This document shows positions 1-54,105 of a DNA stretch of 54,105 bases, in pieces. The stretch lies in NCBI GenBank assembly GCA_947630005.1, contig CANRGB010000005.1, forward strand, positions 1 to 54,105. The letters run 5' to 3'. Positions within the stretch are counted from its first letter, which is position 1. The number at the start of each line of letters is the position of its first letter. Below the pieces are notes generated by a model that worked only from the letters and a program-made list of their open reading frames with translations, did no database searches and had not been told where the DNA came from. Origin of the DNA: an uncultured Lachnospiraceae bacterium (GTDB taxonomy: Bacteria; Bacillota; Clostridia; Lachnospirales; Lachnospiraceae). Position numbers and translations under genes: made by a program.

Positions 1-152
1 ACGGAGTCCATCAGCTGCAGCATCTCCATGACGCTGCGGAAGAGGACTTTCCGGTTGCCCTGGACCCAGTGGATCTGTCCCTGCCAGGTGCATTTCTGAT
101 GGTTTATGATCTCGACGATAAACGTCTGTTTTTCATTTTTTCTTATGTCCAT
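1..152 (-). CDS. Partial small hypothetical protein (runs off the left edge)
   Basis: An ATG at 152 on the minus strand opens a frame that stays open for 50 codons to the window edge. It begins MDIRKNEKQTFIVEI and contains WQGQIHW and FRSVMEMLQLMD. A GGGAG ribosome site sits just upstream. The sequence resembles small conserved Lachnospiraceae proteins of about 60-80 residues with the pattern 'F.V.I....TWQG...W......FRS..E...L.D', for which I know no function. The C-terminus lies outside the window. A C9 run (G9 on the coding strand) lies about 30 bp upstream of the start. Confidence 0.6.
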   Translation of the reverse strand, partial: MDIRKNEKQTFIVEIINHQKCTWQGQIHWVQGNRKVLFRSVMEMLQLMDS

Positions 153-850
153 GGTCTCCCGCCTGATCGTTTTTTATGGTTATACCCCCCCCCGAAGTCA
201 CAAAATGGTCATTTGGAGTTAATTTCTCAGGTGTTTCGGGGAAAAAATTCAAAAAAAGTCCCCCCCTCAGCCGTTCCGGGTTTCCTTTCCTGTCTGCTGC
301 CTTATATGGACGGTTGACGTTACAGTTCACACATTCACTGTCCCGCGAGGTGATTTCTGTGCGTTCTGCACAGAAATCCCGAGAATTGCGGCGCGAAATG
401 CTGAGAAAGCAGCATTTCTGTGCGTCGTGAAGCGCTGTTACGTTCACGACCCGCAGGGGAGTGAACAGTAACTGGTTGAGCAAAGGATCATGGAAAGAGT
501 CAGTCAGGCCGTCAGCGTCTGTCTTCTATACATCAAGTACATCTGTATAGGCCGTACCTTCTTCATCCATGCCGCTGACAGAAGCTTTGCTGCCGATAGT
601 CACATCCCTTCTGCCGATGATAACCGCCTCATAAGTAATCACTGTTAAAAATCAAATTTAATATGGACAGAATCATAAATATATGTTATGATACGTCTGA
701 TGATCATCAAGAGGCTCGTTCATTGTTAACTATTTATCATCTTATTATCTGTTGAATCTTATATTACATTTCATTGAGGATTATCTGATTTTATCCCACA
801 ACATACTTGTAATTACATATCAACACTGCTAAAATAAGGGGGAATGATTA
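153..850. other. Gene-poor 700-bp stretch: homopolymer tracts, multi-hairpin repeat, possible coding remnant
   Basis: No convincing gene lies here. It holds a C9 tract (185-193), a C7 tract (260-266) and a three-hairpin element (319-472, listed separately). There is also a short minus-strand open frame at 526-642, about 39 codons, containing EAVIIGRRDVTIG and ending VLDV. It has no good start or ribosome site and may be a leftover C-terminus. Bases 643-850 are AT-rich and presumably hold the promoter of the Rpn-type gene at 851. Confidence 0.6.
319..472. repeat. Three-hairpin element with near-perfect terminal inverted repeats (MITE-like)
   Basis: GTTACAGTTCAC at 319-330 and GTGAACAGTAAC at 461-472 are inverted copies with one mismatch. 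Between them lie three further palindromes: GATTTCTGTGC/GCACAGAAATC with a 5-nt loop, GAAATGCTG/CAGCATTTC with a 6-nt loop, and CGTGAA/TTCACG. The organisation resembles a small non-autonomous element or structured intergenic repeat. No coding potential is evident and no second full copy lies in the window. Confidence 0.55.
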
Positions 851-1948
851 TTGAATCAGAACACAATAACTAAAAAACAGACAGGATATCCAGGATCCGA
901 TCCGGCAGACCGGCCGGATAACAGCGGCCAGACCGTACCGGACCTGAACCGCTGCTTCAAGGACGGCATCTTTCGCATCGTCTTCCGCGAAAAAGAAAAT
1001 CTTCTCAGCCTTTACAACGCCGTCAGCGGCACCAGTTACGATAATCCGGAGGATCTCATCATCTATACGCTGGAGGATGCGGTATATATGGGGATCCGGA
1101 ACGACGCCGGCTTCCTTCTTCATGCACAGCTTGGGCTGTACGAGCATCAGAGCACCCTCTGTTATAACATGCCCCTGAGAGGTCTTCAGTATTTCGCGGC
1201 AATGTACCGCGCGTATGTAAAGACAAACGGATATGACCCGCACCGAAGGAAAGTGATCCCGCTGCCAGTTCCCCAGTACATCGTCTTTTACAACGGAGAA
1301 GAAAAAAGCCGGGAGAGCTGGAAGATGAAGCTGTCGGACGCATTCCTGCTCCCGGAGGGGCAGGAAAACAACGGGCGAAGCACTCTCCTGTCTTCCCTGA
1401 CCGCTCCCGGAACGCCCGCACTGGAATGCACCGCCCTGGTGCTGAACATCAACTACGGGAAGAACCGGGAACTGATGGAGAAATGTGGGAGGCTTGGGGA
1501 ATACGCGCAGTTCGTAGCCTGCATGCGGAGGCACATGAAGGGAAAGACGACGGAAAAGGAGAAGCTGGAGGCAGTGAACGCTGCGGTGGACGAATGCATC
1601 CGGGAAGGGATCCTGAAAGATATCCTGATAAAAAACCGGGCGGAGGTAGTGGCGATGAGCTTTTGGGAATACGACGCGGAGAGGCACCTGAAGATCGAGA
1701 AGGAAGACAGCTACAATGATGGATTCCTGGCCGGAATAAAAAGCGAACAGAAAAATACCCTGCGTGAGAGGAACCGCGCGGACGCTGCTGAGAATCGTGC
1801 AGATACTGCAGAAACTCACGCAAACGCTGAGAAGAATCGCGCAGACGCTGAGAAAAACCGCGCAGACACGGCAGAGCAGGAACTTGCCCGGCTGCGGGAA
1901 GAACTCCGCAAACTGCGTGGAGAATCTGAAGACTCTGAAAACACCTGA
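851..1948 (+). CDS. Rpn family (PD-(D/E)XK nuclease / putative transposase) protein with C-terminal heptad repeats
   Basis: This 365-residue protein starts at TTG, with AAGGGGG eight bases upstream. Residues about 35-120 match the Rpn/PD-(D/E)XK pattern: FKDGIFRIVF, then RNDAGFLLHAQLGLYEHQS. The last segment corresponds to the usual 'ND.SF......L.EHQST.N.NMPLR' catalytic core with its E and Q. Family members (E. coli RpnA-E) are DNA endonucleases that promote RecA-independent recombination. The C-terminus carries imperfect 7-residue repeats of the type NRADAAE, NRADTAE, NRADAEK (about 302-345), probably a helical or coiled-coil tail made by 21-bp tandem repeats. A terminator hairpin follows at 1998-2030. 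It converges with the minus-strand block downstream. Confidence 0.8.
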   Translation: MNQNTITKKQTGYPGSDPADRPDNSGQTVPDLNRCFKDGIFRIVFREKENLLSLYNAVSGTSYDNPEDLIIYTLEDAVYMGIRNDAGFLLHAQLGLYEHQSTLCYNMPLRGLQYFAAMYRAYVKTNGYDPHRRKVIPLPVPQYIVFYNGEEKSRESWKMKLSDAFLLPEGQENNGRSTLLSSLTAPGTPALECTALVLNINYGKNRELMEKCGRLGEYAQFVACMRRHMKGKTTEKEKLEAVNAAVDECIREGILKDILIKNRAEVVAMSFWEYDAERHLKIEKEDSYNDGFLAGIKSEQKNTLRERNRADAAENRADTAETHANAEKNRADAEKNRADTAEQELARLREELRKLRGESEDSENT

Positions 1949-1997
1949 AAGTTTTATTGGGTTTTATTTCACAGCAATTTTGTTTTCTGAAATGACA

Positions 1998-2030
1998 CGG
2001 CGGACCTGCCTGAGCAGATCCGCCGCTTTC
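1998..2030 (+). terminator. Terminator hairpin after the Rpn gene
   Basis: The stem CGGCGGA/TCCGCCG is extended by CTGC/GCAG and followed by CTTTCTT. It lies 50 bp after the stop codon. Confidence 0.6.
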
Positions 2031-2040
2031 TTACATTATA

Positions 2041-2118
2041 AAGCTTTGCTTCGCAGTTAGAGCAGAATTTCGCGCTGGGAGACAGTCCTGTTCCACAGGC
2101 AGGACAAGTCACAATCAA
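2041..2118 (-). pseudogene. Zinc-ribbon remnant (C-terminal fragment)
   Basis: Read on the minus strand, bases 2118-2041 encode CPACG, twelve residues, then KFCSNCEAKL, a textbook CxxC...CxxC zinc ribbon of the kind that ends many Firmicutes proteins. The frame has an upstream stop near 2193, no start codon with a ribosome site, and reads past the expected end into the Rpn terminator. It is therefore probably the debris of a deleted gene. It is not in frame with the NADAR-type gene immediately upstream. Confidence 0.5.
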
Positions 2119-2165
2119 TTTCCGCTGCCGCCCGTATCCGCGGACGGCAGCCCCCGCCTGATCTG

Positions 2166-3023
2166 TTATTTGGCCTGACTGTCCAGGAAGTTATCCCGGG
2201 ACTTTTTATTCGTCAGGGAAGAACAGTGCTCCTGATAATACTGTTCGACGTCCGCCTCCCTCAATGTACAGGGGACAACCGGCGACAGGAGACTCACGCC
2301 TTTCTTCCCCTGCATCTGCACATTTTCGTAGGATTTCCCGCCCATCGATTTCCCGTCTTCCTGCGTCCGGAACAATTTCAGATAGGACTCCCTCGTTTTT
2401 ACCTCGTCGATCAGACCCGCACGTGTCAGTCCCACAAAGATCGCGCATGACCGTGCCTGACAGTTCAGAGATTTCGTCGCCAGATCCGTAAAAGCCGTAT
2501 ATCCTCCTGCCAGCAGCTTTTCCGTGACTTCCGCGTTCTCCGGCTCCAGAAGAGCGTTCAGATACAGGAAATCATAAAACTGAGAAATATGATAAGGCGG
2601 AACATAGAATTCCATCCCGTCAAAGAGATATCCGCAGGAAATCATTCCCTTTAATTCTTCCTTCACTTTTTTCTTACACTCTTTCCCCGGAAGAAACAGA
2701 TATTCCGGAAACGGTCCTGTGGTTTCATCTTCGGACTTACCGATCTTGGATGACTGAAACGCGCTTTCCACCGACGTCAGTCCGCTTTTCGTCCTCTTCT
2801 GCAGACTCATCGCGCTCAGCTCGGTTCCCAGCAGATAGAGCGAAGAAGAAGACACTTCAAGAATTTTCTCTTCCGGATACGCCGCAAGAAAATTCCTGTG
2901 CAGACCGATCTGACATTTTCTCTTCTGCGACAGAGCAAATCCTCCGAACCAGTCAAATTCCACATGGATCTCCTCGAAAAACGGATACTCTGTTTTACTT
3001 ACAAATACGCTCCTCTTTGTCAT
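2166..3023 (-). CDS. DarT1-associated NADAR antitoxin-type protein, orphan
   Basis: This 285-residue protein matches, from memory, the family annotated as DarT1-associated NADAR antitoxin (DUF6977-like). The landmarks fall in order: FALSQKRK at 29-36, ILEVSSSSLYLLG about 54-66, VESAFQSSK at 85-93, FYDFLYLNAL at 149-158, and AFTDLATKSLNCQARSCA at 177-194. NADAR enzymes remove ADP-ribose; in DarT1 systems they reverse guanosine ADP-ribosylation of DNA by the DarT1 toxin. No DarT-like frame is visible on either strand within the window, so the partner is lost, remote, or the protein has another job. The tail after about 220 is not conserved in my memory of the family. The start ATG has GGGAGG upstream, but that ribosome site lies inside an inverted repeat (3033-3079). 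Confidence 0.7.
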   Translation of the reverse strand: MTKRSVFVSKTEYPFFEEIHVEFDWFGGFALSQKRKCQIGLHRNFLAAYPEEKILEVSSSSLYLLGTELSAMSLQKRTKSGLTSVESAFQSSKIGKSEDETTGPFPEYLFLPGKECKKKVKEELKGMISCGYLFDGMEFYVPPYHISQFYDFLYLNALLEPENAEVTEKLLAGGYTAFTDLATKSLNCQARSCAIFVGLTRAGLIDEVKTRESYLKLFRTQEDGKSMGGKSYENVQMQGKKGVSLLSPVVPCTLREADVEQYYQEHCSSLTNKKSRDNFLDSQAK

Positions 3024-3032
3024 TTTCCATTC

Positions 3033-3079
3033 CTCCCGTGTGATTTATTTTTCAGGAAGATAACTTTATCACACGGGAG
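3033..3079 (-). promoter_or_regulatory. 12-bp inverted repeat enclosing the ribosome site of the NADAR-type gene
   Basis: ATCACACGGGAG (3068-3079, plus strand) pairs perfectly with CTCCCGTGTGAT (3033-3044). On the minus-strand mRNA the second arm contains the GGGAG of the ribosome site that serves the ATG at 3023. The predicted fold would hide it. On the plus strand the stem is followed by a T-rich run, so a terminator for antisense transcripts is the alternative reading. Confidence 0.5.
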
Positions 3080-3107
3080 AAATTTTATTTTTTTCGTTTA
3101 TCCTGCC

Positions 3108-5558
3108 CTATGCAGATGCCGGCGCAAAATCCGTTTCTGCCCTCGCGGACAGTTTCGCGCTGTCCGGTATCCTTGACGGGTATCCGAAATATTCCGGCTC
3201 CTCTATCTCCGGGTTATTCATCTCCGGATTTTCCATTCCTGAATCTTCCGCTCCCGGGTTCTCTACTTTCGGGTTCTCCATCTCCGGGCTTTCTGCTCCC
3301 GGGTTCTCCATCTCCGGATCTTTCGTCCCCTGTTCTTCTATTTTCAGCTCTTCCTGTTTTACAGTATCCAGGAAAGCATTCATATTCCTCACAATTTTTT
3401 CTACGCTGGTCCATGTAACCACGAGTGCCAGCAGAGCCAGTCCTATTACGACCCTCGTCGACATACGTTTCAGCGTTCTGTCTTCCGGATCTTCGTCGTA
3501 CGCTGTAATTCCGAACAGTTCCTCTGCCTTTCGCTGTCTGATCTCCTTTCTCTCTCTTCTTCTTCTTTCTTCCTCTTCAAATTCCTCCTCAAGTTCGTCT
3601 TCAAACTCGTCTTCCGTCTCTTCTTCAGACAACCGGACACTCTCCAAGAACTGTTCAAGCACGCCCTTTTTTCTCTCGTTTCTCTCCCCGTTCACAGGTT
3701 CCTCCCCTGTTCCTTTTCCTGCCTGTCCGGCTGTCTGCTCTTCTTCCTTTTCATCCTCGTCCGCCAGTTCCCAGTACGTTTCTTCCGACTGATCTTCTTC
3801 AGGCAGCCGAATAGTCTCCAAAAACTTTTCAAGCACACCCTTTTTTCCCTCGTTTCTCTCCCCGTTCATTAATTCTTCCCTTTTTCCTTTCCCGGCCTGT
3901 TCAGCCGTCTGTTCTTTTTCCTTTTCATCCTTGTCCGCCGGTTTACCACACGTTTCTTCCGGCTGCGCTTCCTCGCTTTCCAGTTCCCAGTATGTTTCTT
4001 CCGTCCGCGCTTCCCCGCGCTCCGGCCCCCGGCATGCTTCTCCGCCCGCCTCCTGGAGGCGCGCCTTTTCTGCCTGCGCGTTTTCCCATGAGCACCAGAG
4101 CAGCAGCACAAGCGCGGCCGTATCCAGGTAAACCGACTTCGCACCCGCAAAGGGCAGGTTGATCGGAAGCGGCAAAAGTCCCAGACTGTAAGGAATCCCC
4201 GCCAGAACCCGGAGTGCAAGCGACCACCAGGCGGCATGATAGATCAGATAATTTTCATTGTACTCCATACTCTTCCCCAAAAGCTTCCTCGTCGCAGCCA
4301 GGAACACAAACAAAGCGAGCAGGATCTCCAGAACCGCCTTCCATCCCCAGTAATACAGCGCGCTTTGCAGATAATCGTTGTTATTAAAAAGAAATTCGTA
4401 AATCCGCATGTTCGTCTGCAGAGCATACGCCGGCCCTGAGATGGCCGCGTTTCTCATCAGAAAGAACACATTTTCCATATAACGGCGCCAGCTTCCATCC
4501 GCAATATACTGCAGAAGACCCCGGCCTGAATTATGGAGCAGGAGCAGCAGCCCGAACCACAGCGCCGCATAAAATACCGTGAAATGCACGGTGTTTTTTC
4601 TCTTTCCGTGAGATTCCCCTGTGTACTTCCTTACAGCTGCGGACAGAGTCAGCAGATCGACCGCCGCCAGTTCGAGCATCCAGATACCGCTATGTTCCAT
4701 GTACAGCAGAAACTGCATGACAGTCAGCATTGTCAGCTGCAGACAGGCGGAAATGACGCTTGTATAATGAAAGTTTTTTTCCTTCATTCCTTTAAAGATC
4801 ACCTGTGTCCAGAGAGGAAACGCAAAGATCAGGATCACATCATAAAGGTACGTCTTGTCCACAGCTATAGCTCCGGCAAAAATGTAGTCCCTGTCCACGT
4901 AAAGAGAAAACGACGTGGTGCATACTTCCAGCACCAGCATCACAAGAAACAGCAGAGAAAGCGCAAATACCACGAGCAGCGATTTATAAAGTGTGCCGGA
5001 ACCTGCTTCGAACGTCTCATAATCCTCTTCCATATCCCATATATCATAGTCCTCTCTGTTTTCCGCCACGTCCCCTGCTGCGCCCATCGCTTTGCTTCCC
5101 GCCGTGACTTCCGCTGCGCCCATCGTTTTGCTTCCTGCCGTGACTCCTGCTGCGCTCATCGCTTTGCTTCCTGCCGTGACTCCTGCTGCGCTCATCGCTT
5201 TGCTTCCCGCCGCGTCCATCGTTTTGCTTCCCACCGCGTCTTCTGCCGCGCCCATCGCTTTGCTTCCCGCCTCGCCCATTTCATCGTCGAAAGACAGCAG
5301 CTCGTCAAGCAGCTCATCGTCCATATCCCAAGGCCAGTTGTAGTCAAGAATTTTCTTAATGGAAATAACACTGCAAATAAAGAGGATCAGCAGAATCAGC
5401 ACGGCCGCGGCGCGCAGCAGATACCCCAGGTTACCCGCGTGATCCTCAAAATTCACCCGGTAAACAACAGTGTGAAGCACCAAAAATATAAGCCATGTTC
5501 CGAGGGCCGCAGCCAGAGGCAGGTTACATTCCCTTACTTTTTCAATCAGTTTTTTCAA
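3108..5558 (-). CDS. Large polytopic membrane protein with three sets of internal repeats
   Basis: This protein of 816 residues starts at TTG with GGGGAGAAG just upstream. I do not recognise the family. Visible parts are two N-terminal membrane segments (about 14-33 and 47-67); a soluble insert of 12-residue repeats of the type GSKAMSAAGVTA (about 97-165); a bundle of hydrophobic segments (about 190-490); a highly charged cytoplasmic region (about 495-680) containing a 58-residue unit duplicated in tandem (174-bp period); a further membrane segment VVIGLALLALVVTW; and a tail of PEMENPGAE-like pentapeptide repeats. It lies 111 bp after the VWA gene and on the same strand, suggesting one transcription unit. 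Its role there, for example as a membrane anchor, is inference. Confidence 0.75.
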   Translation of the reverse strand: MKKLIEKVRECNLPLAAALGTWLIFLVLHTVVYRVNFEDHAGNLGYLLRAAAVLILLILFICSVISIKKILDYNWPWDMDDELLDELLSFDDEMGEAGSKAMGAAEDAVGSKTMDAAGSKAMSAAGVTAGSKAMSAAGVTAGSKTMGAAEVTAGSKAMGAAGDVAENREDYDIWDMEEDYETFEAGSGTLYKSLLVVFALSLLFLVMLVLEVCTTSFSLYVDRDYIFAGAIAVDKTYLYDVILIFAFPLWTQVIFKGMKEKNFHYTSVISACLQLTMLTVMQFLLYMEHSGIWMLELAAVDLLTLSAAVRKYTGESHGKRKNTVHFTVFYAALWFGLLLLLHNSGRGLLQYIADGSWRRYMENVFFLMRNAAISGPAYALQTNMRIYEFLFNNNDYLQSALYYWGWKAVLEILLALFVFLAATRKLLGKSMEYNENYLIYHAAWWSLALRVLAGIPYSLGLLPLPINLPFAGAKSVYLDTAALVLLLWCSWENAQAEKARLQEAGGEACRGPERGEARTEETYWELESEEAQPEETCGKPADKDEKEKEQTAEQAGKGKREELMNGERNEGKKGVLEKFLETIRLPEEDQSEETYWELADEDEKEEEQTAGQAGKGTGEEPVNGERNERKKGVLEQFLESVRLSEEETEDEFEDELEEEFEEEERRRRERKEIRQRKAEELFGITAYDEDPEDRTLKRMSTRVVIGLALLALVVTWTSVEKIVRNMNAFLDTVKQEELKIEEQGTKDPEMENPGAESPEMENPKVENPGAEDSGMENPEMNNPEIEEPEYFGYPSRIPDSAKLSARAETDFAPASA
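3620..3967 (-). repeat. Two tandem 174-bp units inside the membrane-protein gene
   Basis: The segment encoding KGVLEQFLESVRL through YWELADEDEKEE is present twice, 174 bp apart (compare CGTTTCTCTCC at 3677 and 3851). The copies have diverged by scattered substitutions but remain in frame. Confidence 0.7.
5079..5279 (-). repeat. 36-bp in-frame tandem repeats (12-residue GSKAM units)
   Basis: About five to six copies of a unit like CATCGCTTTGCTTCCCGCCG follow one another with 36-bp spacing and few differences, encoding GSKAM-GAAEVTA. The high similarity between copies indicates recent expansion. Confidence 0.75.
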
Positions 5559-5570
5559 TCTTCTCCCCTC

Positions 5571-5634
5571 TTTCTGTCTCTGTTTTTACAATCTTAATCC
5601 GATTTCTGTCTCTGTTTTTACGATCTTAATCCGA
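5571..5634. repeat. Two tandem 32-bp units between the VWA and membrane-protein genes
   Basis: The unit begins TTTCTGTCTCTGTTTTTAC and ends TTAATCCGA. It is present at 5571-5602 and 5603-5634 with a single A/G difference. Confidence 0.8.
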
Positions 5635-5669
5635 ATTTTCATGTCCGCCGTGCGGGCATCCGTTTCCGC

Positions 5670-6908
5670 TTATTCAAGATCATCTCCTTTGATCCGTATC
5701 ACTTTTCCCCAGGGCGGCTGCACTTCGCTGTCAATGATAATCCACAGCACGGGGATTCCCAGCGTCTCGCTTTCCTGCGGAAACTCCGCATACCCGTCTG
5801 TCATCACAACGACCGCCTCCGGGAGATCTCTTGTCATATGTTTTTTCATGTACCAGAAGATTGATCTGAAACTCGTTCCCCCGCCGCCGGCAGGCCTGCA
5901 TTTTTCCAGATCCTCCTCTGATTCAAACTCTACCGGTTCCGTCACATCCCAGTCAAAGAACGATACTTTTCCTTTAAAATGGCGGAACTGAAGCAGGGCC
6001 TGCCTGACTTCCCCGAACAGCACCGTCAGCTCTCTTTTTGTTATGGAGCCGGAGGCATCCACGCAGAACCATATGTTTCCGACGGAATCTTCCTCCTCAA
6101 AATGAAACATCGGTATGATAAGATCCGTATAGCTGTATCTCCGGTCGTTCGGGATAAAGCTGTAATCCGCCTTGTCCAGAACCTGATGCAGAAAATCATG
6201 CAGTTCTTTTTTCCAGTCAATCTTCGATTTTCTGTAGCCTTCAAAGATCTCTCTGGCTTTCAGACAGACCCGGTCTCCCGCCATGTGCGATTTCGCCCCA
6301 TGAATGTTTTCCTGCCATTCATAGCTTTCCGCGCTCTCAGGTTCGAGACGGGTCCACGGATCATGCCTGTCAATCAGTACATACTTCCCGCCCTGACCCG
6401 AATCGGAAGCAGAATCCCCGGAGCCGAAGCCTTCTTCGAACACGAAACCGTTTCCCGGCGTCGTCCCGGAGCCGCGCAGCAGCATCTCATATACTTCCTC
6501 TGCCGTGTACAGCCTGCCTTCTTTCCCGTTGGGCGCCAGATGCGGGATCATTTCCCCTCCCACCTCAAACTCACAGTATCCCATGGTCCAGAGCAGCATC
6601 GAATTTACCACGATATCGCATGCGATATTATAGAGATATCGGTAATGATTCCGCGCTCTCAGACAATGCGACAGCGCGCAGTGCATCACTTCATGCATCA
6701 TGACCACGGCTGTCTGCTCGTCATCCAGCCGGCTCACAAACTCCGGATCGAACACGAGATGTCTCATATCCGTATAAGCCGTCTTGCAGTCCGCCAGCCC
6801 AAGCTGCAGATGCAGCAGAAGGGTTCCCCAGAACGGATAGCGGAACAGCAGTTTCGTCCGGACCGCATGCAGCCGCCCCATGACTCTGATCTTTTCCTTC
6901 TGATCCAT
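5670..6908 (-). CDS. DUF2201-type putative metallopeptidase with C-terminal VWA domain
   Basis: This protein has 412 residues. The N-terminal half carries a zinc-peptidase-like signature, HEVMH at 72-76, followed by NIACDIVVN at 94-102 where a third acidic ligand (D98) is expected. The C-terminal half is a von Willebrand A domain with a complete MIDAS: DASGS at 284-288, T345 in GGGGTSF, and D371 in MTDG. VWA proteins of this class work with MoxR AAA+ ATPases as metal-dependent protein-binding adaptors. The MoxR gene ends only 13 bp upstream, and the start has a very strong GGGGGGAGGAGA ribosome site. Whether the peptidase is active is unknown. The substrate is unknown. Confidence 0.85.
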   Translation of the reverse strand: MDQKEKIRVMGRLHAVRTKLLFRYPFWGTLLLHLQLGLADCKTAYTDMRHLVFDPEFVSRLDDEQTAVVMMHEVMHCALSHCLRARNHYRYLYNIACDIVVNSMLLWTMGYCEFEVGGEMIPHLAPNGKEGRLYTAEEVYEMLLRGSGTTPGNGFVFEEGFGSGDSASDSGQGGKYVLIDRHDPWTRLEPESAESYEWQENIHGAKSHMAGDRVCLKAREIFEGYRKSKIDWKKELHDFLHQVLDKADYSFIPNDRRYSYTDLIIPMFHFEEEDSVGNIWFCVDASGSITKRELTVLFGEVRQALLQFRHFKGKVSFFDWDVTEPVEFESEEDLEKCRPAGGGGTSFRSIFWYMKKHMTRDLPEAVVVMTDGYAEFPQESETLGIPVLWIIIDSEVQPPWGKVIRIKGDDLE

Positions 6909-6921
6909 TCTCCTCCCCCCT

Positions 6922-8016
6922 TTACATAAATTTCCGATTGCGCTTCATCCACTCCCGGTACGCCGGCACGGTCATCAGCCGCGTCTTCATGCTCTCCTCG
7001 GTCATGATATCCCGGTAGAATTTCGCGGCGAAATCAACCGGAAGCCCCCTGAGATACTGACAGATATTTCCCAGATTCCGGTCGGTGATCCTGTCCGGAT
7101 CCTCCAGAATCCTCGATGTGAGCGAAGAAATCAGCGCGCACATAACGTCCGGCTGTCTGGGACAGTCACCGCCGCGTCCGTCAAATATCTCATCGATATC
7201 CGGCAGCGTCTGGTATACTCTGCACCAGCCTTCAAATTCCAGCGCCGCGCCAAGGCCGACGCAGCCGGCGATCATAGGATGAATATCCGACGGCAGCTTC
7301 GCGCCGGATGCTTTCAGGACATCGCTGACAAACTTCCAGCTTCGCGGCGTCGGAAAGGCCTTATCGTCCGCATCTGTCTCCTGATAAAGCTTACTGCTGT
7401 CAAAAGAAAGGTAACCCAGGACAAGCGGATGCAGACGCATCTTTACCGCCCACTCTCTGAAACTTTCAAAATCCACTTTGATCTCAAAGTGCATCAGGCG
7501 GTTCGCCAGAGCTTTCGGCATCTGATAGGCGACGCTCCGGTCGGTCACCCGGTTTCCGGCCGCGATGACGATCGTATTGTCAGGAAGGCTGTGCTCCCCG
7601 ACCGTCCGGTCCAGCGTGATCTGGTAGGCCGCCGCCTGTACGGCCGGAGGAGCCGCCGAGAGCTCATCCAGAAAAAGCAGATTCACAACGTCCTCGTCCG
7701 CGGAAAGGTCAAACAGCTTCGGACGGAGCCATTTTGTGAACTCCCTCTCCGCGTCCGGCACAGGGACGCCGCGCAGCTCGATCGGCGAAAACAGCAGCAG
7801 ACGGATGTCCGTGACATGTGTCTTCTTCCCTGTAGCTTTTTCAATATTATCCGCGATCTGCCGGACCGCCGCGGATTTTCCTATACCGGGCGGTCCCCAG
7901 AGGAACACAGCCGGCACATCCGTCATACGCATATTCTGACGGATCATCGCCACATACAGCGCGCTGAGTCCATTTGTTAATGCCGCAACAGATAGAGCTG
8001 AAATATTTGTACCCAT
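6922..8016 (-). CDS. MoxR-family AAA+ ATPase
   Basis: This protein has 364 residues if it starts at the ATG at 8016. That ATG has AGGAGG in front and begins MGTNISALSV. A longer frame reaches 8103 but has no better ribosome site and runs into tandem repeats. Motifs: Walker A GPPGIGKS at 41-48, Walker B LLFLDE at 113-118, sensor-1 AAGN at 152-155, and ANR at 171-173. MoxR proteins are chaperone-like ATPases that pair with VWA proteins to remodel or activate targets. The VWA partner follows after 13 bp, so the two are almost certainly co-translated. The helicase gene lies upstream on the same strand. Confidence 0.88.
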   Translation of the reverse strand: MGTNISALSVAALTNGLSALYVAMIRQNMRMTDVPAVFLWGPPGIGKSAAVRQIADNIEKATGKKTHVTDIRLLLFSPIELRGVPVPDAEREFTKWLRPKLFDLSADEDVVNLLFLDELSAAPPAVQAAAYQITLDRTVGEHSLPDNTIVIAAGNRVTDRSVAYQMPKALANRLMHFEIKVDFESFREWAVKMRLHPLVLGYLSFDSSKLYQETDADDKAFPTPRSWKFVSDVLKASGAKLPSDIHPMIAGCVGLGAALEFEGWCRVYQTLPDIDEIFDGRGGDCPRQPDVMCALISSLTSRILEDPDRITDRNLGNICQYLRGLPVDFAAKFYRDIMTEESMKTRLMTVPAYREWMKRNRKFM

Positions 8017-8074
8017 AACATTCCTCCTGACTATTCTCCCGTATATTTTTGTGTGTTCCTCGCTGGTCTCTTTC

Positions 8075-8210
8075 GTTTTTTTTCCGTGTCCCTGGTCCCT
8101 CACCGGTCTCTTCCGATTTTCCGTGTCCCTGGTCCCTCACCGGTCTCTTCCGATTCTTTTCCGTGTCCCTGGTCCCTCACCGGTCTCTTCCGGTTCTCTT
8201 CCGTGTCTTC
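8075..8210. repeat. Intercistronic minisatellite between helicase and MoxR genes
   Basis: Three near-identical copies of CCGTGTCCCTGGTCCCTCAC followed by CGGTCTCTTCCG, with a degenerate copy on each side, have a period of about 37-40 bp. The period is not constant and not a multiple of three. The gap between the two genes (8017-8234) is largely made of this repeat. Confidence 0.8.
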
Positions 8211-8234
8211 CCCGTTGGCCTCTTCCGGCCTTTC

Positions 8235-11200
8235 TCAGCATCTCAGTTCCTCATCAATTGCATCCAGTTCATTCATGACAGCCTCTGTCTGCGCGTCATA
8301 GGCATTGCCTTTTTTCAGTTCTTCCCTCACTTCAAGAAGCTGCCGGCGCAGCGCCCTCAGTTTCTTCTCATGCCGGCGCAGCGTCTCCGGCAGGTGAGTC
8401 AGCACATAGTCGATCCTGCGGCTGACGCCCGCTGTCCTGGCATCTCCCATCTGAACCGTATAGTTCCTGCCGTCCTTCTGCCTGGTCAGAATAATATGCG
8501 GCCGCTGCGGATCCATCCGCGCCGGAAGCAGCACTTTAAATCCCTGATATTCGGCGAAAAACCGCTCGGAAGGTCTGGAATCATTATCCTTAAGCGCCTC
8601 CAGAAGCTCCTCACCGAACGCCGTCCTCTCTTCCTCCGGCACCCTTTCCCTGTGTACGAGACAGAAATCCAGATCTTTCTTCGTGAGCCGGATCGTCTCT
8701 TCCCGTTTCTGAATCTCCTCGCAGAGCGAGCTTTCCATGCTCCGCAGCTCCAGCAGCTGTCTTCTGCGCTGTTTCTGCGCGATCCTCAGTCGTTCCAGAT
8801 GATTGGAAACCTCCACCCGCTTCCGGATCAGAGGATTGCCAATGGCCAGCGCCTTCGCCTCGGCATACGACAGGACCGTGTCCGCGATATCGGACTCCGA
8901 CCGGTGAACCTCATCCATCGTGCCTTCCAGGAACGAGCTGATGAACTTCTGCTTGTTCTCAAGAATCTGCCAGGAATAGCTGTCAAAGGAGCCCTCTGTT
9001 ATGTATCGGTAGATAAAAACCTCCGGATTCTGATTCCCCTGGCGGATCAGCCTCCCCTCTCTCTGTACGACATCCGAAGGACGCCACGGGATATCGAGGT
9101 GATGAACGGCCAGCAGATTCCTCTGCACGTTGACCCCGGTTCCGAGCTTCTGCGTGCTCCCCAGCATGATCCGGATCTTCCCGCTATTCATATCTTCCAG
9201 AAGCTTTCTCCGCTTCTGCTCGGTCGTCCCCTCGTGGATAAAAACAACATCTTCCGGGGCGGCGCCTTTTTTGACCAGCACATTTTTCAGCTCATCATAA
9301 ATATTGAACGTCTTTTTGGGCGTCGAACTGTCGCAGAATACGATCTGTGAAGTCCCCGGATATTTGACATAGTTTTCAAATACTTTGGCAGCGCACGCGT
9401 CGATCCTCGATTCCTCCTCGCTTTCCTCCCAGAATTCCGGATCAACCAGCCTCATATCCAGTGCGCATTTTCTCCCGTCGACCGTCACCAACAGAAGATT
9501 GTCCTTTTTCCGGTCCGCCTGACCGAGATGGATTTCTTCCGTTCTCCTTCCGATATCCTCGATAAACATCCGCTGCAGTTCATTCCTCTTTATCAGAACA
9601 TCCGTATATCCCCTGAAAACCGGCAGCCTGTTGTCGTCCGAGACCTGATAAAAATCACAGACACTGGAAAACAGCGCCATCAGCTCCGGAAGGTTGTGGA
9701 ACCTGCTGTATCTGGACCGGACGCGGAAGTTCTGGCCGTCCACATCGATCTCAAAGGCCTCGTCCATCTCCCCGAACACCGTGATCCATTCACTGAAATA
9801 TTCAATGCCGCAGCTTTTGAGATCCTCCGGCTGGAGATACAGCTGCAGCACATACAGATCCGTCAGGCTGTTGGTGAGCGGCGTTCCTGTCGCAAAAATG
9901 ATCCTGCCCCCGGAGTTCTGCACAAAACGCACCTTCTCCAGCATCGCGTCGCATTTTCTGCTCCCCGTTGTGTGGAACCCCACGATGTTTTCCGCGGTGC
10001 CTTTGACCGTGACATTTTTGTAATTCTGACATTCGTCCAGGATCAGAAGATCGATCCCCAGTTTGTCAAAACAGGACTCATCCGTATCTTTAAGCTTCTC
10101 CCTGAGCTTTTCATACTGCTTATTCAGTCTCCCGTGTTTCGCTTCCAGCGCATTCTTTTCCACTCTATTGTGCGCTTTTCGGATCTCCTCCGCGCACTGA
10201 AAGATCTCTTTCTGCTTCAGATCCAGATAATACTGTCTGCTCATCTTCAGCATGTCAAAAGAAGAATACGCCATGTAGACCGCCACATATCCGCCTCTGC
10301 GGATCCGGTCAAGGATCTCCTTTCTGCCCGCCACCGTAAAGCTCTTCGGATAGACTGCCAGGATCTCGTCCTGCGGATACAGCCTGCGGTGATCCTGCAC
10401 AAACGCGTCAAAAATGTTGTTTGGCACGACCACCATCCCTTTGGAGATCAGTCCCATCCTGTGCAGCTCATGGACGCTGCAGATCATCTCATACGTCTTG
10501 CCGCTGCCGACCTTATGCGCCAGAAGCGTATTCCCGGACATGATGCATCTGGCCACCGCGTCCTTCTGGTACGGATAAAAAGAGATGTCTTCGGCGGCAT
10601 CCTCCAGCCGCAGCCAGCTTCCGTCGTACGTCTGAACACGGTATCCGAACCTTCTGCTGTACAGCTCCGCCAGCCTCACACGCCTGCCGGGAACCTTTCT
10701 CAGCCATTCCTGAAAGGCTTTCAGGATCGCTCTCTGTTTTTCCTGCGCTTCCAGTGTATCGTGATGGTTCACCACGTACTCCGTTTTTCCGGTACTACAG
10801 TTCCTCACAGGATCTGTGACCTTGATCTCCTGCGCGTTCATGGTATGCTCCAGAATCTCGACCGCCGACATCCTTCTGGTTCCGTAAGCGTATCTGTTCA
10901 GAATCCAGTCCGGATCTCCGCATCGGATTATCCACTTCCCGAGATACCCGCTCACGACCACCTCCGGATTTTCCCCCGTTCCAAGCAGTTCTCTTATAAA
11001 ATTGACATAATAGGAGGGCGGCACCCACATCGCGCCCAGGGAAATCCGAATATCCTCCGCGTCCGGCGATTCAGGCAGAACCGCTTTCAGCATCCGGATA
11101 TTCTCCTTGAAAACACCCGGATATTTCTTCTCCATTTCCTTTGCTTCTTTCAGGAGTCCGTAAATATTGCCGCGCGCATACATGTTTTTCGTCAGCCATT

Positions 11201-11777
11201 TTGTGCGCGCCGCACAGTCCGGATCATAACCATGCGGATCCGGCCAGACCGCGTGCGCCTCCCACAGTTCCCGCATCAGTGTGTCCGCGTCTTTTCCGGC
11301 AAGCTTTGCCATATATTCGACACGCACCTCCCCGTACCGGTTCATGGACATGACCAGAGCATCCTCCGGCGTCAGAGCAAAACCTCTCCCGCCATCAGAA
11401 ACAGATCCCCCCGCGTCGTCATCAAAAGAAGACAGCGCTTCTTCATCATCCAGTTCGTTGTCAAATGTCTCAATATCAAATGATTCTGTGTCAAACGTCT
11501 CAATATCGAACGTTTCATTGTCAAATGTCTCAATCTCGGACATTCCGGAATCGGAAGGTTTGGTATCAAATGTCTCACTTCCAGACATACTGGAATCGGA
11601 CAGTTTGGTGTCATATGTCACAGTCCCGCTCATCCCGGAACCTCCGGCGCCGGACTGTTCTATGTCATATGTCTCAATCTCTGATGATTCTTTGTCAAAT
11701 GTCTCAATCTCAAATGCGGCTCCCAGTCCGCTCTGTGTCTGTCCGAAAGACAGGCAGTTCTCATGCGCAGCAAACAT
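8235..11777 (-). CDS. SNF2/DEAD-like helicase, phage/conjugative-element type, with repeat-rich acidic N-terminus
   Basis: This protein has about 1180 residues, with its ATG at 11777 preceded by AAAGGAGGGG (a GTG six bases upstream is less likely). Residues 1-130 are low-complexity repeats of the type IETFDNETFD. Residues about 134-265 (LTPEDALVMSMNRYGEVRVEYM...) match the region that precedes the helicase core in the giant methylase-helicase proteins of mobile elements. The core has HKVGSGKT (421-428), DECQ (581-584, DEAH position), GTPLTNS, and a C-terminal helicase domain with GTGVNVQRN and VQREGRLIRQGN. A coiled-coil tail follows. No methylase motif (NPPF/Y) is visible, so this is a helicase-only derivative. 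It heads the MoxR-VWA operon, an unusual partnership. Confidence 0.82.
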   Translation of the reverse strand: MFAAHENCLSFGQTQSGLGAAFEIETFDKESSEIETYDIEQSGAGGSGMSGTVTYDTKLSDSSMSGSETFDTKPSDSGMSEIETFDNETFDIETFDTESFDIETFDNELDDEEALSSFDDDAGGSVSDGGRGFALTPEDALVMSMNRYGEVRVEYMAKLAGKDADTLMRELWEAHAVWPDPHGYDPDCAARTKWLTKNMYARGNIYGLLKEAKEMEKKYPGVFKENIRMLKAVLPESPDAEDIRISLGAMWVPPSYYVNFIRELLGTGENPEVVVSGYLGKWIIRCGDPDWILNRYAYGTRRMSAVEILEHTMNAQEIKVTDPVRNCSTGKTEYVVNHHDTLEAQEKQRAILKAFQEWLRKVPGRRVRLAELYSRRFGYRVQTYDGSWLRLEDAAEDISFYPYQKDAVARCIMSGNTLLAHKVGSGKTYEMICSVHELHRMGLISKGMVVVPNNIFDAFVQDHRRLYPQDEILAVYPKSFTVAGRKEILDRIRRGGYVAVYMAYSSFDMLKMSRQYYLDLKQKEIFQCAEEIRKAHNRVEKNALEAKHGRLNKQYEKLREKLKDTDESCFDKLGIDLLILDECQNYKNVTVKGTAENIVGFHTTGSRKCDAMLEKVRFVQNSGGRIIFATGTPLTNSLTDLYVLQLYLQPEDLKSCGIEYFSEWITVFGEMDEAFEIDVDGQNFRVRSRYSRFHNLPELMALFSSVCDFYQVSDDNRLPVFRGYTDVLIKRNELQRMFIEDIGRRTEEIHLGQADRKKDNLLLVTVDGRKCALDMRLVDPEFWEESEEESRIDACAAKVFENYVKYPGTSQIVFCDSSTPKKTFNIYDELKNVLVKKGAAPEDVVFIHEGTTEQKRRKLLEDMNSGKIRIMLGSTQKLGTGVNVQRNLLAVHHLDIPWRPSDVVQREGRLIRQGNQNPEVFIYRYITEGSFDSYSWQILENKQKFISSFLEGTMDEVHRSESDIADTVLSYAEAKALAIGNPLIRKRVEVSNHLERLRIAQKQRRRQLLELRSMESSLCEEIQKREETIRLTKKDLDFCLVHRERVPEEERTAFGEELLEALKDNDSRPSERFFAEYQGFKVLLPARMDPQRPHIILTRQKDGRNYTVQMGDARTAGVSRRIDYVLTHLPETLRRHEKKLRALRRQLLEVREELKKGNAYDAQTEAVMNELDAIDEELRC
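11455..11710 (-). repeat. Degenerate short in-frame repeats in the helicase N-terminus
   Basis: Repeated units of the type TCAAATGTCTCAATATC, 15-18 bp each, encode IETFD/SETFD motifs over about 85 codons. Confidence 0.6.
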
Positions 11778-11860
11778 AAACACCCCTCCTTTATACCCCT
11801 ATTATCTCATAATTTCTCTGATTTTTCCTCCACCAGAAGATTACCTCAGCAGTTCAGAGC

Positions 11861-11897
11861 GACAGCAGCTGGTTTCCATGCCTGGGCCTGCGCATAA
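11861..11897 (+). repeat. REP-like element, copy A (partial)
   Basis: This matches the right half of the fuller copies at 23120 and 31242: GCAGCTGGTTTCC, then CATGCCTGGGCCTGCGCAT. The left GGCCCAGG arm is missing. It sits between the C39-type gene's terminator and the helicase gene. Confidence 0.7.
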
Positions 11898-11904
11898 GAC
11901 AGTC

Positions 11905-11933
11905 CAAAAAAGGCGGTGGTCAGCCGCCTTTTT
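11905..11933 (-). terminator. Bidirectional terminator after the SH3/C39 gene
   Basis: AAAAAAGGCGG and CCGCCTTTTT flank a short loop, giving a stem with T-runs on both strands. It lies 22 bp past the stop of the minus-strand gene ending at 11955. Confidence 0.7.
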
Positions 11934-11954
11934 CAGGGTCTTCAAAACTGCAGA

Positions 11955-13214
11955 TCATCTTCTGGCCAGAAGCTTAATATCCGAGACAGCCAGTTTCCCG
12001 GTAAATTCCTCGGAAGTCAGCCAGCGGTATCCGGTCGAATACGTCCCTCTGCTGGTGGCTCTGTAGGAATCCAGGATCAGGTATTTCCCGGTTTTGCTGT
12101 CATAGTCAACAAGCGCCATCAGATGTCCCGGAACGCCGATCACCGCAACTCCTCCGTTCTGCAGGTGCGTTCGGGTATTCTTGACCGAGCTTGCGGTACC
12201 GGCATATTTAAATCCGTAGGAAGCGCCATAGGCTTTCGCATAAGCCTCGTACAGATCGTGCGACGTTCCTGCATCGTTAATGCGGTATCCGTGTTCCACC
12301 GACCATCTGGCGAGCGTTTCCGGCTGGATAAATCTGCCGTTCATGTAATAAACCGCGTTGACATAGGCAAGGATTCCGCAGCCCGAAGAAGAAAGGGTCG
12401 CTTCACTCCCGTTGCATTTTCCGTAAGAAACATTGGCCCATCTGCTGTCATGCTGACTGTATACCGTGATCGTTTTGTTTCCCCCGCCGGCAGGCTCATC
12501 CGACGGCTTTGTCGTCGACAGATACTGCAGAGAAGCGTATCCGGTCTTTCCGTTATACGTGCCGTATGCCCATCCGTTCTTCGTGGATGTCACGGAAAAA
12601 GCCGCTTTGTAAGGCATCGACGTCACTCTCGAGGACGAAGTGGACGCACTGCTTCTTAAAACCAATCCCGCCTTCGTCGTCACATAGTAGGTCGTCGCGC
12701 TCGCCGGCTTATCTTCCCCGGACGTTCCCGTGATCTTGTCTTTCAGATCCGCATTCTTCACGAACGCAAATTTGTTCCCCGTACTCGTCGGATATCTCAG
12801 CTGAGTATACCCTCCGCTTTCTCCAAGCACAAGAACTTTGTCCCCCTTCGCCACATACCCATAAGAGGATCCTCCGGGCCTGCGGTACGTCGTCGTCTTT
12901 GCCCTGGCCGTGTATTCCCAGCCGCTCATCGCTGTAAAAAGCGCGCTGGTGCGGATATAACCGGTCTTCGTCCGGCCTTTCGTTGTGGGGTAAGTGACTT
13001 TCACATAAGTATCCGCGATATAATTGATCGTAACCTCATCGGAACCGTAGATCGTTCCGTAGCTCTTTGTCAGGGCCGTATTGCTGTACACTTTCGTGTT
13101 GCCGGAAGTTATCGTATAGCCCTTGTCCGCCGCCATAGCCGAGACCGGGAGCCCCAACAGGCAAAGCATGAAAAGCAGCAGCCCGGCCAGACTTTTCCTC
13201 GTATTCTTACTCAT
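11955..13214 (-). CDS. Secreted SH3b-domain protein with C39-like cysteine peptidase domain
   Basis: This protein has 419 residues and a signal peptide (positive MSKNTRK, hydrophobic 9-24, cleavage near AMA-A at 29). Three SH3b-like modules follow (about 30-95, 100-160 and 175-235). A papain-fold C39-like domain spans about 248-419: Q254 (YSQHDSRW), Cys279 in SSSGCGILAY, His364 in VPGHLMAL, and Asp382 in LILDSY. Such proteins bind cell wall and cleave peptide or amide bonds at the surface. The start has AAAGGAGG. A lysine/glutamate-rich upstream frame (13207-13413) ends in a TAA just past this ATG, so translational coupling is possible. A terminator follows. Confidence 0.85.
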   Translation of the reverse strand: MSKNTRKSLAGLLLFMLCLLGLPVSAMAADKGYTITSGNTKVYSNTALTKSYGTIYGSDEVTINYIADTYVKVTYPTTKGRTKTGYIRTSALFTAMSGWEYTARAKTTTYRRPGGSSYGYVAKGDKVLVLGESGGYTQLRYPTSTGNKFAFVKNADLKDKITGTSGEDKPASATTYYVTTKAGLVLRSSASTSSSRVTSMPYKAAFSVTSTKNGWAYGTYNGKTGYASLQYLSTTKPSDEPAGGGNKTITVYSQHDSRWANVSYGKCNGSEATLSSSGCGILAYVNAVYYMNGRFIQPETLARWSVEHGYRINDAGTSHDLYEAYAKAYGASYGFKYAGTASSVKNTRTHLQNGGVAVIGVPGHLMALVDYDSKTGKYLILDSYRATSRGTYSTGYRWLTSEEFTGKLAVSDIKLLARR

Positions 13215-13526
13215 TATACAACGCCTCCTTTTTCTTCTTTTCCTTTTCTTTCTTCTCTGTTTTCTCTGTCTTTTCTGTCTTTTCCGTCTTTCCGTCTTTT
13301 CTGTCTTTCTCTTTCTTTTTCCTGCTTTTCCGTGTCCGCATTCTCTTCAGAGCGCTTCTGTTCTCACGAAAAGCTCTGCCGCAAATAAAAACCGTCTTTC
13401 GTTTTTCCACCATCCCCTTTCGTTCCCGGCAGTCGTGTGCCTGCCTCTTCTGACCTTTTAAATCATAGCACGGGGGGATTATTTTATTTTTTTACGGAAA
13501 ATTAAAAAATGCCGCGCCCATTTTTT
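13215..13526. other. 312-bp gap: polypyrimidine tract and questionable leader ORF
   Basis: Bases 13229-13330 are an almost pure pyrimidine tract (TTTTCTGTCTTTTCCGTC-like). On the minus strand they encode a K/E/R-rich frame of 68 codons (13207-13413) rich in TEKTEK. Its stop overlaps the start region of the SH3/C39 gene. I regard it as low-complexity rather than a proven gene. AT-rich sequence at 13460-13510 includes TATGAT on minus, a possible -10. Confidence 0.5.
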
Positions 13527-13910
13527 TCAGGCATCGGCACTTTCACTTTTCTGTTTTGAAAACCCCGGACAGAAGACATCAGCGGGCATGGAGAGTGCGT
13601 AAGTTCGCGGCTGATGACTTTTGACTCCGATATCATAGAAATAAGGCCGTGAAAAATGGTCTGTAAACAACACCATTTTCCACAGCCTCTGTCTGCGCGC
13701 CTCTAACCGTACTTGGCACCGCAAAAGTTTTCTGCAGATCTGCTGTTTCTTATAAGCCCGGACAATAATAAGAACATTAAACCATATTCCACAACAAATA
13801 AAAAACAACACAACAATCCGTAACCATGAACCCTTAACTAATATATAGGATTTATAATAAGAATGTTCGACAGTCCTGCACGGAAAAATCAGCAGACACC
13901 CAGACGGCAT
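13527..13910 (-). CDS. Hypothetical small protein with one membrane segment
   Basis: This is an open frame of up to 127 codons. Residues about 30-52 (WLRIVVLFFICCGIWFNVLI) form a convincing membrane helix, followed by a basic stretch (KKQQICRKLLRCQVRLEARRQR), consistent with a positive-inside anchor. The C-terminal 60 residues show no motif I recognise. The ATG has only a weak ribosome site (GGTGA), and the true start may be downstream. It could be non-coding. Confidence 0.35.
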   Translation of the reverse strand: MPSGCLLIFPCRTVEHSYYKSYILVKGSWLRIVVLFFICCGIWFNVLIIVRAYKKQQICRKLLRCQVRLEARRQRLWKMVLFTDHFSRPYFYDIGVKSHQPRTYALSMPADVFCPGFSKQKSESADA

Positions 13911-14004
13911 TCACCAGACACACGCCCTGAAAGACCAGCTTCGCCTTACAAACGTGTGACGGTTCACCTCCCATGAGCATCAAAATTCCAAAGAGCTTTG
14001 CAGA

Positions 14005-14517
14005 TCAGATATCCACCTCAAACGTCTCTGTCTGATTGTGGAGATCCAGCGCCATCTGCATCTGCATGATCTCTTCCGAAATCTTCTCATAATCCGCTTT
14101 CACTTTATCCATATCATAGTTTATGTACATGTACTCCGGAACTGACTTTCTAGCCTGATATCCGCTGTATTCCACCCTTATCTTCGGAAGCTGCCGGCGC
14201 ATGTTGTCGAGCGTACTTTTTCTGTTGTTCAGCTGGGACATCTGGATGAGAATCATATCAACGCTCATCTCGCGGCCGTTCACAGGAATCCGGGCAGAGA
14301 TATTGCTCATATTGAGCGCATGTTTGATCCTGCAGATCTTCTCATCGATCGCTGCAACTGCCGCAGATGTCTCTTCATAATCATATTCCGGAATAACAGG
14401 CGTTTCATCTATTGCAGCCGTGTACTGCATAGAATCACGCTCTTTTTCCAAAATGTATGATTTTTCATCTTCAAGTGACTTGATCAATTTATTTGCGTAC
14501 GCTGATGTTATTTTCAT
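14005..14517 (-). CDS. Conserved coiled-coil hypothetical protein (DIP1984/septicolysin-like)
   Basis: This protein has 170 residues and is largely helical. The middle part, with AIDEKICRIKHALNMSN followed by MILIQMSQLNNRKSTLDNM, follows the DIP1984-type pattern of a paired coiled coil around an 'I...N....' turn. That family is also labelled septicolysin, but its function is not established. The start has AGGAGGAG, and a strong promoter lies 80-110 bp upstream (14597-14625). It appears to be a single-gene unit. The family call is by resemblance. Confidence 0.7.
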   Translation of the reverse strand: MKITSAYANKLIKSLEDEKSYILEKERDSMQYTAAIDETPVIPEYDYEETSAAVAAIDEKICRIKHALNMSNISARIPVNGREMSVDMILIQMSQLNNRKSTLDNMRRQLPKIRVEYSGYQARKSVPEYMYINYDMDKVKADYEKISEEIMQMQMALDLHNQTETFEVDI

Positions 14518-14596
14518 CCGGTTTCTCCTCCTGTTCTGTACAGCTGGTAATTTTTAATCAGACTTTTTCTTAATCCATACCGGTCTTTTTGTACAT

Positions 14597-14625
14597 ACTA
14601 TAAACATAATTCCCTGTTAAGTCAA
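14597..14625 (-). promoter_or_regulatory. Sigma-A promoter of the coiled-coil gene
   Basis: TTGACT, a 17-bp spacer and TATAGT on the minus strand point at the gene starting at 14517. Confidence 0.7.
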
Positions 14626-14791
14626 GGTTTTTCCCTCGTATTTCTATATATTTCAGCATGCCACATCGCTGATTTCGAAAGTATACGTACAAATGAAGTT
14701 TTCTTCCGCATAATAATCCCCTGAATCTCTTTTCGATTCTTTATCTGCGCGAAACTGAATTAATTGCCTGTTCTAACATTTGCGGGCCTTT

Positions 14792-15586
14792 TTAATACTC
14801 CAAACTATCCAGATTTAAAAGAAAATACTTCATCCCCATGATCACAAAGCCTTCTTCATTTCTCCATGGTTTCTTAGCCCCATTAACAATGACGATCTTC
14901 TTGAAAGAATCCGGGATATTCCGCAGTGAGTTAAACTCCTGAGTCTGTTTTGCTTCTGAATCCATATCATAAGCAGCCTGAATATAGTATCTCCTGCTTC
15001 CCTGATTTGCCACGAAATCAACCTCCAGCTGTTTACGGACACGCCGGCCGCCTTTATCCTTATCAAAAACTTCCATAACCCCCACATCAACAAGATATCC
15101 TCGGATCAGCAGTTCGTTATAAACGATATTCTCCATGATATGGGTAGGTTCCTGCTGACGGAAATTCAATCGGGCATTTCTGAGTCCCAGATCTGTGAAA
15201 TAGTATTTCAGATTGGCGCCAATGTATTTTCTTCCCTTAATATCATAACGACAGGCCTTTGAGATCAGGAAGGCCTCCGTCAGGCAATCGATATGATTAG
15301 AGATCGTTTTGTTGGTATAGCTCATCTGCCGTTCACTGGCAAACGTATTTGCGATTTTCGACGGATTGGTCGGCGCGCCGATCGCGGATGCAAGCACGTC
15401 CACCAGAATACTGATCTCCTCCACGTTTTGAATCTTGTTTCTTTCAATAACATCCTTCAGATATACATTAGCAAAGATATTTCTCAAATATTCCGCTTTC
15501 TGACGTTCACTCTGAAACCCCGCAGCCTGCGGCAGGCCGCCATAAGTCATATATTCTTCCCAGGCATCCTCATAGTCTCCATCATG
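14792..15586 (-). pseudogene. C-terminal remnant of an AAA_14/DUF4143 ATPase
   Basis: The frame of 252 codons from 15550 begins MTYGGLPQAAGF, which in intact relatives lies about 190 residues into the protein. The frame continues nine further sense codons upstream (DYEDAWEEY, the expected preceding residues) before a TGA at 15587-15589. The N-terminal P-loop half is therefore gone. The DUF4143 region is preserved: SKIANTF, KKYYFTDLGLRNA-like, ENIVYNELLIRGY, and a nuclease-like VDFVANQG. Family members are often linked to mobile or defence loci; their function is unclear. A promoter-like pair (15630-15658) remains upstream, so a truncated product could still be made. Confidence 0.8.
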
Positions 15587-15629
15587 TCATTCCTATTTTT
15601 TGTGCATTTGCACGTTTTTTAGTAATGAT

Positions 15630-15658
15630 ATTCTAACACGGGACATCTTCTACTTCAA
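15630..15658 (-). promoter_or_regulatory. Promoter-like sequence upstream of the truncated DUF4143 gene
   Basis: TTGAAG, a 17-bp spacer and TAGAAT on the minus strand. It is probably the original promoter of the now truncated ATPase gene. Confidence 0.5.
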
Positions 15659-15678
15659 GTCCCTTTCTATTTTCCCCG

Positions 15679-15764
15679 GGACAAACGCATGAATGATTCT
15701 TATCCCCCTGATAACGGATATACGGACATTTTTGTTCATAAATTATTTGCTCATGCGTTTGTCC
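15679..15764. repeat. Perfect 14-bp inverted repeat, 86 bp end to end
   Basis: GGACAAACGCATGA (15679-15692) and TCATGCGTTTGTCC (15751-15764) enclose 58 AT-rich bases. The size suits a small MITE or a long hairpin between rsmA and the DUF4143 remnant. No target-site duplication is obvious. Confidence 0.6.
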
Positions 15765-15836
15765 TGTCGAAAAACAAGATCTCTCGATACACTGTCAATA
15801 AATATCCAGGAGAAAAAGCCTGCCGAACACCTGTTT

Positions 15837-16706
15837 TCATGGCTGCATATCCGCAAACACATCCGCAAGCGCCGCAAACTGCTCCAGCGTCAATGTCTCT
15901 CCGCGTACATTCTCCGGCAGTCCGGCGCGCACAAGCGCATCCAGAATATCCTCCCTGGAATACGTCAGCTCCGGCGAATTTTTCAGGCCGTTCAGCAGCG
16001 TCTTCCTACGCTGGCCAAATGAAGCCCGGATCAGCCGGAACATCAGTTTCTCATCTTTCACACGCACCGGCGGCTTTGCATACCGCGTAAGACGAATGAC
16101 CGCGCTCCCCACATTCGGCCTTGGTATAAAACAGTTCTGCGGCACATTCGCCGCCAGATACGGCTCCGCATAATACTGTACCGCCAGCGAGAGCGCGCCG
16201 TAATCCTTCGTGCCCGGCCGTGCCTGCATCCGAAGCGCAACCTCTTTCTGTATCATGACCGTAACGCTCAGAAGCGGAACGCCGCTTTCAAACAAACTCA
16301 TAATGATCGGCGTCGTGATATAGTATGGAAGATTCGCGACCACCTTGATCGGCAGGCCGCCGTTCTTCTCCCGCGCCAGCCCGGCAATATCCAGTTTCAG
16401 CACATCCATGTTGATGATCGTCACATTGTCGTACTCCGCCAGCGTCTCCTGCAGGATCGGGATCAGCTTCCGGTCAATCTCAACCGCCGCCACTTCGCAC
16501 GCCGCCTCGGCAAGCCGCTGCGTCATCGTCCCGATTCCGGGACCGATTTCCAGGACAAAATCTTCTTTCGTGATTCCGGCGGCCGCAATGATTTTGTCAA
16601 GCACATGCTCATCGATCAGAAAATTCTGTCCGAATTTTTTCTGAAAATCAAATCCATGCTTTTTGATAACTTCGATTGTCTTCTGCGGATTTGATAATTT
16701 TTCCAT
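15837..16706 (-). CDS. rsmA: 16S rRNA (adenine1518-N6/adenine1519-N6)-dimethyltransferase RsmA (KsgA)
   Basis: This 289-residue protein is full length for the family. It has FGQNFL at 25-30, the SAM-binding EIGPGIGTMTQ at 53-63, acidic E77 in AVEID, and the NLPYYIT catalytic motif at 125-131. It dimethylates two adjacent adenines in helix 45 of 16S rRNA late in 30S assembly. The ribosome site (AAGGAAC) is modest. It follows the truncated AAA gene by 23 bp. Confidence 0.97.
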   Translation of the reverse strand: MEKLSNPQKTIEVIKKHGFDFQKKFGQNFLIDEHVLDKIIAAAGITKEDFVLEIGPGIGTMTQRLAEAACEVAAVEIDRKLIPILQETLAEYDNVTIINMDVLKLDIAGLAREKNGGLPIKVVANLPYYITTPIIMSLFESGVPLLSVTVMIQKEVALRMQARPGTKDYGALSLAVQYYAEPYLAANVPQNCFIPRPNVGSAVIRLTRYAKPPVRVKDEKLMFRLIRASFGQRRKTLLNGLKNSPELTYSREDILDALVRAGLPENVRGETLTLEQFAALADVFADMQP

Positions 16707-16729
16707 AGGATCTAGTTCCTTCTTTCTTT

Positions 16730-17998
16730 TTATATACGATATTTCTGATCCCCATAAAGATCATCAAAGCTCACAACAAACCGATTAAGTATCTGCTCCA
16801 TATTAAGTTTTCCATCCTGAACAAACTGCTCTTTCTCTCTTGAGGCAATCCTGCACATCTCTGTTTTCTGCAGTTCTTCCGTGTTCAGGAAAAAATTATA
16901 CAGCCTGGTCTCGAAAATCCGGTTTGCTATTTTGATAAACCCATTGTCATTTCGTATAAATCCATACATTTGTGCATCGCTGACTGCAATATTATCCGGA
17001 TTATACGGAATCGCTTCTCCTGCAAATAAAATTCTCTGAAGTATATTCTTCAGCTCAGAATTATCATGTACTTTTCCCATCAGAGACTCAAATAATGTAC
17101 TCCTCTCCATGAGAATTTTTCTCACAGCTTCTCTGACTCCATCTTCTGTCCATGCTTTCTGTGGATTCTCAAACCGGTCTTGAGAAGGAAGATCCTCATC
17201 AATCAGCTGACAGATTCTTGAAACGAGAAAAGGATAGCCTCCTGTATAATCATAGACTGCCCGCGCAATTTTTCCCACATTCATTCCTGTATGAAAGTCA
17301 GCTTCATACTCTCCCAGCATTCCTTCAATGTCTCTTACTGTAAAGCTCATCTCAATATTAAAGTCTGCCGCAATATTCCACGGACTGTTAAATTTATGAG
17401 CACCTTCATGTCGGAGTTTGCGTCTGAGATTTTTTATATCGGTAACTCCCGCAAGAATTACAGACCAAAACGCAGGCAGCGTATTTCTTTCGATATAATT
17501 ACTCCTCAGCTGGGCGAGAAAATCAAGAAAAACCTGATTGTCAGCCGCACTGTCTACCTCATCAATCATTAATACAATCGGTTTTTCCGCTTCTCTGCAC
17601 CATCGCATGATTATTCTGAAAAGATCATCCATATTTACGTCGGAAGAAACACGGTCGTTCAATCTGCGGAAAGCTTCCAGAAACTCCTGCGGAATTTCCA
17701 TGCCCTGAAATTCATTCGCATCCAGCAGCAGCCTTGCAAATGTCTGGGAAAATTTCCCTACACTCGAAAAAGCATCGCTGTCAATTCTCTGAAAATCCAG
17801 ACTGACTACAATATACTCATCCTTCAGATATTTCTCCAGTGCTTTGAGTGTTGTCGTTTTCCCATACTGTCTTGCCCGGTTAATTGTAAAATATTTTCCG
17901 GAATCCACCATTCGTTTTATTTTTTGCAGCCGTTCCGTCAGATCAACCATATAATGGAGCTCCGATATACACACCGCAGTTGTATTAAAAACTTTCAT
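16730..17998 (-). CDS. AAA-ATPase-like protein (AAA_35/AAA_14 type), apparently truncated at the C-terminus
   Basis: This protein has 422 residues. It has P-loop-like ARQYGKTTTL at about 42-51, Walker B VLMIDEVDSA, and the family-typical FNSPWNIAADF and GYPFLVSRICQLID. In relatives I remember, the segment matching FVVSFDDLYGD (near residue 410) is followed by about 100 more residues with a PD-(D/E)XK-like domain (R..FLL.LRPI...Y..E). Here the protein stops a few residues later at KYRI, 23 bp before rsmA. It therefore looks like a 3' truncation, perhaps by the deletion that joined it to rsmA. The ATPase part is intact. The start has GGGGAG. Function in this family is unknown. Confidence 0.75.
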   Translation of the reverse strand: MKVFNTTAVCISELHYMVDLTERLQKIKRMVDSGKYFTINRARQYGKTTTLKALEKYLKDEYIVVSLDFQRIDSDAFSSVGKFSQTFARLLLDANEFQGMEIPQEFLEAFRRLNDRVSSDVNMDDLFRIIMRWCREAEKPIVLMIDEVDSAADNQVFLDFLAQLRSNYIERNTLPAFWSVILAGVTDIKNLRRKLRHEGAHKFNSPWNIAADFNIEMSFTVRDIEGMLGEYEADFHTGMNVGKIARAVYDYTGGYPFLVSRICQLIDEDLPSQDRFENPQKAWTEDGVREAVRKILMERSTLFESLMGKVHDNSELKNILQRILFAGEAIPYNPDNIAVSDAQMYGFIRNDNGFIKIANRIFETRLYNFFLNTEELQKTEMCRIASREKEQFVQDGKLNMEQILNRFVVSFDDLYGDQKYRI

Positions 17999-18062
17999 TG
18001 AAAAATCTCCCCGCTGATGTCCCTGACCTGCAGCATGCCGTCACGGGCATCTTTCTAATTAC

Positions 18063-18103
18063 GCTTTTTATCTCACAGAACATAATTCCCTGTAAGATAA
18101 AAA
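18063..18103. repeat. Inverted repeat between TatD and AAA genes
   Basis: TTTTTATCTCACAG and CTGTAAGATAAAAAA form an imperfect long stem. It probably serves as a terminator for the minus-strand tatD-like gene ending at 18130. Confidence 0.5.
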
Positions 18104-18129
18104 ACATGGCTGCTGCATATTTCCGCCTT

Positions 18130-18894
18130 TCAGTCCATAAACAATCTCTCCGCGTTCTCATACGTCACCCGCTCCACTTCCTCCGGTGTCACTTCTTTGA
18201 TCTGCGCGATCTGCGCGACGACAAGCGGAAGCAAGAGCGAGGAGTTGCGCTTTCCCCTGTGCGGAGCGGGAGCAAGATATGGGCAGTCTGTTTCCAGCAG
18301 AATACGCTCCATCGGAACCGCGGCGGCGACCTCTTTCATTACCCGCGCGTTTTTGAAGGTTACCACACCTCCGATCCCGATGTAATAGCCCAGCTTCACG
18401 TATTCCATCGCCATCTGCGCCGATGCGGAAAAGCAGTGGATCACTCCCCCGGTCGTCCCGGCATGTTCTTTTTTCATCAGATCAAACGTATCCTGCGCCG
18501 CGTCCCGGCTGTGGATAATGACCGGAAGTCCTGCCTCCTTCGCCATGGCAAGCTGAGCCGCAAACCATCTCTTCTGCAGTTCGTGCGCTTCCTTGTCCCA
18601 GTAATAATCCAGCCCGATCTCTCCCACGGCCACCGTCTTCTCTTTTTTGCACAGCCCGTGCATCCACTGCATCTTTTCATCATCCAGATCCCCGACATGA
18701 TCCGGGTGCACGCCTGCCGCCGCATAGATGAACGGGTATTTGTCCGCCAGATCCTGGCTTGCCTGTACGCCGTCCAGACTGGCCCCCACATTTATAATCC
18801 GGCCAATCCCGGCCTCTTCCATCCCTGCAAGAAGCTCATCCCGGTCCGGATCAAACGCTTCATCATCATAGTGTGCATGTGTATCAAAAATCAT
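18130..18894 (-). CDS. TatD family metal-dependent hydrolase
   Basis: This protein has 254 residues from the ATG at 18894 (MIFDTHAHYDDEAF). An in-frame ATG seven codons earlier has no ribosome site, whereas this one has AGGGAG. Metal-binding features of the family are present: DTHAH at 4-8, E in VGEIGLDYYW, H in IIHSRDA, H in VIHCFSA, and D in ETDCPYLAP. TatD enzymes are Mg-dependent DNases (3'-5' exonuclease), also proposed as D-aminoacyl-tRNA deacylases. The gene lies upstream of the AAA gene and downstream of ftsH, as a separate unit. Confidence 0.93.
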   Translation of the reverse strand: MIFDTHAHYDDEAFDPDRDELLAGMEEAGIGRIINVGASLDGVQASQDLADKYPFIYAAAGVHPDHVGDLDDEKMQWMHGLCKKEKTVAVGEIGLDYYWDKEAHELQKRWFAAQLAMAKEAGLPVIIHSRDAAQDTFDLMKKEHAGTTGGVIHCFSASAQMAMEYVKLGYYIGIGGVVTFKNARVMKEVAAAVPMERILLETDCPYLAPAPHRGKRNSSLLLPLVVAQIAQIKEVTPEEVERVTYENAERLFMD

Positions 18895-18926
18895 GTGCTT
18901 TCTCCCTGTATTCATTCTTCACCGAA

Positions 18927-18952
18927 GAAGCACGCCTGTATAAGCGTGCTTC
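18927..18952 (-). terminator. Hairpin after ftsH
   Basis: GAAGCACGC/GCGTGCTTC is a perfect 9-bp stem with an 8-nt loop between ftsH and tatD. The T-run is weak, so termination is probable but not certain. Confidence 0.5.
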
Positions 18953-19015
18953 CTGCCAAAATTCTATAATACCCTTTTTGTTCCCGGGCGCCAGAAGGCG
19001 AAAATTCGTCTTTTA

Positions 19016-21208
19016 TCAGTTCTGGTCTTCCCCGACGTTTTCTGAACTGGCCGTGACTCCCGCCTCCGCGGTTTCTTCTTCCATGGCCTCAGTCTGTCCG
19101 CCGATATCTGTCTTATCCAGAAAATCGTCGGTTTCCGGTACAGGCCCGGCATTTGATGCTTCCGCGGTCTCTTCCTGCCCGCCGATATCCGTCAGGACTT
19201 CTTTTTTACCGCTTTCCGCGGCTGGTTTCTCATCCTCATATACCTGAGCGGCAGGTTTTACCGGTTTCTCATGGATCCTTCCGGTATCTCCGGACGGCTC
19301 GTTCTCGTCGATCCCCTCGACTCTGCGGAAGATCTCCATAAATTCCTTGCCGGTAATCGTCTCCTTTGTGATCAGGAAATCCGCGATCTGATCAAGCGTA
19401 TTCCGATGCTCGGACAGGAGACGCTTGGCCTCCTCGTAGGATTCTTTCAGGATGTTCATGACTTCCTGATCGATCTCAGCCGCCGTCACGTCGCTGCAGT
19501 TCAGGATCGGGCGATGATCCAGATACTGCGTCGCCTGCTGCTCCAGCCCGACCAGGCCGAAGCGCTTCGACATGCCGTACTGCGTCACCATCGCACGGGC
19601 CACCTGCGTCGCCTTCTCGATATCGTTTGCCGCGCCTGTCGTGACCGTATCAAAGACGATCTCCTCCGCCGCACGTCCCGCGACGAATTCCACCAGCATG
19701 GCGCGGATCTCTTTCTCCGTATTGAGGAACTTCTCCTCCTCCGGGACATTCATCACATAGCCAAGCGCTCCCATCGTACGCGGCACGATTGTGATCTTCT
19801 GCACCGGCTCGGAATGTTTCTGCAGAGCGCTGACAAGCGCGTGCCCCACCTCGTGGTAGGATACGATCCTGCGCTCCTCCTTGCTGAGGATCCGGTCTTT
19901 CTTTTCCTTGCCGACGAGGACGATCTCAACGGACTCGAACAGATCCTTCTGGGAAACGGCATTGCGGCCCTTCTTGACCGCGAGGATCGCCGCCTCGTTG
20001 ATCATATTGGCAAGATCCGAACCGACGGCTCCCGATGTCGCAAGAGCGATCGCGTCCAGATCGACCGTCTCATCCATATGGACGTCTTTCGCATGAACTT
20101 TCAGCACGTCGATGCGGCCTTTCAGGTCAGGCTTGTCGACAATGATGCGCCGGTCGAAACGGCCCGGGCGCAGCAGCGCCTGGTCAAGCACTTCCGGCCG
20201 GTTCGTCGCCGCCAGCACCAGCAGGCCTTTTGAAGTATCAAAGCCGTCCATCTCCGCGAGGAGCTGGTTCAGCGTCTGCTCGCGCTCGTCGTTGCCGCCG
20301 CCGTACCGGCTGTCACGGCTCTTTCCGATCGCGTCGATCTCATCGATAAAAATAATACACGGAGCGTTCTTCTTCGCCTCCTCAAACAGTTCGCGGACAC
20401 GTGAAGCGCCGACACCGACAAACATCTCGACAAAGTCCGATCCGGAAAGCGAGAAAAACGGACATTTCGCCTCCCCCGCGACCGCTTTCGCGAGCAGCGT
20501 CTTGCCGGTACCCGGAGGGCCCACAAGCAGAGCGCCCTTTGGCAGTTTTGCGCCGATCGTCGTATATTTCCCGGGATTTTCCAGGAAATCAACCACCTCC
20601 TGCAGAGATTCCTTCGCCTCGTCCTGTCCCGCCACATCCTTGAACAGAACTCCCGTTTCCTTCTGCGCGTAAACCCGTGCTTTGTTCTTTCCGACGCCCA
20701 TCAGACCGCCGCCCGACTTCGACATACGGCGCATCGCGAGCGCGAAAATCACCCAGATCAGAATCAGAGGCGCAATGCTCAGTATCAGATTCAGAATGAT
20801 ATTCGTCGTCGTATCCGGGATCTCCTGCTTGACCGAAACGCCCGCGTCAAGCAGACGGTTCACCAAATCCGGATCTTCAATGCGCCCGGTGTAATAAGTC
20901 TCCACTCCCTGACGGTAAATCGCGTCGCCCTTCGGGGTAATCGTGATCTGCATGCTGTCCATTTCGACGCTTTCCACGACGCCGCTCTCTACCATATCAA
21001 TGAACTGATTATATGTGACCTCGACCGACCTCGAATCTGAGGTTACATTGTTCATAAGTCCCATCACCAGAAGAGTGATCAGAGTCACAACCAGGAAGAT
21101 CATGAGCGTCGAACTGTTCTTGTTGCTGCCATTGTTGTCGTTCGGCCCTCCGGGTCCCTGTCCTCCATTCCCTCCGGGACGGTTATCTTTTTGTTGATTA
21201 TTATTCAT
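19016..21208 (-). CDS. ftsH: ATP-dependent zinc metalloprotease FtsH
   Basis: This protein has 730 residues from the ATG at 21208, which has GAGGAGG; a longer frame to 21409 lacks support. Order: a Gly/Asn-rich cytoplasmic head (1-32), TM1 about 33-52, an extracytoplasmic FtsH_ext region, TM2 about 137-160, AAA domain with GPPGTGKT (230-237), [11 protein letters not shown] and second-region RPGRFDRR, then zinc HEVGH (452-456) and the M41 domain. The C-terminal 80 residues are acidic and low-complexity (ETAEA-like). FtsH degrades membrane and short-lived soluble proteins. A consensus promoter at 21381-21409 gives a leader of about 170 nt. Confidence 0.97.
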
Positions 21209-21380
21209 AGATTCCTCCTCATCCGATCCTTCAGCTCCCGCGGGGGTACCGCCCGGTTCCCGGAAGCAGGAGCTTCTTCCTCTTTCTGCACGCGAATCGG
21301 CCCGTTCTTCCTGAATCCGGCGCTGTTTATCCTGCTGATTTTCTGTAAATCCCCCTCTGACGGCGCCTGCGATCCATATT

Positions 21381-21409
21381 ATTATAAGTATACAATTCTT
21401 ATAAATCAA
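21381..21409 (-). promoter_or_regulatory. ftsH promoter
   Basis: TTGATT, 17 bp, TATAAT on the minus strand. Confidence 0.7.
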
Positions 21410-21469
21410 TACCGGAAATCTAAATGTTTTCTAAAAATGAAGGAAAGCGGCCGCCGCTGATATTTCCGA

Positions 21470-21498
21470 TTGACAATATATTTTATTAACTTTATAAT
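21470..21498 (+). promoter_or_regulatory. Perfect-consensus promoter of the MATE transporter gene
   Basis: TTGACA, 17 bp, TATAAT. The transcribed leader of about 110 nt contains GCATC...GATGC pairing around GGGAGTCCCC (about 21518-21546), a possible regulatory hairpin. It is divergent from the ftsH promoter. Confidence 0.85.
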
Positions 21499-21615
21499 GG
21501 CTAATGCTTTATTCAGCATCCGGGAGTCCCCGATTCCCCTGCTGATGCAAGTTCCGTCTTTTGAGCGGATCCGTTTCCCGTAATCCACACAAAACAGAAA
21601 TGAGGTTTTAAGCTT

Positions 21616-23031
21616 ATGAAAAAGCAAGATGACACACTTCAGAAAAAGCCTCTTTCAGATGAAAGCGGCAATTCCGGCTCTGCGCCGGTTCAGGAAAACA
21701 AGATGGGCATCATGCCGGTTCCCAGGCTTTTGTTCACGATGTCCCTGCCGATGATGATCTCCATGCTCGTCCAGGCGCTGTACAACGTCGTGGACAGTAT
21801 CTTCGTCTCTCGGATCAACGAGAACGCGCTGACAGCCGTATCTCTGGCCTTCCCCGTGCAGAATCTGATGATCGCGGTCGCTTCCGGTACCGCCGTCGGT
21901 GTAAACGCCCTGCTCTCCCGCAGTCTCGGCGAGAAGAATTACGAGCAGGCAAACAAGGCCGCGAACAACAGCATTATCCTGACAGTCCTCAGTTTTCTTG
22001 TATTCTGTCTGTTCGGAATTTTCGGTTCGCGCCTGTTTTTCTCATCGCAGACGGCCGATCCGCAGATCCTTGAATACGGCACACAGTACCTGAGTATTGT
22101 CTGTACTTTCTCGTTCGGCGTATTTATGCAGGTAATGCTCGAGCGTCTGCTGCAGTCTACCGGACGCACGATCTTCAACATGATCACCCAGGGGACAGGA
22201 GCTATCCTGAACATCATTTTCGACCCGATCCTGATCTTCGGGTATTTCGGTTTCCCGAAAATGGGCGTCGCCGGCGCCGCCGCCGCTACCGTATTCGGCC
22301 AGATCGTCGCAATGCTGCTCGGTATTTTCTTTAATTTCAAGTACAACACCGATATTCAGCTTTCCTTAAAGCGCATGCGCCTTGACGCCAGAACCGTGAA
22401 GACCATCTATGTAGTAGGTATTCCTTCTATACTGATGATGTCCATCGGCTCCGTGATGACCTTCGGCATGAATAATATCCTGCTGATGTTCTCCTCCACG
22501 GCCGCCGCTGTGTTCGGTGTATACTTCAAGCTGCAGAGCTTCTTCTTCATGCCGATCTTCGGACTGAACAACGGCATGGTTCCGATCATTGCCTTCAACT
22601 ATGGCGCAAGAAAGCGGGAGCGCATCACGCAGACGATCCGCCTGAGCTGCATTTTTGCCTTCATTCTGATGATGATCGGCCTCGCGGCTTTCCAGCTCAT
22701 CCCGGACACGCTGCTGCGGTTCTTCAACGCTTCCGAAAACATGATCGACATCGGATCAAAAGCGCTGCGCACGATCAGCTGGAGTTATCTGTTCGCGGCG
22801 TTCTGTATCGTTTTCGGATCCGTCTTCCAGGCGCTCGGAAACGGCGTCTACAGCCTGATCGTGTCCGTCGGCAGACAGCTCGCCGTCCTGCTGCCGGCCG
22901 CCTATATTCTCGCGAAGCTGTTCGGGCTTGACGCCGTGTGGTGGTCCTTCCCGATCGCGGAACTCGCGTCCATCTCGCTCTCCGTGCTGCTGATGAAGCG
23001 CATTTACGACCAGAAGGTGCGGGATCTGTAA
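21616..23031 (+). CDS. MATE family efflux transporter
   Basis: This protein has 471 residues with about twelve hydrophobic segments after a polar N-terminal head. Family landmarks: PMMISMLVQALYNVVDSIFV near 50, PVQNLMIAVASGTAVGVNAL, and FGLNNGMVPIIAFNYGA around 315. MATE proteins export cationic drugs or metabolites in exchange for Na+ or H+. The ribosome site is weak (GAGG at 12 bp) despite a perfect promoter. The REP-like element B with terminator hairpins follows. Confidence 0.93.
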   Translation: MKKQDDTLQKKPLSDESGNSGSAPVQENKMGIMPVPRLLFTMSLPMMISMLVQALYNVVDSIFVSRINENALTAVSLAFPVQNLMIAVASGTAVGVNALLSRSLGEKNYEQANKAANNSIILTVLSFLVFCLFGIFGSRLFFSSQTADPQILEYGTQYLSIVCTFSFGVFMQVMLERLLQSTGRTIFNMITQGTGAILNIIFDPILIFGYFGFPKMGVAGAAAATVFGQIVAMLLGIFFNFKYNTDIQLSLKRMRLDARTVKTIYVVGIPSILMMSIGSVMTFGMNNILLMFSSTAAAVFGVYFKLQSFFFMPIFGLNNGMVPIIAFNYGARKRERITQTIRLSCIFAFILMMIGLAAFQLIPDTLLRFFNASENMIDIGSKALRTISWSYLFAAFCIVFGSVFQALGNGVYSLIVSVGRQLAVLLPAAYILAKLFGLDAVWWSFPIAELASISLSVLLMKRIYDQKVRDL

Positions 23032-23086
23032 TCACCACTCCCGGGCACGGCCATGAATGAAAGCCGGCTGCTCCGGGAATTTTACA

Positions 23087-23120
23087 ATCGAGTAGGAGGC
23101 AGCTTTTCCTCCTGCTCGTC
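23087..23120 (+). terminator. Terminator hairpin after the MATE gene
   Basis: CGAGTAGGAGG and CCTCCTGCTCG form the stem. It is the left hairpin of the REP-like copy B. Confidence 0.6.
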
Positions 23121-23214
23121 TGCGCGGCCCAGGTGCTGCGTCAGCAGTTGATTTCCATGCCTGGGCCTGCGCATAAGCAGGAAACGAGCAGGAGGAAAAC
23201 CTCCTGCTCGTTTC
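23120..23214 (+). repeat. REP-like element, copy B (complete), flanked by hairpins on both sides
   Basis: The core is GCGCGGCCCAGG, then GTGCTGCGTCAGCAG, then TTTCCATGCCTGGGCCTGCGC. The outer arms pair with one bulge and the middle forms a GCTG/CAGC hairpin. A second CGAGCAGGAGG/CCTCCTGCTCG stem follows at about 23185-23211. Confidence 0.8.
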
Positions 23215-23216
23215 AT

Positions 23217-23462
23217 TCATAATAAGAATCCATGATTTCTCCCCATCTCATTTAAGGCGTCTTCCATATTAAGGCCTTTTCCTTCTGCTATCTGCCGACG
23301 AGATTCAGCAAGGTCTGAGGCCACCTGTTTTTCGCTGACTGGAGTAAACGGATTTGCCGGCTTTCTGGAAGTAAAAAGCTTCTGTGTAAACTCAAATACC
23401 CTTATCCTCGCCTCTTCCGGCATCGCTTCCAGCATAGATACAGTCGCATCTAATGTACTCAT
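23217..23462 (-). CDS. Orphan antitoxin-like small protein
   Basis: This protein of 81 residues begins MSTLDATVSMLEAMPEEAR and contains SRRQIAEGKGLNMEDALNEM. The N-terminal 'I..L...P......V..F...L' and the basic linker followed by a short helical tail resemble RelB/DUF2281-like type II antitoxins. No toxin gene is adjacent: a REP-like element lies downstream and DUF4250 upstream. The ribosome site GGGGAGG is strong, so it is probably expressed. The antitoxin assignment rests on general resemblance. Confidence 0.7.
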   Translation of the reverse strand: MSTLDATVSMLEAMPEEARIRVFEFTQKLFTSRKPANPFTPVSEKQVASDLAESRRQIAEGKGLNMEDALNEMGRNHGFLL

Positions 23463-23511
23463 GAAAACCTCCCCTCATGATCAGGCAAAAGCCTGTATTA
23501 TCGTCACGTTT

Positions 23512-23688
23512 TCACACAAACGCGTTTCTCACCTCATCATACTCATAATTGATCCCCCGCAGCTTTGCGGTGATCTCATCCTTGTCCGCCGTCAGCGCCG
23601 CGCACAGCTCGTCAAGCGAACTGTAATTGTCGCGCAGCTGCGTGTTCACATAGCTGAGCAGCATGACCGGATCCTGCGGTAAATTCAT
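23512..23688 (-). CDS. DUF4250 domain protein
   Basis: This 58-residue protein starts at the ATG at 23688 (MNLPQDPVMLLSYVNTQLRD), with GGAGGG upstream. Its sequence, including YSSLDELCAAL and INYEYDEVRNAF, matches the DUF4250 family of short Clostridia proteins with a predicted helix-turn-helix-like core. Function is unknown. Confidence 0.88.
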   Translation of the reverse strand: MNLPQDPVMLLSYVNTQLRDNYSSLDELCAALTADKDEITAKLRGINYEYDEVRNAFV

Positions 23689-23766
23689 GGGAAATCCCTC
23701 CTTCACAAACAACTTCCTTTTTCCTTATCATACCATCTTTTTTCTGATATATCCACCTGTTTTTCT

Positions 23767-23799
23767 GCCCGCGGACAACTTCAGCATACGTCCGCGGGC
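23767..23799. terminator. Hairpin after clpB
   Basis: GCCCGCGGAC/GTCCGCGGGC is a perfect 10-bp stem directly after the clpB stop. The T-rich flank is on the plus-strand side, so for clpB it may act as a 3' stabiliser rather than a classical terminator. Confidence 0.55.
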
Positions 23800-23807
23800 T
23801 TTCATTC

Positions 23808-26393
<2,586 letters not shown>

Positions 26394-26507
26394 AAACACT
26401 CCTCCTCCCCGCTGCCGGTCAGACCATTACCGTCCGCCTCCGGCGTCATGCTGAAATTCTCCGTTCCGCGGATTTTCATTCTGCCTGACAGCGTTTGTTA
26501 TACATGT

Positions 26508-26535
26508 ACTATAACACATATTCAGAAAATTGCAA
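26508..26535 (-). promoter_or_regulatory. Probable clpB promoter
   Basis: TTGCAA, 16 bp, TATAGT on the minus strand, about 115 bp before the start codon. Confidence 0.6.
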
Positions 26536-26553
26536 CCCCCATTTTAAATAAAA

Positions 26554-26632
26554 TCGAGCAGGAGGCGATTTTTCCTCCTGCCCGTCCATGCGGCCCGCGC
26601 ACCGCGGCGGCATTCCCTTACATGGCCTGCGC
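26554..26632 (+). repeat. REP-like element, copy E (degenerate)
   Basis: The ATCGAGCAGGAGG/CCTCCTGCCCG hairpin is intact. The following core (GCGGCCCGCGCACCGCG ... GGCCTGCGCG) keeps only the outer arms of the copies at 23120 and 31242. Confidence 0.5.
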
Positions 26633-26633
26633 G

Positions 26634-26662
26634 TGAAAAAGGGAAACACCCGCGTGCTTCCC
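26634..26662 (-). terminator. Terminator of the exported trigger-factor-like gene
   Basis: On the minus strand GGGAAGCAC and GTGTTTCCC form a stem followed by TTTTTC. Confidence 0.75.
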
Positions 26663-26775
26663 TTCTCCCGTAATGATTTCAGAATTGCTTCTGTTCTGTT
26701 TTCATTCTGCTTCCGTTTCTGTTCAGCTTTCGCCCGGGCATCCCTGCCGCATTGCAGACACAGTCCCGCGAAGCG

Positions 26776-28029
26776 TCATTCATTACCGCCGTTTCCTGCC
26801 CCGTCTGCCGGTTCGGCGGTTCCATCCGCGGACTGGGCGGCTTCGCCTGCCGGCGCTTCATTCTCCCCGGTCTCGCTCTCCGTCTCCGCGATCTCCTCAA
26901 CCACCGCGTTGTTCCTGACAAAGTCCATGACCTTATCCTGGAGCAGGCCAAGACGAACTACTTTCTCATCATATGCATCCAGAAATTCCTCACTGGTTTC
27001 AAAGCCATATTCCTCCGCATATTTTTCGCAGCCTGCCGTAAATTCCTCCTCCGAAATTTCCATCTCTTCCGTCTCCGCGATCGCCTTGAGAAGCAGTTCC
27101 TGCGCGAGCGTCTGCTTCACCGCGGAGTCAACCTGCGCCTCAAACTCCTCCTCTGTCATTCCCATAAAACTTTCAAGAAATTCCGCGAACTCCATGCCGT
27201 ACGCCTGCGCGTACTGCTCGTAATAGGATTTCATATTCTCCGCACTGTACGCGACCAGATCCTCCGGATAACCTTTCACCTCGCTGACATTCGCGATCAG
27301 CGTCAGCAGCTCGCCGTAGATCCTGTCCCGCTTCGTGGAATCCATGTCCGCCTGCAGCTCTTCCCCAATATGGGCACGATAGGAAGCGGCGTCCGGATAC
27401 TCATTTGAAGACGCTTTTCCGGCCAGTTCGTCCGTCAGCTCCGGCATGCGCTGGATTGAGTTTACCGTCACGGTAAATACGACATCCTGGCCCGCCAGAT
27501 CCTCGTTTCCGTAATACTCCGGAAAAGTCAGCGGAAGGTCAACCGTATCCCCGACCGCCACGCCTATCAGGCCGTCCTCAAATCCGTCGATAAACGTGTG
27601 GGAACCGATCTCCAGGTCAAAACCCTGCGCCGTTCCGCCGTCGAACGCCTCTCCGTCCAGCTTGCCCTCATAGTCGATGTTCGCGATATCTCCGTCCTGT
27701 ACCTGTCCGTCAGAGATCCTGTCAAACAGATCCGCGGCCTGCAGCTCTTCCCGGACGCGGTCCGCGATATCCTCGTCGGTGACTGTAAATTCCGTCGGAT
27801 CAAATTCTATCTTCAGTCCTTTGTACTCGCCAAGCTTCACATAATCCAGCGCCTGGTAGTCCGGCCTTTCCTTCGGGACTTCCGCGCTCTCCTGCCCGCT
27901 TTGTTCCGAACTTTCCTCCGCGGCCTCCGTCACATTCTCCGTCTCCCCGGCAGACGCCGTTCCCGCGAAGGAAATCCCTGTCAGGCATACGGAACACAGA
28001 AGCGCCGCCATCAGATATTTTTTCTTCAT
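26776..28029 (-). CDS. Exported trigger-factor-like peptidyl-prolyl isomerase/chaperone
   Basis: This protein of 417 residues (ATG at 28029; a GTG two codons earlier is possible) has a signal peptide (MKKKYLMAALLCSVCLTGISF, cleavage near ASA). Residues about 115-195 form a canonical trigger-factor FKBP domain: GDIANIDYEGKLDGEAFDGG, GSHTFIDGFEDGLIGV, and LTFPEYYGNEDLAGQ. The C-terminal helical chaperone arms (trigger-factor C domain) span about 205-375, and an acidic tail follows. The ribosome-binding N-domain of cytosolic Tig is replaced by the export signal, so it probably folds proteins outside the membrane. It follows a lipoprotein paralogue on the same strand. Confidence 0.88.
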   Translation of the reverse strand: MKKKYLMAALLCSVCLTGISFAGTASAGETENVTEAAEESSEQSGQESAEVPKERPDYQALDYVKLGEYKGLKIEFDPTEFTVTDEDIADRVREELQAADLFDRISDGQVQDGDIANIDYEGKLDGEAFDGGTAQGFDLEIGSHTFIDGFEDGLIGVAVGDTVDLPLTFPEYYGNEDLAGQDVVFTVTVNSIQRMPELTDELAGKASSNEYPDAASYRAHIGEELQADMDSTKRDRIYGELLTLIANVSEVKGYPEDLVAYSAENMKSYYEQYAQAYGMEFAEFLESFMGMTEEEFEAQVDSAVKQTLAQELLLKAIAETEEMEISEEEFTAGCEKYAEEYGFETSEEFLDAYDEKVVRLGLLQDKVMDFVRNNAVVEEIAETESETGENEAPAGEAAQSADGTAEPADGAGNGGNE

Positions 28030-28128
28030 GATCACAGTTCCTCTCCTTATTTTATTGTCGTGGTTCCGGAGCCGAAAGCCTGAGATGAAACGAATTATCA
28101 GAAAATGCCTTCCGGCCCCGGCGTCTTA

Positions 28129-29370
28129 TCATCCCTCTGAGGAAAACTCCGCCGCTTCCTCCTCCGCGGACGGATCATAGGACACTTCCGTGACGTCCGC
28201 CTGCTCGTACAAAGCCTCTGAGAACCGCGACTCATACATGGTCCACACAAGGGACTCCCGCCCGTAGATGCTTTCAAAGGAAGCCGCGTCCGGCTCTCCG
28301 TAAAGGAACGCGTTGTCCTGGAGATAGGACACATACTCATCTTCTGTGACCTCAATCCCGTTCGCGAGGCAGTACGCGCTGACGAGAAGCCTGCGGTTCA
28401 CCAGGGAAAGAACCTCCTCATTGATGTCTTCCTCCGTGATGCCGAACATCTCATAGATATCTTCTTCTTTCTCCGCACCGCTGAAGGAAGCGTAGAATCC
28501 GACGGTCTCCTCCCTGCACGCGTCATAGAGCTCCTGCGGATATTCCTTGAACTCCGTGCGCGCGATCGCCTCGTCAAAGAGCACATCAACCGCGTTGGTA
28601 TAGCTCATATCCTCATATTCCTGTGTGATCATCTCACGGATATAGCTTTCAAACGCCGCCTTGGTCTCGAACCCGAGCGTGTTCACGACAAAATCTTCCG
28701 TATATTCGGGCACGTTCAGACTGTAGACGCCCGTCACCTCGAAGACGAAATCGACGGTCTTTCCGGCCCACTCGATCATCTCGTCATCCTCGGAATAGCT
28801 GATCGAAAATTCAAGCTTATCCCCTTTGGAAGCGCCGGTTACCTTCTCGTCAAACTCCGCTCCGTACTCCTCATAACCGATCGTGAGGAAAAAGTCCTTT
28901 TCCTGGTACGGTTCCTCCTCCGAATCCCGGATCACATAGGAGACATTTCCATAAACCGTATCCCCTTCCTGCGCGGGACGCTCTTCCTCCTTCTCCTGCG
29001 CGTACGTCTCAAGCTCCTCCTCGATCCGCTGCTGAACCATCTCATCCGAGATCTCATAGACCGTCTTTTCCACCGGAATCCCCGCGTAGTCGCCAAGCGT
29101 GACGTAATCCGCCGCGTCCTTGATCAGATATTCCGACGGATTGATCGGCTCAAGCGGAGTCTCCGTCTCGTAAAGCAGTTCCTCCGGTTCATCCGCTGTC
29201 AGAATCTCTTCCTCACCGGTTCCCATATCCCCAATTTCCGCGTTCTGGTCCTCGGCCGCCTCATTTGCCGCTTCCTGCTTCTGCGTGTTCCCGGAAGAAC
29301 CGCCCTGGCAGCCCGCAAGGGAAAGTCCCAACGTACCTGCAAGTAAAAATACCATCCATTTTCTTCTCAT
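28129..29370 (-). CDS. Trigger-factor-like lipoprotein with degenerate FKBP domain
   Basis: This protein has 413 residues. Its lipobox LAGC at 17-20 marks a lipoprotein signal, followed by a Q/E/A-rich linker. The body parallels the neighbouring exported trigger-factor-like protein (DYVTLGDYAGI against DYVKLGEYKGL; C-terminal EEVLSLVNRRLLVSAYCLA). The FKBP-like part (about 140-220) has lost the GF-E-D-L active-site signature, reading YGAEFDEKVTGASKG instead. It has probably kept the chaperone role without isomerase activity. The two genes, 99 bp apart and co-directional, likely arose by duplication and form one operon with the promoter near 29711-29740. Confidence 0.8.
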   Translation of the reverse strand: MRRKWMVFLLAGTLGLSLAGCQGGSSGNTQKQEAANEAAEDQNAEIGDMGTGEEEILTADEPEELLYETETPLEPINPSEYLIKDAADYVTLGDYAGIPVEKTVYEISDEMVQQRIEEELETYAQEKEEERPAQEGDTVYGNVSYVIRDSEEEPYQEKDFFLTIGYEEYGAEFDEKVTGASKGDKLEFSISYSEDDEMIEWAGKTVDFVFEVTGVYSLNVPEYTEDFVVNTLGFETKAAFESYIREMITQEYEDMSYTNAVDVLFDEAIARTEFKEYPQELYDACREETVGFYASFSGAEKEEDIYEMFGITEEDINEEVLSLVNRRLLVSAYCLANGIEVTEDEYVSYLQDNAFLYGEPDAASFESIYGRESLVWTMYESRFSEALYEQADVTEVSYDPSAEEEAAEFSSEG

Positions 29371-29859
29371 CTATCTGGCCATTCCTTTCTTTGTGCTGGC
29401 GTTCCGCGGCAAGCGCGCATATACGCCGGTTTAAAGTTGTCAATCCACGCTCGATAATTTCACGGAGTGCGGCTGCCGCATGTCCTGACCTCATGTCAGT
29501 GGGGGTACCGATTTCTCTCCGCCCGCCACCGAGTGGAGACGCGCACGAATTTGAAGCGGAAAAATGCCGCTTGAGCGGCACAAATTCGGCGCAGGGAACG
29601 AGCAAAACGAAAATCATTTTGTCGTTCCCTATAAATTTGCGTCTGGCAGCTCATCCCGCTGTCTGCAGAGACAGGGGAATTCCTGCAGGATTTCGTTGAA
29701 ATCAGCCTGCATTATACCATTTTCGTCTCCCCTTTGTAAATATATTTCCGTAAGAACATACTTTTTTCATTTTTCTATACTTTTTTATTTCCCCCTTTTC
29801 ATACTTCCGAAAGCTATGCTATGATAATATCACTGTGGCAACAGGAAAGGAGGAACTGT
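29371..29859. other. 489-bp hairpin-rich divergent gap
   Basis: It lies between two divergent genes. On the minus strand, a promoter (29711-29740) precedes a possible 27-codon leader frame (MQADFNEILQEF..., about 29627-29710). A set of stems follows: GGGAACGA/TCGTTCCC with AAAA flanks, GCCGCTCAAGCGGC, CTGACATGAGGTCAG, and TGCGGCAGCCGCA. The block 29515-29632 reads like intergenic repeats I have seen in Lachnospiraceae genomes, but there is one copy only here. A -10-like TATGAT at 29820-29825 may serve the plus-strand cca gene. Confidence 0.45.
29711..29740 (-). promoter_or_regulatory. Probable promoter of the trigger-factor-like operon
   Basis: TTTACA, 18 bp, TATAAT on the minus strand, giving a leader of about 330 nt. 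Confidence 0.55.
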
Positions 29860-31236
29860 ATGAACTATATTGAAATCCCTGCCCGGGCGGAAAAAATACT
29901 CGATACCCTCCATGAGGCCGGATACGAGGCATTTGTAGTCGGCGGATGCGTCCGCGATTCCGTACTTGGCAGGACGCCGGGGGACTGGGATATCACGACG
30001 TCCGCGCCGCCGCAGGAAATAAAGGGGTTATTTTCGCGGACGATCGATACCGGTATCGCACACGGTACGGTAACTGTCATGATGGACGGAGAAGGCTATG
30101 AAGTTACCACTTACCGAATCGACGGAATCTATGAAGATTCCCGTCATCCAAAACAGGTGACCTTCACCTCCAGTCTCCGGGAGGATCTCCAGAGACGGGA
30201 TTTTACAATGAACGCGATGGCATATTCCCATGAGAGCGGGATCATAGATATTTTCGGCGGAATGAAAGATATGCAGGACAAGGTCATCCGCTGTGTCGGA
30301 AACGCGAAGGAGCGGTTCGGAGAAGACGCCCTCCGGATGCTGCGGGCGGTGAGATTTGCGGCTCAGCTTGGCTTTACGCTCGATGAGGGGCTTAAGGAAG
30401 GCATCCGCGGCATGGCGGACCAGCTTGACCATATCAGCGCGGAACGGATCCGCACGGAGATTGTCAAACTGCTGATCTCTCCCCATCCCTCCTGGTTCCG
30501 CCTGGCTTACGAGACAGGCATCACCTCTGTCATCATGCCTGAGTTCGACCGGCTCATGGTGCAGAGCCAGAACAACCCGCACCACGCCTACACGACCGGA
30601 GAACACACGCTGCTCGCGATGGAAAATATTCCCGCGAATCCTGTTCTCCGCCTCGCGATGCTCTTTCATGATATCGGAAAACCGGACGTCTGCGTGACCG
30701 ACGAGAACGGCAGGGATCATTTCCGGAATCACGCCTCCCGCAGCGAGGAGATCACGTACCAGATCATGAAACGGCTTAAATTCGACAACTACACGCTGTC
30801 CAGAGTCTGCAGCCTGGTAAAGAACCACTCGCTGTACCCTCAGCTTTCCGCGAAAGATATCCGCTTTGCGGCATTTCATATCGGACCCGATCTGTTTGAC
30901 GACTACCTGCTGGTAAAGCGCGCCGATATTCTGTCGCAGAATCCGAGTGTGATCCCGGATAAACTGAACTATCTGAACGAAGTGGAACGCATCTGGAACG
31001 AGATCCAAATGCACGGCGACTGTCTCTCGGCAAAACAGCTGATGCTGAACGGGAGCGACCTGATCAGCGACGGAATGAAGCCTGGGCCGGAAATGGGAAA
31101 TCTGCTGAATCATCTGCTCTTTGAAGTACTGGAACAGCCTCATCTGAATACCAGGGAGTATCTCCTTACAAGAAGCCGCCAGCTCAGAGAACAGGGCCGG
31201 CCGCGGAAAGATCCGGATATTTCCAGTGAACCGTAA
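29860..31236 (+). CDS. cca: CCA tRNA nucleotidyltransferase with HD domain
   Basis: This protein has 458 residues from the ATG at 29860 (AAAGGAGG upstream). The nucleotidyltransferase core has GGCVRDSVLGRTPGDWDI at about 28-45 with its two catalytic Asp, then RRDFTMNAMAY and the ERIRTEIVKLL neck. An HD phosphohydrolase-type domain (LFHDIGKPD about 262, then H in FRNHASRS) is inserted after it. It adds or repairs the 3'-CCA of tRNAs. The domain order is that of the class II, Gram-positive HD-containing type. The REP-like copy C follows directly. Confidence 0.95.
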   Translation: MNYIEIPARAEKILDTLHEAGYEAFVVGGCVRDSVLGRTPGDWDITTSAPPQEIKGLFSRTIDTGIAHGTVTVMMDGEGYEVTTYRIDGIYEDSRHPKQVTFTSSLREDLQRRDFTMNAMAYSHESGIIDIFGGMKDMQDKVIRCVGNAKERFGEDALRMLRAVRFAAQLGFTLDEGLKEGIRGMADQLDHISAERIRTEIVKLLISPHPSWFRLAYETGITSVIMPEFDRLMVQSQNNPHHAYTTGEHTLLAMENIPANPVLRLAMLFHDIGKPDVCVTDENGRDHFRNHASRSEEITYQIMKRLKFDNYTLSRVCSLVKNHSLYPQLSAKDIRFAAFHIGPDLFDDYLLVKRADILSQNPSVIPDKLNYLNEVERIWNEIQMHGDCLSAKQLMLNGSDLISDGMKPGPEMGNLLNHLLFEVLEQPHLNTREYLLTRSRQLREQGRPRKDPDISSEP

Positions 31237-31241
31237 CGCCG

Positions 31242-31332
31242 TCCGCGCGGCCCAGGTGCTGCGTCAGCAGCTGGTTTCCATGCCTGGGCCTGCGCATAGA
31301 AATCGAGCAGGAGGTGGTTTTTCCTCCTGCTC
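31242..31332 (+). repeat. REP-like element, copy C (complete)
   Basis: GCGCGGCCCAGG, GTGCTGCGTCAGCAGC, then TTTCCATGCCTGGGCCTGCGC, followed by a CGAGCAGGAGG/CCTCCTGCTCG hairpin. It starts 6 bp after the cca stop codon. The core is nearly identical to copy B. Confidence 0.85.
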
Positions 31333-31373
31333 GCCCGCATGTTCTTTCGTATGATCCTTTTTATCCTTCAGCT

Positions 31374-31880
31374 TCAGCCTTTCCTGCCTTTCTTTTTCTT
31401 TGAAGATGCCGCCTCGGCTTCCTTTTTTGCCTTTCCCGAAACCTTGTCCCTCATGTTCGCAAAAAAGCCTTTTTTCTTCTTCGGGGTCTCAAGAGGCCCG
31501 CGGACACCCTTCACTTCCATAATATAGATGCCGCTGACAACCGCGCGGACTTCCTTTTTTACGGGAATCGTGTCGAAGATTGACGCGTCGCTGATGAGCG
31601 TCATGATCCTGGGCCCTACTTTTGCCTTGACAATCGGAAGCTTGGAGCGGCGCATCATTTTGGGCGTCTGATCGATCACCATCTGCGGAAGGCCCGAATC
31701 TTTTATGGGCATCCGTTTCTTATCGATGATCAGCATGGATACCGTCTGCTTCGCCGCCTCCATCTGCTGCTGCTGCGCTTCCTGCTTTCTCTGGAGCCTG
31801 CGTCCCACAAAATACAGGGCAATGAGGGCGATCACAAGAACAATCAGAATACCCAGCAAAACATAAAAAAATGTCTTCAT
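31374..31880 (-). CDS. Membrane-anchored conserved protein of unknown function
   Basis: This protein has 168 residues from the ATG at 31880 (GGAGG at 7 bp). An N-terminal membrane helix (MKTFFYVLLGILIVLVIALIA, residues 1-24) precedes a Q-rich coiled coil. A compact soluble segment follows (about 45-130: TVSMLIIDKKRMPIKDSGLPQ, KAKVGPRIMTLISDASIFDTIPVKKEVRAVVSGIYI) and then a lysine-rich tail. I recognise it as a recurring Lachnospiraceae protein but know no function. It stands alone between two plus-strand units. Confidence 0.75.
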   Translation of the reverse strand: MKTFFYVLLGILIVLVIALIALYFVGRRLQRKQEAQQQQMEAAKQTVSMLIIDKKRMPIKDSGLPQMVIDQTPKMMRRSKLPIVKAKVGPRIMTLISDASIFDTIPVKKEVRAVVSGIYIMEVKGVRGPLETPKKKKGFFANMRDKVSGKAKKEAEAASSKKKKGRKG

Positions 31881-32292
31881 ATGTACCTCCACACTGTAAT
31901 AATCGCATTTCATTCTATCATCCTTTGAGGGAAAGTGCAATTGATAATTAAATCAAATTCATAGTTGACTTATATTTGTTTATACTATATAATAGCATCT
32001 TGTGCTCTGTCTGAATAATGGTATATTAAAATTATTGGAGTAATATTGCCGCCTGTCCATTTACGACATTTTTTTTATCTATTTCTTAAAAAAAATCGTG
32101 TATTTTACTTGACAGCACCGACAGAAGAGCTTATAATAAATGTACTGAAAAGATTTATAGTTTATATATTTCACTGGCTATTATAGATTATAAAAAATTT
32201 ATATTTATAACCTTTTATGGTCTCTAATAGCTGGTGAAGTTTTTTAAGCGGAATCTTATTTCACGTAATCTATTGTATGGGAGGTGTTCGCT
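31881..32292. other. AT-rich gap holding the cold-shock promoter and leader
   Basis: No gene is seen. The left part is the upstream region of the minus-strand membrane protein. The right part holds the consensus promoter at 32109-32137 and a leader of about 150 nt for the cold-shock gene. Confidence 0.7.
32109..32137 (+). promoter_or_regulatory. Perfect-consensus promoter of the cold-shock gene
   Basis: TTGACA, 17 bp, TATAAT. The AT-rich leader of about 150 nt is of the length usual for temperature-responsive cspA-type mRNAs. Confidence 0.88.
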
Positions 32293-32493
32293 GTGAATAA
32301 GGGCACGGTTAAATGGTTCAACGCGGAGAAGGGCTATGGCTTTATTACGGGTGAGAATGGTTCTGATGTATTTGTCCATTTCTCAGCTATTCAGGGTGAG
32401 GGATTCAAGACCCTGGAGGAAGGACAGGCAGTTTCCTACGATTTGACTGAAGGCGCTCGCGGAATGCAGGCTGCGAATGTAATCAAACTTTAA
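32293..32493 (+). CDS. Cold-shock domain protein (CspA family)
   Basis: This 66-residue protein starts with GTG at 32293 (GGGAGG eight bases upstream; an in-frame GTG at 32284 overlaps the ribosome site). RNP1-like KGYGFITG and RNP2-like VFVHFSAI are intact, as is KWFNAEKG. It is a single OB-fold RNA chaperone. It has its own promoter and terminator, so it is monocistronic. Confidence 0.96.
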
Positions 32494-32512
32494 TCAAATG
32501 TTTTGACACGCC

Positions 32513-32545
32513 GAGGGGCGGAGCAGGCGGCTCCGCCCTCTTTCT
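32513..32545 (+). terminator. Terminator of the cold-shock gene
   Basis: GAGGGGCGGAGC/GGCTCCGCCCTC with an AGGC loop, then TTTCT. Confidence 0.85.
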
Positions 32546-32650
32546 GATTTCTCTTATGTTTTCCTGGTTATCCTCCTCCGGAGGTTTTCTTTTTTCCGGT
32601 TGCTTTCTTCTTCCGACAATTTTTTCCTATTATTTTTTTACATTTAATGC

Positions 32651-32679
32651 TTGACAATACGGCAATATGATGTTATCTT
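32651..32679 (+). promoter_or_regulatory. Promoter of the DUF2325 gene
   Basis: TTGACA, 17 bp, TATCTT. The first operator-like palindrome starts four bases downstream, over the expected start of transcription. Confidence 0.75.
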
Positions 32680-32682
32680 ATA

Positions 32683-32698
32683 GTTAGATTAAACTAAC
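32683..32698 (+). promoter_or_regulatory. Operator-like palindrome 1 (DtxR/IdeR-type metal box)
   Basis: GTTAGATTAAACTAAC, with arms GTTAG/CTAAC around a 6-bp centre, resembles the TTAGG..TAACCTAA class of iron/manganese boxes. Its position over +1 suits repression. Confidence 0.55.
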
Positions 32699-32752
32699 CA
32701 TAGTTTTTCTGTTCTCGTTCGTCCTGCGGTGCAGGACATAAATTTTACGCAG

Positions 32753-32772
32753 GAGTTAGATTATGCTAACTC
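32753..32772 (+). promoter_or_regulatory. Operator-like palindrome 2, same half-sites
   Basis: GAGTTAG-ATTATG-CTAACTC is a perfect 7-bp inverted repeat. It shares the GTTAGATTA..CTAAC core with operator 1, 70 bp downstream of it. A GTCCTGC/GCAGGAC hairpin (32721-32737) lies between them. Confidence 0.55.
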
Positions 32773-32807
32773 GCAGATCCCGATTCTATGTCTTACGGAG
32801 GTGTTTT

Positions 32808-33098
32808 ATGAGTATTGTGATCATCGGCGGAAATGAAGGAATGGTTTGTCAGTACGAAGGAATCTGCAGAAAGCACGGCTGCAGAGCGAAAATTTTCGCA
32901 AAAGAAAACGGGCCGATCCGAAAGAAGCTCGGATGCCCGGACATGTTTATCCTGTTTACCAATACGGTTTCCCACAAGATGGTGCGCAGCACGCTTCAGG
33001 AAGCCCGGCGGAACAATATTCCGGTGCTTCGCTGCCACAGCAGCAGCGCGGCGGCGCTCCAGGAGCTCCTAAACGAGCATGTCGCGCCGTCCTGCTGA
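32808..33098 (+). CDS. DUF2325 domain protein
   Basis: This 96-residue protein starts at 32808 with GGAGG upstream. It begins MSIVIIGGNEGMVCQYE, the Rossmann-like DUF2325 signature, with FTNTVSHKMVRS and a cysteine-rich composition (C14, C20, C25, C43). DUF2325 proteins are small and poorly characterised. The two metal-box-like operators upstream suggest metal or redox control. It converges with sortase B. Confidence 0.85.
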   Translation: MSIVIIGGNEGMVCQYEGICRKHGCRAKIFAKENGPIRKKLGCPDMFILFTNTVSHKMVRSTLQEARRNNIPVLRCHSSSAAALQELLNEHVAPSC

Positions 33099-33128
33099 CT
33101 GCCGGAAGCCGGTCCCTTTGCGGTTTTC

Positions 33129-34121
33129 TCAGTTCAGCATAATTTCTTCCCCGTAAACCACCGGCGGCAGCTCTGTCGGAGGTTCTGTCTCCGTCTGCTG
33201 CTGCTGTTTCAGTTCTCTTCTGCGTTTTCTCTCCAGTCTCTTGTAGATCTTCACCGCCTGCTCCTCATGGCCTTTTGATACATAGACCTGAGAAAGCTTC
33301 CCGATTATGACAAACCTCGTCGCTTCATCTCCGGTACAGGTAGACAGGGTGACTACGCGGTCCTTCTCCGTCACCGATACGTCCGAGTTTTCCAGCAGAG
33401 AATTTTCAAACGCGGTCTGCAGGAATTTTTTGTATTCATCGCCGCGGAATTCGGTCTGATAGGTAAGTCCCGTCTTGGCGACCTCCATCCCTGAGAAAAT
33501 GCGGTACTGATAGATCAGGTGCGGCGTAAAGATCCAGAAATATTTGCTCTTCTCAAAAACGCCTTTTTCCCGGAACTTTTTCAGCTTGCCGAACATGGAA
33601 CCGTTTCTCATGTTGTGGCCGTACACGACCGTATTGGTGTCCGTGAAATCCGGTTCATTCTCATAATTTATAAACAGGCAGCCCGCGATATTGTCCTCCC
33701 CCTCAAACGTTTTGTGGAGGTAATAATCGTTGTCTTCTCCCTGAACCAGCGGATACGAGATATCGACCGCGCTCAGCTTCAGCCATCCCTTGATGTCAGG
33801 ATTCACGGCTCTGAGCTCCTTGAAATTGATCGGACTGCTCATGACCGGGAGACCGATCTCTTCCCCTTCTTCCACAACATTTACCAGTTCCCTGCCTTCG
33901 ACCGCCTGCGCGGCATCATCCTCAAGCGCTTCAAGATTCTCCGATTCCTTCGAGGCATAGCTGCTCTCCAGATTATCGTACTCATCCGAACCGCGTTTGT
34001 ACTCTTTATAAAAAGTGTACAGCATGTATCCCGAATAACAGAAGACCCCCAGCGCGATCACCATCAGCAGAATACGCACAATATCTCCGATCCTGTTTCT
34101 CCTCACATTTCTGCTGTTCAT
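33129..34121 (-). CDS. Class B sortase
   Basis: This protein has 330 residues from the ATG at 34121 (AAAGGAG upstream). An N-terminal membrane anchor lies about 14-36 and a linker follows to about 95. The sortase fold then has catalytic His169 (VVYGHNMRNGSMF), Cys262 (TLSTCTG) and Arg269. The YGHNM and class-B TLSTCTGDEATR signatures are clear. Sortases attach surface proteins to peptidoglycan. No sorting-signal substrate (NPxTN or LPxTG) is evident in the neighbouring genes, so it probably serves distant substrates. The C-terminal Q/E/P-rich tail is unusual. Confidence 0.93.
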   Translation of the reverse strand: MNSRNVRRNRIGDIVRILLMVIALGVFCYSGYMLYTFYKEYKRGSDEYDNLESSYASKESENLEALEDDAAQAVEGRELVNVVEEGEEIGLPVMSSPINFKELRAVNPDIKGWLKLSAVDISYPLVQGEDNDYYLHKTFEGEDNIAGCLFINYENEPDFTDTNTVVYGHNMRNGSMFGKLKKFREKGVFEKSKYFWIFTPHLIYQYRIFSGMEVAKTGLTYQTEFRGDEYKKFLQTAFENSLLENSDVSVTEKDRVVTLSTCTGDEATRFVIIGKLSQVYVSKGHEEQAVKIYKRLERKRRRELKQQQQTETEPPTELPPVVYGEEIMLN

Positions 34122-34271
34122 TCCTGCCACTCCTTTTCCCGTCTTTGTTTCTTTTCCTGCGCGCAAACCGGCGTCATGATACCGGGAACAGAAAGTATTT
34201 TCTGAATAAATTATTCCAATTCAGACTTTTATCCCAGATATCATGGCATCGGCGCGCGGCCGCGGCGGTTC

Positions 34272-35015
34272 TCACACGACGATCTCTCCGAGAATCTCTC
34301 CGATGCTTCCCTGTACCAGAAGATCCGCGTACCGATCCCTCGGCGTCGGGGATTTGTTAATCACGACAAGATACTTCCCCTGGAAATAATCGATCAGCCC
34401 TGCCGCAGGGTACACCGCGAGGGAAGTCCCTCCGATGATCAGTGCCTCAGCATTTGAAATATACTGGACAGAGTCCTGCATCGTTTTTGTGTTAAGACTT
34501 TCTTCGTACAGAACGACGTCCGGCTTGATCACTCCATTGCATTTCCCCTCACCTTTCGAACATATGCAGCGCGGAATGTCTTCCGCCTTCTGTATAAATT
34601 CCGCGGGGTACTCTTTTCCGCATTTCTGGCAGTAGTTGCGGTGAATGCTTCCATGCAGCTCCAGTACCTCCCTGCTGCCCGCTTTCTGATGAAGACCGTC
34701 AATGTTCTGCGTGATTACAGCTTTCAGCTTCCCCTTCTCTTCCATCTCGGCCAGTTTCCGGTGAGCCGCGTTCGGTTCTGCGTCAAGGCACAGCATCTTA
34801 TCCCTGTAAAAGCGGAAAAATTCCTTCTTGTTCTGAACAAAGAACGAATGGCTCAGGATTGTCTCCGGCGGATATTTATACTTCTGATGATACAGTCCGT
34901 CGACGCTGCGGAAATCCGGAATCCCGCTCTCCGTCGACACCCCCGCGCCTCCAAAAAACACAATGTTGCTGCACTCCGATATGATTTCCTGCAGTTTTTT
35001 TCTGCTGTCTTCCAT
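34272..35015 (-). CDS. NAD-dependent protein deacylase (Sir2 family)
   Basis: This 247-residue protein has all sirtuin motifs: GGAGVSTESGIPDFRS about 22-37, TQNIDGLHQKAG, catalytic H in ELHGS, zinc ligands in YCQKC and RCICSKGEGKC, and IKPDVVLYEE. It removes acyl groups from lysines using NAD+. It sits between sortase B and a two-component system on one strand, with short gaps but separate likely functions. Confidence 0.95.
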   Translation of the reverse strand: MEDSRKKLQEIISECSNIVFFGGAGVSTESGIPDFRSVDGLYHQKYKYPPETILSHSFFVQNKKEFFRFYRDKMLCLDAEPNAAHRKLAEMEEKGKLKAVITQNIDGLHQKAGSREVLELHGSIHRNYCQKCGKEYPAEFIQKAEDIPRCICSKGEGKCNGVIKPDVVLYEESLNTKTMQDSVQYISNAEALIIGGTSLAVYPAAGLIDYFQGKYLVVINKSPTPRDRYADLLVQGSIGEILGEIVV

Positions 35016-35038
35016 TCGATTTTCCCTCCCTTGCTGTT

Positions 35039-36163
35039 TTACCGCTCTCCTGCGGGCAGAGTTACGATAAATCTCGTATGCCTGCTGTCGCTCGCCGCCG
35101 TGATCGTTCCCTCGTGCAGCTCCACGATCTGTCTTGCTATGGCGAGTCCCAGTCCGGCCCCTCCTGTGCGGCTCGACCGCGCGTCGTCCATGCGGTAGAA
35201 CTTCTCAAAAATCATTTCCAGTTTCTTCTGCGGGATCTGCGGTCCCGTGTTTGTAAATATGATCGTGACAACTCCGCCTCCGCATCGCGCCTGTATCAGG
35301 ATCTCTGTTTCCTCATAGCTGTACGCCGCGGCATTGCGCAGCAGATTGTCAAACACCCGCGCGAGTTTGTCCGGATCCCCGTACACGATCAGGTCTTCCT
35401 CCACATCCACCGCGCACGTCATCTTTTTCTCGCTGAGCATCCCGTAGCTTTCGTCCGCAAGCTGTTCCAGCAGAATTGTGAGATTCAGGGGTTCCTTCTC
35501 CAGAACAATGTCCTGCAGGTTAAACCTTGTGATCTCAAAAAACTCATTGATCAGCTCCCCGAGCCTGACTGCCTTCTCCAGCGTGATATGCGTATACTTC
35601 GCGCGCTCCTCGAGCGCCATATCCGGATGCTCATCCAGCATCGTCAGATAGGCGATCACCGAAGTAAGCGGCGTCTTCAGATCGTGCGCCAGATAGACGA
35701 CCAGTTCATTCTTGCGCTGCTCGCTCTCGGCCGCCTCCATCTCCCTGCGCGCCAGCTTCTGCTTCAGTTCCGAGAGTTTCCGCGCCATTGGCTCCAGCTC
35801 CGAATCCAGCGTGACCGGTTCGTCCGAGGCGTTCAGGATGCTGTCGATCTCATCGCTGATATCGTTCAGGTACCCCGTCACCCTCCCGATCGAAAAATAA
35901 AAAAGCACCAGAAATAAAAGCCAGAATCCGCCGATCAGAAACAGCGTTTTGTTTGAGACAAAAATACGCCCGTACAGATACTTCGCCGTATCGTAGTTCG
36001 CGCCGAGCAGCGTGAAAAACCGGACCGCCAGCCTCGCGCAGACATCCTGAAAAATGTCGTCCGTCAGTATCAGGATCCCGTATCCGATCAGCGCGGTCAG
36101 CGCCGTGATCAGCATCGTGCGGAGCAGAATCGCTCGTTTCAGTTTCCTGTAACTGTTCTTCAC
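35039..36163 (-). CDS. Sensor histidine kinase, VanS-like
   Basis: This 374-residue protein starts with GTG at 36163 (GGAG upstream). Two membrane helices (about 12-33 and 72-93) bracket a short external loop of about 40 residues. A linker leads to the H box YLAHDLKTPLTSVI with His160. Then come N box DNLLRNAAAY, G box GGAGLGLAIARQ and the rest of the HATPase domain. The AHDLKTPLTSV form is typical of VanS-class kinases. The regulator gene precedes it by 15 bp. No vanHAX-type genes are in the window, so the target genes are unknown. Confidence 0.92.
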   Translation of the reverse strand: MKNSYRKLKRAILLRTMLITALTALIGYGILILTDDIFQDVCARLAVRFFTLLGANYDTAKYLYGRIFVSNKTLFLIGGFWLLFLVLFYFSIGRVTGYLNDISDEIDSILNASDEPVTLDSELEPMARKLSELKQKLARREMEAAESEQRKNELVVYLAHDLKTPLTSVIAYLTMLDEHPDMALEERAKYTHITLEKAVRLGELINEFFEITRFNLQDIVLEKEPLNLTILLEQLADESYGMLSEKKMTCAVDVEEDLIVYGDPDKLARVFDNLLRNAAAYSYEETEILIQARCGGGVVTIIFTNTGPQIPQKKLEMIFEKFYRMDDARSSRTGGAGLGLAIARQIVELHEGTITAASDSRHTRFIVTLPAGER

Positions 36164-36178
36164 GCCCCCACGCTCCTT

Positions 36179-36874
36179 TTACTTTTCAACCTTATAGCCC
36201 ACGCCCCACACGGTCTTGATGAAGTCGCTCTTGTGGTGCGCGTCCCCCATTTTCTCCCGCAGATGACGGATATGCACCATGACCGTGTTGTTGCTGTTCT
36301 TGAAATATTTTTCCTTCCAGATCTGTTCAAAAAGCTGTTCCGAGCTGATCACCTTGCCCCGGTTCTCGCACAGCAGCCAGAGAATATCAAATTCGATCGG
36401 CGTCAGAGACAGTTCCTTCTCATTATAAATGCAGCCGTGCGTATCCCGGTTCATCACAAGACCGGCAAAATCCAGGATATTGTCCTGCGTCTTCGTCTGC
36501 TCATTATACTTCGTGCTTCTGCGCAGCTGCGCCTTGACGCGCGCGACCATCTCAAGCGGATTGAACGGTTTCGGGATATAATCGTCCGCCCCCAGCGTCA
36601 GACCCTCGATCTTGTCCGTGTATTCCGTCTTTGCCGTCAGCATGATCACCGGAAACCGGTACTTCTCACGGATCTTCCGGAGCACCTTAAACCCGTCGAT
36701 ATCCGGAAGCATCACGTCCAGCAGAGCCAGATCCGGCGGTTCCTTCTCGATCGCCGCCAGCGCCTGCCGTCCCGTTCCGACAACCTGCACTCCATAGCCT
36801 TCATTCTTTAGATACAGCGCTATGATCTCCGCAATCTCCTTCTCATCGTCTAAAACCAGTATCCTGCTTTCCAT
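36179..36874 (-). CDS. OmpR/PhoB-type response regulator, VanR-like
   Basis: This 231-residue protein has a receiver domain with D9/D10, phospho-acceptor D53 (ALLDVMLPDIDG), T80 region (MLTAKTE) and K102 (PKPFNP). A winged-helix trans_reg_C domain follows (LTPIEFDILWLL, VMVHIRHLREK, TVWGVGYK). A strong ribosome site (GGAGGAGG) precedes it. It is co-transcribed with the VanS-like kinase gene. Confidence 0.94.
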   Translation of the reverse strand: MESRILVLDDEKEIAEIIALYLKNEGYGVQVVGTGRQALAAIEKEPPDLALLDVMLPDIDGFKVLRKIREKYRFPVIMLTAKTEYTDKIEGLTLGADDYIPKPFNPLEMVARVKAQLRRSTKYNEQTKTQDNILDFAGLVMNRDTHGCIYNEKELSLTPIEFDILWLLCENRGKVISSEQLFEQIWKEKYFKNSNNTVMVHIRHLREKMGDAHHKSDFIKTVWGVGYKVEK

Positions 36875-37045
36875 CCGTCACCTCCTCCACAGAATAAATT
36901 TCCTTTTTCTTCACGCGCAGCGGCGCCGTTTCCCCGCTTCGTGCTCCCGAAATCATCCGGTCTTTCGGAGCGGCCTGCCGGCAAACAAAACCTCAATCCC
37001 CGCTCCGCACTCCCGGAACCACGACCTGCGTCGAAAGGCCGGACT

Positions 37046-38434
37046 TTATTCGCAGTTCCCGACAGTTCTCGGATAAGGAATCACGTCGCGGATATTCGAC
37101 ATTCCGGTGAGATACATCACGCACCGCTCAAATCCCAGTCCGAATCCCGCGTGGCGCGTCGTCCCGTATCTGCGCAGATCCATATAATAGCGGTAATCGT
37201 CCGCTTTCATCCCAAGCTCCGCAATACGCGCCGCCAGCTTGTCGAAGTCGTCCTCCCTCTGACTGCCGCCGATGATCTCCCCGATTCCGGGAACGAGGCA
37301 GTCCATCGCGGCCACGGTCTTCCCGTCATCGTTCTGCTTCATGTAGAAAGCCTTGATCTCCTTCGGATAGTCGGTCACGAATACCGGACGCTTAAAGATC
37401 TGCTCCGTCAGATAGCGCTCATGCTCCGTCTGCAGATCGCAGCCCCAGGATACCTTATACTCAAATTTATCGTTGTTTTTCTCAAGGATCTCAACCGCCT
37501 CCGTGTAGGTCACATGGGCGAAATCCGAATTCAGGACATGGTTCAGGCGGTCAAGCAGTCCCTTGTCCACGAAAGAATTGAAGAACTTCATTTCCTCCGG
37601 CGCATGCTCGAGCACATAAGAAATGATGTACTTGATCATCTCCTCCGCAAGCTTCATATCGTCATTGAGATCCGCGAACGCGATCTCCGGCTCGATCATC
37701 CAGAACTCCGCCGCGTGGCGCGCCGTGTTGGAATTTTCCGCGCGGAATGTCGGTCCGAACGTGTAGACATTGCGGAACGCCTGCACGAACGACTCCACGT
37801 CAAGCTGACCGCTGACCGTCAGGTTCGTCATCTTTCCGAAAAAGTCCTGCGCATAGTCGACATTTCCTTCGCCGTCCCGCGGAATATTCGCGAGATCCAT
37901 CGTCGTCACCTGGAACATCTCGCCCGCGCCCTCGCAGTCGCTGCCCGTGATGATCGGCGTGTGAACATAGACAAAGTCTCTTTCCTGGAAGAACTTATGG
38001 ATCGCGTAGGCAATCAGGGAGCGCACGCGGAACACTGCCTGGAACGTATTCGTTCTCGGGCGCAGATGCGGCACCGTGCGCAGGAACTCCATCGAGTGGC
38101 GCTTCTTCTGCATCGGGAAATCCGGCGTGGAAGCTCCTTCCACCGCGACGGACTCCGCCTGAATCTCAAACGGCTGCTTCGCTTTCGGCGTCTCCACAAG
38201 CACGCCCTTCACAATGATGGCCGCGCCCACGTTCAGCTTTGATATCTCTGCAAAATTTTCCAGTTTGTCCGAATACACGATCTGAAGCGTCTCAAAGAAC
38301 GTGCCGTCATGCAGCACGATAAAGCCGAATGTTTTTGAATCGCGGATGCTGCGCACCCAGCCCCCGACCGTCACTTCCCGGCCGACATAGGCCGCGCGGT
38401 CCCGGTACAGTTCTCTCACAGTAGTAAAGTCCAT
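37046..38434 (-). CDS. asnS: Asparagine-tRNA ligase
   Basis: This 462-residue protein starts at 38434 (AAAGGAG upstream). An N-terminal OB anticodon domain ([19 protein letters not shown]) is followed by the class II core: motif 2 [11 protein letters not shown] and motif 3 [15 protein letters not shown]. The [11 protein letters not shown] form and the absence of a GatB-type context indicate AsnRS rather than AspRS. No T-box leader is apparent upstream. Confidence 0.95.
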
Positions 38435-38557
38435 TTTTCCATTCTCCTTTGCTGTTTGTTTTCTGTTACTGAAAACTCTGTTTCCTCGATTATATCCATT
38501 TTTTCTCATTATAGCAAGGCAAAAAGAGCGCCGCCTGCTCTCCTTTGCCTATACGTG

Positions 38558-40945
38558 TTACTGTTCACTCCCGCGCGCTCCGAATAATTTCTTCACTTTC
38601 CGGTAGAGCCGCCACACCTTCGTCTGCTCCATCCAGCGGATTCTTCCGTCCTGCGCGAGCGCCGTCTCCCGCAGGATCCCCTCAAGAGGCTCCCGGTAAA
38701 ATGCGATCTCAACCGGTCGGTCTTCCTCCCACAGACGCGGGATGACAAATTCCGCTTCCGCGTCGTCAAACAGATAATCCCCGTTCGGCGCCCGGTGTCC
38801 GGCCGTTTCACAGGGAAGCGCTCTTCCCGCCTGCTCCATTTTTTCGATCCGCACAACGCTCCGCCTGCCGCCGAGAACAGCCTTCACCGCCCTGGTTCCC
38901 GCCGGCAGAGCGATCGTCAGACTTCTCTTTTCGCCGCAGGCCGGCCGGTACCGACGGCTGTCCTCTTCACAGAATCCGTTCCCCCGGTCAAACCAGACCT
39001 CCACCGGCTGCACTTTTTCCCGTGCGGACGCCTCCCGCACCAAGGGCTGCACCGGTATGACTCCTTCCGAGATCGCGTCGTACAGCTTCCATGCCGGCTG
39101 GTACTCTCCCAGCATATACTGCTGGAACCGGGTCTCCATCGAATCAAACCACTGCCGCATCCGCGGCGTGATCCCAAACTTTGCGAAGAGGTCATATCCG
39201 CCAAGCAGTTCTTCCCGCCTGGTATTTCCATAAATATAATAATTGAGACAGCGGTATTTCAGAAATCCCGCCGGCACCGGGAAGTCAAATGTCCACTCGT
39301 AATCGATCAGCTCATACCCTCTGTCCGTTCGGATCACGTTGGAAAAAATCATGTCAATATCCGAGATCTTCCGGGACTTCTGCCCGTCCTCTCCCTGCGG
39401 ACACTTCCCGAACACCTGCACAAACCCGTCCGTCTCCCTGAACTCCTCCCCGCCGTCCTCAAACAGGGAAAAATAATCCCGGATCTTCCCGATCACCTGC
39501 TCTGTTCTGCCCGCGAAAAGCTGTTCGTCCAGCTCCTCCTCCAGCGTCGGGCCTTCCAGCCATTCCAGATAAGCGTCCCCATTCTCCATCCGGCAGCGGT
39601 TCACAAAAAGCCCCGTCCCTTCCAGATCCCCGGCAAGCTCCTGGTATTTCCTGCCGATGGAGGCGATATGCTCCGCCGCCCGCGGATCCGCCGCGGTCTT
39701 TCTCACCACACGGCTTTTGTCCGCGTATTCCAGGATGTCCGTCCTGATGCGGAAGCGCGGATCCCGCTCATTCGAATATTTCAGACCGATCACCGTCAGA
39801 GAAGCAGCGTCTCTCTCAGGTGCCGCGGTCCCATTCCGGAACACAGCCTCATCCTCCGGTGCCGCGATCCCATTCCGGAACAAAGCCTCGTTCTCCGGCG
39901 CCGCGATCTCATTCCGGAACACAGCCTCATCCTCGGACGCCGTGTTTCCACACCGGAATCCGGCTTCGTTCTCCGGCGCCGCGGTCCTCTCTGCCGTCCC
40001 CACTTCGTCTCCTTTCACAGCGACCACGAAAAAGGAATTCGCATACAGCGGATACAGTCCGCTTCCGACAAGGGAATCATACACTTTCTCCTCGCTGAAT
40101 ACCTGCATCCTCTGCCGGTCAAAATTCTGAGCATTCCGGTTCAGCTCCCCTTTGCGGGGCAGACAGCGGTCCGAATAAATGCGTTCCGGCAGCTTATAGT
40201 CCGGATACGGATAATAAAATTCCCATTTTGCAAATTTAGACTTTGCAAAAAGATTCTCCAGCTCCGGCTTCGCGAACGTACGCACATAGTCGGTCGTCGG
40301 ATAACCCTCCAGTCCCTCAAAGTAAACGCCCGTGTGATCCTCCGCGGCTCCGGCCCAGTATTTAAGTCCCAGACGGTTCTCAATCGCGACGACCAAACGG
40401 CCTCCCGGAGCGAGAAGACGCCGGACCGCAAGCAGATAGTCGGCAAACGGATCCGGAGACTGGATCGAAAACTGCGCGTATTCAAACACGCCGATCAGCG
40501 TGATCAGATCAAATTTCTCCTCCAGGCTTTCTGCCACATCCTGAAAATTTCCGACCAGAATGCGGATATTCTCGCGGTCCCGGTTCCTGTACGCATTGAT
40601 GAGGCTGCGCCGTTTCGAGAGATCGATACAGGTCACGCTTTTCGCCTTCCCGGCCAGGATCCCCGTGACCGCGCCTGGCCCCGCGCCGATCTCCAGCACT
40701 CGTTCCTGTCCGGTCATCGGCAGCCACTCTATGATATTTCCGCGCACATGGGAAAAATGATACAGAATCGGCCAGTTCTTTTTCTCGGCGATCACCTGAC
40801 TGTAATCGCCTCCTCCGTACAGCTTTGCCAGCTCCAGCATCTCATCCTCGATCCCGCCGTCGCTGTACGTGTCTTCCCCCGGATAAAACCGGTAATCCAG
40901 CGTCACCTTTCCAATCTTTTCCTGCATCTGACTCCTATCTTCCAT
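38558..40945 (-). CDS. Methyltransferase-domain protein with C-terminal kinase-like region (surface-polysaccharide cluster)
   Basis: This protein has 795 residues. Residues about 60-220 form a class I SAM methyltransferase with VLEIGAGPGAVTG, IDLSKRRSL and LITLIGVFEYAQ. An insert of 13-residue repeats of the type EDEAVFRNGIAAP (about 318-375) follows. Residues about 385-640 contain VVRKTA, LEWLEGPTLEEEL, DIDMIFSNVI and LIDYEWTFDFPVP, the style of lipopolysaccharide-kinase/aminoglycoside-kinase-like folds (H/D..N...D). Proteins of this layout accompany Wzt/Wzm ABC exporters, where a methyl or phosphoryl cap can end chain growth. That role is inference. It is last in the cluster, before asnS. 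Confidence 0.75.
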   Translation of the reverse strand: MEDRSQMQEKIGKVTLDYRFYPGEDTYSDGGIEDEMLELAKLYGGGDYSQVIAEKKNWPILYHFSHVRGNIIEWLPMTGQERVLEIGAGPGAVTGILAGKAKSVTCIDLSKRRSLINAYRNRDRENIRILVGNFQDVAESLEEKFDLITLIGVFEYAQFSIQSPDPFADYLLAVRRLLAPGGRLVVAIENRLGLKYWAGAAEDHTGVYFEGLEGYPTTDYVRTFAKPELENLFAKSKFAKWEFYYPYPDYKLPERIYSDRCLPRKGELNRNAQNFDRQRMQVFSEEKVYDSLVGSGLYPLYANSFFVVAVKGDEVGTAERTAAPENEAGFRCGNTASEDEAVFRNEIAAPENEALFRNGIAAPEDEAVFRNGTAAPERDAASLTVIGLKYSNERDPRFRIRTDILEYADKSRVVRKTAADPRAAEHIASIGRKYQELAGDLEGTGLFVNRCRMENGDAYLEWLEGPTLEEELDEQLFAGRTEQVIGKIRDYFSLFEDGGEEFRETDGFVQVFGKCPQGEDGQKSRKISDIDMIFSNVIRTDRGYELIDYEWTFDFPVPAGFLKYRCLNYYIYGNTRREELLGGYDLFAKFGITPRMRQWFDSMETRFQQYMLGEYQPAWKLYDAISEGVIPVQPLVREASAREKVQPVEVWFDRGNGFCEEDSRRYRPACGEKRSLTIALPAGTRAVKAVLGGRRSVVRIEKMEQAGRALPCETAGHRAPNGDYLFDDAEAEFVIPRLWEEDRPVEIAFYREPLEGILRETALAQDGRIRWMEQTKVWRLYRKVKKLFGARGSEQ
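39817..39990 (-). repeat. 39-bp in-frame tandem repeats in the methyltransferase gene
   Basis: About four copies with 39-bp spacing (compare CATTCCGGAACACAGCC at 39832 and CATTCCGGAACAAAGCC at 39871), encoding 13-residue units. Confidence 0.75.
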
Positions 40946-41050
40946 ACCAGTTCTCCATTCTGCCGTCTTTTTATCTTCTTTGTCCAGTCAGGCTCTCCGC
41001 CATTTTCAATCCTCCGCGGCCGATTTACATCCTCTGCCCTCTTTGTTCCG

Positions 41051-42364
41051 TCATGCGTCCGGCTCCACGGACACCCGCGCGTTCATATCGTAATACCCCA
41101 CGGTATTCTTCGTGGAGATCACAGTCAGGCTGCAGGCATCATACAGTCTGTGATATACGACAAACTCCCCGCCCCGGTATCCGGTCAGTCCGAATGAGAT
41201 CAGATATTCTCCGCCCTGCAGGTTCACCTCCTGCACGTAAGTGACCACATCGGCCTGCCCCGCTTTCCGCGGTTCCACGGTGACACGCTCATACATCGTG
41301 TTCGTTCCTGTAATCTCCGTTCCGCGCATATCCTTGATCGTGTACGCAAAGATCGGGTCCTCAATATCCTCATGATAGCGCACGCGCACTTTTATCGTCA
41401 GATCCGTTCCTTTCTCGATCACATTGGTCGGGATCCCGTCTTTGTCCAGCAAGCAGAAGCCGGTCATCTCCGCACGCCGGTCGCCGTATTCCAGCGCCCC
41501 CGGATTCATCTCAAGCGGCGTGATCCAGCGGATGCCGCCGGACTCCCCGCCCGTTTCATTCTCCGCCCCGCCGTCTTCTGTCTTTCTGGAGCGGACAGCC
41601 GTCCCCTCCTTCTCCTCCGGCGGTCCCTGATGTACGATCACGCGCTTATACAGGTCCACCATCTCTTTCGGAGAACCCTCTGCGAGCTTTGTCCCATGAT
41701 CCAGCAGGATGACCCGGTCGCAGTATTTGCTGATGCTGCCCAGATCATGGCTGACAAACAGGATTGTCTTTCCCTGTTTCTTGAATTCCTCAAATTTTCG
41801 GTAACACTTGGCCTGGAAAAACACGTCTCCGACCGAGAGAGCCTCGTCCACGATCAATATCTCCGGATCAATATTGATCGCGACAGCAAAAGCCAGCCGT
41901 ACGAACATACCGCTGGAATAAGTCTTGACCGGCTGATGCACAAAGTCCCCGATGTCCGCGAATGAGAGAATATCGTCCATCCTCGCCTCGATCTCCTCAT
42001 CGGAAAATCCCATCATCGTGCCGTTCAGATAGATATTTTCAATGCCCGAATATTCGTAATTAAAACCCGCGCCCAGTTCCAGAAGCGCGGAAATGCGGCC
42101 GTCTGTCACAACACGGCCGCTCGTCGGATTCAGCACTCCGGTGATGATCTTCAGGATCGTGGACTTCCCCGCTCCGTTTGTGCCGATGATCCCGACTGTC
42201 TCGCCCTTTTTTATCGCAAAGCTGATATCTGAGAGCGCATGGTGCTCCCGGCTGTATTTTTTCCTGGAAAAACCGAGACTCTCTTTTAACCGGTCCGAAG
42301 GCTTGTCATATAATTTATATACTTTGCTCAGACTTTCTATACTGATCGCCGTTTCCTTATCCAC
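41051..42364 (-). CDS. ABC transporter ATP-binding protein of polysaccharide export (Wzt/TagH type)
   Basis: This protein has 437 residues from a GTG at 42364 (GGAGGAG at 6 bp; an upstream ATG in frame is poorly supported). The ATPase has GTNGAGKST, YSSGMFVRLAFAVA and ILIVDEALSVGD. Its H-loop is FVSHDLGSI. The C-terminal 170 residues (from about 280) resemble the Wzt_C carbohydrate-binding domain (EMTGFCLLDKDGIPTNVI ... FVVYHRLYDACSL), which recognises the end of the glycan. It pairs with the Wzm-type permease encoded upstream. Confidence 0.92.
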   Translation of the reverse strand: MDKETAISIESLSKVYKLYDKPSDRLKESLGFSRKKYSREHHALSDISFAIKKGETVGIIGTNGAGKSTILKIITGVLNPTSGRVVTDGRISALLELGAGFNYEYSGIENIYLNGTMMGFSDEEIEARMDDILSFADIGDFVHQPVKTYSSGMFVRLAFAVAINIDPEILIVDEALSVGDVFFQAKCYRKFEEFKKQGKTILFVSHDLGSISKYCDRVILLDHGTKLAEGSPKEMVDLYKRVIVHQGPPEEKEGTAVRSRKTEDGGAENETGGESGGIRWITPLEMNPGALEYGDRRAEMTGFCLLDKDGIPTNVIEKGTDLTIKVRVRYHEDIEDPIFAYTIKDMRGTEITGTNTMYERVTVEPRKAGQADVVTYVQEVNLQGGEYLISFGLTGYRGGEFVVYHRLYDACSLTVISTKNTVGYYDMNARVSVEPDA

Positions 42365-42424
42365 GTTACTCCTCCGTTTATTTCGATCCACGTTCCGCAC
42401 ACGGCTGTACTTATGATGTTGGGG

Positions 42425-42480
42425 TCAAAAGGGATTTTGCCCCCATGATGCCGCGGATTTCTTCGCACTTCGTGCTCCCT
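42425..42480. repeat. Hairpin-rich intercistronic sequence between permease and ATPase genes
   Basis: GGGGTCAAAA/TTTTGCCCCC stem plus GCAC/GTGC hairpin. The sequence looks like Lachnospiraceae intergenic repeats I have seen, but there is one copy only in this window. It separates the permease stop (42523) from the ATPase start (42364). Confidence 0.4.
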
Positions 42481-42522
42481 CTTCATTGTCAGCGTTTCCC
42501 GCGCGAAAACAACAGCGCCGTT

Positions 42523-43341
42523 TTACAGCACATCCGCGAAATGCACGCGCAGTCTCCGGAACACCCACCGTCCAAACAGCAGCATTCCGCCCGTAAAGCA
42601 CCAGAAATACAGCGTCCACAGCGGTTTCTCCCAGAACCAGCGCCTGCTGATAAACGCGTCGCGGTAGCCTGACACGACATAATAGACCGGATTCGCCATC
42701 AGAACCGTCCGGATAACCGGGTGGGCGGCCAGCCGGTCTTCCGCGATCCACATGATCGGCGTGATCCAGACGCCCACCTGCAGCGCAATCCCTATGATCT
42801 GCGACAGATCGCGGAAAAAAATGACGACCGCGCTCGTCGCATAGCAGAGTCCCAGCACCAGAAGCGCCAGCCCTCCGCTGTAATAGAAGACCTGAATATA
42901 GTACAGATTCGGGAAATATCCGTACAGCAGATACAGAAATACCGTAAAGCACACAAAGAAAGCGTGTACATACATGGCGGAAACGATCTTGACCACCGGC
43001 AGGACCTCAATCCGGAACACAACTTTCTTCACCAGGTAGCTGTATTCCAGCATGGAATTTGTGCCGCCTGTCAGAGAATCCTGAAAGAAGAACCACGGCA
43101 CGATGCCGGCCACCAGGTACAGCAGAAACGGCACAGTCAGCGTACTGTCCGCGGCCGGATTGCGAAAGCCGATCTCGAACACAAACCAGTACACCAGCAC
43201 GGTCACGACCGGCTGGACAAACGCCCAGACAATCCCCAGATAGGAGCCGGCAAACTTCGTTTTGAAATCGTTTTTGGCCAGCTTTTTTACCATCTTCGCG
43301 GTTTTGACGAATTCTCCGCGCTCAGCGAACCGCCTGCTCAT
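42523..43341 (-). CDS. ABC transporter permease of polysaccharide export (Wzm/TagG type)
   Basis: This protein has 272 residues with the start at 43341, whose ATG overlaps the rfbC stop (ATGA). Six hydrophobic segments are visible. The N-terminal FKTKFAGSYLGIVWAFVQP is the amphipathic gate helix signature of O-antigen/teichoic acid exporters, and FFRDLSQIIGIALQ is also typical. It forms the transmembrane part of the exporter with the downstream ATPase. A longer upstream frame overlapping rfbC is unlikely to be used. Confidence 0.92.
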   Translation of the reverse strand: MSRRFAERGEFVKTAKMVKKLAKNDFKTKFAGSYLGIVWAFVQPVVTVLVYWFVFEIGFRNPAADSTLTVPFLLYLVAGIVPWFFFQDSLTGGTNSMLEYSYLVKKVVFRIEVLPVVKIVSAMYVHAFFVCFTVFLYLLYGYFPNLYYIQVFYYSGGLALLVLGLCYATSAVVIFFRDLSQIIGIALQVGVWITPIMWIAEDRLAAHPVIRTVLMANPVYYVVSGYRDAFISRRWFWEKPLWTLYFWCFTGGMLLFGRWVFRRLRVHFADVL

Positions 43342-43901
43342 CCGGCACTGTCCCCTTTCTGCTGCGCGAGCGTCTTCCGGTGTCTGTCCGCCTCGGAGAG
43401 AATCGGCTCCATCCCCTCCGGAACCGGCCACTCAACGCCGATCTGCGGATCATCCCACGCGATGCCGCACTGGTCGTCCGGATAATAAAACTCCGTACAT
43501 TTGTAGGCAAACTCCGCGTAATCCGAGAGCACAAGGAAACCGTGGGCAAATCCTTTCGGGATGAAAAACTGCTTTTTATTCTCTCCGGACAGAACGCACC
43601 CGTACCACTGTCCGTAAGTCGGAGAGCCTTCTCTTAAATCCACGGCGACATCAAACACTTCACCGAAAAGCACGCGCACCAGCTTGTCCTGCGGATGTTT
43701 CCCCTGAAAATGCAGGCCGCGCAGCACGCCTTTTTTCGACGCGGACTGATTGTCCTGCACAAAGACATAATCCAGGCCCGCTTCACTGAAATCCCGATAG
43801 CTGTATGTCTCCATAAAATAACCCCGGTCGTCTCCGAACACCGTCGGGGTAATGATCTTCAGCCCCTCAATATGGCATGTTTCCACCTTTATCTTTCCCA
43901 T
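43338..43901 (-). CDS. rfbC: dTDP-4-dehydrorhamnose 3,5-epimerase
   Basis: This 187-residue protein is full length. It has DDRGYFMETY near the N-terminus, VLRGLHFQ with the active-site His, AVDLREGSPTYG, and FIPKGFAHGFLVLS. It makes dTDP-4-dehydro-L-rhamnose from the product of RfbB, encoded just upstream. The last enzyme RfbD and the first RfbA are not in the window. Its stop overlaps the permease start. Confidence 0.96.
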   Translation of the reverse strand: MGKIKVETCHIEGLKIITPTVFGDDRGYFMETYSYRDFSEAGLDYVFVQDNQSASKKGVLRGLHFQGKHPQDKLVRVLFGEVFDVAVDLREGSPTYGQWYGCVLSGENKKQFFIPKGFAHGFLVLSDYAEFAYKCTEFYYPDDQCGIAWDDPQIGVEWPVPEGMEPILSEADRHRKTLAQQKGDSAG

Positions 43902-43943
43902 AGATTATCTGTCCCTTTCTTTTTGCCGATCTCTCTTTCACTT

Positions 43944-44055
43944 CCGCCGTCTTTTTGCACTCTCTTTCGCTTCCGTCGCTTTTCTGCGCCCTCTTTCGCT
44001 TTTGCTGCCTTTTTGCGCTCTCTTTCGCTTCCGCCGCTTTTGCGCTCTTTTTCCC
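43944..44055. repeat. About 30-bp tandem repeats between rfbB and rfbC
   Basis: Roughly four copies of CTCTCTTTCGCTTCCGCCGC followed by TTTTTGCG, pyrimidine-rich on plus. The 175-bp gap is mostly this repeat. A K/R/E-rich minus-strand frame crossing it is probably not a gene. Confidence 0.65.
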
Positions 44056-44076
44056 GCCTCTTCCGGCACGCGGATC

Positions 44077-45159
44077 TTAATTCTGCCGGTACATCTCCTC
44101 GTAGTACTTCTGGTAATCTCCGCTCGTCACGTTCCTCATCCATTCCTCATTCTCAAAAAACCATCGGATCGTGCGGCGGATTCCTTCCTCAAACATGGTC
44201 TCCGGCTCCCAGCCAAGCTCGGCGCGGATCTTGTCCGGAGCGATGGCATACCGCCTGTCGTGACCTTTCCGGTCCGTCACGTATGTGATCAGATCCTCGC
44301 TGATATGCGCTTTCCGCGGATCATCGTCCGGCAGCATCTCGCGGAGCGTATCAAGAATGATATGTACGATCTGAATATTCTGCTTCTCGTTGTGCCCACC
44401 GATGTTGTACGTCTCAAAAAGGCGGCCTTTCTCCTGCACCATGTCGATCCCTTTCGCGTGATCCTCCACATAGAGCCAGTCCCGCACATTTTTTCCGTCT
44501 CCGTACACCGGCAGCTTCTTTCCCTGAAGCGCATTGTTGATGATCAGAGGGATCAGCTTCTCCGGGAACTGGAACGGCCCGTAATTGTTGCTGCAGTTCG
44601 TGATGTTCGCCGGAAAGCGGTAGGTATCCATGTAGGATTTTACCAGCATGTCCGAGGACGCCTTGCTCGCGGAATACGGACTGTGCGGAGCATACGGCGT
44701 CGTCTCATAAAAATATTCGCCCTCATGTTCCAGGGAACCGTATACCTCGTCCGTCGATACGTGGAGAAACTTCTTTCCCTCCTTAAATGTACCGTCCGGA
44801 AGCTCCCAGGCCGCCTTCGCCGCGTTCAGCATGACAAGCGTCCCAAGGACATTCGTCCGGACAAATACCTCCGGATCGCGGATGCTGCGGTCCACATGGC
44901 TTTCCGCCGCGAAATGAACGACGCGGTCTATCTCATTCTCCTCAAAAATCCGGTTGATCGCCTGCGTATCGCAGATATCCGCGCGGATGAATGTATAGTT
45001 CTTTCTGTTCTCAACATCCCTGAGATTCTCGAGATTGCCCGCGTAAGTCAGTTTGTCCACATTGATAATGCGGATCTCATCCCCGTACTTCCTAAACATA
45101 TAATGAATATAATTTGAACCGATAAAACCGGCGCCTCCGGTCACAAGATACGTTCTCAT
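44077..45159 (-). CDS. rfbB: dTDP-glucose 4,6-dehydratase
   Basis: This 360-residue protein is an extended short-chain dehydrogenase: NAD-binding TGGAGFIGSNYIHY at 7-20, DKLTYAGNLENL, catalytic YSASKASSD with Tyr-X3-Lys, and HFAAESHVDRS. It makes dTDP-4-dehydro-6-deoxyglucose for rhamnose synthesis. The ribosome site TTGGAGG is about 12 bp from the ATG. It is followed by rfbC after a repeat-filled gap. Confidence 0.96.
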   Translation of the reverse strand: MRTYLVTGGAGFIGSNYIHYMFRKYGDEIRIINVDKLTYAGNLENLRDVENRKNYTFIRADICDTQAINRIFEENEIDRVVHFAAESHVDRSIRDPEVFVRTNVLGTLVMLNAAKAAWELPDGTFKEGKKFLHVSTDEVYGSLEHEGEYFYETTPYAPHSPYSASKASSDMLVKSYMDTYRFPANITNCSNNYGPFQFPEKLIPLIINNALQGKKLPVYGDGKNVRDWLYVEDHAKGIDMVQEKGRLFETYNIGGHNEKQNIQIVHIILDTLREMLPDDDPRKAHISEDLITYVTDRKGHDRRYAIAPDKIRAELGWEPETMFEEGIRRTIRWFFENEEWMRNVTSGDYQKYYEEMYRQN

Positions 45160-45294
45160 GGTTATGATTATCCTCCAACATCATTTCATGATGCCAGGGC
45201 CGCGCAGTCATGCGCTCCCGGCCACCGGGAAAAGCATGCGCCGCGTCTTGGAGAACAATGTCTTTCGTCCCCGGCATCCCTTATAAACAACCAG

Positions 45295-46743
45295 TTACAT
45301 TTCCGGTACCGGCTCAGGCCGCGCGCTGTCCCAGACGCTCTTCACGTCAAAGAGGTCAGAAAGCATGTCCGGATTATAGTACATACGGTAGCCGTCAAGA
45401 TTCCGGCGTCCCTGCCTCATGAAAGTATCGCCGAACTGCACCCAGTACTGAGAGGAATCCACGTTGCAGAAGATCGAAAATCCCTTCCCCTTAAAGTAAG
45501 TGAACAGTTCGTTGTCGCTGGTATAAGGCTCCCAGCCTCCGATATCCGCGCCGAACGCGAAAATGATGATATCCGTATCTCCGACAATAGGGGCTACATT
45601 GTTCAGCCAGCGCTCCGTGTCCGTCATCGTCGCCTCAAGTCCTCTGGCGGACGGGGAGATATGCCCCCAGGTATGGCTCGCAAATTCCCAGCCTTCAGCC
45701 TTCATCGCATCCGCCACGGCTTTTGCCTGATCCACCTCATTCTGCCAGGCAGCCTCATCGAAATCCGGATTCTCGTCAAAAAACTTCTGCTGATATTCTG
45801 TCACGCGGGAGGCTTCCTTCGTCCGGTAAACCTCATCCGTCCGGTAGCCCAGCACGCCCTCATAGCCGGTCAGGGCCACCACGCCTTTATGACCATGATA
45901 CGAAAAATCGGGATGCTCGCCGACAAACGTATCGATCCAGGGCACCATATCGTAATCTCCCAGGGAGACGGAACCGTCGTCCTCCCGGTAAGAATTTTTA
46001 ACATTTCCGTTTTCATCGAGGACCAGCTTCTGCGCGAAGCCGTCCCCGTCCATATAATGATAATAGCTCACATCATCCTGCGACAGCACGAAGGGAATCT
46101 TGCCCGGCGGAAGAAGAATCTCCCCGCGCGAGACGGTTCCGTCCTCATTCACCGTACACATATCATGAAGACTGACCATGACATAACCCTTCTCGTACAT
46201 ACTCTCCATGATGCCGGCAAACTCGCTCATTGTCGTCATCACCTGATTATAGCCGCCCTCATCCTCGTCCCCGTCAAAAGCCTTCGCGGTATCCCGGATC
46301 ATCGTGTGGAAAAACACATGCGTGATCTGATCGAGAGGATAAGATTTGCAGATATCTTTCGTCTGCTGATAGCGCGTCGCCGCGTCCTGCATTTCCTGAC
46401 TGGACGCGTACCCTGCCTGCGACTGCAGATATCGGACCGCGCCGTCATAATCATACTGCGACGCCATAAAATCCGCCTTCGCGAGAAGCTCCGCAGTGCT
46501 CCCGTCCTGCGCCGTTCCCTCTGTTTCCGCCGGCCGTGCGGCGCCGCCTCTGCGCGCGTTCTCCTTCTCCTGGGCGCGCTCCTCCAGCCGCGCCGAAATT
46601 TCCGGTATCACAGCTTCTTTGATCAGAATGACCGACAAAAATATGGCGATCAAAATCAGCAGCGCGATGACGCTTTTCAGGATCAGCTCCTGTCTTTTAT
46701 GTTTTTCTCTGCGTGTTCTGGTAATAAGCTCTCTGTCATCCAT
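45295..46743 (-). CDS. Membrane-anchored polysaccharide deacetylase-like protein
   Basis: This protein has 482 residues. One membrane helix (about 22-42) leads to an extracytoplasmic domain. NodB-homology features are present: acidic pair in LSQDDVSYY (223-224, motif 1 position) and FASHTWGH (His357, His361; metal-binding motif 2). The domain is large, with an insert between the motifs (about 230-345) as in several Lachnospiraceae relatives. It probably removes N-acetyl groups from wall or surface glycan. The context next to rml and Wzm/Wzt genes fits that role. Confidence 0.82.
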   Translation of the reverse strand: MDDRELITRTRREKHKRQELILKSVIALLILIAIFLSVILIKEAVIPEISARLEERAQEKENARRGGAARPAETEGTAQDGSTAELLAKADFMASQYDYDGAVRYLQSQAGYASSQEMQDAATRYQQTKDICKSYPLDQITHVFFHTMIRDTAKAFDGDEDEGGYNQVMTTMSEFAGIMESMYEKGYVMVSLHDMCTVNEDGTVSRGEILLPPGKIPFVLSQDDVSYYHYMDGDGFAQKLVLDENGNVKNSYREDDGSVSLGDYDMVPWIDTFVGEHPDFSYHGHKGVVALTGYEGVLGYRTDEVYRTKEASRVTEYQQKFFDENPDFDEAAWQNEVDQAKAVADAMKAEGWEFASHTWGHISPSARGLEATMTDTERWLNNVAPIVGDTDIIIFAFGADIGGWEPYTSDNELFTYFKGKGFSIFCNVDSSQYWVQFGDTFMRQGRRNLDGYRMYYNPDMLSDLFDVKSVWDSARPEPVPEM

Positions 46744-46839
46744 TCCGTACTCTCCCGGGCTTTCGTATCTTTTTCCGCAGTCCTGTTCCGCGAACCGCTG
46801 TTCACGTCCGTCCCATCCTGCTTCGCTGTCTGTATCTTC

Positions 46840-47436
46840 TCAGCCCGCCTCCGTCGGTTCCTGTTCCGTCTGTACGGACAAAAACGCGGTGTTTCCGGAC
46901 GAGCCGCTGCTCCCCTGTTTCCCGTATATTCCGACCTCGGACACAAAAGCCGCGATCAGCGCCACAAGCAGCAGTACAAGTATTATGGTCAGGATCCGCA
47001 ATTTGTATACGTTCTCCTTCGGCATATTCTCCCATGTGTACGTTTCCGCCGCGTCTTCCCGGGGCGTTCTGCGGGGCGCCGTGCGCTCTCTCCTGCCCGC
47101 GTCCGCGTTCTCCGGGCTCTTCCGGGACGTCCTGGCCGCCTGACCGGTGCGCTCCCTTCGGGTCGTCTGTGCCGTCTCTCCGGTGCGTTCTCTTCGGGTC
47201 ATCTGTGCTGTCTCTCCGGTACGCTCCCTTCGAGTCATCTGTGCCGTCTCTCCGGTACGCTCTCTTCGGGTCGTCCGCGCCGTCTCTCCGGTACGTTCCC
47301 TTCGGGCCGCCTGTGCCGTCTCTCCGGCCCGGGACTGCCGTATTTTCTGATTTTTAGTGCTGTCAGCCTGCAGCAGCGGATTTTCAGAGCTTCTTCTGCG
47401 TCCTTCCGGCTCTGCCGGCATTTTTCTTTCGTCCAT
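46840..47436 (-). CDS. Repeat-rich single-pass membrane protein
   Basis: This 198-residue protein has a strong ribosome site (AGGAGG). The first 135 residues are strongly basic, with about six copies of a 12-residue unit TRRERTGETAQM encoded by 36-bp repeats. A membrane helix follows (about 146-168, LRILTIILVLLLVALIAAFV) and then a short external tail. I do not recognise it. It is first in the polysaccharide cluster, behind its own promoter (47460-47488). A cytoplasmic basic tail could bind nucleic acid, acidic lipids or a partner enzyme; this is inference. Confidence 0.65.
   Translation of the reverse strand: MDERKMPAEPEGRRRSSENPLLQADSTKNQKIRQSRAGETAQAARRERTGETARTTRRERTGETAQMTRRERTGETAQMTRRERTGETAQTTRRERTGQAARTSRKSPENADAGRRERTAPRRTPREDAAETYTWENMPKENVYKLRILTIILVLLLVALIAAFVSEVGIYGKQGSSGSSGNTAFLSVQTEQEPTEAG
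47140..47335 (-). repeat. 36-bp in-frame tandem repeats (12-residue RRERTGETAQ units)
   Basis: About six copies of a unit like GTGCCGTCTCTCCGGTACGC with 36-bp spacing and few differences. Confidence 0.8.
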
Positions 47437-47459
47437 TTTTACACCTCCTGACTACACTA

Positions 47460-47488
47460 AGAATAGTTTATTGAAGGCTTTTTGTCAA
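47460..47488 (-). promoter_or_regulatory. Promoter of the polysaccharide cluster
   Basis: TTGACA, 17 bp, TATTCT on minus, about 25 bp from the start of the repeat-rich membrane gene. Confidence 0.75.
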
Positions 47489-47519
47489 CAAATCAGCCCG
47501 ATAGTTTTTAAGGCGGGAG

Positions 47520-47548
47520 TTGTAATTGCCGTCAGAATATACTATACT
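47520..47548 (+). promoter_or_regulatory. Promoter of the radical SAM gene
   Basis: TTGTAA, 17 bp, TATACT on plus. It is divergent from the preceding promoter, with the -35 elements about 30 bp apart. Confidence 0.7.
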
Positions 47549-47583
47549 GGTACTGCTGTACCTGAGTCGGAAGGAGGGATTTC

Positions 47584-48606
47584 ATGCAGTGGGGCGACAA
47601 GCCGTACCATTCGCTTGACTATGAGATGAAAAAACGCTTCGGAGAGAAAGTTTACCGGCTTGCTCTGAACGGGGGCATGACCTGTCCCAACCGCGACGGC
47701 ACGCTCGGAGACCGGGGCTGTATTTTCTGCAGTCAGGGGGGATCCGGTGATTTCGCGGCCTCTGCCTCCCTTTCTGTCACGGAACAGCTGAACCAGCAGA
47801 AAGCTCTGCTTCTTCAGAAGCGTCCGGTCCGCCGTTTTATCGCCTATTTCCAGGCGTACACAAACACCTACGCTCCGGTTGGCTATCTTGAGAAGATTTT
47901 TTCGGAGGCGGCCCGCTTTCCGGATGTCGCCGTTCTCTCCATCGCCACGCGGCCGGACTGCATTCCCGACGACGTGCTTGCGCTGCTGGACAGACTGAAT
48001 CAGGAGCTTCCTGTTTGGGTCGAACTGGGACTGCAGACAATCCACGAACGCTCAGCCGCCTTTATACGGCGCGGATATCCGCTTTCCTGCTTCAGCGACA
48101 CGGCCGCCCGCTTAAGAAGCTGCGGCATCGAGGTCATCGCGCACACGATCCTCGGTCTCCCCGGAGAATCCGAACAGGATATGCTGGATACGATCGACTA
48201 TCTGAACCAGGCGGATATCCAGGGAATCAAACTGCAGATGCTTCATATCCTGGAAGGAACCGATCTGGCGGACTATTACCGCCGCACCGGTTTTCCCGTC
48301 ATGAGCCTTGAAGAATACTCGCACCTCATCATCCGCTGCACGGAGCGCCTCTCGCCGGATATCGTGGTGCACCGTCTGACCGGCGACGGCCCCGGCCGCC
48401 TGCTGATCGCGCCCGAATGGAGCGCCGGAAAACGGAACGTCCTGAATTACATTCACGCGCAGTTCCGGCAGCAGAAAACATGGCAGGGCCGGTTGTTCAC
48501 GGCCGGCGCAAAGGAACCGGAACGAACCTGCTCCCTGCAGACCGCAGCCGCAAATCAGCCAAAGGAGGATACGGAATGCCAGACTCTCTCACAATATATA
48601 AACTGA
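47584..48606 (+). CDS. TIGR01212-type radical SAM protein (YhcC-like)
   Basis: This 340-residue protein has a ribosome site GGAGGG. The cluster-binding cysteines are C34, C46 and C49 in GMTCPNRDG and GCIFCSQGG, which is the spaced pattern of this subfamily. FQAYTNTYAP, VELGLQTIHE and HTILGLPGES are also characteristic. It is an Fe-S/SAM enzyme of unknown substrate. Its 3' end overlaps the DUF4364 gene by 31 bp. Confidence 0.92.
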   Translation: MQWGDKPYHSLDYEMKKRFGEKVYRLALNGGMTCPNRDGTLGDRGCIFCSQGGSGDFAASASLSVTEQLNQQKALLLQKRPVRRFIAYFQAYTNTYAPVGYLEKIFSEAARFPDVAVLSIATRPDCIPDDVLALLDRLNQELPVWVELGLQTIHERSAAFIRRGYPLSCFSDTAARLRSCGIEVIAHTILGLPGESEQDMLDTIDYLNQADIQGIKLQMLHILEGTDLADYYRRTGFPVMSLEEYSHLIIRCTERLSPDIVVHRLTGDGPGRLLIAPEWSAGKRNVLNYIHAQFRQQKTWQGRLFTAGAKEPERTCSLQTAAANQPKEDTECQTLSQYIN

Positions 48607-49088
48607 TCGTGCTCTACATGCTCCGACAGGTAAAATTTCCGCTCACAAACGCCCAGATCTCGGAATTTATTCTGGGGAAAGAATACATGACTTATTTTAC
48701 TCTGCAGACCGTCCTCTCAGAGCTGTCCGAATCAGGACTTCTGCACACGGAGGCCAAGAGCAATACTTCCTATTATTCTCTGACGCCGTCCGGCGAAAAG
48801 ACACTGTTTTATTTTAAAAACCGTATTCCGAAGTCCTTCCTGGATGAGATCAATCTGTACATGAAGGAAAACCAGATAAAACTCAGGGACGAGGTCTCCG
48901 TCCAGGCGGATTATTATAAAAATACCGCCGGAGAATACTCGGTTCACTGCGTCGTAAAGGAAAAGTATGTGGATCTGATCAATCTGACGATCAGCGTTCC
49001 CGACGAAGCGCAGGCAAAATCGGTCTGTCTGAACTGGAGCCGGGAATGCCAGCCTTTATACGAATATATCATGAGAAAACTGCTGTAG
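48576..49088 (+). CDS. DUF4364 family protein
   Basis: This 170-residue protein starts at 48576 with AAAGGAGG. The N-terminal 75 residues form a winged-helix-like module (LTIYKLIVLYMLRQVKFPLT ... YYSLTPSGEKTLFYF), and the rest is an alpha/beta tail (VVKEKYVDLINLTI). DUF4364 is a Clostridia family with a predicted DNA-binding fold and unknown targets. It is translationally coupled to the radical SAM gene. Confidence 0.88.
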   Translation: MPDSLTIYKLIVLYMLRQVKFPLTNAQISEFILGKEYMTYFTLQTVLSELSESGLLHTEAKSNTSYYSLTPSGEKTLFYFKNRIPKSFLDEINLYMKENQIKLRDEVSVQADYYKNTAGEYSVHCVVKEKYVDLINLTISVPDEAQAKSVCLNWSRECQPLYEYIMRKLL

Positions 49089-49104
49089 TTTTAAGAATCG
49101 TACA

Positions 49105-49143
49105 AGAATCCGGAACCTGGCAGGCTCCGGATTCTTATTTTTA
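49105..49143 (+). terminator. Terminator of the radical SAM-DUF4364 operon
   Basis: AAGAATCCGGA/TCCGGATTCTT, a perfect 11-bp stem, then ATTTTTAT. Confidence 0.9.
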
Positions 49144-49226
49144 TGCGCAGGCCCGCCATAAGGAAATCAGCTGCTGACGCAGCATGCAGGCCGCGCACGG
49201 GCAGGAGGGAAACCGCCTCCTGCCCG
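49141..49226 (-). repeat. REP-like element, copy D (inverted orientation)
   Basis: On the minus strand it reads GGGCAGGAGG/CCTCCTGCCC hairpin, GCGCGGCCTGCATGCTGCG, TCAGCAGCTGATTTCC, GCGGGCCTGCGCAT. It is the same order as copies B and C, with about 80 percent identity by eye. Confidence 0.8.
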
Positions 49227-49271
49227 ATTTTGTCTTATATCTTCGGATCAGTGATCTTTGGCCGCGCTGTC

Positions 49272-50924
49272 TTAATAGAACTGCTGACCGTCAATGATCT
49301 CTCCCTCGCCTGTGCCTGAGTTGAAATACAGCACATCGCCTGCCGGACACTCGCCGTTGAGAGCTGCGAGCGCCGCCTCGTAACATTCGCTCGGTACGCC
49401 GTTCTCAAGCGCATCCTCAAGTGCTCCGCTCTCTGCCGGTGAAAACTGTCCGCTCTGATAGATCACATCGCTGATCGTATCCGGGAAGTTCTCATCCTTC
49501 AGGCGGTTCATAACAACCGACCCTACGGCTGCCATGCCGTCATAGCTCTGGTCTCCGGCTTCGCAGTAGATCAGGGCCGCCAGGAGCGCCGCGTCGTCCG
49601 CGCTTACTTCCGCTGCCTCTCCATCTCCCGTGGAGACCGCATTGCCGTTTGCGTCGTAGTACGTATCCGTGTCCGCGTCGTACCAGCCTCCGTCTCCTGC
49701 CTCATCGTCTGCGGTATCATCATAATAGGTCTCCTCCGCAGTGGAAGCCTGCACGTCTTCCCCTGTGGAAATCACATTGCCGTCTGCGTCGTAATACGTA
49801 TCCGTATCCGCGTCGTACCAGCCTCCGTCTCCCGTCTCTTCATCCGCGGCGGGTTCTGCGGATGCGGTATCGTCATAGGTCTCCTCCACAGCGGAAGCCT
49901 GCGCGTTTCCGCCCTTGGAGATCACATTGCCGTTTGCGTCGTAGTACGTATCCGTGTCCGCGTCGTACCAGCCGTCATTATCCAGATTGACGTCGCCTCC
50001 ATTATTTTCCGGGGCTTCTGTCTGAGGCGGCACATACTCGGTCTGAGGCGGATCCGTCTGAGGCGGATCTGTTTCCGGCGGTATGTACTCCGTCTGAGGC
50101 GGCACATACTCAGTCTGCGGCGGCGTGTATTCCGTCTGAGGCGGCACATACTCAGTCTGCGGCGGCGTATACTCCGTCTGAGCCGGATCGGTCTCCGGAT
50201 CCGTATATCCCGGATCTTCCGACGGATCGGTCTCCGAATCTGTATAATCTTCGTCTTCGTAGTATTCTTCCTCAGAGTACTCTTCCTCGTAATACTCTTC
50301 CTCAGAGTACTCCTCCGTCTCGCCCTCCGGAGCGCTGTACTCCTCGTCAAGTCCGTAAGCTGCGTCCAGAAGGAAGGCTCTCTGTACGTCGTCCTCCGAC
50401 ACGTAGGCCTTGTCCTCACCGTACTCGACCGTCAGCCAGTGCCCGTTGTCCTCAAGCACCACCAGATCGTCGCCGGTGTTCAGCTCGCCCCATACTTCGG
50501 CGTCCCCGCTCGGCTCCCCGTACACGCAGACTCCGTCCCAGATCGCCGTGATGCCGGCACATCCGTACTCCTCCGCGATACTCTCGGCGTCCGCTCCGTA
50601 AAGCAGATAGTCGTTGTCTACAAATCCCTCGATCTCGCCGGAGGAAATCTCTGTCCACTTCTCACCCTTATCAATAACCCATACGGCGCAGCCCGGATAA
50701 ATAAAGCCTACAACCGCACTCTCTTCGTCGGCCTTCTCACGAACGTTCACGCCCGTCAGCACTCCGTCGTAAGTCATCGCAAGCTTTTCCCATGCAGCTT
50801 CCTTCTCGTCCTCGCGTACTGCGATCCACTTTGGCACTTCCCTCGCCATAGCAGTGGAACCGATCAGCAGGGAGGATAAAACAGCCGCAGAACATAACAC
50901 TGCGCAGTTCATTTTCCTTCTCAT
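49272..50924 (-). CDS. Secreted SleB-type cell wall hydrolase with SH3 domains and repeat linker
   Basis: This protein has 550 residues from the ATG at 50924 (AGGAGG upstream). A signal peptide (1-27, cleavage near AMA) is followed by two SH3b-like modules (about 52-110 and 125-190), an E/Y-rich stretch, a linker of PPQTEYV heptads (about 245-310), and three copies of a module containing GWYDADTDTYYDANGN (about 320-455). A Hydrolase_2/SleB domain covers about 460-550 (ALIYCEAGDQSYDGMAAVGS, VVMNRL, SGQFSPA). SleB-type enzymes are lytic transglycosylases that use a Glu; E in YCEAGDQ fits. A role in wall turnover or spore cortex is likely. Confidence 0.88.
   Translation of the reverse strand: MRRKMNCAVLCSAAVLSSLLIGSTAMAREVPKWIAVREDEKEAAWEKLAMTYDGVLTGVNVREKADEESAVVGFIYPGCAVWVIDKGEKWTEISSGEIEGFVDNDYLLYGADAESIAEEYGCAGITAIWDGVCVYGEPSGDAEVWGELNTGDDLVVLEDNGHWLTVEYGEDKAYVSEDDVQRAFLLDAAYGLDEEYSAPEGETEEYSEEEYYEEEYSEEEYYEDEDYTDSETDPSEDPGYTDPETDPAQTEYTPPQTEYVPPQTEYTPPQTEYVPPQTEYIPPETDPPQTDPPQTEYVPPQTEAPENNGGDVNLDNDGWYDADTDTYYDANGNVISKGGNAQASAVEETYDDTASAEPAADEETGDGGWYDADTDTYYDADGNVISTGEDVQASTAEETYYDDTADDEAGDGGWYDADTDTYYDANGNAVSTGDGEAAEVSADDAALLAALIYCEAGDQSYDGMAAVGSVVMNRLKDENFPDTISDVIYQSGQFSPAESGALEDALENGVPSECYEAALAALNGECPAGDVLYFNSGTGEGEIIDGQQFY
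49625..50200 (-). repeat. Two repeat arrays inside the SleB-type hydrolase gene
   Basis: Three long modules (about 49628-49985) each encode WYDADTDTYYDA, and a run of 21-bp units (about 50030-50190) encodes PPQTEY heptads. Confidence 0.75.
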
Positions 50925-51100
50925 AGGAACCTCCTGTTCTGATTTGTGCCGCAACCCTTATTATACTCACCCCAGAATCTCCGATTCTGCTGTTAACCCG
51001 CCGAACGGACGGACACAAACGCCCTTTCTCCCGGCCGGTCATACTCCCTCAAGATTTCGTCACAATCTGTCAAAAAACTTTGTCGTCATTTTTTGTTTAC

Positions 51101-51130
51101 ATATTACAAATTTGTTAATTAATATTACAA
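51101..51130 (-). promoter_or_regulatory. Possible promoter of the SleB-type hydrolase gene
   Basis: TTGTAA, 18 bp, TAATAT on minus in an AT-rich stretch. The leader would be about 170 nt. Confidence 0.4.
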
Positions 51131-51137
51131 GTTTATT

Positions 51138-51965
51138 CTAATATGTTTTCCGCACTTTGTCAATAGGCTTTTCTCTTTTTCTTCTCTGACGGGCCGCCTC
51201 GTACATGAGAACCGCCGCCGCCACCCCGGCATTCAGGGATTCCGCCCTGCCGCACATCGGAATCTTCACGCAGACATCAGCGGCACGGGCCGCTTCATCT
51301 GAGAGCCCCCGGCTCTCGTTCCCGATCAGAAATCCGCCCGCCTGCGTATAATCCTCCGTGTCATAGGAAACGGAGCCCGCCAGATGCGCCGCGTAAAACC
51401 GGATTCCCCGGCGCCGCAGTCCGCGCAGGGTATCGCACAGCCTGTCCACATAGCAGAACGGCATCCGGTAAACGGAGCCCATTGTGGAACGGATCACTTT
51501 CGGATTGAAGATATCGACACAGCCTTCGGAGAGAAGAACTCCCGTCGCTCCCGCGGCCTCGGCCGTCCTTATGATCGTGCCCAGATTCCCGGGATCCTGC
51601 AGATTTTCCAGCACAATAAGGAGCTGCGGACCGCCGCCGGCTACCGGCGCGCACACCTCCTCAAGACTGTAATGATACTGCCGCACTACGCAGAGGATCC
51701 CCTGCGGAGTTCTGGTATCCGCGGCCGCCGCAAAAGCCGGATCCGAGAGAATCACGGGATCCGGCCTTCCAGATTTTTCAAATACGGGTCCGTGCGCGCG
51801 CCAGAAGCTCTCCGAGACAAACGTCTGAACAAGTCTGTCCAGGGGGGCCTCCTCATACATCTTGATTCCCTCGACAACAAAAACGTCCTGCTCGCCGCGC
51901 GCTTTCGCTTTTTTCTGAAGCTGTATCAGGTTCTTAACCTGCTGGTTTGAAGTACTGGTAATCAT
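51138..51965 (-). CDS. TrmH/SpoU family RNA methyltransferase
   Basis: This protein has 275 residues from the ATG at 51965, one base after the pfkA stop. An N-terminal substrate-binding domain (SNQQVKNLIQLQKKAKARGE, FVVEGIKMYEE) is followed by the SPOUT fold: NLQDPGNLGTIIRTAEAAG, IGNESRGLSDE, and IPMCGRAESLNAGVAAAVL. It methylates ribose 2'-O in rRNA or tRNA; the exact site cannot be read from sequence. A longer upstream frame overlaps pfkA and is not used. Confidence 0.93.
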   Translation of the reverse strand: MITSTSNQQVKNLIQLQKKAKARGEQDVFVVEGIKMYEEAPLDRLVQTFVSESFWRAHGPVFEKSGRPDPVILSDPAFAAAADTRTPQGILCVVRQYHYSLEEVCAPVAGGGPQLLIVLENLQDPGNLGTIIRTAEAAGATGVLLSEGCVDIFNPKVIRSTMGSVYRMPFCYVDRLCDTLRGLRRRGIRFYAAHLAGSVSYDTEDYTQAGGFLIGNESRGLSDEAARAADVCVKIPMCGRAESLNAGVAAAVLMYEAARQRRKREKPIDKVRKTY

Positions 51966-51966
51966 A

Positions 51967-52941
51967 TCAGATCGCCATCGCCCTGCTGACGCGCACCATG
52001 TAATCGGAAATGCTCTTCTGCATACTGAGCGCCTCGTCAATATCAAAGTCCGTGAACTCGCCGTTCCTGTATCCCACCACGCGGTTGCTCTTGCCCTCCG
52101 CAAGCAGATCGGCCGCGTAAGCGCCCATCATCGACGCGTAAACCCTGTCCTTGCAGGTCGGACTGCCGCCGCGCTGCATGTAGCCGAGAATCGTGGCCCT
52201 CGTCTCCATGCCGGTCGCCGCCTCAATCCGGCGCGCCATACTCGTGGAATGGCCGATACCCTCGGCATTGATCACGATGAAATGCTTCTTGCCCTTCTTC
52301 CTGCTGTCGATAATGTTGTCGATCAGCTTCTGCTCGTTATAATCGTACAGTTCAGGGAGAAGAACCTCCTCGGCCCCGTTCGCGATTCCGCACCACAGCG
52401 CGATATACCCCGCGTTGCGGCCCATGACCTCAATAATACTGCATCTCTCATGAGAAGTGGATGTGTCACGCACCTTGTCGATCGCGTCCATCGCCGTGTT
52501 TACCGCCGTGTCGAATCCGATCGTATATTCGGTACAGGCAATATCAAGATCGATCGTTCCCGGAACGCCGATCGTGTTGATCCCGCGCGCGGCCAGCTGC
52601 TGGGCTCCCGCGAAAGAGCCGTCCCCGCCGATGACCACAAGCCCGTCGATCCCGTGTCTGCGGCAGATCTCCGCGCCCTTGTTCTGTCCTTCCGGCGTGC
52701 GAAATTCGGAACATCTCGCCGTATATAAAATCGTGCCGCCCTTGGAAATCGTATCTGACACGTCCCTTGCCGTCATATCCACAATCTCTTCATTGAGCAG
52801 GCCGCGATATCCCTGATAAATACCCTTTACTTTCAATCCATGCGCCAGCGCCTTGCGCACCACAGCGCGGATCGCCGCGTTCATGCCCGGAGCGTCCCCT
52901 CCGCTCGTAAGTACGCCTATTGTCTTTACCTGATCTGCCAT
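51967..52941 (-). CDS. pfkA: 6-phosphofructokinase
   Basis: This 324-residue protein is full length for bacterial PfkA. It has GGDAPGMNAAIR near the N-terminus, VIGGDGSFAGA, catalytic GTIDLDIACTEYTIGFDTA, and RGGSPT. It phosphorylates fructose 6-phosphate in glycolysis. The motif GGDGS, with Gly before the catalytic loop, is the ATP-type signature. Ribosome site GGAGGTGC and promoter at 52982-53010. It is co-transcribed with the methyltransferase gene. Confidence 0.97.
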   Translation of the reverse strand: MADQVKTIGVLTSGGDAPGMNAAIRAVVRKALAHGLKVKGIYQGYRGLLNEEIVDMTARDVSDTISKGGTILYTARCSEFRTPEGQNKGAEICRRHGIDGLVVIGGDGSFAGAQQLAARGINTIGVPGTIDLDIACTEYTIGFDTAVNTAMDAIDKVRDTSTSHERCSIIEVMGRNAGYIALWCGIANGAEEVLLPELYDYNEQKLIDNIIDSRKKGKKHFIVINAEGIGHSTSMARRIEAATGMETRATILGYMQRGGSPTCKDRVYASMMGAYAADLLAEGKSNRVVGYRNGEFTDFDIDEALSMQKSISDYMVRVSRAMAI

Positions 52942-52981
52942 ACTGCACCTCCATGGTTTATTCCTGCGTATTATCTGTCAT

Positions 52982-53010
52982 ATTCTAAATCAGAAGACAA
53001 AATCTGTCAA
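52982..53010 (-). promoter_or_regulatory. pfkA promoter
   Basis: TTGACA, 17 bp, TAGAAT on minus. Confidence 0.75.
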
Positions 53011-53058
53011 AATCCGTCTTTTCTATTTTAATCCATTTTGCAATATTTGTAAAGGCGT

Positions 53059-53895
53059 TCACACAACCGATTGTGACAGATATTCCAGTATTCCGTCGCA
53101 GACTGCCCGCGCCACCCGATCCTGGTACTCCTCCTGCTGCAGCTTCGCCTCCTCCTGCGGATTCGTCAGAAACCCGCACTCGACAATCACCGTCACCGAG
53201 CTGGAACGCTTCAGTATATAATAGGTAGTGTTACCTTTCTGAGTCCGCGGCCTCTCGATCCCCAGTTCCTGATTCATCGCGCTCTGAACCGACGACGCGA
53301 GTTTTTCCGCCTCTTTTGAATGTTCAAAATAAAATACCTGCGGACCGGAAACCGACGCGTCCGGATAACTGTTCTGATGAATGCTGACCGTCAGCAGCGG
53401 CGCGCTCTCCTCAATGATCTTCACTCGCCGCTCCATATCCTGTGCCTTTTTGTTGGGCTGATCCGCATCATACAGCCCATCTTCCGTCTCCCTGGTCATC
53501 ACGACCCGGTATCCCTGCGCTTCAAGGAGTCCCTTCAGCTTCTTCGCGTAAACAAGATTCAGCTCCTTCTCGTTTACCCCGCCCGGACCGATCATTCCCG
53601 GATCATCTCCGCCGTGGCCGGCGTCAATCACGATCGTCCCCTTCTCCCCGCCGGATCCGCTTCCGCCGGGATCATTTTCCCGCAGCTCCTGCGAACCGCC
53701 CTGACGGACGCTCTCCCTTGCCGTTCGCTTTGCGCCTGTTCCCGGAAGTATAAAGCAGAGCACCAGAAGAATACCTAACATAAAATACTGAAGCAGCTTT
53801 ACTCCCGTCTCCTGATCCATGTTTTTTATCACGCCGTCTTTTGCGGAGGCCGCGCGGCGAAATACCCGAGATACACATCTTTTTCGATTTTTCAT
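53059..53895 (-). CDS. cwlD: N-acetylmuramoyl-L-alanine amidase, CwlD-like
   Basis: This protein has 278 residues. An N-terminal membrane helix (about 33-52) is followed by a Ser/Gly-rich linker and an Amidase_3 domain (86-278). Zinc ligands H94 (DAGHGGDD), E109 and H173 (SIHQNSYP) and catalytic E239 (VIVECGFLTN) are all present. CwlD makes muramic delta-lactam in spore cortex, so the organism is probably a spore former; a vegetative amidase is the alternative. Start ATG at 53895 with GGGAG upstream. Confidence 0.88.
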   Translation of the reverse strand: MKNRKRCVSRVFRRAASAKDGVIKNMDQETGVKLLQYFMLGILLVLCFILPGTGAKRTARESVRQGGSQELRENDPGGSGSGGEKGTIVIDAGHGGDDPGMIGPGGVNEKELNLVYAKKLKGLLEAQGYRVVMTRETEDGLYDADQPNKKAQDMERRVKIIEESAPLLTVSIHQNSYPDASVSGPQVFYFEHSKEAEKLASSVQSAMNQELGIERPRTQKGNTTYYILKRSSSVTVIVECGFLTNPQEEAKLQQEEYQDRVARAVCDGILEYLSQSVV

Positions 53896-54105
53896 GTATT
53901 GCTCCCGGTATGCTTTTCTATAAATCTATGTTCCGCGGCGGGAAAAAAGAAGCCGGCCGTTCCTTTCTGTGAACTACCCATTGACTTTGGACAATAGACA
54001 GTTCTCCGTATGATACCGTTGAAGAATCATAGTAAACGGTAGATAGTGGGTACCTGTTAAAACCGTATAAAATATGAGAGAATAGTCTTACGATAACCAG
54101 TCAAA
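53896..54105. other. Right-edge non-coding stretch
   Basis: No gene is seen. It contains TACCCATTGACTTTGG near 53977 and AGTGGGTACC near 54045. These could belong to the upstream region of a plus-strand gene or the end of a mobile element beyond the window. I see no decisive feature. Confidence 0.4.

Follow-up and report, generated by a model that had tools for sequence, protein, structure and literature searches.

MoxR ATPases remodel proteins with VWA partners, and SNF2 proteins translocate along duplex DNA. Modules of the MoxR-VWA type are found widely, and few of them have a known client. The locus described here places an SNF2-type gene beside a MoxR-VWA pair, which raises the question of whether the three form a unit and what such a unit would do. 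The window, by which we mean the whole stretch of 54,105 nucleotides that was analyzed, is contig 5 of a Lachnospiraceae assembly of 3.2 Mb (222 contigs, 82.8% complete). Positions 2166 to 11783 carry five genes by open reading frames (ORFs) and Pfam, every one on the minus strand. The first encodes an SNF2-type helicase/translocase of 1,182 amino acids (8235..11783; SNF2-rel_dom, E = 5.2e-8; Helicase_C, E = 1.8e-12), in which Pfam matched no methylase family. It is followed by a MoxR-type AAA+ ATPase (6922..8016) and by a protein that joins a DUF2201_N zinc metallopeptidase domain (E = 1.2e-26) to a DUF2201 VWA domain with a full MIDAS (5670..6908; E = 3.8e-18). In this third protein, the zinc-site motif HEVMH occupies residues 72 to 76 (6681..6695, minus strand) and the MIDAS motif DASGS residues 284 to 288 (6045..6059, minus strand). 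We refer to these three as core genes 1, 2, and 3.

Downstream lie a gene for an 816-amino-acid protein with seven hydrophobic segments by Kyte-Doolittle analysis and no Pfam family above cut-off (3108..5558), and a NADAR gene of the DarT1-antitoxin family (2166..3023; PF22397, E = 2.5e-52, 177.9 bits against a cut-off of 27). ORFs, Pfam, and hydrophobicity bear out the original prediction of a same-strand series of helicase, MoxR, DUF2201 protein with HEVMH and a MIDAS-bearing VWA domain, and membrane protein. The same prediction named two flanking genes, of which NADAR stands, but the Rpn/YhgA-like gene (851..1948, plus strand) is a weak assignment at 19.0 bits against the PF04754 cut-off of 21; a relative of it occurs at one other locus (L071). 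Successive ORF ends from the helicase to NADAR are separated by 131, 13, 111, and 84 bases. The longest MoxR ORF begins at a GTG at 8103, but the ATG at 8016 is the more likely start because AGGAGG precedes it. The helicase-MoxR gap is then 218 bases, unlike in most relatives, where the two genes overlap or touch. Most of a 40-bp tandem repeat local to this junction (8058..8207, 3.8 copies) falls within the gap and may account for its width.

The three core genes form a fixed operon, beyond what chance would produce. A search with a MoxR alignment in one genome per species returned 265 relatives, and the best 80 of these, together with the window and two further loci (L044 and L045), make up 83 distinct loci. 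The record titles of those best 80 all name Bacillota groups except L072 ("uncultured bacterium"). MoxR and the VWA gene occur together in all 83 loci, with an extra gene between them in L106, and 81 also have the helicase upstream of MoxR and the VWA gene downstream on the same strand. The two exceptions are L113, with 77 bases of sequence before MoxR, and L045, whose 287 upstream bases contain no helicase. The simple order is found in 75 of the 81; the helicase is split over two ORFs in three, an extra chimeric gene is present in two, and the VWA gene is split over two ORFs in one. Measured between longest ORFs, 73 of the 81 loci have 20 bases or fewer between helicase and MoxR (exactly -4 in 44), and 76 of 83 have no more than 20 between MoxR and the VWA gene.

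Since these loci had been picked by MoxR as the best 80 of 265, we ran the reverse test on an independent draw of 391 Clostridia genomes, requiring more than 1,200 bits for the helicase and E ≤ 1e-100 for MoxR. An operon-type helicase occurs in seven genomes, such a MoxR in nine, and the adjacent pair in six, the window genome included. Six of the seven helicases adjoin MoxR and the seventh runs off a contig end, so the helicase is not mostly found apart from MoxR-VWA. The remaining genomes with one gene either stop at contig ends (G472 and G451) or hold a MoxR-VWA pair with no helicase (G341 and G427). The identity matrices of the three proteins also agree (Mantel rho, 0.83 to 0.86 over 64 loci; 0 of 500 permutations as high); the three proteins have descended together. 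The predicted co-occurrence as a fixed unit thus holds in distant, scattered Clostridia of the gut. The 816-amino-acid membrane protein has no relative in the sampled flanks of the other loci in the set of 83, and a four-gene unit is rejected on this ground. Coupling of a motor to MoxR-VWA, as originally proposed, is a sound inference, but membrane tethering does not belong to the system.

The helicase belongs to a lineage of its own as judged by its tree. Its ATPase motifs, HKVGSGKT (residues 423 to 430), DECQ (583 to 586), and QREGRLIRQG (907 to 916), are kept over 71 relatives. Other relatives in the family sample are mostly parts of ORFs of 2,400 to 3,000 amino acids, for which "helicase-methylase" and mobile-element type are labels from the original prediction; they share a homologous helicase region at 33 to 39% identity and differ in length from the operon proteins of about 1,180 amino acids. 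In a tree of 61 rows (local support, midpoint root), a branch with 100% support separates 35 operon rows and L214 from 24 of the 25 long mobile-type rows; the remaining one (L023) has the same sequence as operon row L215. A recent loss of the methylase, which the prediction had implied, is rejected by this separate branch. L214 is a stand-alone helicase (1,001 bits) with no MoxR in its 18-kb stretch. DISARM DrmD was likewise rejected, at 49.1 bits against a curated cut-off of 610. The structural model is of middling confidence (pLDDT 72.7, below 50 for residues 1 to 134) and is predicted to adopt an SWI2/SNF2 fold, with Mot1 and SMARCAD1 among its best matches; by sequence, two weak SNF2 matches were found among solved structures.

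Conservation is likewise high in the other two proteins. MoxR is conserved over 85 rows, and it matched no solved structure by sequence. All 66 rows of the third protein carry both DUF2201_N and DUF2201, a metallopeptidase-vWA fusion. Over 79 relatives, zinc ligands H72 and H76 and MIDAS residues D284, S286, and S288 are invariant, and catalytic E73 is present in 76. The best Foldseek match of the predicted VWA fold is the MIDAS domain of MDN1; among the PDB matches listed, the model is covered at 259 to 412 by at least a fifth of rows, and the peptidase half is not placed. By sequence, that half matches only MJ1213 among solved structures (best E = 5.3e-4). At E values up to 0.01, the peptidase domain is weakly M48-like in 48 of 66 rows and SprT-like in 20 of 66; the window protein gave no SprT-like match at E = 0.01. 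In L108 and L120, a chimeric gene joins the N-part of the peptidase to the C-part of MoxR, an arrangement that might suggest that the two proteins touch; the hint is weakened because a tandem duplication spanning the junction of MoxR and VWA would give exactly such a joint.

The gene unit is an observation and its function a proposal; we infer a physical complex, a target, proteolysis, and a trigger. Our best reading is a DNA-tracking machine that removes proteins, serving nucleic-acid stress or phage conflict. We hold only tentatively, at somewhat less than an even chance, that the three proteins act together to remove or cut proteins on nucleic acid. The SNF2 protein would travel along duplex DNA until it encounters its target, either a protein bound to the DNA (stalled, crosslinked, or foreign) or some abnormal state of the DNA itself. 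Unfolding would fall to the MoxR ring, which the VWA subunit would engage by way of its MIDAS, and that VWA protein would then cut the target with its zinc peptidase domain. Production of the machine would probably be switched on when needed by a linked WYL regulator sensing nucleic-acid stress, and variable helper enzymes may reverse ADP-ribosylation (NADAR, macro, and PARG) or join RNA (RtcB).

A works-like analogy may be drawn with SPRTN/Wss1 and p97/Cdc48, in which an AAA+ unfoldase and a zinc peptidase act on a DNA-bound protein. The operon differs in its SNF2 motor, and homology is weak, the SprT-like chimera of L120 scoring 23.2 bits, under the Pfam cut-off of 25.6, which counts against a removal machine. 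If the proposed activity is real, bacteria would own a three-part counterpart of eukaryotic DNA-linked proteolysis. The broader claim, that there is a bacterial machine class in which an SNF2 translocase, a MoxR unfoldase, and a zinc-peptidase/VWA protein clear or proteolyse DNA-bound proteins, as an independent counterpart of p97-SPRTN and of Mot1 that is WYL-switched and used both in repair and in conflict with ADP-ribosylating phages, strikes us as unlikely when taken whole. The fixed DNA-motor partner points to DNA-bound proteins as MoxR-VWA clients and makes client identity testable.

The genes around the operon differ from locus to locus, yet a few families are linked to it. For 50 operon genomes (116.3 Mb, from rounded sizes), we counted how many copies of a family fall no more than 12 kb from MoxR; p values are binomial on genome length with no unrelated control family, and clustering in islands from another cause would inflate them. 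By this count, WYL regulators (21 of 114 copies against 1.17 expected; p = 3e-20), NADAR (4 of 11 against 0.11; p = 3e-6), and RtcB (4 of 31 against 0.30; p = 2e-4) lie near the operon far in excess of chance; for Macro the figure is 3 of 65 against 0.62 (p = 0.025). Direct search of the sampled flanks found WYL relatives in 22 of 83 distinct loci, a minority that counts against the removal machine described above. The NADAR association noted in the window recurs: one or the other type is present in 8 of 83 loci (the window, L045, L048, L074, L082, L084, L093, and L100). L042/L093 additionally encodes a microbial PARG and a YspA SLOG protein, and the MoxR-VWA pair of L045 adjoins NADAR, an NMN transporter, a cytidylyltransferase-like protein, and an NrtR-type Nudix regulator. 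WYL proteins are described as binding single-stranded DNA or RNA and switching DNA-damage or immunity genes, and WYL regulators have been reported in the control of both (in part of PMC9122588). NADAR strips ADP-ribose from guanine (PMC11543638, in part). A DarT-NADAR toxin-antitoxin pair is rejected, as the DarT toxin (PF14487) was found in none of the 16 genomes searched, that of the window (82.8% complete) included. The operon also ties NADAR enzymes without DarT, whose role is called unclear in a passage of PMC11125620, to a defined gene set.

These linkages and the patchy spread of the operon could instead reflect an anti-phage system, in which SNF2 would recognize invading DNA and trigger MoxR-VWA and the peptidase would activate or destroy a target so that infection stops. 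We regard this as possible but somewhat unlikely. Besides the WYL and NADAR linkage, it gains from the orphan NADAR, a pattern that PMC9503650, in part, takes as a host reply to viral ADP-ribosylation, and from ZorD at rank 30 among the fold matches of the helicase model. Operon-type MoxR is present in 2 of 47 genomes of the genus, with three more holding a remote MoxR (E of about 1e-40), so the pair is not a core gene of the genus; in a family sample of one genome per genus, the VWA gene and an operon-type helicase are neighbors in 4 of 120, the window genome included. On the MoxR-plus-VWA tree, Lachnospiraceae and Oscillospiraceae labels change seven times against a shuffled mean of 6.8, a test in which 23 of 64 rows are labelled and many branches are weak. 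This pattern fits horizontal spread, with old duplication followed by loss as an alternative.

Against an anti-phage role, no steady defence island was seen among the nearest 150 flanking genes, where defence-library matches are scattered, WYL apart. At E ≤ 1e-10, PADLOC matches in these genes comprise WYL (9), mad3 (3), PDC-S23 (2), AriA (2), and other families once each (among the matches listed, 25 of 112 families). The window proteins have no close PADLOC family match, as with the DrmD score above, and housekeeping families adjoin several loci. We rank the removal of DNA-bound proteins above defence alone because the flanking defence genes are scattered; a defence role for the operon would be conjectural.

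MoxR-VWA pairs are already known as chaperones, and a pure assembly chaperone would need no proteolysis: MoxR-VWA would bring a client to maturity, with the helicase as one candidate, and the role of the zinc site would be structural. A phage pair has been proposed to act in virion assembly (PMC7824862, in part). The catalytic Glu is missing from 3 of 79 operon proteins, including that of L044, whose helicase is intact, and the MoxR-VWA pairs L211 and L212 have HQxxH and no helicase. These cases, like the stand-alone L214, also count against the removal machine, and since L211 and L212 lack both the Glu and the helicase, proteolysis is not always needed and variants of the module may work without it. 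L211 and L212 would fit a link between loss of the Glu and loss of the helicase, whereas L044 would not, nor would L045, which keeps HELMH with no helicase in its available upstream sequence. Removal of DNA-bound proteins nevertheless fits better because 76 of 79 operon proteins retain the Glu; a mainly phage set also shows an HExxH string in 66 of its 69 proteins, and we consider a pure chaperone quite unlikely.

It is very improbable that the genes are a mobile-element or phage module serving the element, with host genes as mere passing neighbors, because, although the long helicase relatives occur in many genomes and phage G carries MoxR and VWA relatives, the operon helicases are a lineage apart, flanks differ between loci, and all three genes occur in only 1 of 80 viral loci kept from at least 579 confirmed. 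That one (L131, from a record called viral) lies beside a DUF2828/DUF7788 protein and, by eye, two recombinase-like proteins; of the other viral loci kept, 64 have MoxR and VWA and 15 MoxR only. The MoxR of Bacillus phage G is 51.4% identical to that of R. bromii and has a VWA relative about 4.4 kb away, with no helicase between the two genes. Among bacteria, Ruminococcus bromii 5AMG (L089) carries the complete set of three genes. In a MoxR tree of 71 rows, 39 operon rows group together with three helicase-less bacterial pairs nested inside; phage G is next to them, then the other 25 viral rows, and the three remote genes of the genus fall outside. Counted separately, MoxR relatives occur in 808, VWA in 440, and helicase relatives in 110 of 50,697 annotated phage records, and MoxR relatives in 124 of 72,556 plasmid records, each below 60% identity. 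By eye, the window operon sits among chromosomal genes, and it includes the helicase, unlike a phage pair.

We file the operon as a fresh variant of the MoxR-vWA kind, phage MoxR-peptidase/VWA pairs being already in print. The helicase-MoxR-DUF2201 operon was not found in the open-licence literature searched, subscription papers lying outside it. RavA-ViaA likewise combines MoxR with a VWA partner, but is not known to have a peptidase domain or a DNA motor. The pair described in jumbo phage group 2.2 (PMC7824862, in part) also places MoxR beside or close to a vWA protein whose N-terminal part is a metallopeptidase; by predicted fold and full-length matches to phage models, the DUF2201-type architecture is common to both, but 79 of the 80 viral loci kept (of at least 579 confirmed) have no helicase, and viral MoxR rows, phage G excepted, branch separately. 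The vWA-MoxR ternary conflict systems (PMC7159879, in part) and their iSTAND variants (PMC12839542, in part) share a MoxR and vWA core with a further component. In the operon, that role falls to an SNF2 helicase, which, outside the pairs, lies upstream wherever sequence is available, and Pfam found no VMAP, beta-propeller, or iSTAND family in the nine window proteins (other loci were scanned in part). ARG-centered counter-ADP-ribosylation systems, as described in part of PMC9503650, include WYL or Nudix regulators, vWA chaperones, macro and NADAR proteins, and sometimes helicases. They are built around an ARG domain, whereas the center of the operon appears to be helicase-MoxR-peptidase/VWA with NADAR and macro optional; Pfam found no ARG domain gene (PF03747) among the nine window proteins. 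Among 288 of the 457 near genes, other families that recur include AAA_lid_6 ATPases (7 in A5), calcineurin-like phosphoesterases (6 in A5), and PcfJ (5 in A4).

The MoxR-VWA pair also occurs apart from the SNF2 helicase. Two such pairs, at positions 1395-3850 of the stretch designated L211 and 8978-11435 of L212, lack the helicase and carry a MoxR of the same clade as that of the operon. The peptidase motif, usually HExxH, reads HQLMH and HQLYH in these pairs, and the catalytic glutamate is thus substituted. A third pair, on the stretch L045 (616-7581 with its neighbors) and helicase-less over the 287 bases of sequence upstream, adjoins genes for NADAR, an NMN transporter, a cytidylyltransferase-like protein, and an NrtR-type Nudix regulator, and these neighbors link it closely to NAD metabolism.

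Several loci depart from the regular operon arrangement. Within positions 1-1340 of L046, the locus with the nearest relative of the window MoxR, the open frame beside MoxR covers only the C-terminal part of the helicase (profile positions 905-1180). The ORF preceding this part gives no helicase match, which may reflect a disrupted helicase gene or an assembly error. In another locus, L106, MoxR is separated from VWA by an opposite-strand gene (7961-8695) that, by eye, looks like a putative ammonia-dependent NAD synthase. Loci L120 (11079-12017) and L108 (11079-12014) each carry an extra gene between MoxR and VWA, a chimera in which the N-terminal part of the peptidase protein is fused to the C-terminal part of MoxR. 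The two parts share 46% and 64% identity with the neighboring genes in L120, and the chimera likely originated by tandem duplication across the MoxR-VWA junction. Its reading frame is still open in both loci.

Some proteins recur in the flanks. A large AAA ATPase with AAA_lid_6, as in L119 (18024-19424), was found in that locus and 15 others (16 in all), with some of the matches weak or fragmentary. A small protein, 132 aa long in L074 (5380-5778) and without a Pfam match, is repeated in this and five other loci, or 6 of the 83 distinct loci formed by the window, L044, L045, and the best 80 of 265 MoxR relatives. DUF2828/DUF7788 proteins adjoin the operon in two loci, L131 (5293-12087) and L107 (4333-5820); in L131, two recombinase-like genes, recognized by eye, come next.

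The DUF2201 peptidase/VWA protein matches gp576 of Bacillus phage G (NC_023719.1, 424347-425525; 14410-15588 of the stretch L216) with 30.4% identity across 97% of the query. Given this sequence match, the annotation of gp576 as an HNH endonuclease looks wrong.

The window is rich in tandem repeats (32 rows in the repeat listing), including those at 3193-3965, 5074-5279, 8058-8207, 11459-11640, 39814-39987, 47144-47327, and 49627-50316. Most intragenic repeats have a unit length that is a multiple of three (15, 36, 39, 42, 45, 60, 150, and 174), unlike the 40-bp unit at the helicase-MoxR junction (8058-8207), which is not divisible by three.
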